Shown: positions 1 through 48,735 of the stretch, piece by piece
Layout of the letters: every line of letters begins with the position of its first letter
Numbering within the stretch: position 1 is the stretch's first letter
Assembly: GCA_028710405.1 (NCBI GenBank)
Contig: JAQTUD010000002.1
Span: 1-48,735 of the forward strand
Direction: 5' to 3'
Source of the DNA: Candidatus Omnitrophota bacterium
GTDB taxonomy: Bacteria; Omnitrophota; Gorgyraeia; Gygaellales; Profunditerraquicolaceae
Length of the DNA: 48,735 bases
The notes under the pieces: generated by a model
What the model saw: the letters and a program-made list of their open reading frames with translations, nothing else
Databases searched by the model: none
What the model was told of the DNA's origin: nothing
Translations under genes and position numbers: made by a program

Positions 1-464
1 ATGTCATGGCCGCGGTTACCGGCGATGATGAGGATAACCTGATCATCTGCCAGGTAGCCAAAGAAAGATTCTCGGTCAACCGCACCGTCGGCAGGGTGAA
101 TAACCCCGACAATGAACATACTTTTTCTGAATTAGGCGTGGATGTGCCGGTGGACTCCACCAAGATTATCGCCAAGGTCATTGAAGAAGAAGCCTCATTC
201 TCGGATTTTGTGAACCTGATGAGTTTTAAGCGCGGAAAACTGGCTATCGTGCGCGTGGACCTTCCGGCAGACTCCCCGGTCATAGATAAAGAAGTAAGGA
301 ATATCCAATTACCGGCGGATTCTGTGCTGGTTTCTGTGGTGCGGGGGGAAGAGGTGATCGTCCCTAAGGGGGATACGGTCTTAAAATCCGGTGATGACGT
401 CATCGCGCTTACTTTGATCGGTAATGAGCCGCAGCTCTTGAACTTATTAGCCGGCAAACTTTAA
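1..464 (+). CDS. trkA: Trk potassium uptake protein TrkA, C-terminal part (5' end outside window)
   Basis: Frame open to the left edge; RCK-type sequence (VTGDDEDNLIICQVAKERF..., C-terminal VRGEEVIVPKGDTVLKSGDDVIAL); followed by trkH. Confidence 0.88.
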   Translation, partial: VMAAVTGDDEDNLIICQVAKERFSVNRTVGRVNNPDNEHTFSELGVDVPVDSTKIIAKVIEEEASFSDFVNLMSFKRGKLAIVRVDLPADSPVIDKEVRNIQLPADSVLVSVVRGEEVIVPKGDTVLKSGDDVIALTLIGNEPQLLNLLAGKL

Positions 465-580
465 TGAAGATAAAATTACCCTTTAATATAGTCCTGGGTA
501 TCGCTACCGAAATTCTCTATATCCTGGTAATAATGGCGGCAGTCTTTATTATTTGCCTGGTGGCATCTGTTAAGCTATGA
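464..580 (+). CDS. 38-aa single-TM small membrane peptide between trkA and trkH
   Basis: ATG overlaps the trkA stop (TAATG) and its TGA overlaps the trkH ATG (ATGA); translation MKIKLPFNIVLGIATEILYILVIMAAVFIICLVASVKL; not in the supplied ORF track because of size. Confidence 0.55.
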   Translation: MKIKLPFNIVLGIATEILYILVIMAAVFIICLVASVKL

Positions 581-2082
581 TCCTTAAACCTCGCCTAGAG
601 GACTTGAAGATCATCGGTTTTTATCTGGGCAAAATCATCCTGGGTTTTGCTTTTACCATGCTGGTCCCTATTCTTTTTGGATGGGGTTGCGGCGAACTCA
701 ATCCCGCCCTTGATTTCATCATCTGCTTTCTTATTTCGTTTATAATAGGTTTGATTTTGACCAAACTCTGCTTTACAGAACATGACCTGAATTGGATGCA
801 GGGTATGATCGTGGTCAGTTTATCGTGGTTGGTGGCGATGCTCTTGGGTGCTATCCCGTTATACCTGAGCGGCCACTGGAGATCATACCTGGACGCTTCT
901 TTTGAGGCCATGTCCGGGCTTGCCACTACCGGTTTAACTTTAGCGCAGGACCTGGATCATTTATCTTTAGCCCATAATCTCTGGCGGCATCTGATTATGT
1001 TTATCGGAGGCCAGGGCGTGGTGATAGTAGCACTTTCCTTTTTTGTCAGAGGGTTCTCCGGCGCCTTTAAGATGTATGTAGGTGAGGCACGCGACGAAAG
1101 AATCCTGCCTAATGTGGTGCATACAGCCAGGTTTATTTGGCTGGTGAGCATTACCTATTTAGTTTTAGGGACCCTGGCATTAGGCATGGCAGGTATCCTG
1201 GGAGGGATGAGGCCGCTGGCTGCCTTTTTCCACGGCGCCTGTGTTTTTATGGCGGCTTTTGATACCGGTGGTTTTGCCCCGCAATCCCAGAATATCCTTT
1301 ATTATCATAGTTTGCTGTTTGAGGTTATCACTATCGGGATCATGATCTTGGGGGCGATCAATTTTAAATTGCATTACCATATCTGGATGGGTAACCGTAA
1401 AGAGATATATAGGAATATTGAAACGGTCACGCTTTTCTTTACGATAATAACTACTTTTTCTATCGTGGCTGTAGGCCTGGCCCAGGCAGGGGTCTATCCG
1501 CAGGCCCTGATGCTATTTCGTAAAGGTTTTTATCAGCTGATCTCCGCCCATACCGGAACGGGTTTTATGACTATTTATGCCCCACAGTTTCCCGGTGAAT
1601 GGAACCAGTTGAGCCTGGTGGGTATTATTTGTGCCATGGCCCTGGGCGGGGCGGTCTGCTCTACTACCGGCGCGATCAAGATGCTGCGTATCGGGGTTAT
1701 ATTCAAGGCCCTCAAGGAAGACTTAAAAAGGATTATCCTGCCTGAAAAAGCGGCAGTAATAGAAAAGTTCCATCATATAAAAACTATCTTTCTGGAGAAC
1801 CAGCAGGTCAGGAGCGCGCTCCTGATCACCTTATTATATCTGGTCCTTTACGGATTAGGTTCTCTGGTGGGGATGTTTTTCGGTTATTCTTTTCTGGATT
1901 CTTTATTTGAATCAACCTCGGCGGCAGCCAACGTGGGCCTATCTTGCGGGATCACGCAAACAGGAATGCCCTCGGCGCTTAAGATTACCTATATATTACA
2001 GATGTGGGCGGGGCGTCTGGAGTTTATGTCCGTATTTACTCTGATCGGAGTGCTGATCGCGGTAATCAAAGGAAAGAAATGA
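577..2082 (+). CDS. trkH: Trk/Ktr potassium uptake membrane protein TrkH
   Basis: 501 aa polytopic protein with repeated P-loop signatures (SGLATTGLT, FDTGGFAP, HTGTGFMT, SAAANVGLS). Confidence 0.92.
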   Translation: MILKPRLEDLKIIGFYLGKIILGFAFTMLVPILFGWGCGELNPALDFIICFLISFIIGLILTKLCFTEHDLNWMQGMIVVSLSWLVAMLLGAIPLYLSGHWRSYLDASFEAMSGLATTGLTLAQDLDHLSLAHNLWRHLIMFIGGQGVVIVALSFFVRGFSGAFKMYVGEARDERILPNVVHTARFIWLVSITYLVLGTLALGMAGILGGMRPLAAFFHGACVFMAAFDTGGFAPQSQNILYYHSLLFEVITIGIMILGAINFKLHYHIWMGNRKEIYRNIETVTLFFTIITTFSIVAVGLAQAGVYPQALMLFRKGFYQLISAHTGTGFMTIYAPQFPGEWNQLSLVGIICAMALGGAVCSTTGAIKMLRIGVIFKALKEDLKRIILPEKAAVIEKFHHIKTIFLENQQVRSALLITLLYLVLYGLGSLVGMFFGYSFLDSLFESTSAAANVGLSCGITQTGMPSALKITYILQMWAGRLEFMSVFTLIGVLIAVIKGKK

Positions 2083-2552
2083 AAAAATTTATTATTCTGT
2101 TTTCTGCGTTCTGCATTCTGCGCTCTGTTTGTTATGCCCAATCTATCTCTAGCGTGGAATTGATCCGGCAGGCAAAAGAATATGATGGTAAGACAGTATC
2201 ATATGCCGGAGAGGTAATCGGCGATATCATGCGCCGCGGAGAATATTGCTGGTTAAATACTAGCGATGGGGCAAATGCCATCGGTATCTGGATAGGCAAG
2301 GATATGGTAAAGGATATAATCTATACAGGCAGCTATAAGTCTATCGGAGATGAAGTAGAAGTTATCGGCGTATTTAATCGTGCCTGCGCTGAACACGGCG
2401 GAGACCTGGATATACACGCCCAGGTTTTGCGTAAGATAAACTCCGGCCGGCCTCTGCAGGAGAAATTAAACCCTGCCAAGAAAAACCAGGTTATTATCCT
2501 GGCAGGGATATTGGGATTGATATGGATATTAACGCTATTGGCGCGCAAGTAG
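2079..2552 (+). CDS. Exported OB-fold-like protein with N-terminal signal and C-terminal TM helix
   Basis: Start MKKFIILFSAFCILRSVCYAQ overlaps the trkH stop; YDGKTVSYAGEVIGDIM...DEVEVIGVFN OB-like pattern; C-terminal VIILAGILGLIWILTLLARK. Confidence 0.65.
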   Translation: MKKFIILFSAFCILRSVCYAQSISSVELIRQAKEYDGKTVSYAGEVIGDIMRRGEYCWLNTSDGANAIGIWIGKDMVKDIIYTGSYKSIGDEVEVIGVFNRACAEHGGDLDIHAQVLRKINSGRPLQEKLNPAKKNQVIILAGILGLIWILTLLARK

Positions 2553-3547
2553 GGCCCGACATAGACAAGATAGTATCTCTCCAGGAATGGGAGTCAGCGC
2601 GGGTGAAGTATCTGGGCAGAAAAGGCCTGATCGCCCAGCTCACCGCGGAGATCCCCAACCTGCCACTCCAGGAGCGCGGTAAATTCGGCCAGGAGGCCAA
2701 TGTTTTAAAAAATAAGATCTTGGCGCTCCTGGAAGAGAAGAAGAGGTCTATTGAGATCCAGCCGGCTAAGTCCACAATGGGCGCCATAGACATTTCTCTC
2801 CCCGGCATTGCCGCTCAGCCCGGCCACCTGCATCCTATTACTCAGACTATTGACGAAATCTGCATGGTCTTTAATCGTATGGGATTCTCAGTGGTAGAGG
2901 GGCCGGAGATCGAAACCGAAGAGAATAATTTTACCGGTTTAAACATCCCTTTAGAGCATCCTTCCAGAGACGCGTTTGATACTTTCTATTTGAAGCCGCA
3001 GGCAAAATCCAGCCAGCGTTTACTGTTGCGCAGTCATACTTCTCCGGTGCAGGTGCGCACGATGAAATCGCGTAAGCCGCCTTTAGCGGTAGTAGTCCCC
3101 GGGCGGGTTTATCGTCCGGACGCGGTGGATGCCAGCCATTCATTCATGTTTCATCAGATAGAAGGAGTAATGGTGGATGCCGGTATAAAATTTTCTGACC
3201 TCAAGGGGGTTTTAGAGGTTTTTGTCAAAGCGATCTTCGGGCAGGATATTAAGATGCGTTTTAGGCCGCACTTTTTTCCTTTCACCGAGCCGTCGGCAGA
3301 GGCGGATATCTCCTGTATTATCTGTAAAGGCAAGGGCTGCTCGGTCTGCGGCAGGAAAGGGTGGCTGGAGATCCTGGGTTCGGGGATGATCCACCCTAAT
3401 GTCTTTAAATATGTCGGATACGACCCTAAAAAATACACCGGTTTTGCCTTTGGTTTGGGCATAGAGCGTATCGCGATGCTAAAATACGGCATTGATGATA
3501 TACGGTTGTTCTTCCAGAACGATCTAAGATTCCTGAAACAATTCTAA
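2522..3547 (+). CDS. pheS: Phenylalanine--tRNA ligase alpha subunit
   Basis: Class II aaRS motifs (RVYRPDAVDASHSFMFHQIEG, GFAFGLGIERIAMLKYGIDDIRLFFQNDLRFLKQF). Confidence 0.97.
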   Translation: MDINAIGAQVGPDIDKIVSLQEWESARVKYLGRKGLIAQLTAEIPNLPLQERGKFGQEANVLKNKILALLEEKKRSIEIQPAKSTMGAIDISLPGIAAQPGHLHPITQTIDEICMVFNRMGFSVVEGPEIETEENNFTGLNIPLEHPSRDAFDTFYLKPQAKSSQRLLLRSHTSPVQVRTMKSRKPPLAVVVPGRVYRPDAVDASHSFMFHQIEGVMVDAGIKFSDLKGVLEVFVKAIFGQDIKMRFRPHFFPFTEPSAEADISCIICKGKGCSVCGRKGWLEILGSGMIHPNVFKYVGYDPKKYTGFAFGLGIERIAMLKYGIDDIRLFFQNDLRFLKQF

Positions 3548-3548
3548 T

Positions 3549-5564
3549 ATGAAAGTCACTTATAACTGGTTAAAAGATTTTGTCCCGATAAACATCTCCC
3601 CGCGGGAGTTGGCGCATAAACTTACCATGGCCGGCCTGGAGGTTACCGCACTGGAGGAGAGAGAAGGGGATTTTGTCTTTGAGATCGAGATCACCTCTAA
3701 TCGCCCGGATTGGCTGAGCCTGATAGGGATAGCCAGGGAAGTAGCGGCGATCACTGGCGCAAAATTAAAAGTTGTTACCAGCCACCAGTCACCAGCCGTC
3801 GGTAAGAGCCTACAACCTTTCTCTTTAGAGATCGAGGATAAAAAAGATTGCTCTTTATACGCGGCTAAAATAATCTCGGGCGTAAAGGTCGGCCCTTCTC
3901 CGGAGTGGCTACGCCACAGATTGGAGCTGATGGGCTGCCGCAGCGTGAACAATATCGTGGATATCACTAATTATATCCTCTTTGAATATGGCCAGCCCCT
4001 GCATGCCTTTGACCTGGATAAATTGGGTGGGCAGAAGATAATCGTACGCCGGGCAAAAGATAAAGAAAAGATAGTTACTCTCGACGGCCAGGAGAAAACC
4101 CTTGATTCCGAGGTCCTGGTTATCGCCGATGAGAATAGGCCGGTGGCTATCGCGGGGGTGATGGGAGGAAAGGATACAGAGGTCTGCGGCAGCACAAAGA
4201 ATATCCTTTTAGAGGCGGCGGTCTTTGATCCCATATTGATCCGCCGTGCCAAACGTAAACTTGCCCTGCAGAGCGAATCCGCGTATAGATTTGAGAGGGG
4301 TATAAATCCGGAGATGGTCGAAGACGCTTCCCGGCAGGCGCTGAAATTAATACAGGATTTAAGCGCCGGAAGATGCGTGTTGGCCAAGGCCTTGGGCAAA
4401 GTAAAGATAGAAGACAAAAGCATTAGTTTTTCAGTTAAACAGGCAGAGGATATTTTAGGTATAGGTATTAATAACGCGCAGGCCAAAAAGATTTTGTTAG
4501 GCCTGGGTTTTAAAGTCAAGCCTGCGGCAGGAGGCCTGTTAAAGGTATTTGTGCCGGCGCACCGTCCGGATGTGAAACTCCAGGTAGACTTAATGGAGGA
4601 GATTGCCCGGATCAGTGGCTTTGAAGATATCCCCAGCACTCTACCGAAAGTTATGCCCGAGGTAACCACGGGCCAGAGAAGGGATAAGGTCTTTTTTGCC
4701 AAAGAAACGCTCATAGGCATGGGGTTAAATGAGGCAATTACTTACAGCCTGGTTGACAAAGATATGCTGGAAGGATTCGGGATCGGCATCCAGGCAATAG
4801 AGATATTGAATCCCTTGAGTAAAGAGCAGGGAGTTTTAAGGCCCGCGCTCCTGCCGAGCCTGGCGGCCGCGGTTGCCTATAATTTGAATCAGAAGCAGGA
4901 GTATGTGAATCTCTTTGAGATCGCCCCCGCGTTTATTACCCCGGATAAAGAAGAGTTAAGATTGGGGATAGCCTTATGCGGGACAAAACCTTTTTTAGTT
5001 TCCGGCGGCCTGGTCAAGGATGAAACAGGATTATTGCATTTAAAAGGGGCAGTAGAAATTTTCTTTGCGCGCCTGCAGATAAAAAACTTCAGTTTCACCC
5101 CGGATAACGACGGGGCAGTAAATGTTCATATAAATCAAGAGCAGATAGGCATAATGCAGAAATTAAAGGCGTCTGCCGCGGATAGGTTCGGGATCAAGAA
5201 CAACGATGTATTTTTGGCAGAGGTTAATTTAGAACGGGTTTTTGCCCTCTGCCAAAAGCAAAAAAAGTTTGCTCCCTTACCTAAATATCCGGGCATTACC
5301 AGGGATATCAGTTTTATCCTTAAGGATAATCTTCCCGCGGGGTCATTATTGGAGGCCATTAAAGAAAAAGGCCGGCCTTTTCTTGAGCAAGCCGGTATTG
5401 TGGATTATTATCAGGGCAGGCAGATACCTCAGGGGTACAGGGGGTTGACCATATCTTGTGTCTACCGCTCTCGAGAGGGGACGCTCACAGAGGCCCAGAT
5501 CAATCCTGTGCATCAGGAGATCTGTAGTTTATTAACAGAGCAGTTTGGGGCCAGATTGCGCTAA
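3549..5564 (+). CDS. pheT: Phenylalanine--tRNA ligase beta subunit
   Basis: 671 aa, directly after pheS; B3/B4, B5 and C-terminal FDX-ACB-like sequence. Confidence 0.97.
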   Translation: MKVTYNWLKDFVPINISPRELAHKLTMAGLEVTALEEREGDFVFEIEITSNRPDWLSLIGIAREVAAITGAKLKVVTSHQSPAVGKSLQPFSLEIEDKKDCSLYAAKIISGVKVGPSPEWLRHRLELMGCRSVNNIVDITNYILFEYGQPLHAFDLDKLGGQKIIVRRAKDKEKIVTLDGQEKTLDSEVLVIADENRPVAIAGVMGGKDTEVCGSTKNILLEAAVFDPILIRRAKRKLALQSESAYRFERGINPEMVEDASRQALKLIQDLSAGRCVLAKALGKVKIEDKSISFSVKQAEDILGIGINNAQAKKILLGLGFKVKPAAGGLLKVFVPAHRPDVKLQVDLMEEIARISGFEDIPSTLPKVMPEVTTGQRRDKVFFAKETLIGMGLNEAITYSLVDKDMLEGFGIGIQAIEILNPLSKEQGVLRPALLPSLAAAVAYNLNQKQEYVNLFEIAPAFITPDKEELRLGIALCGTKPFLVSGGLVKDETGLLHLKGAVEIFFARLQIKNFSFTPDNDGAVNVHINQEQIGIMQKLKASAADRFGIKNNDVFLAEVNLERVFALCQKQKKFAPLPKYPGITRDISFILKDNLPAGSLLEAIKEKGRPFLEQAGIVDYYQGRQIPQGYRGLTISCVYRSREGTLTEAQINPVHQEICSLLTEQFGARLR

Positions 5565-5565
5565 G

Positions 5566-5594
5566 TTGACTTTTCCGACAAGATGTGCTATACT
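5566..5594 (+). promoter_or_regulatory. Sigma70-type promoter for 6S RNA
   Basis: TTGACT (5566-5571), 17 bp spacer, TATACT (5589-5594). Confidence 0.75.
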
Positions 5595-5600
5595 TTTTCT

Positions 5601-5781
5601 GTAATAAGTTCTTTAAAATATCCCTGCGGTGCACGTTGGAAAGAGGAAAATTGTTGAACCAACACCAATTTTAAGGGGGCCGACCTTCCTTGGCGCTTAG
5701 GCGCTTTAGGAGAGGCACCCACCTGAAGCCAAAACGGTTCAGACTATCCCTTCCAACGGCACAATGCGGGGATTTTTTTTA
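5601..5781 (+). ncRNA. ssrS: 6S RNA
   Basis: Terminal stem ATCCCTGC/GCGGGGAT, second stem GTTGGAA/TTCCAAC, GGCACCCACCTG motif, long rod with a central bubble, T-run at the 3' end, strong upstream promoter. Confidence 0.78.
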
Positions 5782-5786
5782 AACGA

Positions 5787-6071
5787 GGTCATAACTTACG
5801 GAGCTCGCTGAAAGCGAGCGAACGTAAGTTATTGACCGAGTTAACTCCGATAGTTACGAGTAAATTGATTTAAATTGAGCTCATCAATTTACGAAGTGCA
5901 TTACTATCGGAGAAGCAACTTACACTTACAGAACTCGCTCTCTATAACCTTCTCTCCGATACTAATACGCTTCAGAAATTGATAAGCTTAGATGAAATCA
6001 ATTTCTTCGCAAGTATCGGAGTAAATTCGGCCATACAACTTATGTTCGCTATCGCTCCATAAGTTGTGGCC
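5787..6071. repeat. Cluster of four tandem (nested) inverted repeats
   Basis: IRs: GGTCATAACTTACG/CGTAAGTTATTGACC (5787-5837); CTCCGATAGT..TAAATTGAT..ATCAATTTA..ACTATCGGAG (5845-5912); CTCCGATACT..AGAAATTGAT..ATCAATTTCT..AGTATCGGAG (5954-6021); GGCCATACAACTTATG/CATAAGTTGTGGCC (6029-6071). Confidence 0.85.
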
Positions 6072-6077
6072 TCATTT

Positions 6078-7394
6078 ATGGAACTCTTTGAAGAAAAACC
6101 TAATCCAGAAAACCTAAAAGACCTGCCTCTTGCGGTGCGTATGCGGCCGAAGACCTTGGATGAATTTGTCGGCCAGAAACATATCCTGGGGGAGGCTAAA
6201 TTATTGCGCCGGGCGATCGAAGCCGACCGCCTTAGTTCGCTGATCTTATATGGCCCTGCCGGCACAGGCAAGACATCCCTGGCCTGGTGTATCGCTGCCG
6301 TCACCAAGTCGCACTATGCCTCTATCAATGCCACGACATCTAATGTAGAGGAATTAAGAAAGATTATCCAGGCCGCCAAAATTAGAAAAACCAATACCGG
6401 TAAAAAAACCATACTTTTCATTGATGAGATACACCGCTTTAACCGGGCGCAACAGGATGTGCTCCTGCCGGATGTGGAGGAGGGGAACCCTATTTTGATC
6501 GGGGCCACAGTACAGAACCCCTTCTTTTCTTTAGTCTCTCCGCTGCTTTCGCGTTCGCTTGTCTGCGAACTAAAATCGCTTAAGGAAGAAGAGATCTTAG
6601 CCATCCTTGATGCGGCGATCAATAATAAAGAATCCGGCCTGGGAAACTATAAGATCAAGGCCGAAAAGAGGGCCTTGAGTTTCCTGGCCAAAAGTTGCGA
6701 GGGAGACGCGCGCCGTGCGCTGAATGCCCTGGAGGTAGGGGTGCTGACTACCCCTAAATCTAAAGATGGGACGATCGGTTTTAATTTAGAGGCCGCCTCT
6801 GAGTCCATTCAGAAGAAAGCCGTGGTTTATGACCAGGACGGAGACCAGCATTTTGATACTGCCTCGGCTTTTATAAAATCTATGCGCGGTTCAGACCCGG
6901 ACGCGGCGCTATATTGGATGGCCAAGATGCTTTATGCCGGGGAAGACGCGCGTTTTATCGCCCGGCGGATCTGTATCCTGGCTGCCGAAGACGTAGGGAA
7001 TGCCGATCCCATGGCGCTGGTCCTGGCTAATGCCGCGCTGCAGATATCGGAGTTTGTAGGCCTGCCGGAGGCCAGGATCCCACTGGCTCAGGCCTGTATT
7101 TATGTTTCCTGCGCCCCTAAATCCAATGCCAGTTATCTGGCGATAGATAAGGCTTATCAGGATATCGAGCAAGAGAAGACCCAGGAGGTGCCTGATCATC
7201 TTAAAGATGCTTCTTATCCGGGGGCAGAAACCTTAGGGCATGGTAAAGATTACAAATACGCGCATGATTATCAAGGGCATGTGGTAAAGCAAAAATATAC
7301 CCGTAAGAGAGTGCGTTATTATGAGCCCACGGATATCGGTTATGAGGCCAAGATTAAGGAACGCCTGGAGAAGATACGGAAATTGAATAAATAA
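6078..7394 (+). CDS. rarA: Replication-associated recombination protein A (RarA/MgsA AAA+ ATPase)
   Basis: AAA+ Walker A GPAGTGKTSLA, FIDEIHRFN, KSMRGSDPDAALYWMAKML; GTG at 6066 possible, ATG at 6078 more likely. Confidence 0.95.
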   Translation: MELFEEKPNPENLKDLPLAVRMRPKTLDEFVGQKHILGEAKLLRRAIEADRLSSLILYGPAGTGKTSLAWCIAAVTKSHYASINATTSNVEELRKIIQAAKIRKTNTGKKTILFIDEIHRFNRAQQDVLLPDVEEGNPILIGATVQNPFFSLVSPLLSRSLVCELKSLKEEEILAILDAAINNKESGLGNYKIKAEKRALSFLAKSCEGDARRALNALEVGVLTTPKSKDGTIGFNLEAASESIQKKAVVYDQDGDQHFDTASAFIKSMRGSDPDAALYWMAKMLYAGEDARFIARRICILAAEDVGNADPMALVLANAALQISEFVGLPEARIPLAQACIYVSCAPKSNASYLAIDKAYQDIEQEKTQEVPDHLKDASYPGAETLGHGKDYKYAHDYQGHVVKQKYTRKRVRYYEPTDIGYEAKIKERLEKIRKLNK

Positions 7395-7412
7395 AAAACG
7401 GGGAAATAGTAG

Positions 7413-10400
7413 ATGGCCTTATTGTTGCAAATAATTATTTTGTTGGGTTTGGGCATGGTAGCATACGCGCTTTTTGGCGTATTCTCCACTCAGGATAATT
7501 CCAGAAAGTATAAGGAAAAGAAAAAGACTCCTACCCCCAGCCAGGGGCAGGATTTTTCTTATAAAGACCAGAAGGTTTCGGCCTTAGAAGAAGAAGTCAG
7601 TTCTCTGGAGAGAGAGCTAGAGAAGATAAAAACCGAATATGACTTGGCGCAGAAGGAATTTTCCACCGCTAAAAATAAACAGGCAGAATTAGGGGAGGAA
7701 TTAAAGCGCCGGCAGGATTGGGTGGATAAGTCCGAAGAGATGCTTAATAAGGTCAAAGATGAGAATTTGGACCTGAGGAATAAGTTTTTGGTTAAGGAGA
7801 AAGAGTTACAGGGGGAATTTACCAAAAGCATTAACCTGAAGAAAGAGGCGGAGGATTTAAGGTCCCAATTACGTCTTTTAGATGAGGAGGCCAAGAATAA
7901 GAGCGATCAGTTTGAGGCCCTGAAGCATCAGCTGGAGAAGGCCAAAGAGGAGATAAAGAGACATCTCGACGCCATCAATGATTTTAAAAAGAAAGAACAA
8001 GCCAGCGAATGGGTGCCGAAGGCGGAATTCAATAAATTAAATGAAGAATATACGGAATTGGAAAAGGAGCTGGAGGTAAAAGAGGAGAAGCTGAGGTTCC
8101 TGGCTCAGGAGATTAATCAGTTAAGAGAACGCCCGGTCCAGAAGGAGCCCTTGCCAGTTGAGCCTGCTTTGGAGCCGCCCGCGCCAGAGCCGCCTACGGC
8201 ACAACCAGCGTCAGAACCGGAGAATATCGAGCCGGAGAAAGAAGCGGCTCTGCCGGAAATTCCAGAAGCGATACCCGTACCGCCGCCAGAAGAAAAACCG
8301 GCGCAGGATGAGATAGTTGAGAAGAAGGCGGATAAGCCGGCGAAAAAAGAAGAAGCTCGTCCGGAACCGGAGATCAGCCTGGATAGGATCAGGAATATCG
8401 GCATTATGGCGCATATTGATGCCGGCAAGACCACTCTTTCCGAGAGGATTTTATTCTATACCGGTAAGACCTATAAAATAGGAGAAGTCCACGACGGAAA
8501 AGCTACGATGGACTGGATGAAGCAGGAACAGGAGAGAGGCATTACTATTACCGCGGCGGCCACCACTTGTTCCTGGAATGAATACAGGATTAATTTCATT
8601 GATACCCCCGGCCATGTGGATTTTACCGTGGAAGTGGAAAGAAGCCTGCGGGTTTTAGACGGGGCGATCGCGGTCTTCTGTGCGGTGGGTGGGGTTGAAC
8701 CGCAGTCAGAGACGGTATGGCACCAGTCGGATAAATACAATGTGCCGAAGATCGCCTTCGTAAATAAGATGGACCGCATGGGAGCGGATTTCTTCGCTGT
8801 TTTTAAAGGTATTGAAGAGCAATTAGGAGGCAATGTCATTCCTTTGCAGATACCCTTGGGCGCGGAAGATAATTTCCGCGGGATAATTGATTTGTTAGAG
8901 ATGAAGGCGTACATTTACACAGAAGGTGAATTGGGGAAGGAATTTCATACCGAGGATATCCCCGCCGAATATATGGAGGCGGCCAAGAAATATCGGCATT
9001 TATTATTGGAGAGGGTTTCCAGCTTTGATGAAGAATTGACCAAGAAATTCCTGGAGGGCCAGGAGTCTTTTGCGCCCGCGGAATTAATTCCGGTTATCCG
9101 CCGGGGGACTATCGCCAACAAAATGGTCCCGTTACTCTGCGGTTCCGCTTTTAAAAACAAAGGGGTGCAGAGATTGCTGGACGCGGTTACTCTGTATTTG
9201 CCTTCCCCGTTGGATCTGCCGCAGACAAAAGGGCATGATCCTGATGATCCTCAAAAAGCGCTGGAAAGAAAGCCCGATATCAATGAGCCCTTCTCCTGCC
9301 TTGCCTTTAAAGTCCAGGCTGATCCCCATGTGGGCAAGGTTGTGTACGCCAGAATTTATTCCGGGTTTTTAAGCACCGGTTCGTATGTATTGAACTCCAC
9401 TAAAAATAAAAAGGAGAGGATCGGGCGTCTCCTGCGTATGCACGCCAATCAAAGAGAGAATATTGAATGCGCCTTTGCCGGAGATATCATCGGTATACCC
9501 GGGCTTTCCTATACCATAACCGGCAATACTCTCTGTGATCCAGATAACCCCATTATGTTAGAGGCGATACAATTCCCCACCCCGGTGGTTTCTTTAAGTG
9601 TCACGCCCAAATCCAGGAGCGATCAGGACAAGCTGGGTAAGGCGCTGGCCAAACTTGCCGAAGAGGACCCGACTTTTATGGTTTCTACCGACGAGGAAAC
9701 AAAAGAAACTTTACTTACCGGCATGGGTGAACTGCATCTGGAGATAATCGTAGACAGGTTGAAAACAGAGTTTGGCGTAGAGGCAAATGTAGGCCAGCCA
9801 AAGGTAGCTTTCCGCGAAACTGTCCTGGGGTCTTCGCAGGCAGAAGGTAAATATATCCGCCAGACCGGAGGCCGCGGCCAATATGGGCATGTAGTAATGG
9901 AAGTATCCCCGGCGCCGGCAGGAGAGGGTTTTCAGTTTACCGACAGTATAAAAGGCGGGGCAATACCTGCTTCATTTATCCCCGCTATAGAGAAAGGTGT
10001 AATTGAGGCGATGCAGAAAGGGGTTTACGCGGGTTATCCGGTAGTGGATGTCAAAGTTAATCTTATTGACGGTTCCTTCCACGAAGTAGATTCTTCGGAG
10101 CTGGCGTTCAGGATCGCCGGCAGCATCTGTTTTAAAGAAGCGTTCCTTAAGTCAACTCCGGTGCTCCTTGAGCCTTATATGTCGTTAGTAGTCACTACTC
10201 CCGAGGAACATGTAAATAGCATCGTCGGCTATATCTGCTCCCGGCGCGGGAAGATTTTAAATATGGAGAGCAAGAATAAGCAAAAAATTATTATTAGCCT
10301 TGTCCCGCTTTCAGAGATGTTTGGCTATGCTACCGCGGTGCGTTCCTTAAGCAGCGGGCGCGCCAACGCCTCTATGGAATTTGATAAATACCAGCAGGTG

Positions 10401-10472
10401 CCGCAGGAGATCGCCAAAAAGATTATTGAGGAGAAGAAGGAAAAAGAGAAGGGAAAGCAAGGGGCAGGGTAG
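7413..10472 (+). CDS. fusA: Elongation factor G with N-terminal TM segment, coiled coil and Pro/Glu/Ala-rich linker (membrane-tethered EF-G)
   Basis: Continuous 1019-aa [29 protein letters not shown], long heptad region, PEPP-rich linker, then [25 protein letters not shown]...[12 protein letters not shown] and all downstream EF-G domains. Confidence 0.92.
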
Positions 10473-10481
10473 GTATTTTAC

Positions 10482-10510
10482 TTGCCGCTCCCGGTCAATA
10501 AGAGTATAAT
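10482..10510 (+). promoter_or_regulatory. Sigma70-type promoter placing +1 at or near the ATG of the next gene
   Basis: TTGCCG (10482-10487), 17 bp, TATAAT (10505-10510), then CTATTT-ATG. Confidence 0.65.
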
Positions 10511-10516
10511 CTATTT

Positions 10517-11167
10517 ATGATCATTACCGAGCAGAAAAAATTAACCGAGATCTTAGGCAGCCTGGAGGGGTATCAGAAGATATTCTTAGTCGGTTGCGGA
10601 GAGTGCGCAACCACCTGTAAAACCGGCGGGGAAACAGAGGTTCGCAAGGTCAAGGAGCAGCTGGAAGAGGCAGGTAAAAGCGTAGTAGGCGTCTGTATAC
10701 CTTCGGCTCCTTGCGTTGCCAGCAAGGTGAAAGCTGAATTCGCCAAGAATATGCCGGCGCTACGCCAGGCAGAGGCGATCCTGGTCCTGGCCTGTGGCCT
10801 GGGCACGCAGTCGGTAAAGGCAAATGACCGCCTGGGCCTGGTAATTTTACCCGGATGCGATACGCTTTTTGGCGCGGTGATGGACGCCCAGGGCGCGTTT
10901 TACGAAAAATGTTCCTTATGCGGCGAGTGCGTTTTAGAGGTAACCGGTGGAATCTGCCCGATCACACTTTGCGCCAAAGGCCTTTTAAACGGCCCCTGCG
11001 GCGGGATGAATAAAGGTAAATGCGAAGTAGATAAAGATAAAGATTGTGCCTGGGTGTTGATCTACCAGGAATTAGAGAAGAAGAAAAAACTGGCGCGGCT
11101 AAAACAGATACAGTGCCCTAAGGATTTTAAGAAACAATTACGGCCGCGTAAATTGGTGTTGACTTAA
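10517..11167 (+). CDS. MetV-like methylenetetrahydrofolate reductase C-terminal (Cys-rich, Fe-S) protein
   Basis: CGECATTCKTGGE..., CSLCGECVLEVTGGICPITLCAKGLLNGPCGGMNKGKCEV. Confidence 0.8.
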   Translation: MIITEQKKLTEILGSLEGYQKIFLVGCGECATTCKTGGETEVRKVKEQLEEAGKSVVGVCIPSAPCVASKVKAEFAKNMPALRQAEAILVLACGLGTQSVKANDRLGLVILPGCDTLFGAVMDAQGAFYEKCSLCGECVLEVTGGICPITLCAKGLLNGPCGGMNKGKCEVDKDKDCAWVLIYQELEKKKKLARLKQIQCPKDFKKQLRPRKLVLT

Positions 11168-11172
11168 ATAAG

Positions 11173-11589
11173 ATGGAAAACTTGCCCTATAGCGAAAAGG
11201 TGATGGACCACTTTATGCACCCCAGAAATGTGGGAGATATGGCTGATGCCAGCGGTGTCGGCACGGTGGGTAATCCGGTATGCGGGGATGTGATGAAGAT
11301 GTTTCTTAAAATAGAGAAGAATGTCATTGTAGATGCTAAGTTTAAGACATTTGGATGCGGCGCGGCAGTGGCCACAAGTTCTATGGTCACGGAGCTGGTC
11401 AAGGGTAAGACCATAGAAGAGGCGTTGACGATCTCTAATAAAGCTGTAGCAGAAGCATTAGGGGGCTTGCCCGCTATAAAGCTCCATTGTTCAGTCTTGG
11501 CTGAGCAGGCTTTAAGGTCGGCCCTGGCGGATTATTACAAGAAACAAGGCATGCCTGTTCCATTTGAGGAAAAAGGGCATTCGCATTAA
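11173..11589 (+). CDS. Iron-sulfur cluster scaffold IscU/NifU-like
   Basis: YSEKVMDHFMHPRNVGDM, GNPVCGDVMKMFLKI, FGCGAAVATSS, KLHCSVLAEQALRSAL. Confidence 0.92.
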   Translation: MENLPYSEKVMDHFMHPRNVGDMADASGVGTVGNPVCGDVMKMFLKIEKNVIVDAKFKTFGCGAAVATSSMVTELVKGKTIEEALTISNKAVAEALGGLPAIKLHCSVLAEQALRSALADYYKKQGMPVPFEEKGHSH

Positions 11590-11597
11590 AAGTTCCA

Positions 11598-11656
11598 GGG
11601 GACAGTGTCCCGAACAAAATGGAAACAGTTTCCGCTTTGAGTTGGAAACTGTTTCC
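11598..11656. repeat. Palindromic intergenic element, copy A (REP/BIME-like)
   Basis: GGGGACAGTGTCCC; inverted pair GGAAACAGTTTCC (11621-11633) / GGAAACTGTTTCC (11644-11656); related to 34185-34243. Confidence 0.75.
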
Positions 11657-11658
11657 GA

Positions 11659-12216
11659 GTGAGTCCTGCTATGTTGACAAAACAACGAATCCGTAGTAAA
11701 ATTCTTCTTAGGTTAAAAGCACAGAAGGAGGAAGAACGGGAACAAAAAAGCTACATCATAAAAAAGAAGCTTTTTGGTAAAGGCGTTTTTCAGAAGGCAA
11801 AGGTCGTGATGTTTTACATCGCTCTTGCCGGTGAAGTGGATACGGAAGAAATGATAAAAGAAGCGCAAAAATCAGGTAAGATAGTTTGCGTGCCAACTTG
11901 CAATAAAAATAGAAACCAGATGAGCCCCTGTGTATTAGATGAACACGCAAAGTTAAAAAAAGGCCCTTATGGAGTATGTGAACCTGTCCGGAGGAAACCC
12001 TTACGCTTTAAAGATTTAGAGTTAGTAATTGTCCCGGGAGTCGCCTTTGACAAAAAAGGCAGGCGCCTGGGCCGTGGTAAGGGTTGTTATGATTATTTTT
12101 TAAGAAGACTTCCGGAAGATACCCCCACCCTGGGCCTGGCTTTTGACTTCCAGATCTTACCTTATATTCCTACCACTCTCCACGACGTAAGCGTAAACAA
12201 AGTTATCTTTGCCTGA
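11659..12216 (+). CDS. 5-formyltetrahydrofolate cyclo-ligase
   Basis: LVIVPGVAFDKKGRRLGRGKGCYDYFLRR motif; start may be ATG at 11671. Confidence 0.92.
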   Translation: MSPAMLTKQRIRSKILLRLKAQKEEEREQKSYIIKKKLFGKGVFQKAKVVMFYIALAGEVDTEEMIKEAQKSGKIVCVPTCNKNRNQMSPCVLDEHAKLKKGPYGVCEPVRRKPLRFKDLELVIVPGVAFDKKGRRLGRGKGCYDYFLRRLPEDTPTLGLAFDFQILPYIPTTLHDVSVNKVIFA

Positions 12217-12288
12217 TACTGTTAAACCCGCCTTAATTTTCAACCTTTAAGCTTGCGTTATTGCATAATAGAGGGAGGTTGATTTTCT

Positions 12289-13842
12289 ATGTTGAACATA
12301 ATCGTGTTTTTCGCGGTGGCTTTGATTGCCGTTTTCGCAGGATATTCTTTCAGAAGATATGTAGCGGAGAAAAAAGTCCAGGACGCCGAGGCAAAGGCGC
12401 GGCAGATTCTAGAGCAGGCCAATAAACAGGCGCAGGATAGGCACAGAGAGGTAGAATTAGAGGCCAAAGACCTTCTTTACCGGATGCGCCAGGATTTTGA
12501 GCACGAAACAAAAGACCGGCGCCTGGAGATAGCCAGCATGGAGAAGAGGCTGGCCCAGAAAGAAGAGAATATTGACCGCAGGCTGGATCTCTTGGAGAAG
12601 AAAGAGAAGGAGATAGAACTTAAGCATGACGGGATAAAGAAGCAGGAGGAGTCCCTGAAGGCAAAAGAAGGGAATCTGCATGCGCTTATCGCCGAAGAAA
12701 AAGAGAGGCTGCAAAAGATTTCGTCTCTCTCCGCGGAAGAAGCCAAGCAGATCTTGTTGGCCCGCCTGAATGAGGAGTTAAATAACGAGAAGGCGGTATT
12801 CATCCGAAAACAAGAAGAAGAGTTACGCAGTATCGCCGATAAGAAGGGGCGGGAGATCGTCAGTTTGGCTATCCAGCGCTGCGCCGCCGAGCACGTGGTG
12901 GAATCCACAGTCAGTGTCGTAAATTTGCCCAATGACGAGATGAAAGGCCGGGTAATCGGTAGGGAAGGAAGAAATATCCGCGCCCTGGAGATGGCCACCG
13001 GAGTTGACGTGATCATTGATGATACCCCAGAGGCAGTAACGCTCTCTGCTTTTGATACCGTGCGCAGGGAGATTGCCCGTTTAAGCCTGGAGAAACTTAT
13101 TGCCGACGGCAGGATTCATCCCGGAAGAATAGAAGAGATAGTAGAGAAAACAAAGAAGGAGATGGATGAGAAGATCCGCGAGGAGGGGGAACACGCGGCA
13201 TTTGAGGCCGGAGTAAATGGCCTGCATCCGGAGTTGATCAAACTTCTGGGCCGCCTGAAATACCGCACCAGTTTCGGCCAGAACGCCCTGCAGCATTCTA
13301 AGGAGGTCTCATTTCTCTTGGGGATAATGGCTTCAGAACTAGGCCTGGATTTCAAGTTAGGCAGGCGTATCGGCCTGTTGCATGATATAGGTAAAGCCGT
13401 CGATCATCAGATAGAAGGCACGCACGCAAAGATCGGGACGGATTTGGCCAGGAAATATAATGAATCACCGCAGGTCCTGGAGGCAATTGAGGCGCACCAC
13501 GAAGAGATTGTCCCGCAGAGCCTGTATGCGGTCCTGGCGGTAGCAGCGGACGCCATCAGCGCTGCCCGGCCCGGCGCGCGCCGCGAGACCCTGGAGACTT
13601 ATATAAAGCGTTTAGAAAAACTGGAGTCTATCGCCAACCTTCTGAAGGGAGTAGAGAAGTCTTACGCTATTCAAGCCGGCAGGGAAATACGCGTGATCGT
13701 CCAGCCGGAAAAGATCTCCGATGGTGATGCCGTGAATATGGCGCGGGAGATCCGTAAGAAGATAGAAGAAGGGATGGAATATCCCGGTGAGATCAAGATA
13801 ACCGTGATCCGCGAGACCCGGGCTATTGAGCGGGCTAAATAA
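12289..13842 (+). CDS. rny: Ribonuclease Y
   Basis: N-terminal TM, coiled coil, KH region ([17 protein letters not shown]), HD domain ([12 protein letters not shown]). Confidence 0.96.
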
Positions 13843-13845
13843 AAA

Positions 13846-14628
13846 ATGAATATACTCTTTATCGGAGACATAGTGGGTTCACCGGGCCGGGAGGCGGTAA
13901 AAAAACTCCTGCCGGAATTGCAGAAAGAGTATGGCTTAGAATTTGTGGTGGCTAATGCCGAAAACTCTTCCGGCGGCTCGGGGATCACGCTTAAAGTCGC
14001 TGAGGAGTTGTTTCCTTTGGGGATAGGGGTGTTTACTTCCGGAGACCATATCTGGAAGAAGAGGGAGATATTTGATATTATCAACCAGGAAGCAAGAATC
14101 CTGCGGCCGTTGAATTTTCCTGACGTCGCTCCCGGGCAGGGCTGGGGGTTATTTACGGCCCGAAACGGGGTTAAGGTCGGGGTGATCAGCGTCTGCGGCA
14201 GGGTTTTTATGGAGGCGTTGGAGTGTCCCTTTAAAACAACCTTAGTCGCGGTAGAAGAACTATCCAGCCAGGCCAAGATAATCATCGTGGACATCCACGC
14301 CGAAGCCACCTCGGAGAAGGTGGCTCTGGGATGGTATTTGGATGGAAAGGTATCCGCGGTTTTAGGCACGCACACGCATATACAGACTGCGGATGAAAAG
14401 ATACTGCCGCAAGGCACCGCCTATATCACTGACGCGGGAATGACCGGGCCTTATGACTCGGTGATCGGCCGCCGTAAGGAAGATGTCTTGCAGAGATTTC
14501 TATCTTGCGTTCCGGTAAGGTTTGAGGTAGCTAAAGATGACGTGCAGCTGCATGGAGTAGTGGTGGATATAGATCCGGCAAGCGGCAAGGCAAAATCTAT
14601 TGTCAGGATACAGAGGAAACTTCCATGA
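13846..14628 (+). CDS. YmdB-family metallophosphoesterase
   Basis: MNILFIGDIVGSPGREAV, NAENSSGGSGIT, GVFTSGDHIW, VLGTHTHIQTADEKILP; adjacent to rny. Confidence 0.93.
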   Translation: MNILFIGDIVGSPGREAVKKLLPELQKEYGLEFVVANAENSSGGSGITLKVAEELFPLGIGVFTSGDHIWKKREIFDIINQEARILRPLNFPDVAPGQGWGLFTARNGVKVGVISVCGRVFMEALECPFKTTLVAVEELSSQAKIIIVDIHAEATSEKVALGWYLDGKVSAVLGTHTHIQTADEKILPQGTAYITDAGMTGPYDSVIGRRKEDVLQRFLSCVPVRFEVAKDDVQLHGVVVDIDPASGKAKSIVRIQRKLP

Positions 14629-16385
14629 AAGTCTTCTACAGAATAATTTTCTGCCTTTTAACTTTTTCCCTGGCTACCGGCCACCGGTTACTGGCTACTG
14701 AAATTTCCGTCCAGCAAACAGAGGACCTGGAATTTAACCTGGATGTTGACTCTAGCACAATTACTTTACCCAAGGTATTCCGGCCGGCCCTTGATCTGAG
14801 CGGCCGTGGTTTTCATCAACAGGCAAATTGGCCGCAGAATTTAGCCGCCAAGGAAGTCTTGGATTCCTGGCAGCAGGATATCGGCTTCGGCAGCATCTAC
14901 CGCCTGCAATATAATCTTTGGGAGATCAATCAATTATCCAAGGATCCAGCCACGCAGAAAGAGCTCTTGGATAATTATGATAGCCTCTTGAAAAAAATTA
15001 ACGATGCCGGCGGGATAGTGATTTTGGATATATTCGGCACCCCTTTTGGCTTAAGCAAGGGCTTAGATAAGAGAGTCCCTCCTACCGACTTGAAAAAATT
15101 TAAAGAGTTGATAAAAGAAACGATCCGTGAATTAAGCTGTAAAAAGAGATACAGTATCTGGTATGAGGTTTGGAATGCCCCGGATTTAGACGATTTCTTC
15201 TTGGGCCGCAAACAGGACTATCTCAACTTGTACCAACAAGTCGCCGAGGCTGCCCGCGAGCTGGAGGCAGAGACCAAGATCCACATCCCGGTCGGGGGCC
15301 CAAGCACCAGCTGGTGGTTTCAGGGTACCGAGGATAATAATATCATGACCCCGGAGAAGGGCCTGCTTTATGAGCTGATCAAGTTCTGCTATCATTACCG
15401 TCTGCCGTTGGATTTTATCAGCTGGCACGCTTATTCCACTGATCCGCGGACAGAAGACTGGGAGACAAAATACAAGAAAAATACCGTGAGTCTTATTCGT
15501 GACTGGCTCTCTTATTTTGGCTTTAACCGGAATACGCCTTTAGTAGTGGATGAGTGGAATTTTGACCGCCAGGCCAATATCTTACCGGAGAGAAAAGAAC
15601 AGTCTTATATTACCGCAAGTTTTATTCCCGCGCGCATAGAAAATATGTACCGGGCAGGCCTGGACTACCAGGTATATTTTTGTTTAGAAGATTTTCAGGA
15701 TAATAAAGAGGCAGTGGCCAGAAATGTCGGCATCTTTTCATTTGAGCCCGGGCAATCAGTGTATAAAGGCGCGCCCAAAGCGATATATAATGCCTTTAGG
15801 ATGTTAGGCGGCCTGGGAAACCAGATGTACCAGGGTAAATTTAAGGATGAATTCGTAGGGATAATCGCCACTAAAACTGCCGACTACACGGCGTTTTTGG
15901 TTTATAATTATATTGATCCTGAGATCGCCACAAACTTCCTTTCTAAAGAGATCGCCGCATTCAATGATGCTGAAAGGAAATTCTTGCTCAACCTGATCAA
16001 GCAGGAGAAACTGAACGAGATTTTATCAGGTAAGACGGATATTTCCAAGTTACGCGCCAGTAATAAAATCAAAAGCGCGTTAAAGAAGGCCGCGGAGTTG
16101 GATAGCCAGGCCAAAAAGTTCCAGGCCCAGGAGCGTACCTTAAAAATCGGGCTTAAAAACTTAAAAGGCGTATACATATATCAAAGATACACCATAGACC
16201 CTTCGTGCAGCCTGGATTGCGTTTTCGCTCCTTCTGAAGAGAAAGAAATAACCGCCGATGATCTTTATCAGGAGACATTAGTTTTGAAACCTTATTCTAC
16301 GCATCTTCTTATCTGGAAGCCTAAGCCTGTAGAACCCATAGTATCCGATACGCCCAAAGTTACGGATGCAGAACAAAAAGAATAA
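14625..16385 (+). CDS. Secreted GH39-like (clan A) glycoside hydrolase
   Basis: Signal peptide; YEVWNAPDLDDFF, PLDFISWHAYSTDP, PLVVDEWNF. Confidence 0.7.
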   Translation: MKVFYRIIFCLLTFSLATGHRLLATEISVQQTEDLEFNLDVDSSTITLPKVFRPALDLSGRGFHQQANWPQNLAAKEVLDSWQQDIGFGSIYRLQYNLWEINQLSKDPATQKELLDNYDSLLKKINDAGGIVILDIFGTPFGLSKGLDKRVPPTDLKKFKELIKETIRELSCKKRYSIWYEVWNAPDLDDFFLGRKQDYLNLYQQVAEAARELEAETKIHIPVGGPSTSWWFQGTEDNNIMTPEKGLLYELIKFCYHYRLPLDFISWHAYSTDPRTEDWETKYKKNTVSLIRDWLSYFGFNRNTPLVVDEWNFDRQANILPERKEQSYITASFIPARIENMYRAGLDYQVYFCLEDFQDNKEAVARNVGIFSFEPGQSVYKGAPKAIYNAFRMLGGLGNQMYQGKFKDEFVGIIATKTADYTAFLVYNYIDPEIATNFLSKEIAAFNDAERKFLLNLIKQEKLNEILSGKTDISKLRASNKIKSALKKAAELDSQAKKFQAQERTLKIGLKNLKGVYIYQRYTIDPSCSLDCVFAPSEEKEITADDLYQETLVLKPYSTHLLIWKPKPVEPIVSDTPKVTDAEQKE

Positions 16386-17721
16386 TATTATATCCCCAGG
16401 CATCCTGGAAGCGCCCGATAGTCCAAATAAACCAGGCGAGCTCAGGCATATTTATACCGTCTCTGAGATTACCCAGGATATAAAGATCCTGCTGGAGAAT
16501 TCCTTCCCCGAGGTCTGGGTGGAGGGAGAGATCTCCAATGCCAACGCGCATCCCTCCGGGCATTTTTATCTTTCCCTAAAGGATAAAGACGCGGTATTAC
16601 CTGCGGCGATATTCGCCTGGCGGAATAAAGATATCAAATTCAAGCTGGAAAACGGCTTAAAGGTTATTTGTTTCGGTAAACTCAATGTTTATCCGCCATT
16701 TGGCAAATATACTTTTTTAATCGATAAACTCGAGCCAAAAGGTATCGGTGGACTTCAACTTGCCCATGAGCAGTTAAAGAAAAAATTAGAAGCCGAGGGG
16801 CTTTTTGCCCCTGGACACAAGCGGCCCATACCGTATCTTCCGTCGGGAGTAGGGGTAGTGACTTCGTTATCCGGAGCCGCGGTCAAAGATATACTAAAAG
16901 TCCTAGACCGGCGTTTTAGTACGGCGCGTATCGTCATCAGGCCGGCCCAGGTGCAGGGGGAAGGCGCCAAAGAAGATATCGCCCGGGCGATAAAAGAGAT
17001 GAATGATTTTAATGACACCCTACCTGCCTTCGGGCGGATTGAGGTAATGATTGTCGGCCGCGGCGGAGGTAGTATGGAAGATCTCTGGGCGTTTAATGAA
17101 GAGGTAGTGGCGCGGGCAATATACAATTCAGGCATCCCGGTGATCTCGGCGGTAGGCCATGAGCGCGACCAGACGATAGCAGACCTGGTGGCGGACCTGC
17201 GCGCGCCCACTCCTTCGGTAGCCGCGGAATTGGCAGTGCCCAAAAAAGAAGATCTAAAAGAAAGACTTGATGATTTATCCATGGCCCTGGGGCGTTCTTT
17301 CTTGGAGGCTACACTGAATTTTGAAGAAACGATAGATACCTTCACGCATCGACTGAACTTAAGCGCGCAAAATTTACTGAGGTTAACCGTTAGCGAATTC
17401 GAATCCACCGTAAAAAAATTAGCGTTTTTAAATCCCGTGGTCTTGGTCCCGCAATATAAAGCAAAAATCACAGACCTGGCGCAACAGATCTACGTGCGCA
17501 TGCAGCATTTATTTCAATTAAAGGGGGCGGAGTTTAACGGGGCCTTGGAAAAACTGTCCAGCCTTAGCCCTTTGAATATATTAAGCCGCGGCTACAGCAT
17601 TACCTTTAAGGCGGACCAGGATATGATCATCAAAGATTCTAAGAACGTTGGGCCCGGAGATGCCATTAAGACCAAATTGCATAAAGGTGAGATTTTAAGC
17701 ACTGTTACGGAGGTTAAATAA
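16366..17721 (+). CDS. xseA: Exodeoxyribonuclease VII large subunit
   Basis: VEGEISNANAHPSGHFYLSLKD, VITSLSGAAVKDI-like region, GRGGGSMEDLWAFNEE. Confidence 0.96.
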   Translation: MQNKKNNIISPGILEAPDSPNKPGELRHIYTVSEITQDIKILLENSFPEVWVEGEISNANAHPSGHFYLSLKDKDAVLPAAIFAWRNKDIKFKLENGLKVICFGKLNVYPPFGKYTFLIDKLEPKGIGGLQLAHEQLKKKLEAEGLFAPGHKRPIPYLPSGVGVVTSLSGAAVKDILKVLDRRFSTARIVIRPAQVQGEGAKEDIARAIKEMNDFNDTLPAFGRIEVMIVGRGGGSMEDLWAFNEEVVARAIYNSGIPVISAVGHERDQTIADLVADLRAPTPSVAAELAVPKKEDLKERLDDLSMALGRSFLEATLNFEETIDTFTHRLNLSAQNLLRLTVSEFESTVKKLAFLNPVVLVPQYKAKITDLAQQIYVRMQHLFQLKGAEFNGALEKLSSLSPLNILSRGYSITFKADQDMIIKDSKNVGPGDAIKTKLHKGEILSTVTEVK

Positions 17722-17722
17722 T

Positions 17723-17959
17723 ATGGCAGAGATCAAGTTTGAAGAGGCGCTTAAGAAATTAGAAAAAATCGTAGAAGATCTAGAAAAAGGGGACCTCTCT
17801 CTAGACGAGGCGATGAAGAAGTATCAGGAAGGGATTGAGCTCTCCCGTATTTGTAACCAGAAGCTGGATAATGCCAAAAAGAAGATTGACCTTCTGGTAA
17901 AGAATAAAAAAGGCGAGTTTGAATTAAGGCCCATAAGCGAAGCAAAGCCGGAAGAATAA
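17723..17959 (+). CDS. xseB: Exodeoxyribonuclease VII small subunit
   Basis: FEEALKKLEKIVEDLEKGDLSLDEAMKKYQEGIEL; downstream of xseA. Confidence 0.95.
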   Translation: MAEIKFEEALKKLEKIVEDLEKGDLSLDEAMKKYQEGIELSRICNQKLDNAKKKIDLLVKNKKGEFELRPISEAKPEE

Positions 17960-17975
17960 CTTTGCAAAGATAGCC

Positions 17976-19844
17976 ATGCTATTAGAGAAGATAAATAGCC
18001 CGCAGGATTTAAAAAGATTATCCCTGGAACAGTTACCGGTATTGGCCGCGGAGTTAAGGGCGGGTATGCTGGATACGGTTTCGCGCACCGGAGGGCATCT
18101 GGCCTCAAGCCTGGGGGCGGTAGAACTGATTATCTCCCTGCATTATTGTTTAGAGGCCCCGCGGGATAAGATAATCTTTGACGTCGGGCACCAGGCATAC
18201 GCGCATAAGATCCTGACCGGAAGAAATAAATATTTTTCAAGCCTGCGCCAATACCAGGGTTTAAGTGGTTTCCCTTCTAAGGAAGAATCGGAATATGATG
18301 TCTTTACTTGCGGCCACAGCTCCGCTGCCGTGGCATTAGCTGCTGGTCTGGCCTGCGCCAGGGATTATCTTAAGGAGGGGAATTTTAAGGTAGTAGCGGT
18401 GATCGGAGACGGATCTTTAAGCGGGGGTTTATGTTTTGAAGGCCTGAATAATGCCGGGCACCTCAAAAAAGATATGCTGGTAATTTTAAATACCAATGAA
18501 TTGAGTATCGCCCCTAATGCCGGCGCCTTAAGCACTTATCTGAATAAAATTATTTCTTTACCGATATATAATCGTTTTAAGGCCTCTTTAGAAAATTTCG
18601 CTAAGTCGCGCCTGCCTAAAGGAGATCGTCTGATAAAGCTGGCCAACAGGTTTGAGGAAACTTTAAAGGGCCTTTTTATCCCCGGCATTGTCTTTGAAGA
18701 ACTGGGGTTCCGTTATTTTGGCCCCCTGGATGGGCATGATTTTAATACCCTGGTCCCCACTCTAAAGAATATCGTTAATTTAAAGGGGCCGATAATGCTG
18801 CATCTGGTAACCAAGAAAGGGAAAGGTTATCCTCCGGCGGAGAATAACCCGGTCAGGTTCCACGGCACCGGGCCTTTTAATCTGAATACAGGCGTCAGCC
18901 TGTCTACGGCCAATACTCTAGAAGCCAAGACTTATACTGAAGTATTCAGCCGGAAGTTGACAGAGCTGGCTGAGACTGATAAAAAGATTATCGCCATTAC
19001 TGCGGCTATGCCGGAAGGGACCGGCCTGGACAGGTTCCGTGATGCTTATCCGGAGAGATTTTTTGATGTGGGCATCGCCGAAGGTGGAGCGGTCTGTTTT
19101 TCCGCCGGATTGAGCAAAGCTGGATTCAAGCCGGTAGTAGCCATTTACTCCACATTCTTGCAGCGCGCTTATGACCAGATAATAGAGGAAGTTTCTTTGC
19201 AGGGTCTGCCGGTAGTTTTTGCTATTGACCGCGCCGGTATTGTAGGAGAAGATGGAGTAACGCATCAGGGTATTTTTGATATTGCCTTTCTGATGACAAT
19301 ACCTAATATAATTATTATGGCCCCCAGGGACGCGGAAGAATTATCCCGGATGCTGGAATTTGCCTTGAGCTTAAACAAACCGGTAGCAATACGTTATCCT
19401 AGAGATCGGTCGCCGGTCGCCGGTCGCCGGTCGCCGGAAAATATAGAATTAGGAAGATCTGAAATGTTAAAAGAAGGCAAAGATTTTGCCGTGGTAGCTT
19501 TAGGCAGCATGGTTTGGCCCGCGCTGAGGGCTTTAGAAATATTAGAAAAAGAAGGACTATCCGGGACCTTGATCAACGCGCGTTTTGTCCGGCCGCTGGA
19601 TGAAAATCTCATTCGGGAATTGGCCAAAAAAATGAAGTTCATCATCACCGTGGAAGAAGGGATAGAGCAAGGGGGTTTAGGGAGCGCGGTAAGTCACTTG
19701 ACCGCCAGGCCCGTAGAAAAGATAGGATTGCCTTGCGCTTTTATCCCGCATGGGAAAAGAGATTTATTGCTGGAAAAATACGGATTAACGGCAGAAGGCA
19801 TAGCCGCAAGGATTAGGTCTGTCTATGGCAAAAATACTCATTAA
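17976..19844 (+). CDS. dxs: 1-deoxy-D-xylulose-5-phosphate synthase
   Basis: GHLASSLGAVELIISLHY, GDGSLSGGLCFEGLNNAG, DRAGIVGEDGVTHQGIFDIAFL; internal heptamer repeat at 19407-19437. Confidence 0.96.
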   Translation: MLLEKINSPQDLKRLSLEQLPVLAAELRAGMLDTVSRTGGHLASSLGAVELIISLHYCLEAPRDKIIFDVGHQAYAHKILTGRNKYFSSLRQYQGLSGFPSKEESEYDVFTCGHSSAAVALAAGLACARDYLKEGNFKVVAVIGDGSLSGGLCFEGLNNAGHLKKDMLVILNTNELSIAPNAGALSTYLNKIISLPIYNRFKASLENFAKSRLPKGDRLIKLANRFEETLKGLFIPGIVFEELGFRYFGPLDGHDFNTLVPTLKNIVNLKGPIMLHLVTKKGKGYPPAENNPVRFHGTGPFNLNTGVSLSTANTLEAKTYTEVFSRKLTELAETDKKIIAITAAMPEGTGLDRFRDAYPERFFDVGIAEGGAVCFSAGLSKAGFKPVVAIYSTFLQRAYDQIIEEVSLQGLPVVFAIDRAGIVGEDGVTHQGIFDIAFLMTIPNIIIMAPRDAEELSRMLEFALSLNKPVAIRYPRDRSPVAGRRSPENIELGRSEMLKEGKDFAVVALGSMVWPALRALEILEKEGLSGTLINARFVRPLDENLIRELAKKMKFIITVEEGIEQGGLGSAVSHLTARPVEKIGLPCAFIPHGKRDLLLEKYGLTAEGIAARIRSVYGKNTH

Positions 19845-20028
19845 TAAAGATAAATGCAAAGGGTGCCTGCTTTGCGTGGCTTCCTGCCCCAGGAAATTGA
19901 TTATAAAAAGCAGCCGCCTGAATAAGCGGGGGTCAAATTACGTAGAATTTAAAGAAGCGCAGGAATGCTTAGGTTGCGCATTCTGCGCGATGGTCTGTCC
20001 GGATTGTTGTATTGAGGTATATAAATAA
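19825..20028 (+). CDS. 2x[4Fe-4S] ferredoxin subunit of 2-oxoacid:ferredoxin oxidoreductase (delta-type)
   Basis: CKGCLLCVASCP and CLGCAFCAMVCPDCC motifs. Confidence 0.9.
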   Translation: MAKILINKDKCKGCLLCVASCPRKLIIKSSRLNKRGSNYVEFKEAQECLGCAFCAMVCPDCCIEVYK

Positions 20029-20029
20029 C

Positions 20030-21097
20030 ATGACTACAAAAAAATTATTAATGACCGGTAACGAAGCGATTGCCGAGGGAGCGATACAGGCAGGGTGTAG
20101 TTTTTACGCCGGTTACCCTATCACCCCCCAGAATGAACTTACCGCTTATCTTGCCGCGCATATGCGCCAGGCAGGAGGGATATTTCTGCAGGCGGAATCG
20201 GAATTAGCCGCTATAAATATGGTCTTTGGCGCCTCTGCTGCCGGAGTAAGGGCGATGACTTCATCTTCCAGTCCCGGTATAAGTTTAAAACAAGAGGGGA
20301 TATCCTATATCGCAGGGGCCCAGTTACCCGCGGTGATCGTAAACGTGATGCGCGGCGGGCCCGGATTAGGCAATATCGCACCGGCGCAATCGGATTATTT
20401 TCAGGCGACCCGCGGCGGAGGGCATGGGGATTATCGGTGTATTGTTTTTTCCCCGGCGTACGTTCAAGAGGCATATGACATGATGCCACAGGCATTTGAC
20501 CTGGCCGATAAATACCGCGTTCCCGCGCTGATACTGGCGGATGGAATGCTGGGACAGATGATGGAGCCATTACAAGTTACCAAGTCGCCAAGCCACCACG
20601 TCACCAGCCAAGTTAAAAAATGGGCGTTGACAGGTTGTAAAGATCGCAAGCCCAATATCATAAAGTCTTTTTATATAAAAGAAGGCGACCTGGAGAAAGC
20701 CAACCTTATCCTGCAGAAAAAATATAAGACAATTCAAGATAAAGAGCAGCGTTATGAAGGATTATTTTTAGATGATGCCCGCATTATCCTGGTCGCGTAT
20801 GGGACAATGGCCAGGATCGCCAAGAGCGTTGTTTTAGGCTTAAGGGAAAAAGGTAAAAAGATAGGGCTTATCCGTCCTTTAAGGCTCTGGCCTTTTCCGA
20901 AAGATATATTCCAGGAATTAGCAACCAGTCGTAAGAAACCTGCTTTTCTGGCTGTAGAGATGTCGTACGGACAGATGGTAGAGGATGTAAAATTGGCGCT
21001 GGAAGGTAAGTGCGTAGTCGGATTTATCGGCCGTTCCGGAGGCGGGATACCGACGGAGGAAGAAATAATAGGTAAAATCAAAAAGATCGGCGTATAG
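20030..21097 (+). CDS. 2-oxoacid:ferredoxin oxidoreductase alpha subunit (VorB/KorA-like)
   Basis: [60 protein letters not shown]. Confidence 0.93.
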
Positions 21098-21101
21098 CGA
21101 A

Positions 21102-21830
21102 ATGGAAAAAATCTTTAGCCACCCTAAATCTTTAAGAAACATATCTACACATTACTGCCCCGGTTGCGGACACGGTATCGCGCACCGGATGGTCGCCGAG
21201 GTAGTTGACGAATTAAGCATCAGAGAGCGTGTCATCGCGGTAGCCCCAGTTGGTTGCGCGGTGATTGCCTATGATTACTGGGATTTTGATTGTTCGGAGG
21301 CCGCGCATGGCCGCGCCCCGGCAGTAGCAACCGCGATCAAGAGGGTCAGGCCGCAGAATATTGTCTTTACTTACCAGGGAGACGGAGATCTGGCTTCTAT
21401 CGGCACGAATGAAATAATCCATGCCGCTAACCGCGGCGAAAATCTGACCGTGATATTTATCAATAATGCCATTTACGGGATGACCGGAGGACAGATGGCC
21501 CCTACTACACTCTTGGGGCAGAAGACTGCCACTACTCCCAGAGGGAGGGATCCCGGCCAGGAAGGATATCCCTTAAAGATCTCCGAGATGCTGGCGTTAC
21601 TTTCCGGGGTAAAATATGTTGAACGGGTATCATTACATTCTCCGCAGGAGATCATAAAAGCAAAGAGGGCGGTAAAGCAGGCATTCCAGAACCAGATAGA
21701 TAATCTCGGTTTTTCTTTAGTAGAAATATTATCTTCTTGTCCGACTTACTGGGGTCTTTCTCCTCAGGGCTCTCTGGAGTGGATAAGAGATGTAATGGTA
21801 AAAGAATATCCATTAGGGAGAATTAAATAG
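21102..21830 (+). CDS. 2-oxoacid:ferredoxin oxidoreductase beta subunit (TPP-binding)
   Basis: [60 protein letters not shown]. Confidence 0.95.
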
Positions 21831-21836
21831 CAATTA

Positions 21837-21860
21837 GTCCGTAGTCTATAGACTACGGAC
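21837..21860. repeat. 24-bp perfect palindrome
   Basis: GTCCGTAGTCTATAGACTACGGAC; also built from heptamers TAGTCCG TAGTCTA TAGACTA CGGACCA TAGACTA (21835-21869). Confidence 0.9.
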
Positions 21861-21873
21861 CATAGACTAAATC

Positions 21874-22404
21874 ATGATTGAACGAATTATAATAGCCGGT
21901 TCAGGCGGTCAGGGCGTGATGCTCCTGGGGAAGGTCCTGGCGCAGGCAGCGATGGAGGAGGGGAAATTCGTCAGTTGGTTCCCTTGCTACGGAGCGGAGG
22001 TGCGCGGAGGGACGGCGTATTGCATGGTGGTGATCTCTGATAAACAGATAGGCTCGCCTTATATCCAGCAGGCAGATACCTTGATTATAATGAATGAGCT
22101 TTCATTAGAGAAATTCAAAGGGAGAGTAAAGAAAGGTGGGCTTTTGATCGTCAATTCTTCCCTTATCCCTAAGTATATGAATAATAATATTTCTGTGTTA
22201 CAATTACCCTTTACCGATACCGCCCTGAAATTAGGTAATATAAAGGTCGCCAATATGGCCGCCCTGGGATGTTTTCTGACCCAAAAGAAAATTGTGAGCT
22301 TAAAGGGTGTTGAGCATGTGATCTCGGAGATTGCCCCGCAGGATAAAAAAGGCCTTATCGAGATCAATCGTAAAGCGTTGAATGAAGGAGCTAAGCTAAA
22401 ATGA
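21874..22404 (+). CDS. 2-oxoacid:ferredoxin oxidoreductase gamma subunit
   Basis: IIIAGSGGQGVMLLGKVLAQAAMEEGKFVSWFPCYGAEVRGGTAYCMVVISD. Confidence 0.95.
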   Translation: MIERIIIAGSGGQGVMLLGKVLAQAAMEEGKFVSWFPCYGAEVRGGTAYCMVVISDKQIGSPYIQQADTLIIMNELSLEKFKGRVKKGGLLIVNSSLIPKYMNNNISVLQLPFTDTALKLGNIKVANMAALGCFLTQKKIVSLKGVEHVISEIAPQDKKGLIEINRKALNEGAKLK

Positions 22405-23699
22405 TCAGGGTACGTTTTGCGCCATCACCTACCGGTAATCTCCATATAGGAGGAGGGCGCACCGCGCTTTTTAATTGGCTTTATGCCCGGGCCAAGCAGG
22501 GTAAATTTATCCTGAGGATAGAAGACACGGATCAAGTTCGTTCCAAGAAAGAATATCTGGATGAGATTACAGACAGCTTGGGGTGGTTGGGGTTTAATTG
22601 GGATGAGATCTATTATCAGAGCCAGAGGTTTGACCTTTACCGCCAACAAGCTGAAGCGTTATTAAAAAAAGGCGCGGCATATATAGAGAAGACTGATAAG
22701 GGAGAAGCAGTGATCTTTAAAGTCACCCCACAGAAGATACAGATAAATGACCTGATCCGTGGGCAGATCGAATTTGATTCCCAGAATATCAAGGACCAGG
22801 TGTTGATAAAATCCGATGGGACCCCTACTTATAATTTCGCCTGCGTGGTAGATGATGCCGGGATGAATATAACGCATGTGATCCGCGGCGATGACCATAT
22901 CTCTAATACCCCTAAGCAGATCCTTTTTTACCAGGCATTGGGGTTACCTATACCGGCATTCGCGCACCTGCCTTTAATTATGGGGATGGAGGGAGGCCGG
23001 CTCTCTAAAAGGACAGGGGCCACCGCCATTAGCGAATACCGCCGGGCAGGCTATCTTTCCGCGGCCCTGGTGAATTATCTGCTTTTATTGAGCTGGTCGC
23101 CGGGAGCCAACCGCGAGGTGATCGATATCAATGAGGCGATAAAGTTATTTGATATTAGCGCGGTAAATAAGACCGCGGCTACTTTTGACCTGAAAAAATT
23201 GAACTGGATGAATAATCAGTATCTTAAGACAGAGGACCCTGAGAAACTTACTGACCAGCTTATCCCATTGCTTTTGGAGGCGGGCTATATAAAACAGGAG
23301 GGTTTTGATAGACAATACATCACCACCCTGGTAAAATTATTCCAGGAGCGCTTACCCACCTTAAATGATTTTGTGCAGTGGGCGGATTTTTTCTTTTTAG
23401 ATCAGATCACCATAGACCCGGACGCAGAGAAGAAGTTTCTGGGCCGGGACCTCTCAAAAGAGTTCGGGCTTTTTATCCAGAGCCTAGAGGCGCTACAGCA
23501 GTTCGATATCATAAGCATAGAGGCAGCCTTCAGGGAACTGGTAAAAGAACTCAATATTGAAACCAAGGCGCTTATTCATCCTATCCGGGTGGCATTGACC
23601 GGAAAGACTATCGGCCCGGGGTTATTTGAGGTGATCTATTACCTGGGCAAGAAAAGGACCGCAGAAAGATTAAGTAAATTTATAAAAAAAGGCGTATAG
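22401..23699 (+). CDS. gltX: Glutamyl-tRNA synthetase
   Basis: RFAPSPTGNLHIGGGRTALFNWL, GRLSKRTGA signature. Confidence 0.96.
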   Translation: MIRVRFAPSPTGNLHIGGGRTALFNWLYARAKQGKFILRIEDTDQVRSKKEYLDEITDSLGWLGFNWDEIYYQSQRFDLYRQQAEALLKKGAAYIEKTDKGEAVIFKVTPQKIQINDLIRGQIEFDSQNIKDQVLIKSDGTPTYNFACVVDDAGMNITHVIRGDDHISNTPKQILFYQALGLPIPAFAHLPLIMGMEGGRLSKRTGATAISEYRRAGYLSAALVNYLLLLSWSPGANREVIDINEAIKLFDISAVNKTAATFDLKKLNWMNNQYLKTEDPEKLTDQLIPLLLEAGYIKQEGFDRQYITTLVKLFQERLPTLNDFVQWADFFFLDQITIDPDAEKKFLGRDLSKEFGLFIQSLEALQQFDIISIEAAFRELVKELNIETKALIHPIRVALTGKTIGPGLFEVIYYLGKKRTAERLSKFIKKGV

Positions 23700-23715
23700 C
23701 CAGGAGGGAGCGAAG

Positions 23716-23928
23716 ATGGATTTTGCTAAGAAAAAAGTTTTCGCGGGTGTATTGTTTTTAGCTGTTCTCTCAAGCGGATGCTCTACCGTAAAAGGGGCAG
23801 CGGCAGGGACGGCCGGAGGGGTAGCTTGTGGCGTAGGTTATACCGCTATGGGCGTGGCTGAGGATGCCAAGGGCACCCGCAACGCGGTTGTCTGGATGGA
23901 TAATTGGGTCAAGCGTAATCTTTGGTAG
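23716..23928 (+). CDS. Small lipoprotein
   Basis: Lipobox LAVLSSGCSTVKGAAAGTAGG; SD AGGAGGGAG. Confidence 0.75.
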   Translation: MDFAKKKVFAGVLFLAVLSSGCSTVKGAAAGTAGGVACGVGYTAMGVAEDAKGTRNAVVWMDNWVKRNLW

Positions 23929-23934
23929 ATTAAT

Positions 23935-24008
23935 TGCCCTGTCGTCTAATGGTAGGACACAAGATTCTGGATCTTGTTATCATGGTTCGAGTCCATGCGG
24001 GGCAGCCA
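23935..24008 (+). tRNA. tRNA-Gln (anticodon CTG)
   Basis: Acceptor TGCCCTG/CGGGGCA, anticodon stem CAAGA/TCTTG with loop TTCTGGA, GGTTCGAGTCC T-arm, encoded CCA. Confidence 0.93.
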
Positions 24009-24012
24009 TGAC

Positions 24013-24093
24013 GCGCGGGTGGTGGAATGGCAGACACGCTACTTTGAGGGGGTAGTGGGGAAACTCGTGAGGGTTCAACTCCCTCCCCGCGCA
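24013..24093 (+). tRNA. tRNA-Leu (anticodon GAG)
   Basis: Acceptor GCGCGGG/CCCGCGC, class II variable arm, anticodon loop TTGAGGG, GGGTTCAACTCCC; no encoded CCA. Confidence 0.92.
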
Positions 24094-24097
24094 TAAA

Positions 24098-24154
24098 TAA
24101 AAAAGCCGTATAAATAAGCTTAGAAAATGCTTATAATATACGGCTTTTTTATTT
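24098..24154. terminator. Bidirectional intrinsic terminator between tRNA-Leu and the convergent response regulator gene
   Basis: AAAAAGCCGTATA ... TATACGGCTTTTTT with inner ATAAGC/GCTTAT. Confidence 0.85.
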
Positions 24155-25075
24155 ACGTTTATCTTTTACGTAGTTACTGCGCTCCATGTGCTTGGCGGCT
24201 TCTTTTAATTCCGCGCCGATCTCACCGACCTGGGCCACATGTTCTATCTTGCGGTATTCATTAGTTACCACTCCAATAGAGACAGAGAGAAGGGATGTCC
24301 TTTGTTGCTTGCCTTGCCTGTCCTTGGCGATGATATAACCATTCTTCCTGTCAATCTCATTATAAAATGAGGGGGAGGTTTTATCAAATTCGGCGATTAT
24401 GTATTCACATATGCCGTCGGCGGCCCCGGGGGTGGTGATGATCACAAAATCATCTCCTCCGATATGGCCGATGAAATCTTCGGAGTTGCCGTGTCCTTGC
24501 GTTGCGCGGATCAATATACGGGCGGTCTCCCGAATAACCTGGTCTCCATGCTCAAAGCCGTATGTATCGTTATAGGATTTAAACTTATCCAGGTCTATAT
24601 AGCAGACGGCAAAAGGGGCTGTCTTATCTATCCTGCGCGAAAGTTCGTTTAAGATAGAGACATTTCCGGGAAGCCGCGTTAGAGGGTTTGCTTCCAAGTC
24701 GCGCTCCGTGCGCCTGAGGATCATACGGATGCGCGCCAGCAGTTCTTTGGGCTCAAAAGGTTTTACGATATAGTCATCCGCTCCGGAATCTATCCCGCAG
24801 ACCTTATCCTCAATCTCCCCTTTGCCTGTGACCATAATTATAGGCAGGTGCCTTAAGAGAAGGTCTTTTTTGATCAGGCTGCAGACTTGACGGCCGTCTA
24901 CCTTAGGCATCTTATAGTCTAACAGGGCCAGGTCTACCGGCTTGGAGTTGATAATATTTAAGGCCTCTTCTCCATTTGAGGCCTCCAGTATTTCATAATT
25001 CTCTTCGGAGAGGGTTATTTTTAGCACATCCCTTATGTCCGGGTCATCATCAACTATCAATATTTTTATCGCCAT
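24149..25075 (-). CDS. Response regulator with REC and GGDEF-type (GGDDF) diguanylate cyclase domain
   Basis: KILIVDDDPDIRDVL, LLDYKMPKVDG, VTGKGEIEDKV; NPLTRLPGN..., IDLDKFKSYND, HIGGDDFVII. Confidence 0.92.
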   Translation of the reverse strand: MAIKILIVDDDPDIRDVLKITLSEENYEILEASNGEEALNIINSKPVDLALLDYKMPKVDGRQVCSLIKKDLLLRHLPIIMVTGKGEIEDKVCGIDSGADDYIVKPFEPKELLARIRMILRRTERDLEANPLTRLPGNVSILNELSRRIDKTAPFAVCYIDLDKFKSYNDTYGFEHGDQVIRETARILIRATQGHGNSEDFIGHIGGDDFVIITTPGAADGICEYIIAEFDKTSPSFYNEIDRKNGYIIAKDRQGKQQRTSLLSVSIGVVTNEYRKIEHVAQVGEIGAELKEAAKHMERSNYVKDKRK

Positions 25076-25079
25076 AATT

Positions 25080-26579
25080 TTATCCTTGAGTAGATTCGGG
25101 CATAGTGAAACTAAATGTTGAGCCGGCGTTAATCCTGCTCTTTACCCAGATTTTTCCGTTATGCGCTTCAATAATATGTTTCACCAGCGTCAGGCCTAAG
25201 CCCGTTCCTTTTGTCTGTTGGTTGATCAGGTTATCTACCCGGTAAAATTCTTCAAATATAGCCTCCAGGGCTTCTTCCGGCATGCCGCATCCGGTATCGT
25301 TAATATCTACCTGGATGTTTTTATCTACCTTATGGCTCTGCACGGTGATCTTTCCGCCTGCGGGAGTAAACTTTATAGCATTGCCAATGATATTAATAAA
25401 GACGCGTTCTATCTGGCTGCGGTCAGCGGATACCATCCTGGCTTCTTCAGGCATCTGGGCGCTAAACTCGATCTGGTGGTCTTTGAATTGCACCGACAAG
25501 AGGTCTGAGACTTTCTCAGTGACAGCATTTAAATCTACTATCTCTTTCTTCATTATCTCTCTTCCGCTTTCTATGCGGGCGATATCTAACAGGTTATTGA
25601 CTAATTGCACCAATTCGTCGCTATGACGGTTTATCTTATCCAGGCGTTCCCGGATCTGATCGGGGATTGCACCCAGGTTCCCGGTGAGCAGTATTGAGGC
25701 GTACCCCTTTATAGAGGTAAGTGGAGTCCTTAATTCGTGGGAAACGCTGGAGATAAAATCCGTCTTTCTCTTGCTGACGATTCTTAATTCATCCAAGGTA
25801 TGCGTCAATTCCTGTGTTCTCTCTTCCACTTTTTTCTCTAAATCCTGCTGTGAGCGCCAGGTCTTTTCAAATAAACGCGCGTTCTCCAATGCCTGCCCGA
25901 TCTGGTTAGCCAGGATAGTGATAAGTTCCCTATCTCCTTCGCTGATTATTGTATCTATGCTTTCGGTCCCCAGAAAAAGGAATCCCTTGTCTCCTTCTTT
26001 GGGTGATACAGGAGAGAGGACAAAGGAAGTGACTTTAAAGATAGATTTTATCTTATCTCTGAGCGCGGGTTCTTTCTGCAGGGAGTCAGAAGAGAGGGTT
26101 TTACCGCTATGGATTAAGTCCAGATAGGCGCTTTCTAAATCCGTAGCCGATTTTATCCTTTGCGTGTCTTCTTGCGTATAACCCAGGCTCATCTGCAATA
26201 TAAATGTTTTTTCTGCGCTGCTCCAGGAGAAGGCGCAGGCCTTTTCAAAATCCAGGTCTTCCAAGTGTTCAACTTCTATTTTTTTAAATATTTGGCCTTC
26301 TTCCATGGTAGTGCTCATCTGGTGCGAAAGCCTTTGTAGGGCGTATAAGCCGGTTATTTTTTTGTCTAATTCTTCCTGGATTTTATTTAACTCTATGTCC
26401 GTGCGCACGATTAATTTAGCCTGTTCATCCATCTCGTCCAAGGACTTCTTTAGTTTTGTCACCGCGCCATTCAGGTGCCTGATCTTGTTCATTTTTACCA
26501 GTATGACTATTCCCAGGAAGATAATAGATGCCAATGAGGCCATCCCCAGGAAATTGATCAGATACTTGCTTTCATACAT
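25080..26579 (-). CDS. Membrane histidine kinase with GAF-like sensor domain
   Basis: N-terminal TM, GAF-like segment, HisKA (SSVSHELRTPLTSIKGYASI), HATPase (IGNAIKFTP, DTGCGMPEE, GTGLGLTLVKHIIEAHNG). Confidence 0.93.
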   Translation of the reverse strand: MYESKYLINFLGMASLASIIFLGIVILVKMNKIRHLNGAVTKLKKSLDEMDEQAKLIVRTDIELNKIQEELDKKITGLYALQRLSHQMSTTMEEGQIFKKIEVEHLEDLDFEKACAFSWSSAEKTFILQMSLGYTQEDTQRIKSATDLESAYLDLIHSGKTLSSDSLQKEPALRDKIKSIFKVTSFVLSPVSPKEGDKGFLFLGTESIDTIISEGDRELITILANQIGQALENARLFEKTWRSQQDLEKKVEERTQELTHTLDELRIVSKRKTDFISSVSHELRTPLTSIKGYASILLTGNLGAIPDQIRERLDKINRHSDELVQLVNNLLDIARIESGREIMKKEIVDLNAVTEKVSDLLSVQFKDHQIEFSAQMPEEARMVSADRSQIERVFINIIGNAIKFTPAGGKITVQSHKVDKNIQVDINDTGCGMPEEALEAIFEEFYRVDNLINQQTKGTGLGLTLVKHIIEAHNGKIWVKSRINAGSTFSFTMPESTQG

Positions 26580-26585
26580 AACGGG

Positions 26586-27776
26586 TTATCCTCCGATCCC
26601 TAAAAGGGTGATTGTCTGGTTATGGAAATAATTCCGCCCGTGGTAGCCAATAGCCTTCAAGGGCGCTTGTTCCCCGTAAGTATAGAGCCCGATAATGGGG
26701 GTATTTTTATCCAGCCCCTCCTTAATAACCTCTAATTCTCTCTTTGCCTGTCTGCCCATTAACATATATCTTGAAGCAGAGTCAAATACGAAAAGAAACT
26801 TGATCGGCTTTCCCATGAGGGCACTCTTTACTTCTTCCAACGCGCTGGATGCGGCAGAAAGGCAGGATTCCTTTGTGCCGATCATCAATCTTATGCGGCT
26901 ATCCTGCGGGACATTACCCTGGAAGACCAGGGAACCGTCTTCTTTTATCCACAGGATATTTCTTAAAAGGTACTCGTCTTCTCCCGGCAGATACACGCCA
27001 ATGGGATAAAATATAGAAATGCGTTTTAATTCTTTCTTTAATTCAGGCAGATCATACGCCAGGTATTCCTTATATATATTTACCGCAGGAGCGCCATCTA
27101 TTTCTTCCAGGGTATTGCCGTTAGACCTGGTGACCTGATGTGGTTTCCCTAAGGGTTTCCAGCCGTGTTTTGTGCCTAATCCGAAGTTGAATTTACCTCC
27201 CCAGAGTATGCCGCAGGCGGCTTCAGTAAGCACTTCTTGATTAAAATATATGTAAGTTTTTTTAAAGGAGAAGTTATCTGAGGCCGAGGCGCCGACCCAG
27301 GGGAAACTTATCCCCAGCCTCTCCTGGAGCCCGCCGATAAAGGAAGAGCCATCCGGTATCAGGCCGTCGGAAAATATGGTGCCAAAGTCTCTGCGCATGC
27401 CCTTAAAACCGTATAGTAGTTTTTCCCCTAATTCCCTGCCCGCTTCCGTAATGGGCTTTGTATTTATCTCTTTTACGCAGGCAGTATTAAAATATATCTC
27501 TTCGGTGAAGCTGAAAAGGGCGATGGCCAGGCCTTGTTTAAATATCCCAAGGTCAGAGATAACGGCTAAGCTGCTGGCTCCAATAACGGGTATAGGGCCC
27601 AATAGGCTGCTGATTGTCCGTAAGATAGCAGGATGGGCAAAATGTATGGAACTAAAGACAATAGCCAGGTGGATTTGTTTATTTTGTAAATTTGACTTAG
27701 CTTGTCTTAATGCTTCCTGCGTCGCCTGCAGGGAGTCTTTTTGCGTGCTTACGCCCACCCCGAACTGGATTGACAT
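26586..27776 (-). CDS. FIST-domain sensory protein
   Basis: FIST_N/FIST_C-like sequence (IPVIGASSLAVISDLGIF, PIKFLFVFDSASRYMLMGRQAKRELEVIKEGL, TPIIGLYTYGEQAP); probable start MSIQFGVG at 27776. Confidence 0.85.
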   Translation of the reverse strand: MSIQFGVGVSTQKDSLQATQEALRQAKSNLQNKQIHLAIVFSSIHFAHPAILRTISSLLGPIPVIGASSLAVISDLGIFKQGLAIALFSFTEEIYFNTACVKEINTKPITEAGRELGEKLLYGFKGMRRDFGTIFSDGLIPDGSSFIGGLQERLGISFPWVGASASDNFSFKKTYIYFNQEVLTEAACGILWGGKFNFGLGTKHGWKPLGKPHQVTRSNGNTLEEIDGAPAVNIYKEYLAYDLPELKKELKRISIFYPIGVYLPGEDEYLLRNILWIKEDGSLVFQGNVPQDSRIRLMIGTKESCLSAASSALEEVKSALMGKPIKFLFVFDSASRYMLMGRQAKRELEVIKEGLDKNTPIIGLYTYGEQAPLKAIGYHGRNYFHNQTITLLGIGG

Positions 27777-27886
27777 TGCCTGGCATCCCTTTCTTATGAA
27801 AAATAGTATATACTGCCGTAAGGGCGGGGTCAATAAAATTATTGACCTTATAATCTCTTTATATTAGAATAACAACAATAAATTAC

Positions 27887-27961
27887 GGCCCCATCGTCTA
27901 GCCTGGTCTAGGACGCTAGGTTCTCAGCCTATAAACAGGGGTTCAAATCCCCTTGGGGCTA
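27887..27961 (+). tRNA. tRNA-Glu (anticodon CTC)
   Basis: GGCCCCA/TGGGGCT acceptor, anticodon loop TTCTCAG, GGTTCAAATCC T-arm. Confidence 0.9.
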
Positions 27962-27998
27962 TAATTTTTGTATTTTCCAAAGTCAGTCAAAAATTATA

Positions 27999-28079
27999 CC
28001 GGTTCCCCCGCCATAGGTTTTAGCAAAAAGGCGGGATCCCGATCCTCTCTAAAAGAAACATTATCGGGGAAATCCGGTT
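27999..28079 (+). repeat. Nested inverted-repeat structure after tRNA-Glu
   Basis: CCCGCC (28007-28012)/GGCGGG (28030-28035), CCCGAT (28038-28043)/ATCGGG (28063-28068), and an alternative outer pairing ACCGGTTCCCCCG/CGGGGAAATCCGGT. Confidence 0.55.
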
Positions 28080-28194
28080 GGGGCTAAATTTCCCGTTAGG
28101 GTATTTTAATTTTTTCCCCCGGGAAAAATTTTCTTGCTTTTTTAGAGAATATATGATAAAAATAAACAATAAGCCTGCCCATCGGTAGGCGGGT

Positions 28195-28461
28195 TTGCTT
28201 ACGGCCCAAGGAGGATCAATGCGGGAACACTTAGGATTCTTAAAGACTTCCAGCGCAGTAGTTAAAATTGCTGCCTGGATTTTTTTGTTTATGGGAATAT
28301 TGGGTGGCGTTTCTGTCATCCTGGGCAAGGTGCCCGGGTATAATCCCGCGGTGGGTTATGTAGTATTGGCAGGATATATATTTGCCTTCTTTTTCTTTTA
28401 CCTGATCGCCAAGATCGCGGATTTATTGATAAAGATTATTAACGAGATAAAGAAAGAATAA
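28195..28461 (+). CDS. Small two-TM membrane protein
   Basis: AAWIFLFMGILGGVSVIL and GYVVLAGYIFAFFFFYLIAKIADLLIKII; probable start ATG 28219 after AAGGAGG. Confidence 0.7.
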   Translation: MLTAQGGSMREHLGFLKTSSAVVKIAAWIFLFMGILGGVSVILGKVPGYNPAVGYVVLAGYIFAFFFFYLIAKIADLLIKIINEIKKE

Positions 28462-28480
28462 AAACAAAAAGGAGTAAAAC

Positions 28481-29386
28481 ATGAAACTGCGGCTTAGTTT
28501 AGTCATTGCGGCGGCATTTTTGGTATCTTTGGCGACGGGTTGCGACCTGCTCAAGATTAAAAAAGAAACAAAACCTGTTGCGCCTGCTTATAATACCGTC
28601 CCTGTCACCGGAACGGTGATCGCCACGGTAAACAATATGCCTATTACCTTAGAAGATTTGAATGCTGATGTCGAGGCTTATAATTCCGTAGTCCCCGAGG
28701 ACAAGCCGGAGAATAAGATTACCACCGCAGAACAGAAAGTCAATTATTTAAAGAATGAGATGGTCCGTAGGACGTTGCTTTATCAGGAAGGCCTGGCCAG
28801 GGGTTTAGACAGGGCGGACCTGGTACGCCAGGATTTAGAAAAAGCAAAGCAGCAACTGGTGCTCATGGAATTAGGAAAGACGCTCACCGAGAATACCGAT
28901 GTCAGCTCTAAAGAAATAGAAGATTATTATAATTCCTATAAGGACCAGTTAAAGGAACCGGAGCAGAGGCAGATACGCGAAATAGTGCTTTCTACAGAGC
29001 AAGAGGCAAAGGACATAATGATCCAGCTTTTACAGGGCGCGGATTTTGCCACATTGGCCAAGGATCGCTCCAAGGCAGCCAGCGCCAAAAACGCGGGGGA
29101 CTTGGGTTTCATCCAGAGAGGGACAAAGTCTGCCGAATTTGATGAGGCGGCATTCTCTAACACCCTGGAAGCAGGGAAGACGAGTTCTATCTTTAAAGGC
29201 CCCGACGGATACTATATTATAAAATTGGAAGCCAAGCGCGGAGGCGGACAGAAGTCGCTATCCGAACTCTGGGATAATATCAAGCGGATGCTTGTTTTCT
29301 TAAAACAACAACAGAAAATAGAGGATCTGGTAGGTAAGCTTTCTAGCGAGGCCAAAATAGTAATTGACGAGGGGAAGGTGCAATAA
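28481..29386 (+). CDS. SurA/PpiC-type peptidyl-prolyl isomerase lipoprotein
   Basis: Lipobox LATGCDLL; parvulin core REIVLSTEQEAKDIMIQLLQGADFATLAKDRS...GDLGFIQRG. Confidence 0.87.
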   Translation: MKLRLSLVIAAAFLVSLATGCDLLKIKKETKPVAPAYNTVPVTGTVIATVNNMPITLEDLNADVEAYNSVVPEDKPENKITTAEQKVNYLKNEMVRRTLLYQEGLARGLDRADLVRQDLEKAKQQLVLMELGKTLTENTDVSSKEIEDYYNSYKDQLKEPEQRQIREIVLSTEQEAKDIMIQLLQGADFATLAKDRSKAASAKNAGDLGFIQRGTKSAEFDEAAFSNTLEAGKTSSIFKGPDGYYIIKLEAKRGGGQKSLSELWDNIKRMLVFLKQQQKIEDLVGKLSSEAKIVIDEGKVQ

Positions 29387-29387
29387 C

Positions 29388-30302
29388 ATGACGAATTTTC
29401 CGCAGATGCCACAGATGAAGAAGCAGCGCATCATCCTTATAAGCGGGATAGCCCTGATCGTGGTCGCCCTATTCGCGCTAAAAATATATGTTGACCAGAT
29501 CCGCACAGAGGCTGATATAGAGGCAAAAGCAAAATCGCAGAAATATCAGGCTAGCCAGGTTATGGTGTTAATAGCCAAGAGAGATATAGATAAGGGTGTG
29601 GCTATTGACATTGAAGATCTGCAAACAGAGAATATGCCCAGCCAATTTGTTCAGCCGCAGGCGGTTACTTCTTTTGACAGGATCTCCGGAATGATTACGC
29701 TGGCCCCTATTTCCAAAGGAGAACAAATTACCTTAAGTAAACTGGCATATCAGCGTGCCGGCAACCTTGCATCCATTACTCCCGTCGGGAAAAGGGCAGT
29801 CAGTATTGCCGTAGATAATATTTCTTCTCTGAGCGGGATGATCAAAGGCGGAGATTACGTGGATGTCATCGGGATGATACCCGTTTCTATGCAGACCCCG
29901 GATGGCAAGACGGTAACTCAGATTAAAGTAGCGCCTTTATTCCAAAATATCCTGGTTTTGGCAGTAGGCCAGGACATGGGGATGCCCGTTAAGGAAGAGT
30001 CACGGTATAAGAAACAGGAGAGCACAAAAGAAGCCTCCCCTCTTATCACCTTGGCGCTATCCCCGCAGGAAGCCAGCCTTATTACTTTTGTTCAAGAGCA
30101 GAGCAAGATCAGGCTGGTATTGCGTTCTCCGACCGATGCCAAGATAGAGTCGGTCCAGCCGGCCAGCTGGGATACATTATCCCAATATATTATGCCTGGG
30201 CCGCCGGCGGCGGGAGAAGCAGGGGTCAAGCCGCAGGAGGAAGAAGGGGAATACGTAGAGATATACAGGGGTCTAAATAAAGAGAAAGTCCCTCTGCGCT
30301 AA
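29388..30302 (+). CDS. cpaB: Flp pilus assembly protein CpaB/RcpC-like (SAF domain)
   Basis: N-terminal TM; VMVLIAKRDIDKGVAIDIEDLQTENMPSQFV; GKRAVSIAVDNISSLSGMIKGGDYVDVIG. Confidence 0.9.
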   Translation: MTNFPQMPQMKKQRIILISGIALIVVALFALKIYVDQIRTEADIEAKAKSQKYQASQVMVLIAKRDIDKGVAIDIEDLQTENMPSQFVQPQAVTSFDRISGMITLAPISKGEQITLSKLAYQRAGNLASITPVGKRAVSIAVDNISSLSGMIKGGDYVDVIGMIPVSMQTPDGKTVTQIKVAPLFQNILVLAVGQDMGMPVKEESRYKKQESTKEASPLITLALSPQEASLITFVQEQSKIRLVLRSPTDAKIESVQPASWDTLSQYIMPGPPAAGEAGVKPQEEEGEYVEIYRGLNKEKVPLR

Positions 30303-30335
30303 ATACGAAATAAACAACTAAAATAAAGGGGCAAG

Positions 30336-32003
30336 ATGAAAAGATCTATTCTTTTGACGGCATTATTTTTGGCGGCGTTAAACTTGGCGACGGTCTCCGG
30401 AGATAGTATCTACGACACGGTCACAGAGGATGCGGAAGAGATAAAATTATACCTAGGGGGGCCAAAGGTCATCCCTGTGAGCAATCCGACCCGTATCGCG
30501 GTAAGCAATCCTAATATAATGGATGTGACTAATGTGACAAGAAGCGAAGTAACTCTTAGCCCCAAAGCCGTCGGGAACACTACCCTGTTATTTTGGGATA
30601 GTTATGGTGAGCAAACCTTTAGGATTAAAGTCCTCACCGAGAATATGCTGGAGATAAAAGCCCGCATAGATAAGTTATTGGCCAGCCTGGATTTTCCGGA
30701 AGTTTACACCCGCGCTCAGGAAGACGAAGGTAAAGTTATGCTTCTGGGTAGGGTTAAGACCCCGCAGGATAGAGAGCGCATTACCCTGGCCTTGGGAGCG
30801 TTGAAAGAAAAGGCCGTTGATCTCATTGAAGTCAAAGAAGAAGAGACATTGATTGAAATAGATGCCAATGTCATGGAGATAAGCAAGGATTCCACCACCC
30901 GCCTGGGATTTGGCTTACCGGAAAAAGTTAATATACTTGAAGTCGGTTCTCCGGGTATACCTGCTTCCGGTTCGGTCTCCGTTACGACCGGGACTACCCC
31001 CAGCACTTCTTTTGCTACTACAAATACGGGTTCACGTTGGGATGATCTCTTCAGGATATTCCGTGTCAGCCGCGATGCCTTTACGGCTTCCATAGACGCT
31101 TTGGTGGTAGACGGGAAAGCAAAAATTCTCTCCCGTCCGCGCCTGGCCTGTCAGAGTGGCAAAGAAGCACAATTAATGGTGGGAGGGGAGAAACCCACTT
31201 TTTCTACTTTTACCGGGGAGACGAGTTCGGCTGTAGAAATAGAATATAAAGAATATGGCATAAAGGTAAAGGTGCGTCCTACCGTGATGAAAGATGATCG
31301 GATAAAATTGGGGTTGAATATAGAAGTAAGCGAGGTAGGTGAGGCCGAGACCATCGGTACGACTACTTCAGTAACTGCCAAGGCCTACCCGGTGACAAAA
31401 CGTAATATTTCCACAGAACTCTTTATTAATAATGAAGAAACCGTAGCCATAGGCGGCCTGATTAAACAAAGCTCTTCGGAAGAGATCCGCAAGGTTCCTT
31501 TCTTAGGAGATATTCCGGTAGTCGGCCTACTATTTAGGAATAAAACGGCCACTAAGGGTGGCGGGAGCGGTAACAGGGGCGATACGGAATTATTTATTAC
31601 CCTTACCCCCAGCATCATCGCCCGCGATAACCCTCGTCTTCCTGTGGCAGAGCAGGTCATAACGCAACCGCAGGCCAGGCCGGCAGCAATAGCGGTGCCC
31701 GAGATAGGCGTAAACCCTATAAAAGATTATGCTTCCATAATCCAGCAACGTATTATGAATAACCTGGAGTATCCATCCCTTGCCAAAAAAGCGGGTTTTC
31801 AGGGAATAGTAAAATTGAGCCTTCAGTTTTCTCACGTAGGCGCACTTCTAGGGTCCGCAATCGGAGAATCATCCGGGTATAAAATACTTGATGATAACGC
31901 CCTAAACGCGGCCAGAAGTATCGCCTCTTATCCGCCTTTCCCCGTCTCCATAGAGCAGAATGAAATATGGATAGAAGTGCCCATAGCTTATCGCCTGGAT
32001 TAA
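30336..32003 (+). CDS. cpaC: CpaC/RcpA-type secretin with C-terminal TonB-like domain
   Basis: Pilus N-domain (LGGPKVIPVSNPTRIAVSNPNIMDV), secretin core (VDGKAKILSRPRLACQSGKEAQLMVGGEKP), C-terminal IQQRIMNNLEYPSLAKKAGFQGIVKLSLQF...SSGYKILDDNALNAARS...IEVPIAYRLD. Confidence 0.9.
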   Translation: MKRSILLTALFLAALNLATVSGDSIYDTVTEDAEEIKLYLGGPKVIPVSNPTRIAVSNPNIMDVTNVTRSEVTLSPKAVGNTTLLFWDSYGEQTFRIKVLTENMLEIKARIDKLLASLDFPEVYTRAQEDEGKVMLLGRVKTPQDRERITLALGALKEKAVDLIEVKEEETLIEIDANVMEISKDSTTRLGFGLPEKVNILEVGSPGIPASGSVSVTTGTTPSTSFATTNTGSRWDDLFRIFRVSRDAFTASIDALVVDGKAKILSRPRLACQSGKEAQLMVGGEKPTFSTFTGETSSAVEIEYKEYGIKVKVRPTVMKDDRIKLGLNIEVSEVGEAETIGTTTSVTAKAYPVTKRNISTELFINNEETVAIGGLIKQSSSEEIRKVPFLGDIPVVGLLFRNKTATKGGGSGNRGDTELFITLTPSIIARDNPRLPVAEQVITQPQARPAAIAVPEIGVNPIKDYASIIQQRIMNNLEYPSLAKKAGFQGIVKLSLQFSHVGALLGSAIGESSGYKILDDNALNAARSIASYPPFPVSIEQNEIWIEVPIAYRLD

Positions 32004-32006
32004 AAT

Positions 32007-34166
32007 ATGTCTAAGAGGATAGTATTTTTTAGCACAAAAGGCGGAGTAGGTAAAACTCTGATTGCCGCCAATCTGGCTGTTGATTTGGCCAAGAAAGAAG
32101 AGAAGCGCGTTTGTCTGGTTGATCTGGATACGCAGGCTGTGGGCGATATGGCGCGCTTGCTTAATCTAAAGCCAAAAAAATCAATGGCGGATTTGATTTA
32201 TCTGCTGAAGAAATATCCGCAACAACTCGACAAGAACGACTTTTTAGTAAACAACCCATCTTTAGGCGCTGATTTCCTGGAAGGAATCAATAAACCCCAA
32301 CAGTCTCCTCATCTTGACCCGGAAAAAATAAAAGATGTCTTCGCCTTGCTAGATAAGTCTTATGACTATCTTGTTATTGATGCCGGCAAGAGTTTTAGCG
32401 ATATCCTGATAAAGGTCATAAATGAGGCCAACCTTATACTTTTAGTGGTAACGCCGGATATATTGTCTATATACCAAACGGAATGGATCTTGGACGTATT
32501 ACAGAATTTACATATCCCATTGAGCATGATCAGGGTGGTGCTTAACAGGGCTGAATCTGTCTCAGGTATCAGCTGGCAGGAGGTCAGGGTAAGCCTTCCG
32601 GTCGATATTATAGCCAGGATCCCATCCGAAGGCAAAACCGTGGGTGACGCCCTTAATCGCAACGTACCCTTTGTATTAGAAAACCCCAGGGCAAGGATTT
32701 CTATAGCCCTGAATAATTTTGCTCATGAACTAGCCACCAACGACCAGTTATTCCTTGGCCAGGTCAGTGCTATAGAAGATCTCAAGTTAAAGGAAATACC
32801 GGTAGAAAAAACAGGCCAGACCTGGAAGAAGGAAGGCCTGGATGAAGAATTGGCTGAGCCGGAGCCGGCGGAGAAAACAGACGAGATCATCCTGCTTAAA
32901 AGCAGGATCCATAATCGTCTTATTGATGAATTAAACCTCAAGCGACTGGATTTAAAGGCATTCACAGACTCAAAAAAGACTAAGGATTTAAGGGATAAAG
33001 CGGAAAGAATGGTCACTAATTTCCTGGCCGAGGAAGCAGGGAGTTTTATCTCTGCTTCCGGGATCCGTAATAAATTGGTAAAAGAAATCCTGGATGAGGC
33101 GCTTGGTTTAGGCCCCTTAGAAGATCTCCTGGCCGACCCCGAAATTACCGATATTATGGTAAATAATAAAGACGAGGTCTTTGTAGAGAAACGCGGTAAG
33201 ATAGAATTAACCAGCAAGAAATTCATCTCTAATTCCCAGGTCAAGACGATCATTGAACGTATCATCGCCCCTATCGGCAGGAGGATAGATGAGTCTGTGC
33301 CGATGGTAGACGCGCGCTTAGCCGATGGTTCGCGCGTCAATGCCATTATCCCGCCTCTGGCCCTGACCGGACCGACGCTGACCATTAGAAAATTCCGTAA
33401 AGAGAGGTTCAAGACGGAAGAGTTGATCAGCATGGGGACTACCAATCAGGCGGTAGTTGATTTTATAAAGGCATGCGTATTATGCAGAAAGAATATAATC
33501 GTCTCCGGAGGCACCGGCAGCGGTAAGACGACAATTTTGAATATCCTTTCCGCATTCATCCCGGATAATGAACGTATTATTACCCTTGAAGATGCCGCGG
33601 AGTTAAAGTTAAGCCAAAGCCACTGGTTGAGATTGGAATCTCGGCCTCCTAATATTGAAGGCAGAGGCGCGGTCACTATCAGGGATCTCTTTAGAAATAC
33701 TTTGCGTATGCGGCCGGATAGAATTATTATCGGAGAGTGCCGTGGCGCTGAAACCCTGGATATGCTTCAGGCGATGAATACAGGCCACGATGGCTCTATG
33801 ACCACTATTCACGCCAACTCTACTCACGATGTCCTCTCCAGGCTTGATTCCATGATCCTTATGTCAGGGGTAGAATTGCCTGTAAGGGCCATACGTGAGA
33901 TGGTCGCCTCTGCCCTTGATATCATCGTCCATACCGCCAGATTGTCCGACGGCACCCGTAAGATAATCCAGGTGAGCGAATTAACAGGGATGAAAGACGA
34001 GACCCATATCGGGCTGGAAGATATCTTTGTCTTCAATCAAACAGGCATGGGCCCGGACCATAAGGTATTGGGGGACTTTCGGGCTACCGGCTATGTGCCT
34101 TCATTTGTTAATGAAATAAAGATAAAGGGCATAGCGCTTCCTGAAAACGTCTTTAAGTCTGCTTAA
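32007..34166 (+). CDS. Fused CpaE/TadZ (MinD/ParA-like) and CpaF/TadA secretion ATPase
   Basis: N-terminus FFSTKGGVGKTLIAANLAVDLAK; C-terminus PLEDLLADPEITDIMVNNKDEVFVEKRGKIE, SGGTGSGKTTILNILS, RMRPDRIIIGECRGAETLDMLQAMNTGHDGSMTTIHAN, in one 719-aa frame. Confidence 0.93.
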   Translation: MSKRIVFFSTKGGVGKTLIAANLAVDLAKKEEKRVCLVDLDTQAVGDMARLLNLKPKKSMADLIYLLKKYPQQLDKNDFLVNNPSLGADFLEGINKPQQSPHLDPEKIKDVFALLDKSYDYLVIDAGKSFSDILIKVINEANLILLVVTPDILSIYQTEWILDVLQNLHIPLSMIRVVLNRAESVSGISWQEVRVSLPVDIIARIPSEGKTVGDALNRNVPFVLENPRARISIALNNFAHELATNDQLFLGQVSAIEDLKLKEIPVEKTGQTWKKEGLDEELAEPEPAEKTDEIILLKSRIHNRLIDELNLKRLDLKAFTDSKKTKDLRDKAERMVTNFLAEEAGSFISASGIRNKLVKEILDEALGLGPLEDLLADPEITDIMVNNKDEVFVEKRGKIELTSKKFISNSQVKTIIERIIAPIGRRIDESVPMVDARLADGSRVNAIIPPLALTGPTLTIRKFRKERFKTEELISMGTTNQAVVDFIKACVLCRKNIIVSGGTGSGKTTILNILSAFIPDNERIITLEDAAELKLSQSHWLRLESRPPNIEGRGAVTIRDLFRNTLRMRPDRIIIGECRGAETLDMLQAMNTGHDGSMTTIHANSTHDVLSRLDSMILMSGVELPVRAIREMVASALDIIVHTARLSDGTRKIIQVSELTGMKDETHIGLEDIFVFNQTGMGPDHKVLGDFRATGYVPSFVNEIKIKGIALPENVFKSA

Positions 34167-34184
34167 TTTTCTTTTCTTCCAGTA

Positions 34185-34243
34185 GGGGACACTTTCCCGA
34201 ATAAAACGGAAACTGTTTCCAATCCAATCGGGAAAGTGTCCCC
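34185..34243. repeat. Palindromic intergenic element, copy B (REP/BIME-like)
   Basis: 16-bp perfect arms GGGGACACTTTCCCGA / TCGGGAAAGTGTCCCC enclosing GGAAACTGTTTCC. Confidence 0.85.
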
Positions 34244-34270
34244 AAGTATTTCTTAGAGGTCTCAATAAGA

Positions 34271-34612
34271 ATGCGGCTGATCAATAAAACCAAGAATACG
34301 GTTCTGGCCACAGAAGTTAAGATCGCCGGCACTATTTTCACCAGGCTTAAAGGATTATTAGGTAAAAAAGAACTGCCAAAAGGTGAAGCGCTGGTAATAA
34401 AATCTTGCAATTCTATACACACCTTCTTCATGCGTTTTCCCATAGATGTGCTTTTCGTAGATAAAGGAAATAGAGTGGTAGAAGTAATTTCTTCCCTGCC
34501 TACTTTTAGGATCTCCGCCATATATTTTAAGGCCTCTTTTGCTATTGAGCTACCTTCCGGAACTATTACTCCTGCTTCTGTTTCTAAAGGCGACATCCTC
34601 CTGATAGAATAA
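34271..34612 (+). CDS. DUF192 family protein
   Basis: IFTRLKGLLGKKELPKGEALVIKSCNSIHTFFMRFPIDVLFVDKGNRVV. Confidence 0.88.
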   Translation: MRLINKTKNTVLATEVKIAGTIFTRLKGLLGKKELPKGEALVIKSCNSIHTFFMRFPIDVLFVDKGNRVVEVISSLPTFRISAIYFKASFAIELPSGTITPASVSKGDILLIE

Positions 34613-34632
34613 CCCAGATTAAAAACATAATA

Positions 34633-34697
34633 TAAATGTCCAATCTGAAAAGCTTGACATAGAAGATAGGATATGTTATATTTTAAATGTCCAATCT
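34633..34697 (+). promoter_or_regulatory. Promoter bracketed by a 14-bp direct repeat
   Basis: TTGACA (34654-34659), 17 bp, TATATT (34677-34682); TAAATGTCCAATCT at 34633-34646 and 34684-34697. Confidence 0.8.
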
Positions 34698-34708
34698 AAA
34701 GGTAGAAT

Positions 34709-36241
34709 ATGGGTATTATCCATAAATTAAAGCCAGAAATCAAAGATTTTATATTAGAGCAGAAAAAGACTAATTCCAGGATTAGTTGCCGCAAGCTTTC
34801 CGGTTTACTTCAGAAAAAATATCAGATTAAACTCTCCAAATCCAGCATTAATGCCATATTTAAAAACACAGGCCTGAGTATGCCTGTAGGCAGGAGAAAG
34901 AGGCTTAGCAGTAGCAAGCCGGTCAAAGAAACGCTATTACAGAGCCCTTTGCCAGCAACTCCGGAAGCGCCAAGCCAAGAGAGATCCTCTGGTATTATAA
35001 TCCTGAAAGCAGTGGATTATTTATTAGGAGGTAGCCAGAGATTCAGCGAAATAATCCAGAGAAAAATAGGCACTGACCAGAAAGATATTCTATCCCAGAT
35101 AGAGCGGATTATTTACGGGGCGTTATATATGTCCAAAGAGGAAGAAACAAAGAGCAGTTTATCTTATCTTAATGAATTTCAATATGTTACAGAAATAAAA
35201 TCTGATATGGCTTTACAATTCTCCAACGTGTTCCGTGAGACACGTAACATAAAAGTGGATTTATCAGAGAATGAGGTTTTATATTTAGATGCCCGATTAC
35301 ATACTATTTGGTCTACGCCATATACCCCATATGATTTTGATGTAACTACTTCTAATATAAGTAGTTATATACATAAGCATCTCCAGGAGAATGTTTTTTT
35401 ATTGGGTATGGCGCCGGTTAATGATATTCCGGGAAAGGATTTTTTTGATTTTATTAATGGCCTTTATGGCCAGGAGAAGAGTATATTAAAATTTACCCTT
35501 TGTGGTAATAATTTTGAGGAACTGGAGGTTATTACTCCACCCGTAGATCAAAGATGCTATTGTGTATTTGGGGCCTGGCCCTGGCAGTTTAGGGAATACC
35601 GTAAAGTAAATAAAATCGGAGAATTTAATCCTTTTTATTTTTCCGGCCTGAAGAAGTATTATTATATTGCGCAGGTAGAGATTGAGTTATTGCAACCGAT
35701 TGAACAACAAAGAGTTACATTAATAGGTGTAGCCTTGAAGACAGCCCTGGCGGAGAAGGCGCGCCTGCTTATCCTGACCAATCTTCCTGCCGAATCAGTT
35801 TCTTATGAGAAACTAGCGGATGATTATCTTAACCGTTGGCCTAACCTTGAAGAGGGGTTTGAAGATTTTAACCGTAAAATCGAACTTTTTACCTACACTG
35901 CCGGTCTCAAAAGCTCTTTTTTACCGCCCAAAATTAATCTTAATAAAGCCGTCTCCTGCGATGTCAAAGATCTCCTTGCTGTCTACTCCCATGCCCTGGA
36001 TCTATACCTAAAGTGTTATTTTGCCCCGACACAACTCCAGAAAGATGATTCTCCGTCGATGAAAGAGTGTTTTTACGGCTTAGAAGCCATCCCGAAGAAG
36101 GAGAAAAATAATACTTTTATTACCTTTTCCCCTCCTGCCGGATATCCTTTCCCGCAGGAACTGGCTTATCTGTGCCGTAGGCTCAATGAAAGAGAGCTCT
36201 TCCTACCGGATAAGACCCGCCTGCGCTTCTGTGTTATTTAG
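34709..36241 (+). CDS. HTH protein with transposase-like architecture (possibly domesticated)
   Basis: N-terminal HTH-like RISCRKLSGLLQKKYQIKLSKSSINAIFKNTGLSMPVGRRKR; DARLHTIW...; LADDYLNRWPNLEEGFEDF resembling the C-terminal part of DDE transposases. Confidence 0.5.
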   Translation: MGIIHKLKPEIKDFILEQKKTNSRISCRKLSGLLQKKYQIKLSKSSINAIFKNTGLSMPVGRRKRLSSSKPVKETLLQSPLPATPEAPSQERSSGIIILKAVDYLLGGSQRFSEIIQRKIGTDQKDILSQIERIIYGALYMSKEEETKSSLSYLNEFQYVTEIKSDMALQFSNVFRETRNIKVDLSENEVLYLDARLHTIWSTPYTPYDFDVTTSNISSYIHKHLQENVFLLGMAPVNDIPGKDFFDFINGLYGQEKSILKFTLCGNNFEELEVITPPVDQRCYCVFGAWPWQFREYRKVNKIGEFNPFYFSGLKKYYYIAQVEIELLQPIEQQRVTLIGVALKTALAEKARLLILTNLPAESVSYEKLADDYLNRWPNLEEGFEDFNRKIELFTYTAGLKSSFLPPKINLNKAVSCDVKDLLAVYSHALDLYLKCYFAPTQLQKDDSPSMKECFYGLEAIPKKEKNNTFITFSPPAGYPFPQELAYLCRRLNERELFLPDKTRLRFCVI

Positions 36242-36271
36242 AAAACGCTTTCCTATTAGGTAGAGATTTCC

Positions 36272-36300
36272 TTGACGCCACTATATATAAATGTTATATT
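36272..36300 (+). promoter_or_regulatory. Sigma70-type promoter upstream of the pilin riboswitch candidate
   Basis: TTGACG (36272-36277), 17 bp, TATATT (36295-36300). Confidence 0.75.
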
Positions 36301-36306
36301 TTAATT

Positions 36307-36450
36307 GCGATTAGAAGGCGGCATCGAAAGAGCAAGGCGGGGATGGAGGTCTCTGCTGCGCAAAGCCACGGGATGCGCTCGCCAGAACATTTTAGGTTTT
36401 TTAATTTTTGCTTCCATGGGTCTGGAGCGAGGACATTAGCCGGGTTACCG
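36307..36450 (+). ncRNA. GEMM-like (c-di-GMP/cGAMP) riboswitch candidate with atypical 5' half
   Basis: GCGCAAAGCCACGGG and GGACATTAGCCGGGTTACCGAAAG motifs, CGAAAG tetraloop-like element upstream, P2-like stem CTCGCCAGA/TCTGGAGCGAG; precedes Flp pilin genes. Confidence 0.6.
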
Positions 36451-36488
36451 AAAGCCGACAGGATTTTTGGTAATCCGGCTTTTTGTTA
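36438..36488 (+). terminator. Intrinsic terminator overlapping the 3' part of the riboswitch candidate
   Basis: AGCCGGGTTACC / GGTAATCCGGCT 12-bp stem (one G-U) followed by TTTTTGTT. Confidence 0.85.
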
Positions 36489-36537
36489 AAAAAATTTTTA
36501 ATGACTTTAATAAAGTGCTTAAGAGGAGGTGAAAAAA

Positions 36538-36711
36538 ATGTTACGCAAAAAGGGCCAGTCAACACTGGAATACGTGTTAGTTCTAACCGCGATCATCGCG
36601 GCAGTAATTGTGGCGGCAACTAAGTTTGTCAAACCTAGGGTGGAAGGTTCGTTGGACCATGTTTCCCAGGAGATGGAGGACCAGGTAGGGAGAATTCAAT
36701 TTGGAAAGTAA
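36538..36711 (+). CDS. Flp-type pilin 1
   Basis: KGQSTLEYVLVLTAIIAAVIVAATKFV; strong SD AGAGGAGGTGA. Confidence 0.85.
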   Translation: MLRKKGQSTLEYVLVLTAIIAAVIVAATKFVKPRVEGSLDHVSQEMEDQVGRIQFGK

Positions 36712-36724
36712 GGAGGTGATTTTG

Positions 36725-37066
36725 ATGTTAGGCAGATTAGGCAAAAAGGCGCAGAGTACTGCTGAATACGCAATCATTATCGCTTTGGTTATAGCCGCGG
36801 TAGTGGCGATGCAGGTTTATGTGAGAAGGGGCATACAGGGTAGAGTCAGAGATGTGGTTGATCATACCGGTGCCGGTGGCGATGTTGGCGGAGAGAATCT
36901 TTCTTTTAGCAGCGGCCAATATGAGCCTTATTATAATCAAACAACGGGTTCAACCTCCCAGAAATCACAGAATACGGAGAGCGTAGACGGCACATCCAGG
37001 AGTTCTACTACTTCTGTTGATGCTACCAGGGAACAGACAACGGGTTGGTTTGGTTCTGAAGAATAA
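36725..37066 (+). CDS. Flp-like pilin 2 with Ser/Thr-rich tail
   Basis: KAQSTAEYAIIIALVIAAVVAMQVYVRRGIQGRV; SD AAGGAGGTGAT. Confidence 0.8.
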   Translation: MLGRLGKKAQSTAEYAIIIALVIAAVVAMQVYVRRGIQGRVRDVVDHTGAGGDVGGENLSFSSGQYEPYYNQTTGSTSQKSQNTESVDGTSRSSTTSVDATREQTTGWFGSEE

Positions 37067-37091
37067 GTTTTTTAAAAGGAGGTGAAAAAGA

Positions 37092-37403
37092 ATGTTTATA
37101 CGTCTGAACAAAAAGGGGCAAGGCACGCTTGAATACGGAGTAATTATTGCCGTAGTAGTCGCGGGGTTAATTTTTATGCAGACCTATGTAAAGCAGGGAG
37201 TACAGGGGAAACTAAAGCAATCCGCAGATGAAATAGGAGAGCAGTATTCGGAGCATTCGACGGGAACAATAACCACGATCAGCAACGTAAATACCGAAGA
37301 GAATACGACCGGCGGGGATAGGCCTGTTACTACTAGTTCCAGCACTCAACATCAGACCCGCAGCTCTACCGAGAATATAACCGTCTCTGATCAGGAGGAG
37401 TAA
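37092..37403 (+). CDS. Flp-like pilin 3 with Ser/Thr-rich tail
   Basis: KGQGTLEYGVIIAVVVAGLIFMQTYVKQGVQGKL; SD AAAGGAGGTGA. Confidence 0.8.
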   Translation: MFIRLNKKGQGTLEYGVIIAVVVAGLIFMQTYVKQGVQGKLKQSADEIGEQYSEHSTGTITTISNVNTEENTTGGDRPVTTSSSTQHQTRSSTENITVSDQEE

Positions 37404-37437
37404 GCCAGGTAAGTATGCATCGACAGGAGGATAAAAA

Positions 37438-38283
37438 ATGATTTTGATTATTGCTCTTTTGTTTTCAGCCTCTTTGCTGCTTTTGGGGATGGCCCTGGCA
37501 CCTTCTTTAGTCGATAAAGCAAGGCAGTGGCAGAAGAAGAAAGAGGTGTTCTTGGAGAAGGAGCTCGACAAGACTTTTTACAGCAAGAGCCCGAAAGAGC
37601 TCTTAAGGCTTTACTTCATTCTGCCTCCTGTCTTCGGCGTCGTTGTTTTCCTTCTCCTGAATTCCGCGATTTTAGCGGCGGCAGGGGCAGTCTTGGGGTT
37701 ATTTGTCCCTACCATAATCCTGCGGATAAGGGACAGCCGGCACAAGCAGAAATTTAATACCCAGCTTTTAGACGCTATCATGATCTTGGCCAGTTGCCTT
37801 AAGGGAGGGCTCTCTTTATTGCAGGCCCTGGAAATATTAATAGAAGAGATCCCCGCACCGATGAGCCAGGAGATGGGCCTGGTAGTCAGGGAGAACAAGA
37901 TGGGGGTGCCTTTAGAGGAGAGCCTGGTGCATTTAAATGAAAGGATAGGATCTGAAGAGCTGGGGTTAGTAATAAACTCTATACTGGTTGCGCGCGAGAC
38001 CGGGGGCGACCTGACCAAGGTATTAAGCCGGCTTACCACAACTATCCGCGATAACCGTAAATTAACGGATAGCATTAAGACGCTGACTATGCAGGGAAAG
38101 ATGCAGGGCATTATCATGTCTTTCCTGCCTTTTGGTTTTATCTGGTGGGTGGTGACATTCAACCGCGAGCATTTTGATATCATGCTTAATACCGAAAAAG
38201 GGAGGATGCTCCTTTTCGTGGCGGTGGTCTTGCAGATTATAGGTATGTTTTTGATTAAAAAATTTAGTACCATAAAATTGTAA
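37438..38283 (+). CDS. tadB: Tad secretion system membrane protein TadB
   Basis: T2SSF domain: LLDAIMILASCLKGGLSLLQALEILIEEIPAPMSQEM; follows the pilins. Confidence 0.9.
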   Translation: MILIIALLFSASLLLLGMALAPSLVDKARQWQKKKEVFLEKELDKTFYSKSPKELLRLYFILPPVFGVVVFLLLNSAILAAAGAVLGLFVPTIILRIRDSRHKQKFNTQLLDAIMILASCLKGGLSLLQALEILIEEIPAPMSQEMGLVVRENKMGVPLEESLVHLNERIGSEELGLVINSILVARETGGDLTKVLSRLTTTIRDNRKLTDSIKTLTMQGKMQGIIMSFLPFGFIWWVVTFNREHFDIMLNTEKGRMLLFVAVVLQIIGMFLIKKFSTIKL

Positions 38284-38293
38284 GGAGAAGATA

Positions 38294-39154
38294 ATGGTCC
38301 TTATTTATCTGCTTATAATAATAGGAATAATGGCTGTCCTGGCGGGGCTTTTGGGTATGCCTTCATTCTCGAGCCCGAGAATGAATTTTACTCCGAAACA
38401 GAATCAAAGCCGCGCGCCCAAAGCACTCTTGAGCCAGGCGCTTGGCCTAAGTTTTCCTTTCAGCAAACTTTTCCTGGAGAACACAAAATTATCCGCGAAA
38501 ATGAAAAATCGGCTTGATTCCGCGCATGTCGGGCTCACCCCCGCGGCATTTTTTAACCTGAAGTTGATACTGGCGGTAGTGTTAAACATCGCGGCTTTTT
38601 TTACCCTGCAGAAGATAGATCCCGTCGTTATTATCTTCTGCCTTTTCTTTGGGTATATGGTTCCGGATATCTGGCTGAACAGGAAGGTCCAGGAACGCAA
38701 GGAAAAAATCGTAAAAACAATGCCTGAAACAGTAGACCTTTTGGGCCTCTGCGTAGAGGCGGGACTGGATTTTGCTTCGGCAGTGAAGTGGGTCATAGAA
38801 AAAACTCCGCACAACCCTATGGTGGAAGAGCTGGCTTTTGTCCTGGAAGAGATCCGCTGGGGAAAACCTCGTACCCAGGCATTAAAAGATATGTCCACAA
38901 GGTTACAGGTTTCGGAGATAACTTCTTTTGTGCAGACTTTGGTGTTGGCAGAGCGCATGGGGACCCCGGTTTCTGAGGCATTCGCCATACTTTCTGAAGA
39001 TACGCGCCTGCAGCGTTACCACCGTGGAGAGAGGATCGCGATGAAGGCGCCCTTAAAAATCCTCATTCCCCTGATATTCTTTATCCTGCCGGTGATCGCT
39101 ATTGTTATCGGCGGGCCGATATTCTTGCAGTTTATGGATAAGAAGATGTTTTAA
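38294..39154 (+). CDS. tadC: Tad secretion system membrane protein TadC
   Basis: T2SSF domain: MPETVDLLGLCVEAGLDFASAVKWVIEKTPHNPMVEELAFVLEEIRWGKPR. Confidence 0.9.
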   Translation: MVLIYLLIIIGIMAVLAGLLGMPSFSSPRMNFTPKQNQSRAPKALLSQALGLSFPFSKLFLENTKLSAKMKNRLDSAHVGLTPAAFFNLKLILAVVLNIAAFFTLQKIDPVVIIFCLFFGYMVPDIWLNRKVQERKEKIVKTMPETVDLLGLCVEAGLDFASAVKWVIEKTPHNPMVEELAFVLEEIRWGKPRTQALKDMSTRLQVSEITSFVQTLVLAERMGTPVSEAFAILSEDTRLQRYHRGERIAMKAPLKILIPLIFFILPVIAIVIGGPIFLQFMDKKMF

Positions 39155-39171
39155 ATATGGCGGGCGATAAC

Positions 39172-39339
39172 ATGAAAAAAACATTTATGAGAGGACAGTC
39201 CATTGCGGAATATTTCATCGTTATGAGCGTGGTCCTGGCGGCAATACTGGCCCTGGGTTTTGTCGGCCGCATGCGCAATACTTTTGGTGAATATTTTACG
39301 GATGCCGCCAGCGTAATGACCAAAGAGACAGAGCCTTAA
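39172..39339 (+). CDS. Flp-like pilin 4
   Basis: RGQSIAEYFIVMSVVLAAILALGFVGRM. Confidence 0.75.
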   Translation: MKKTFMRGQSIAEYFIVMSVVLAAILALGFVGRMRNTFGEYFTDAASVMTKETEP

Positions 39340-39348
39340 GAGGGACAT

Positions 39349-39513
39349 ATGTTAAAATTCTTTTATAGCAAACGGGCGCAGAATTTCTTAGAGTATACGG
39401 TATTAATCGCCGTAGTCTCGGCGGCGTTATTGGCGATGAGCCAATATATCCAGCGGGCAGTAAACGCGCGCTTCAGACAAGTGCAGGTAGAATTGGATGA
39501 GTCCAAAAGGTAA
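39349..39513 (+). CDS. Flp-like pilin 5 (54 aa, not in supplied ORF track)
   Basis: MLKFFYSKRAQNFLEYTVLIAVVSAALLAMSQYIQRAVNARFRQVQVELDESKR. Confidence 0.78.
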   Translation: MLKFFYSKRAQNFLEYTVLIAVVSAALLAMSQYIQRAVNARFRQVQVELDESKR

Positions 39514-39530
39514 CTAAAGGAGCCCTCAAG

Positions 39531-39866
39531 ATGAGGCGTAGTAAAGCGCAGAATACTCTGGAATATTGTATGCTTATAGGTGTAATCGCCTTGGCCTTGC
39601 TTGCGATGCAGGTTTATCTCAAGAGAGGAGCGCAGGGCCGGATAAGGGGCTATGCCGATGAATTAAGCGAAGGGTTCGGTTATTCTCCGGGCGCTTCATC
39701 CGCGGATAACGTAATTACCCGTAACATAACAGAAAACTCAAAGTCTTATTCAGAGGGGAAGGTTGGGGAGATAAAAAAGAGCGTTACTGATTCCAGCACT
39801 ACGATCCATCAGAATATCCAGCGTCGGGAAAATACGCTTCCTTTCGGCGCCGAACCGAAAAGGTGA
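39531..39866 (+). CDS. Flp-like pilin 6
   Basis: KAQNTLEYCMLIGVIALALLAMQVYLKRGAQGRIRGYADEL; SD AAAGGAG. Confidence 0.8.
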   Translation: MRRSKAQNTLEYCMLIGVIALALLAMQVYLKRGAQGRIRGYADELSEGFGYSPGASSADNVITRNITENSKSYSEGKVGEIKKSVTDSSTTIHQNIQRRENTLPFGAEPKR

Positions 39867-40585
39867 GAGATATGAATAAGCGTGCAAACACAATAATGGA
39901 GTGGGTTATCCTTATCGGATTAGTCTCGTTAGGATTTATCACGATGAATATCTATGTCAAGCGCGGCCTGCAGGGAAAGATCGCCGATATGAGCGATTAC
40001 TTTATCGGCGAAGAGCACGCCGCGGATGCCAATCCTACGGCTATTGTTACCAGCAAAACCGTAAGCAGCTCCAGCGGTACCACTACATCCGATATGTCAT
40101 TTGGGGGAGGGATGCAATTGGCGCTTTTAGAAGACAGGGATATAACCGCAACCAGCAGGGTGGTGGATGAATCAAAGGAGCAAAAACCAGGAAAATTTGT
40201 TCCGCAGGAATCAGGTAATATTGATGTGCCTGTGCCGCCGGATCCCCAGCAGATAGCCGCAGAAGCGGACCAGACTGAAGAGGTCGTTGATTTTAAGACA
40301 CAGAGCAAGGAAAACCAAGTAAAGATCAGGCTTAAGGAAGCCGCTCAGTTAGAAAAGAAAGCTGATGAGTTAGATGCGAATGCTGCGAAATTAAGACAAC
40401 AGGCAGATGATATAGATTGTCCACGTTACCGTAGTGGATCATGTAAAAGCGGGAAAAAGAAAATGCGGCTGGAGGCAAATGAGATGGTCGCTGAAGCCAA
40501 GGAGATGAGAAAAGAAGCCGAAGCCAAAAGAACGGAAGCCGCACAGATCCAGGCCGAGATCGACCAGTTAAAGGGTGACCAATGA
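39863..40585 (+). CDS. Flp-like pilin 7 with long coiled-coil C-terminus
   Basis: RANTIMEWVILIGLVSLGFITMNIYVKRGLQGKIADMSDY plus Ala/Glu/Lys heptads and CPRYRSGSC; likely start ATG 39872. Confidence 0.75.
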   Translation: MRDMNKRANTIMEWVILIGLVSLGFITMNIYVKRGLQGKIADMSDYFIGEEHAADANPTAIVTSKTVSSSSGTTTSDMSFGGGMQLALLEDRDITATSRVVDESKEQKPGKFVPQESGNIDVPVPPDPQQIAAEADQTEEVVDFKTQSKENQVKIRLKEAAQLEKKADELDANAAKLRQQADDIDCPRYRSGSCKSGKKKMRLEANEMVAEAKEMRKEAEAKRTEAAQIQAEIDQLKGDQ

Positions 40586-41364
40586 AATATTCCCATAATA
40601 AAAAAGCCCAAGCAGTGGTGGAGTTAGCAATATTCGGCAGCATTATCTTAGTTGTCTTCGGCATCCTGCTTTCTTATGTGCAAAGGCTTAATGACCAGCA
40701 ATATGTGCAGATGGAGGCTTTCCGCCGCGCTTTAGAAAAGGCTTGCAATACCACAGCCGGCGCTTCAGTGCAATATACGTTGATTACCGACAGGCACCAT
40801 GCTGATCTAAACGGCGGCTTGGGAAAGGGAAGCCCTACTACGGTCAGTGCATCTACCAATGTCTTCTGGGCAGTCCCCAAAGCCGCAGAGGATGCCAAGG
40901 CGAACAGCTTAATAATCTTTAGAATTAACGAAGACGAGAAGTCGCGTTCTTACGATGAATTTGTGCCCGTCGAACATGACGGTAATGTAAAAGAAGGCGA
41001 TCCTGCAGAAATAGAGTGGTCATTTAGGACCGAAGAGATGATTTCCAGCTCGGATGCCAAATTTGACGAAACAGTGCGTAAGCAGGAATCACCTTCAGGT
41101 ATAACCAATACAAGGGTCTCTAAATTATCCGAAAGCAAAAAATATAAGATCCCCTATACTGTGCGGGTAGAAGATGACGACGATGATGACGAAAATGATG
41201 TGGAAGCCAAGCCGGGCGGCACTTTTTGGGAAGGGCCGGATTCTCCTGGCGGAGAATTAGTGCAGCGTCTTTACCGCGATACAGACGGCCAGTATAAATA
41301 TAGCAGCAAAGTGCCGGAAGGCACGGTAGTTGAGAGGACAAGGCAATGGCAAACCGGATTTTAA
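40582..41364 (+). CDS. TadE-like pseudopilin
   Basis: KAQAVVELAIFGSIILVVFGILLSYVQRLNDQQYVQMEAFRRAL; 260 aa; ATGA overlap with upstream stop. Confidence 0.7.
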   Translation: MKYSHNKKAQAVVELAIFGSIILVVFGILLSYVQRLNDQQYVQMEAFRRALEKACNTTAGASVQYTLITDRHHADLNGGLGKGSPTTVSASTNVFWAVPKAAEDAKANSLIIFRINEDEKSRSYDEFVPVEHDGNVKEGDPAEIEWSFRTEEMISSSDAKFDETVRKQESPSGITNTRVSKLSESKKYKIPYTVRVEDDDDDDENDVEAKPGGTFWEGPDSPGGELVQRLYRDTDGQYKYSSKVPEGTVVERTRQWQTGF

Positions 41365-41612
41365 ATTTAAAAGGGCAGGCAACGCTGGAAACGGCGATCG
41401 TTTTTTTCCTGGTCGTGGCATTATTCGGCGGGATAATCAAGATCTGGCTCTGGGAGAACCGCCAGATAGTGGAACGCCAGCTTCGTTATAATGCCACAAG
41501 GGTGAGTGCCGGCACAGGAAGCGATACCTATAAATTGCAGTGGCCGATTTATACGCCTCCGGACCTTAAGGAAGAAGATGTTATCATAAATAATTCATCT
41601 TTTAGGAGATAA
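41346..41612 (+). CDS. TadE-like pseudopilin, short
   Basis: KGQATLETAIVFFLVVALFGGIIKIWLWENRQIVERQLRYNATR. Confidence 0.65.
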   Translation: MANRILNLKGQATLETAIVFFLVVALFGGIIKIWLWENRQIVERQLRYNATRVSAGTGSDTYKLQWPIYTPPDLKEEDVIINNSSFRR

Positions 41613-41615
41613 AGG

Positions 41616-43292
41616 ATGTTTACCTATTTCCATGAGAATAAATTTTTCGGTAACCAGAAAGGGCAACTGACTGCTTTATTTATAGTAATAATTGTGGTCC
41701 TGGTAATAATGGCGATGGTCACGGTAAGCCTGACCAAAGTTTCTTTCATGAAGACCGAATCCAGTAATGCCACTGATTCTGCTGCCCTGGCGACCGGAGC
41801 AGTCATGGCGAATATTTTTAATTCCATAGTCCAGGCAAATGACGATATGGAAGCGAAATACCAGCAGTTCTTGATCACTGTTTCGGCGGAGTTCGCCGCG
41901 GCGCAATTAGCATTGTTGTTGGGCGAAACCCAGGTAGAGGCCAGCTTAAATACTTCTCAGCAGACCAAGAAGAGTTGCAGCGACCAAAACTGTCCAGATA
42001 CCGTTGAATCAATGGTCGCCGCCGGCCAAGAATCATTAGCCAAAAACTATATAATGGAGACCTTTTTATCATTGGTAGAGTCAATAATTGTTACTATTAC
42101 AGCCTACTCCATCGGCACTTTTTACTATTATAAATCCATCAGAAAAATGGCCGAGGAAGGGCGCAATAGCGCCATAAAAATGGGGCATCAATTCGCGTTT
42201 ATGAATAGCGGCATAGGCGGAAAATTAAAGGAGGGCAAGCCGCCGGCTGAGGTAACCGATCCGGATGCCAGGCGTAATTACCGCGATGAATTTAGTAAAT
42301 TTATGGATATTTTTAGCAATGAAGATCTCGTGCCGGCAAATGAATATACATATTCGTGGATAGACGGTTCTGGCGGGAAACATTATATAAAATCAAAGGT
42401 GGAAACAGAGAAGCTGGATACTTTTAAATTAAAGATTACTGCTATGCCCTGGGAGGCGGAAATCGCATTATTGATGCTGGGGACAGGAGTCGGCATTCTA
42501 TTTTTATACAGTTTAGGCGGCGTCTTTTACGGTGTTGGTTGTATCTGTTATGCCTTGAGCAGCGCATTTAGCTGGTTTCCGCCATTAAAGGCGGCTTTTG
42601 AGGTTTGTCAATATGTCGCCTGCCTGGCAGGAAATCTGTCAATAATATCAGGAAATTTCGTGAACAAGTATGTTGAATATCAATTAAACGGAGTAAGAGC
42701 CGCTTTATTGATCGCGTCACTGGGGGTATTCCCCGGTTTTACGATCAGGGATGATTCAGGGGATGTTATGTGGGCAACGATCTGTTGGCTGGAAGATATC
42801 GTCCACGACCGTAAAGTCAGGGTGGATACCTGGGCATATCACGAGGGGACAGATATGGGATTATGGCAGGCAAAATATCCCCAGACGCATAGTTACAGTA
42901 TTATAGATTTCACAAATAACTGCAAGATCTATCCCCCGGATGATGAGAACAAAAAACATGACCCATCTATTGTGGCGACTGATGTCATTGGCATACCGCA
43001 AACCGACCCCGATCCGCATAAGGATTGTCCTTATGCCACCGAGGAATGCGCGAATATTGAGAAAGAGATCAGCGATTCGCTGGCGGCTGCTGATGAATAT
43101 GATGCGCAGGCAAAGGAATTGGAGAAGACAATTACGCTTTATCAAGAGCAGGGTATGAGCCAGGAGCACATAGCCGAAATGTCTAAGCTGGCCCAGGATG
43201 CCCGCGGCCGCGCCGAAGAAGCTCGTAAGCAGGTTGGCGATCTTGAAACCAAGAAAGAAGATCTAAAGGAAGAATATGCGCAGTGTTTTTAA
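41616..43292 (+). CDS. TadG-like protein
   Basis: KGQLTALFIVIIVVLVIMAMVTVSLTKVSFMKTESSNATDSAALATGAVMA; additional TM helices and a C-terminal coiled coil. Confidence 0.7.
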   Translation: MFTYFHENKFFGNQKGQLTALFIVIIVVLVIMAMVTVSLTKVSFMKTESSNATDSAALATGAVMANIFNSIVQANDDMEAKYQQFLITVSAEFAAAQLALLLGETQVEASLNTSQQTKKSCSDQNCPDTVESMVAAGQESLAKNYIMETFLSLVESIIVTITAYSIGTFYYYKSIRKMAEEGRNSAIKMGHQFAFMNSGIGGKLKEGKPPAEVTDPDARRNYRDEFSKFMDIFSNEDLVPANEYTYSWIDGSGGKHYIKSKVETEKLDTFKLKITAMPWEAEIALLMLGTGVGILFLYSLGGVFYGVGCICYALSSAFSWFPPLKAAFEVCQYVACLAGNLSIISGNFVNKYVEYQLNGVRAALLIASLGVFPGFTIRDDSGDVMWATICWLEDIVHDRKVRVDTWAYHEGTDMGLWQAKYPQTHSYSIIDFTNNCKIYPPDDENKKHDPSIVATDVIGIPQTDPDPHKDCPYATEECANIEKEISDSLAAADEYDAQAKELEKTITLYQEQGMSQEHIAEMSKLAQDARGRAEEARKQVGDLETKKEDLKEEYAQCF

Positions 43293-43305
43293 CTTGGAGG
43301 TAAAT

Positions 43306-44217
43306 ATGTCTCTAAAAAATAATATTTTATTATTGATTTTTACAGGTGTCTTTCTATTGAGTACGGCAAATTTATCTGCTGCTTGGTGGGAGCAACAGGG
43401 TATTCCTGTCCCTTCGGGAACGACCAAGGTAAAAGAAGAAACCCGCAAAGTAGTCGGTATAGATTACGAAATGATCCACTATGAATCAGATCAGTCAGCA
43501 GAACGAATCAAAGATTTCTATCGCAAGGAGCTGGCCGGGTCAGGTTGGACATTATTGGACCCGTATGCCAACCTGGCGGCGAATTCTGGCGAAGGAATGC
43601 CTAAAATGGAGAGCGGTTATCTGGATAAAGCAATAGGAAAGAACCTTATGTTTGAAAACGGTGAAGATATACTTTCATTTAGCTTCTTGCCGGAAGGTTT
43701 TGCCCGCGACGAAAAGACCCATTTTACCGTAACAAAAGGGAAAAAGCCTCAAGCAGGCTCCAATATCAGTGGTAATAAAATACAGTTACAGGTCCCCGAA
43801 TTAGTCGCAAAGCCCAAAAAAGATGTTTATCCGGTATATCCGGGGTCATCCCTGGTAAACCTTTCAGAAAATGAGCGTACCTTAAATGCTACTTATTTTA
43901 CGCGCGATGATATTGAAGACGCGGTGATCTTTTTTAAAAAAGAGATGTCCAGATATGGCTGGTATCTTAGCGATGAAAGGCCGGTTTCAAAGGCCAGCAA
44001 GGTGGATTCTGCTCAGGCGAAAGCCAGTTGCCCTTCGTGCGAGCAGCAGTTACCAGGGCTATCTTTAGAGGTATGGTCCGCGGAGTTGATTTTTACCAAT
44101 GACAGGCAGGATACCTGCCGGCTGACTCTGGCCCAGGCCGTACCTCCGGCAGACGAACAATACGCGTCTCTTGGTATGACTACTATAACGGTGGATTATG
44201 CGGAAAAAACCAGGTAA
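43306..44217 (+). CDS. Secreted protein with two copies of a short alpha/beta domain
   Basis: Signal peptide; IPVPSGTTKV...IKDFYRKELAGSGWTLLD and YPVYPGSSLVN...AVIFFKKEMSRYGWYLSD. Confidence 0.65.
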   Translation: MSLKNNILLLIFTGVFLLSTANLSAAWWEQQGIPVPSGTTKVKEETRKVVGIDYEMIHYESDQSAERIKDFYRKELAGSGWTLLDPYANLAANSGEGMPKMESGYLDKAIGKNLMFENGEDILSFSFLPEGFARDEKTHFTVTKGKKPQAGSNISGNKIQLQVPELVAKPKKDVYPVYPGSSLVNLSENERTLNATYFTRDDIEDAVIFFKKEMSRYGWYLSDERPVSKASKVDSAQAKASCPSCEQQLPGLSLEVWSAELIFTNDRQDTCRLTLAQAVPPADEQYASLGMTTITVDYAEKTR

Positions 44218-44404
44218 GGCACAGGGTTTTCTGGAATACGCGGTATTCATAATGGTAATAGCCGCGGCGCTTTTTGCGATGCGGATATATTTTGCCCGCG
44301 CGATACAGGAAAAATACCGCCAGGCCGGGGATGTATTCGGCGAAGGAGAGCAGTATCAGCCGGGCGTAACGCAGACGGCAGAAACAAGCAATACGCATCA
44401 ATAG
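44198..44404 (+). CDS. Flp-like pilin 8
   Basis: KAQGFLEYAVFIMVIAAALFAMRIYFARAIQEKYRQAGDVFGEGEQ; overlaps upstream stop. Confidence 0.8.
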   Translation: MRKKPGKAQGFLEYAVFIMVIAAALFAMRIYFARAIQEKYRQAGDVFGEGEQYQPGVTQTAETSNTHQ

Positions 44405-44416
44405 GAGATCACGATA

Positions 44417-47400
44417 ATGAATAAGGTAAAAGAGAAACTATTGAAGATCGGAGCCAAGGCTATCGGTTTGATCTTAGTATTCTCTTTGGCCATTCCCCAG
44501 TATGCCCTTGCCGGACGTACTCACGTAGGCGGCGGTGAGGATATGAAAATAGACTGGTCAGATATCGGAGATCAGCTTGCTTTAACTATAGGCGTATCAT
44601 TCGGCTCGGCCTGGCTATCCAGCAGTTTTAACTCTGCCTGGCAGGCGTCCAATACCGCAAACCAGGCAGGCCAGACAGTTAACATTGTTAAGGATGTAAC
44701 CGGGCCGCTGAGCGGGATCAGGCAATTTATTGCCCAGCCCCTGGAATGTATCAGCGTAGGTTTAGACGCGACGGCTAAATTAGTCACTAATCCCACATAC
44801 ATTATTCAGGGTGCCACTGATATTGGCAAGATGGGCAAACTGGCGAGTATGGCAGCCACAGGTTTTGCCACTTGGACCGCGGCAACTCAGGTCGCCGGAG
44901 CAGTTGGTGCTTATGGGCAATATCATGATTGGAACCCCAGAAAGATCTATACTGTTTCCAGCTTAATGGTCGGCGGGACTGCCGGTTTAATTAATCCTAA
45001 CGCCTATTTGAGCCAAAATAACGGTTTTCAACCGATACAAGGTGCTTTAGTCGGCGGTTTCGGGGCCTGGGCAAACGCGGCAACAGTAGCGGCTATTGAC
45101 GGAAGTAAGATTAATAAGAACCAAGACCCGGGCGTAGGCGCGCAAGTAGCCGGATACGCTGCTGGACTGTATGCTACAGAATTAGGCCGGACGGCATTTG
45201 ACCCGAATACATATTTTAATAAAATGCAAGAAGTTCACAGCTATAAGGCTCCCGATGAAATATATAAACTACAGTATGACGAAGCAACAGGAACTTCTAC
45301 TTTTAGAAATGGTGCTGGCGAGCAAAAGACCTTTGAGGAATTGTATGGTATGGGCGGCACAATTAATACTGACGGAGATATGGTTATCACTCACGACCCG
45401 GCACTTGTGCGTTATGAATTCCCCGGTACCGCGGATAGGCAGACTTATAGGCAGGGCCAAAACCAGACTTGGGTAGACGAATCTGATCCGAACAAGGTAT
45501 TAAGCAGGCAGGAATGGGAAGCTTTGCAGAGGAACCCGGGCCTTAAAATCACAACTAAAGATGGCATAGCTACATTGACACGCGGCAATGCCATACCTGT
45601 AACCAGCGAAGCCGAATTCCAGAAAATAATGGGAAATCAGATCAGCGATAAAACAAGGTTTGACCCCAGGGCCGGCGCGCAGACAGATATCTATGAGCAG
45701 GCATATCATAGTAATGGTGGGTATATAAATAAAGAGGGCGAGGTATTAAGCAGCGGGGAATTCTATGACCGTTTTGCTGGAAAGCCGGATATACAGGTCA
45801 CACCTGGACCGGATGGGTCTATGGCAGTAACCCGTGCTGTCTCTCCGGAATCCTCCTGGCGCAGCTCGTCGGCTTTGATAAGAAGGCCCGATACAATTAT
45901 AGCCCCCACGCAGGATGGCAACTACCAGCTAACCCTCTTTTCAGGAAGTAAGGATCCGATAGTGGTTGACGAAGTCTCAGGACGTTCTATTTACTTTGCA
46001 AGGAATATTAAACCCGGCTTTGGGGTGAATGAAGGCAGAAGCCAGTGGATCCCAGCGGAGATGTTCTCTCCTGCTTATAGACCTTCCGCATCAACAGTAT
46101 TTTGGCGCCTGGGCGCCGCGCCGTTTATCAATACTGCTAATTTATGGCCGCAAATACTCACCAAATATATGGTTTTAATGGCCAGCAAAAAATTTGAAGA
46201 GCATAATAAAGATAATTGGGCGGAAAAATGGAAGCCTTTGATTGAAGCATCTATCCAGTCCACGGCAGGGCCACTGCTTGATAGTTCTGCTACCATATTT
46301 GGCTGGAGGATTGACTTAGACAGGCAGTTGGGTTATTACCCGGCAATGGAGGCTTATCGCGAACAATTATTTGGCCAGGCATTAGCCAAGAGGGACTGGA
46401 AACAGTTAGCTAACAGGCCGAAAGATATTTACAAACAGGTAGATTTAGGCGGTGTTCCAGGGTATATAGATTCAAAGGGGAATATACTTTCTACTCAAGA
46501 TGTAGAGATGTTGAATCGTCTAAACCCCGGAAAATTCTCAGTGGAAGCTAATGGGGATCTACAGGTATTCAAAGATCCTATACCCGATTCCTTGACTAGG
46601 AATCTTGCGCCTGACAAAAAGATTGAATTCGCCCCATTAAAACGCACCCCCGACGGGGAAATCACTGATTATATGGATTCTAAAGGTAAGGTATATTCCT
46701 CGGAAGAAGTAGCGGATTATACTTACGCATTCCCGAACCTATATTTTGATAAGGATGGATCGGTTTATTCGTTACATTCACCCGATGATGCTTTCTATAA
46801 GGCGTTACAGAACCGCGGCCTGACAAGCGAGAAGGAACAGGTTAAGATCTTAAGCGATGCTATTGCCAGGAAAACCAGGATGGAAACGGCTTCAGAGTGG
46901 AGCGCGTATAAAAATATCGGCGGATCAAAATGGGAGGCATTTGGCCTGGCCGCGGGGAATACCCTGCGCACCGAACTGCCTATCGGTCTTATCGCAACAG
47001 CGATTGAGATAGGCATAGATGATTCTACATCAAGCGACAAAGAAGATTTCTCCCATGCCTTAACTGCTTCTCTGCGTAACATCGCCGCCTCCAGTGTAGC
47101 CAGAGGGCTGGTTTGGGGGCTTTACGGTGATTACCTACATAGCAAACAACTTTCCGAGATCGGCAAGGCCGGGATTCCTAATGAGATCTTTCCTTATAAT
47201 CTGCCTGAAGATGAAATAATGGCTGCAAGAGTGCAGGGTAATCTAGCGCAGCCCGGCCCAAGAGTCACTATAGGGGAGATGGGTTTTTATGATAGGGATG
47301 GAAAACCTCTCACCGATGCCCAGATGACCGAACTTCAGGAAAGAATAGATAAGGCATATGCTGCTTATGGAGCGCAGGCCCCGGATATCCGCACTACAGA

Positions 47401-48541
47401 TTTAAATACCATCAAAGAAGGGCTAAGCAGAGCAGGCGCAGCTTCAGACGGGCTTAAGGTGGAATTTGCTCCCAACGGCAAATTGGTATTAAGCCAATAC
47501 AATCAAGACTTTGGGAAATATGTCGTGGCAGGAGAATATATCCCGATACCTGATTATGAATGGTCCTGGGGTAGAGACGACGGAAGCGCTGAGAAGATTT
47601 CAGGAAAGAGCCTTAGCCAGATGCTCTCTCGGCAGGAAGCCAAAGATACGCTTAGCTATCTAACCGATGGCATAGTCGGGCAGGGTGTTACCAGCGTCAA
47701 GCCGGATATTAACGGCAATTTCCGTCTCGCCAGCGATGTAGCGTTGTCTGATAATCCTGACAATAAAGGGTATTATACGCTGCAGAGGGCTCCTTACCAT
47801 AAATCTCCTTTAATGCCTAACACAATCTACGCCGGGGTAGATAGAAATAAAAACACTATCTTTGTAGATGATCCAGAGTTTGAATGGAATAATCGGCAAA
47901 TAATTGCATTCACTATTAAGAATGGAGAGATTGGCATCAAGGATAAGTCTACTATTTTTGCCAAAAAGTATGAGTTTATTCCAACGGCGGGTGTGGTGCC
48001 TTCAATTGTAGGAAGTTTTGGGCAGAGTGCATTTGAATTTGGGCTGCAGACCATAGCAATGGGACTTTATTATACGCCCGGCGGAAAAATGAGCACGCTG
48101 GCCGTAGTCAATTATACGGATAAATTACGGCAGCTGGCTTCATCAGGCGCCTACAAAGGTATGTTCCAGACAATGGGTGAATATATGACTTCCACAGGTA
48201 GTTCATCTAATTTCGGAGTAGCAAAAGATCTGGTAACGCGTAATATTCTGACTGCTATGGCAGATATTCCGTATGTCGGGAGCTCCCTCGGATTGGCGCC
48301 TTATGTGCCTGTAAGCGGGTATAAAGGAATGCCTTTTAGCGTAGTCGCCAATGTCGGCGGTGGATATGGAGAAATGAGGACCAGGTATTATCCTTACTGG
48401 CCTTATGACCGTATTAATATCGTGCCGCAAGATACGTTCTGGAGAAATATAAAAATAGGCCAAACGCTCAAAACTACCGGACAAACCATCTTGCCTCCTG
48501 TTGAGCAGCCGGACACAAAATTAGAGAATAATAATGACTAA
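44417..48541 (+). CDS. 1374-aa secreted repeat-containing protein of unknown function
   Basis: Signal peptide (IGLILVFSLAIPQYALAG); Gly/Ala-rich hydrophobic N-terminal region; at least five degenerate ~40-aa repeats. Confidence 0.85.
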   Translation: MNKVKEKLLKIGAKAIGLILVFSLAIPQYALAGRTHVGGGEDMKIDWSDIGDQLALTIGVSFGSAWLSSSFNSAWQASNTANQAGQTVNIVKDVTGPLSGIRQFIAQPLECISVGLDATAKLVTNPTYIIQGATDIGKMGKLASMAATGFATWTAATQVAGAVGAYGQYHDWNPRKIYTVSSLMVGGTAGLINPNAYLSQNNGFQPIQGALVGGFGAWANAATVAAIDGSKINKNQDPGVGAQVAGYAAGLYATELGRTAFDPNTYFNKMQEVHSYKAPDEIYKLQYDEATGTSTFRNGAGEQKTFEELYGMGGTINTDGDMVITHDPALVRYEFPGTADRQTYRQGQNQTWVDESDPNKVLSRQEWEALQRNPGLKITTKDGIATLTRGNAIPVTSEAEFQKIMGNQISDKTRFDPRAGAQTDIYEQAYHSNGGYINKEGEVLSSGEFYDRFAGKPDIQVTPGPDGSMAVTRAVSPESSWRSSSALIRRPDTIIAPTQDGNYQLTLFSGSKDPIVVDEVSGRSIYFARNIKPGFGVNEGRSQWIPAEMFSPAYRPSASTVFWRLGAAPFINTANLWPQILTKYMVLMASKKFEEHNKDNWAEKWKPLIEASIQSTAGPLLDSSATIFGWRIDLDRQLGYYPAMEAYREQLFGQALAKRDWKQLANRPKDIYKQVDLGGVPGYIDSKGNILSTQDVEMLNRLNPGKFSVEANGDLQVFKDPIPDSLTRNLAPDKKIEFAPLKRTPDGEITDYMDSKGKVYSSEEVADYTYAFPNLYFDKDGSVYSLHSPDDAFYKALQNRGLTSEKEQVKILSDAIARKTRMETASEWSAYKNIGGSKWEAFGLAAGNTLRTELPIGLIATAIEIGIDDSTSSDKEDFSHALTASLRNIAASSVARGLVWGLYGDYLHSKQLSEIGKAGIPNEIFPYNLPEDEIMAARVQGNLAQPGPRVTIGEMGFYDRDGKPLTDAQMTELQERIDKAYAAYGAQAPDIRTTDLNTIKEGLSRAGAASDGLKVEFAPNGKLVLSQYNQDFGKYVVAGEYIPIPDYEWSWGRDDGSAEKISGKSLSQMLSRQEAKDTLSYLTDGIVGQGVTSVKPDINGNFRLASDVALSDNPDNKGYYTLQRAPYHKSPLMPNTIYAGVDRNKNTIFVDDPEFEWNNRQIIAFTIKNGEIGIKDKSTIFAKKYEFIPTAGVVPSIVGSFGQSAFEFGLQTIAMGLYYTPGGKMSTLAVVNYTDKLRQLASSGAYKGMFQTMGEYMTSTGSSSNFGVAKDLVTRNILTAMADIPYVGSSLGLAPYVPVSGYKGMPFSVVANVGGGYGEMRTRYYPYWPYDRINIVPQDTFWRNIKIGQTLKTTGQTILPPVEQPDTKLENNND

Positions 48542-48735
48542 AAAGAAAGTCATTTTTTTTAACTACTTTTTAAGCCGGTTTATAAATGTTTTAATTGTTT
48601 TTTTTCTTTCAATTCCCCCCGCCCTCGCCTCGTTTGACTCCGGCTCCGGTGATGAATTCGGCTACGGCGAGAGCAGCCCGGTCAATGTCGGTGCGCCCGT
48701 CAGCTTCACTCAAGGCACTTTTAACACCGGCACCT
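48534..48735 (+). CDS. Secreted protein, truncated by window edge
   Basis: ATG overlaps upstream TAA; MTKKKVIFFNYFLSRFINVLIVFFLSIPPALASFDSGSGDEFGYGESSPVNVGAPVSFTQGTFNTGT..., open to the right edge. Confidence 0.7.
   Translation, partial: MTKKKVIFFNYFLSRFINVLIVFFLSIPPALASFDSGSGDEFGYGESSPVNVGAPVSFTQGTFNTGT

Follow-up and report, generated by a model that had tools for sequence, protein, structure and literature searches.

The DNA analysed here (the window, 48.7 kb in all) comes from a tiny, uncultured bacterium of the phylum Omnitrophota whose class also includes Ca. Velamenicoccus archaeovorus; its way of life is probably either host-dependent or predatory. The window contains a Tad (type IVc) pilus operon, with Tad genes on the forward strand from position 29364 onward (Table 1). 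The pilin operon is a single compact, same-strand run of genes spaced by -20 to +34 nt. A viral origin of the locus was rejected, as no TadC relatives were found among viral contigs. The genome assembly is incomplete, and all whole-genome counts refer to it in this state.

Table 1. Features of the Tad locus and its surroundings (positions within the window)
Feature	Position	Strand	Basis
Response regulator with GGDEF (diguanylate cyclase) domain	24149..25075	-	PF00072 4.8e-31, PF00990 1.1e-16
Histidine kinase	25080..26579	-	HisKA 2.6e-20, HATPase_c 4.8e-30
FIST-domain sensor	26586..27833	-	FIST 2.2e-39, FIST_C 1.3e-26
CpaB/RcpC	29364..30302	+	PF16976 4e-23
Secretin (RcpA/CpaC) with C-terminal TonB_C domain	30336..32003	+	PF00263 1.2e-39, PF03544 6.5e-14
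TadZ (ParA-like)-TadA (CpaF) ATPase, single fused protein	32007..34166	+	CbiA/AAA_31 residues 3-185; T2SSE 366-645, E 7e-61
DUF192 protein, conserved neighbour	34271..34612	+	PF02643 1.1e-16; synteny
HTH protein, 510 aa	34709..36241	+	weak HTH_32 match 0.0011; synteny
Extended -10 promoter of pilin operon, TTGACG-N17-TATATT	36272..36300	+	pattern; matching site in 16/19 loci
c-di-GMP-I riboswitch aptamer	36322..36453	+	held-out model R2; covarying helices in relatives
Intrinsic terminator	36438..36484	+	MFE -31.7 kcal/mol, z -7.6; overlap test
Pilin class A (short)	36538..36711	+	motif scan, class comparison, profile
Pilin class B, tail with QYEPYY motif	36701..37066	+	motif scan, class comparison, profile
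Pilin class C	37092..37403	+	motif scan, class comparison, profile; Class_IIIsignal 24.0 bits, above cut-off
TadB	37438..38283	+	T2SSF 3.9e-20
TadC	38294..39154	+	T2SSF 2.7e-17
Pilin class D (short)	39157..39339	+	motif scan, class comparison, profile
Pilin class E, 44 aa mature	39349..39513	+	motif scan, class comparison, profile
Pilin class F	39531..39866	+	motif scan, class comparison, profile
Pilin class G, long charged tail	39863..40585	+	motif scan, class comparison, profile
TadF-like minor pilin	40582..41364	+	A|QAVVE site; adjoins TadE/TadG in relatives too
TadE	41346..41612	+	PF07811 19.9 bits, just below cut-off 22.9
TadG	41616..43292	+	PF13400 28.3 bits, above cut-off 22.3
D313, conserved exported two-repeat protein	43276..44217	+	orthologues in about 40 loci
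Pilin class H	44198..44404	+	motif scan, class comparison, profile
BIG, large exported protein, 1374 aa	44417..48541	+	homologues at same place in 5 loci
Start of next gene, running off the contig	48534..48735	+	signal peptide, then stretch shared with this genome's giant protein

Machinery and accessory genes of the locus

The genome encodes TadA ATPase, TadB/TadC, secretin, RcpC/CpaB, TadZ, TadE/TadF/TadG and an A24 prepilin peptidase, from which a surface filament is predicted. The TadA family model TIGR03819 matches the window TadA at E 4.7e-100, yet below its curated cut-off. Both the TadZ-TadA fusion and the combination of secretin with TonB_C recur in relatives, including Ca. Velamenicoccus archaeovorus LiM, an archaeon-attacking predator in which the same Tad locus is present. 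The first-pass annotation had noted no prepilin peptidase in the window, and our search of the 48.7 kb for an A24 peptidase likewise found none; the genome-wide search it proposed recovered a single one (C61:345-734, E 1.7e-20), outside the Tad locus, which argues against a broken system. Three further proteins, starting at 40582, 41346 and 41616, in which it had noted a similar KGQ/KAQ-hydrophobic start, fit TadF-, TadE- and TadG-like minor pilins respectively; the first gave no match in a Pfam search and is assigned by site and position only.

Among the accessory genes, the HTH protein keeps its place immediately 5' of the pilin array in relatives and is a possible regulator, while the GGDEF response regulator may be a local source of c-di-GMP. 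An AlphaFold2 model of D313 (pLDDT 83) returned no PDB match at E<=0.001. BIG matched no Pfam family above cut-off and shows no BLASTP similarity to the giant protein described below, ruling out that it is a piece of it.

Eight ordered classes of Flp-type pilin

Scanning the 48.7 kb window for a basic residue followed by [GA][QN]xxxE[YWF] and a hydrophobic stretch returned exactly eight ORFs, all on the forward strand at 36529-44404, against 0 matches in 20 shuffles. A profile built from 40 related N-termini also gave eight matches in the whole genome, all in the array (E 5.5e-21 to 3e-13), and no further pilins elsewhere in the incomplete assembly. The initial count of at least eight Flp-like ORFs with a basic-[GA]-[QN]-x3-E-[YW] start is thereby fixed at eight. 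The start at 36538 is plausible, with AGGAGG 5' of that ATG.

The array shows the hallmarks of Flp pilins, namely a G/A-cleaved leader, the GxxxxEY motif and a hydrophobic helix. The Pfam Flp model PF04964 matched two of the eight, at 19.7 and 19.0 bits, both below its gathering threshold of 32.2. Since this model accepts none of them above cut-off, they are identified as Flp-type by motif, position, synteny and profiles across genomes, the profile of relatives matching 8/8. A PDB search with the pilin profile yielded nothing useful.

Tad pili are usually pictured as a single small pilin in many copies. In line with the earlier statement that Tad loci typically hold one to a few Flp genes, twelve Tad loci of unrelated bacteria had 0-3 pilins each by a relaxed version of the motif scan. 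Genomes of the present class typically carry 6-14 pilins, compared with 0-2 in other Omnitrophota classes; at least six occur in 144 of the 171 class genomes having any match, and at most two outside the class.

Our comparisons resolve the pilins into eight paralogue classes of fixed length and almost fixed order (A<B 34/34, B<C 35/35, D<E 19/19, C<F 20/20). On the pilin tree, suggested beforehand, the labels require 30 class changes versus at least 233 when shuffled, and the nearest pilin lies in another genome for 370 of 378 pilins; together, the tree and best-hit tests rule out recent tandem duplication. The eight pilins are ancient, distinct, ordered classes and not a recent or variable set. 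The analysis thus supports the first-pass annotation on Flp-like pilins accompanied by TadE/TadE/TadG-like minor pilins in a Tad locus and lends no support to an expansion giving alternative pilins, and the heteropolymeric pilus that it had also raised is the favoured possibility.

The array leader and a linked giant gene

Neither the riboswitch ahead of the array nor the linked giant gene figured in the first-pass annotation. The window aptamer scores 28.2 bits with Rfam RF03168, below the gathering threshold of 65.9; orthologous leaders in five loci (L038, L039, L068, L060 and L063) pass RF01051, and model R2, built without the window sequence, finds the aptamer as its sole match in the window (77.1 bits, E 3e-22). 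Covariation of the riboswitch helices in relatives is 0.561 versus 0.200 when shuffled. Binding of c-di-GMP by this element is predicted. The 5' arm of the terminator is the 3' strand of the aptamer, and because this strand serves both structures, the leader is predicted to be an ON switch, with the array expressed when c-di-GMP is high. The riboswitch precedes 25 arrays, 8 of them without an overlapping terminator by the overlap test; no such element was found in one close-relative subgroup (L036, L037 and L041 among its members), and the LiM leader scores only 14 bits, so that no riboswitch is claimed there.

The tadC contig of 44 genomes also encodes a giant secreted protein that carries a C39-peptidase domain at its N-terminus. 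All 45 same-contig pairs share the same strand, with the giant gene 45-10,839 nt downstream of tadC, and the two genes co-occur across genomes (odds ratio 38, p 8e-12). The giant gene is often preceded by its own c-di-GMP riboswitch. In the source genome it lies on another contig, C105, and the last 99 nt of the window are identical to part of it. PF03412 (peptidase C39) was found in 17/17 giant proteins, the fold matches PDB 6mpz (E 7.6e-6), and the catalytic C and H are present in 28/28 and D in 24/28; protease activity is predicted from these features.

A proposed contact apparatus and its place among known systems

These findings allow us to propose a model in which c-di-GMP binding to the leader should stop the overlapping terminator, so that the operon is read. 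It would then yield eight non-redundant Flp-type pilins, the TadF/E/G set, the platform proteins TadB and TadC, and accessory proteins that are exported. Most likely the shaft would be made of a short pilin or two (A or E), whereas TadFEG and the classes with longer tails (B, C, F, G) would cap the filament or be spaced along it, so that the pilus is a mixture. That signal should likewise switch on the giant C39-domain surface protein, whose gene lies a short way downstream in relatives, and pilus and giant protein would together mediate attachment to, and perhaps attack on, other cells. We consider it probable that a compositionally complex Tad pilus and a giant coat protein form such a c-di-GMP-switched cell-contact apparatus. 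What the sequences show is the gene content, orthology and synteny together with the riboswitch and its linkage, from which the direction of the switch, the co-assembly of the pilins and a part in contact with host or prey are inferred. The fuller version, in which a pilus of about eight classes and a C39 coat protein that can reach tens of thousands of residues are one machine that answers to separate c-di-GMP riboswitches and grips and attacks cells, is more tentative and falls somewhat short of an even chance.

Four other readings were weighed. The locus could encode a Tad pilus of the ordinary kind, serving adhesion or biofilms and unconnected with predation, its linkage to the giant gene reflecting shared regulation of surface attachment. 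Attachment is indeed commonly promoted by c-di-GMP. We nevertheless hold this reading to be rather unlikely, given that the Tad complex is expressed by the predator LiM in co-culture with its prey (PMC10066038), and that a giant protein tied to the locus is 3-fold higher in LiM cells that are attached.

It is unlikely that the filament is built from just one or two of the eight and that the longer-tailed ones, membrane-anchored or exported, merely use the class III signal. Classes A, D, E and H fit the Flp size criterion (50-80 residues, all helical), whereas B, C, F and G extend 50-190 residues past the helix, unlike the 50-80 aa Flp proteins of Myxococcus (PMC12075869). However, a helix with an MQxYxKRGxQG[RK] segment is conserved among B, C and F and partly in G and H, and Y6 is kept in 366/378 pilins, as is E5 in 378/378, a constancy built in because E5 is part of the search motif.

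We find it distinctly unlikely that the Tad machine mainly secretes the giant and BIG proteins, with the pilins forming a short pseudopilus: the giant genes are constantly downstream and the neighbours are exported, but a hydrophobic segment at the N-terminus of the giant proteins themselves could serve Sec. A set of alternative shaft pilins, with a single one in use at any time to vary the surface (antigenic or host-range variation), would suit the divergent tails and a copy number varying somewhat, up to 14, but is most improbable for pilins that lie in one compact same-strand run in ancient, ordered classes of constant length, and of which only 4/104 sister pairs on the tree come from the same genome, where variable cassettes should cluster.

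With six to fourteen pilin classes, ancient and ordered, kept throughout a class of ultra-small, probably host-dependent bacteria, it becomes possible to test what a Tad pilus is composed of and in which order it is assembled. Through their fixed neighbourhood and the paired riboswitches, the giant proteins of these bacteria, most of which have so far lacked a context, gain a likely partner machine and signal, and a set of odd genes becomes one hypothesis that can be tested in the LiM enrichment culture.

With regard to known systems, the locus has in common with the Tad/Flp (type IVc) pili of Caulobacter, Aggregatibacter and Pseudomonas CpaB, secretin, TadZ, TadA, TadB, TadC, TadE, TadG and GxxxxEY pilins; it differs from them in its eight pilin classes, fused TadZ-TadA, TonB_C on the secretin, peptidase outside the locus, riboswitch control and, in relatives, the giant gene downstream. 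The Kil system of Myxococcus xanthus is also a Tad pilus with many minor pilins and is tied to predation (PMC12075869). Most of the variety there is found in four tip sets of TadE/F/G type, and 3 of its 15 pilins are Flp-type (PMC12075869); in the present system, a single locus with a single TadEFG set, the variety is among the Flp-type pilins. Bdellovibrio and like organisms require several non-interchangeable Flp pilins for predation, encoded by four to six flp genes partly outside the Tad locus (PMC5430801), in contrast to eight here, all inside it. For LiM and other Omnitrophota, the available passages of PMC10066038 record a giant ORF and describe such ORFs as poorly conserved in this class; those passages mention no pilin array, riboswitches or physical Tad-giant linkage. 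Class and locus are the same, and the giant protein's N-terminus is here a conserved C39 domain. Finally, the leader shares with known c-di-GMP-I (GEMM-I) riboswitches (RF01051/RF03167/RF03168) the conserved core and covarying helices, and differs from them in standing ahead of a Tad pilin array and in a long insertion in its second stem-loop.

Pilin identity and age of the array

The first-pass annotation had described eight Flp-like ORFs starting basic-[GA][QN]xxxE[YW]-hydrophobic, and a motif scan confirmed all of them (Table), with no further motif-bearing ORF in the rest of the window or in shuffled sequence. An N-terminal profile of 40 related sequences, run against the whole genome, matched the eight array ORFs and found no additional pilins. 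The same profile gave 8, 8, 8 and 10-11 matches in four relatives, nearly all inside the Tad locus, and ten in the Tad locus plus one weak outlier in the complete genome of Ca. Velamenicoccus archaeovorus (LiM). Pfam support is lukewarm: two of eight pilins match Flp_Fap, both below cut-off, and one passes that of Class_IIIsignal. The Tad-locus setting is borne out by the surrounding CpaB, secretin, TadZ-TadA, TadB, TadC, TadE and TadG. No A24 peptidase is seen in the window, as claimed; the genome-wide check found one, on another contig.

Features of the window
Feature	Position	Description
6S RNA	5618-5776	59.7 bits
Secretin	30336-32003	fused C-terminal TonB_C; kept in relatives with secretin covered, LiM included
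TadZ-TadA	32007-34166	single fused protein; kept in LiM and relatives with the gene fully covered
Direct repeat AAATGTCCAATCT(G/A)AA	34627-34700	flanks HTH-gene promoter; possible operator
HTH gene	34709-36241	
Promoter-like site	36272-36300	TTGACG-N17-TATATT, extended -10
c-di-GMP-I aptamer	36322-36453	downstream of promoter-like site
Eight Flp-like ORFs	36529-44404	

The window's contig is one of 123 in a 1.16 Mb draft genome (86.7% complete), and relatives carrying names are almost all Candidatus Omnitrophota. Since a member of the window's class (G196) has the pilin coordinates of LiM, the window belongs to LiM's class, called Velamenicoccia in PMC10066038. Additionally, one typical Omnitrophota array (L138) stands under a Planctomycetales record title and is probably misnamed.

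Read as a recent event, the proposed expansion is contradicted by best-match, length, order and tree data across the class. In a survey of 384 genomes of the phylum, with pilin matches counted per genome, 171 genomes of this class had at least one match and 144 of these had at least six, up to a maximum of 14, with a median of 9 in genomes that have three or more; 13 genomes of other Omnitrophota classes had matches, with 1-2 pilins each. Across 99 distinct loci, the nearest pilin lies in a different genome for 370 of 378 pilins, and 361 of the 378 fall into classes A-H when scored with profiles started from the eight sequences of the window. Class lengths are narrow (for instance, interquartile ranges of 44-45 residues for E, 94-103 for C and 104-115 for B), and order is near-invariant: A precedes B in 34/34 cases, B precedes C in 35/35, D precedes E in 19/19 and C precedes F in 20/20. 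The order of E and A varies (E before A 16, reverse 7), and tadBC lies between C and D in the window's group and after the array elsewhere. The pilin tree (362 tips) requires 30 class changes versus at least 233 when shuffled, a figure partly built in because these very sequences had also served to refine the class profiles, which affects the best-match, order and length figures less; same-genome sister pairs number 4 of 104.

Control of the array

In Rfam the window's aptamer scores 28.2 bits, below the gathering score, and orthologous array leaders in other genera pass. A model from 18 relatives, built without the window sequence, recovers the aptamer with 77.1 bits (E 3e-22) and matches nowhere else in 48.7 kb, in a hold-out not perfectly clean, as some of these relatives were recovered via an earlier model that had included the window. 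Covariation of the aptamer helices is seen in relatives. A strong terminator (MFE -31.7, z -7.6) takes its 5' arm from the aptamer 3' strand, an overlap present in 17 of 25 array leaders; by this logic, c-di-GMP would be expected to turn the array on. Across the order, 119 of 128 genomes carry c-di-GMP-I riboswitches, with up to 12 per genome.

In 16 of 19 loci a matching promoter site precedes the first pilin gene, and the promoter call takes its weight from this conserved place; within the window alone, such sites are no commoner than in shuffles (12 versus 19.2). Genes for a FIST sensor, a histidine kinase and a REC-GGDEF protein lie upstream of the Tad genes, at 1 to 5 kb, and one may speculate that they are tied to array control. 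The HTH protein, conserved ahead of the array in most loci and often of 500-760 aa, weakly resembles transposase HTH domains.

The giant neighbour

Downstream of the Tad genes, many relatives carry long ORFs with a common N-terminus, formed by a hydrophobic segment and a Peptidase C39 domain (PF03412 in 17/17). This N-terminus matches C39 proteases in the PDB by sequence and by fold; Cys and His are present in 28/28 and Asp in 24/28. In LiM, a 39,686-codon ORF begins 244 nt past tadC, published as a 39,678-residue protein (PMC10066038). Another open frame with a C39 N-terminus (G058:C2, near 22849) has 57,756 codons, exceeding the LiM giant.

In the order (128 genomes), tadC and a strong giant match (E<1e-20, a cut-off of our choosing) occur together in 60 genomes; 2 have the giant without tadC, 29 tadC without a strong giant match and 37 neither (Fisher p 8e-12). 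In 45/45 same-contig pairs the giant shares the strand of tadC and lies downstream of it, at a distance of 45 to 10,839 nt. Many giants are preceded by c-di-GMP-I riboswitches; a set of 21 spacings, chosen from same-contig cases, shows spacing, not frequency. The genome's own giant, on contig C105, has a riboswitch above the gathering score; N bases account for 33 X in the giant's frame, seen near the frame end. The window's final 99 nt recur within this giant, the same stretch being encoded behind a signal peptide in the window; the window's contig therefore probably broke at a repeat, and we infer a join to C105.

Possible role and relation to Tad systems

The sequence data establish the genes, the pilin classes and their order, the structure of the leader and the linkage to the giant. 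On the proposed reading, the pilin classes would co-assemble, and c-di-GMP would switch on both array and giant. By analogy, the apparatus may mediate contact with host or prey cells: a published description has LiM preying on an archaeon (PMC13153191), its Tad complex is expressed during co-culture (PMC10066038), and predation requires several pilins in Myxococcus (PMC12075869) and Bdellovibrio (PMC5430801). The consulted part of PMC10066038 mentions neither the pilin array, the riboswitches nor the Tad-giant linkage, within an incomplete coverage of the literature. Twelve Tad loci of other bacteria hold 0-3 Flp-like ORFs each in a relaxed scan. The known system is the Tad pilus, and the window's locus is a variant of it.
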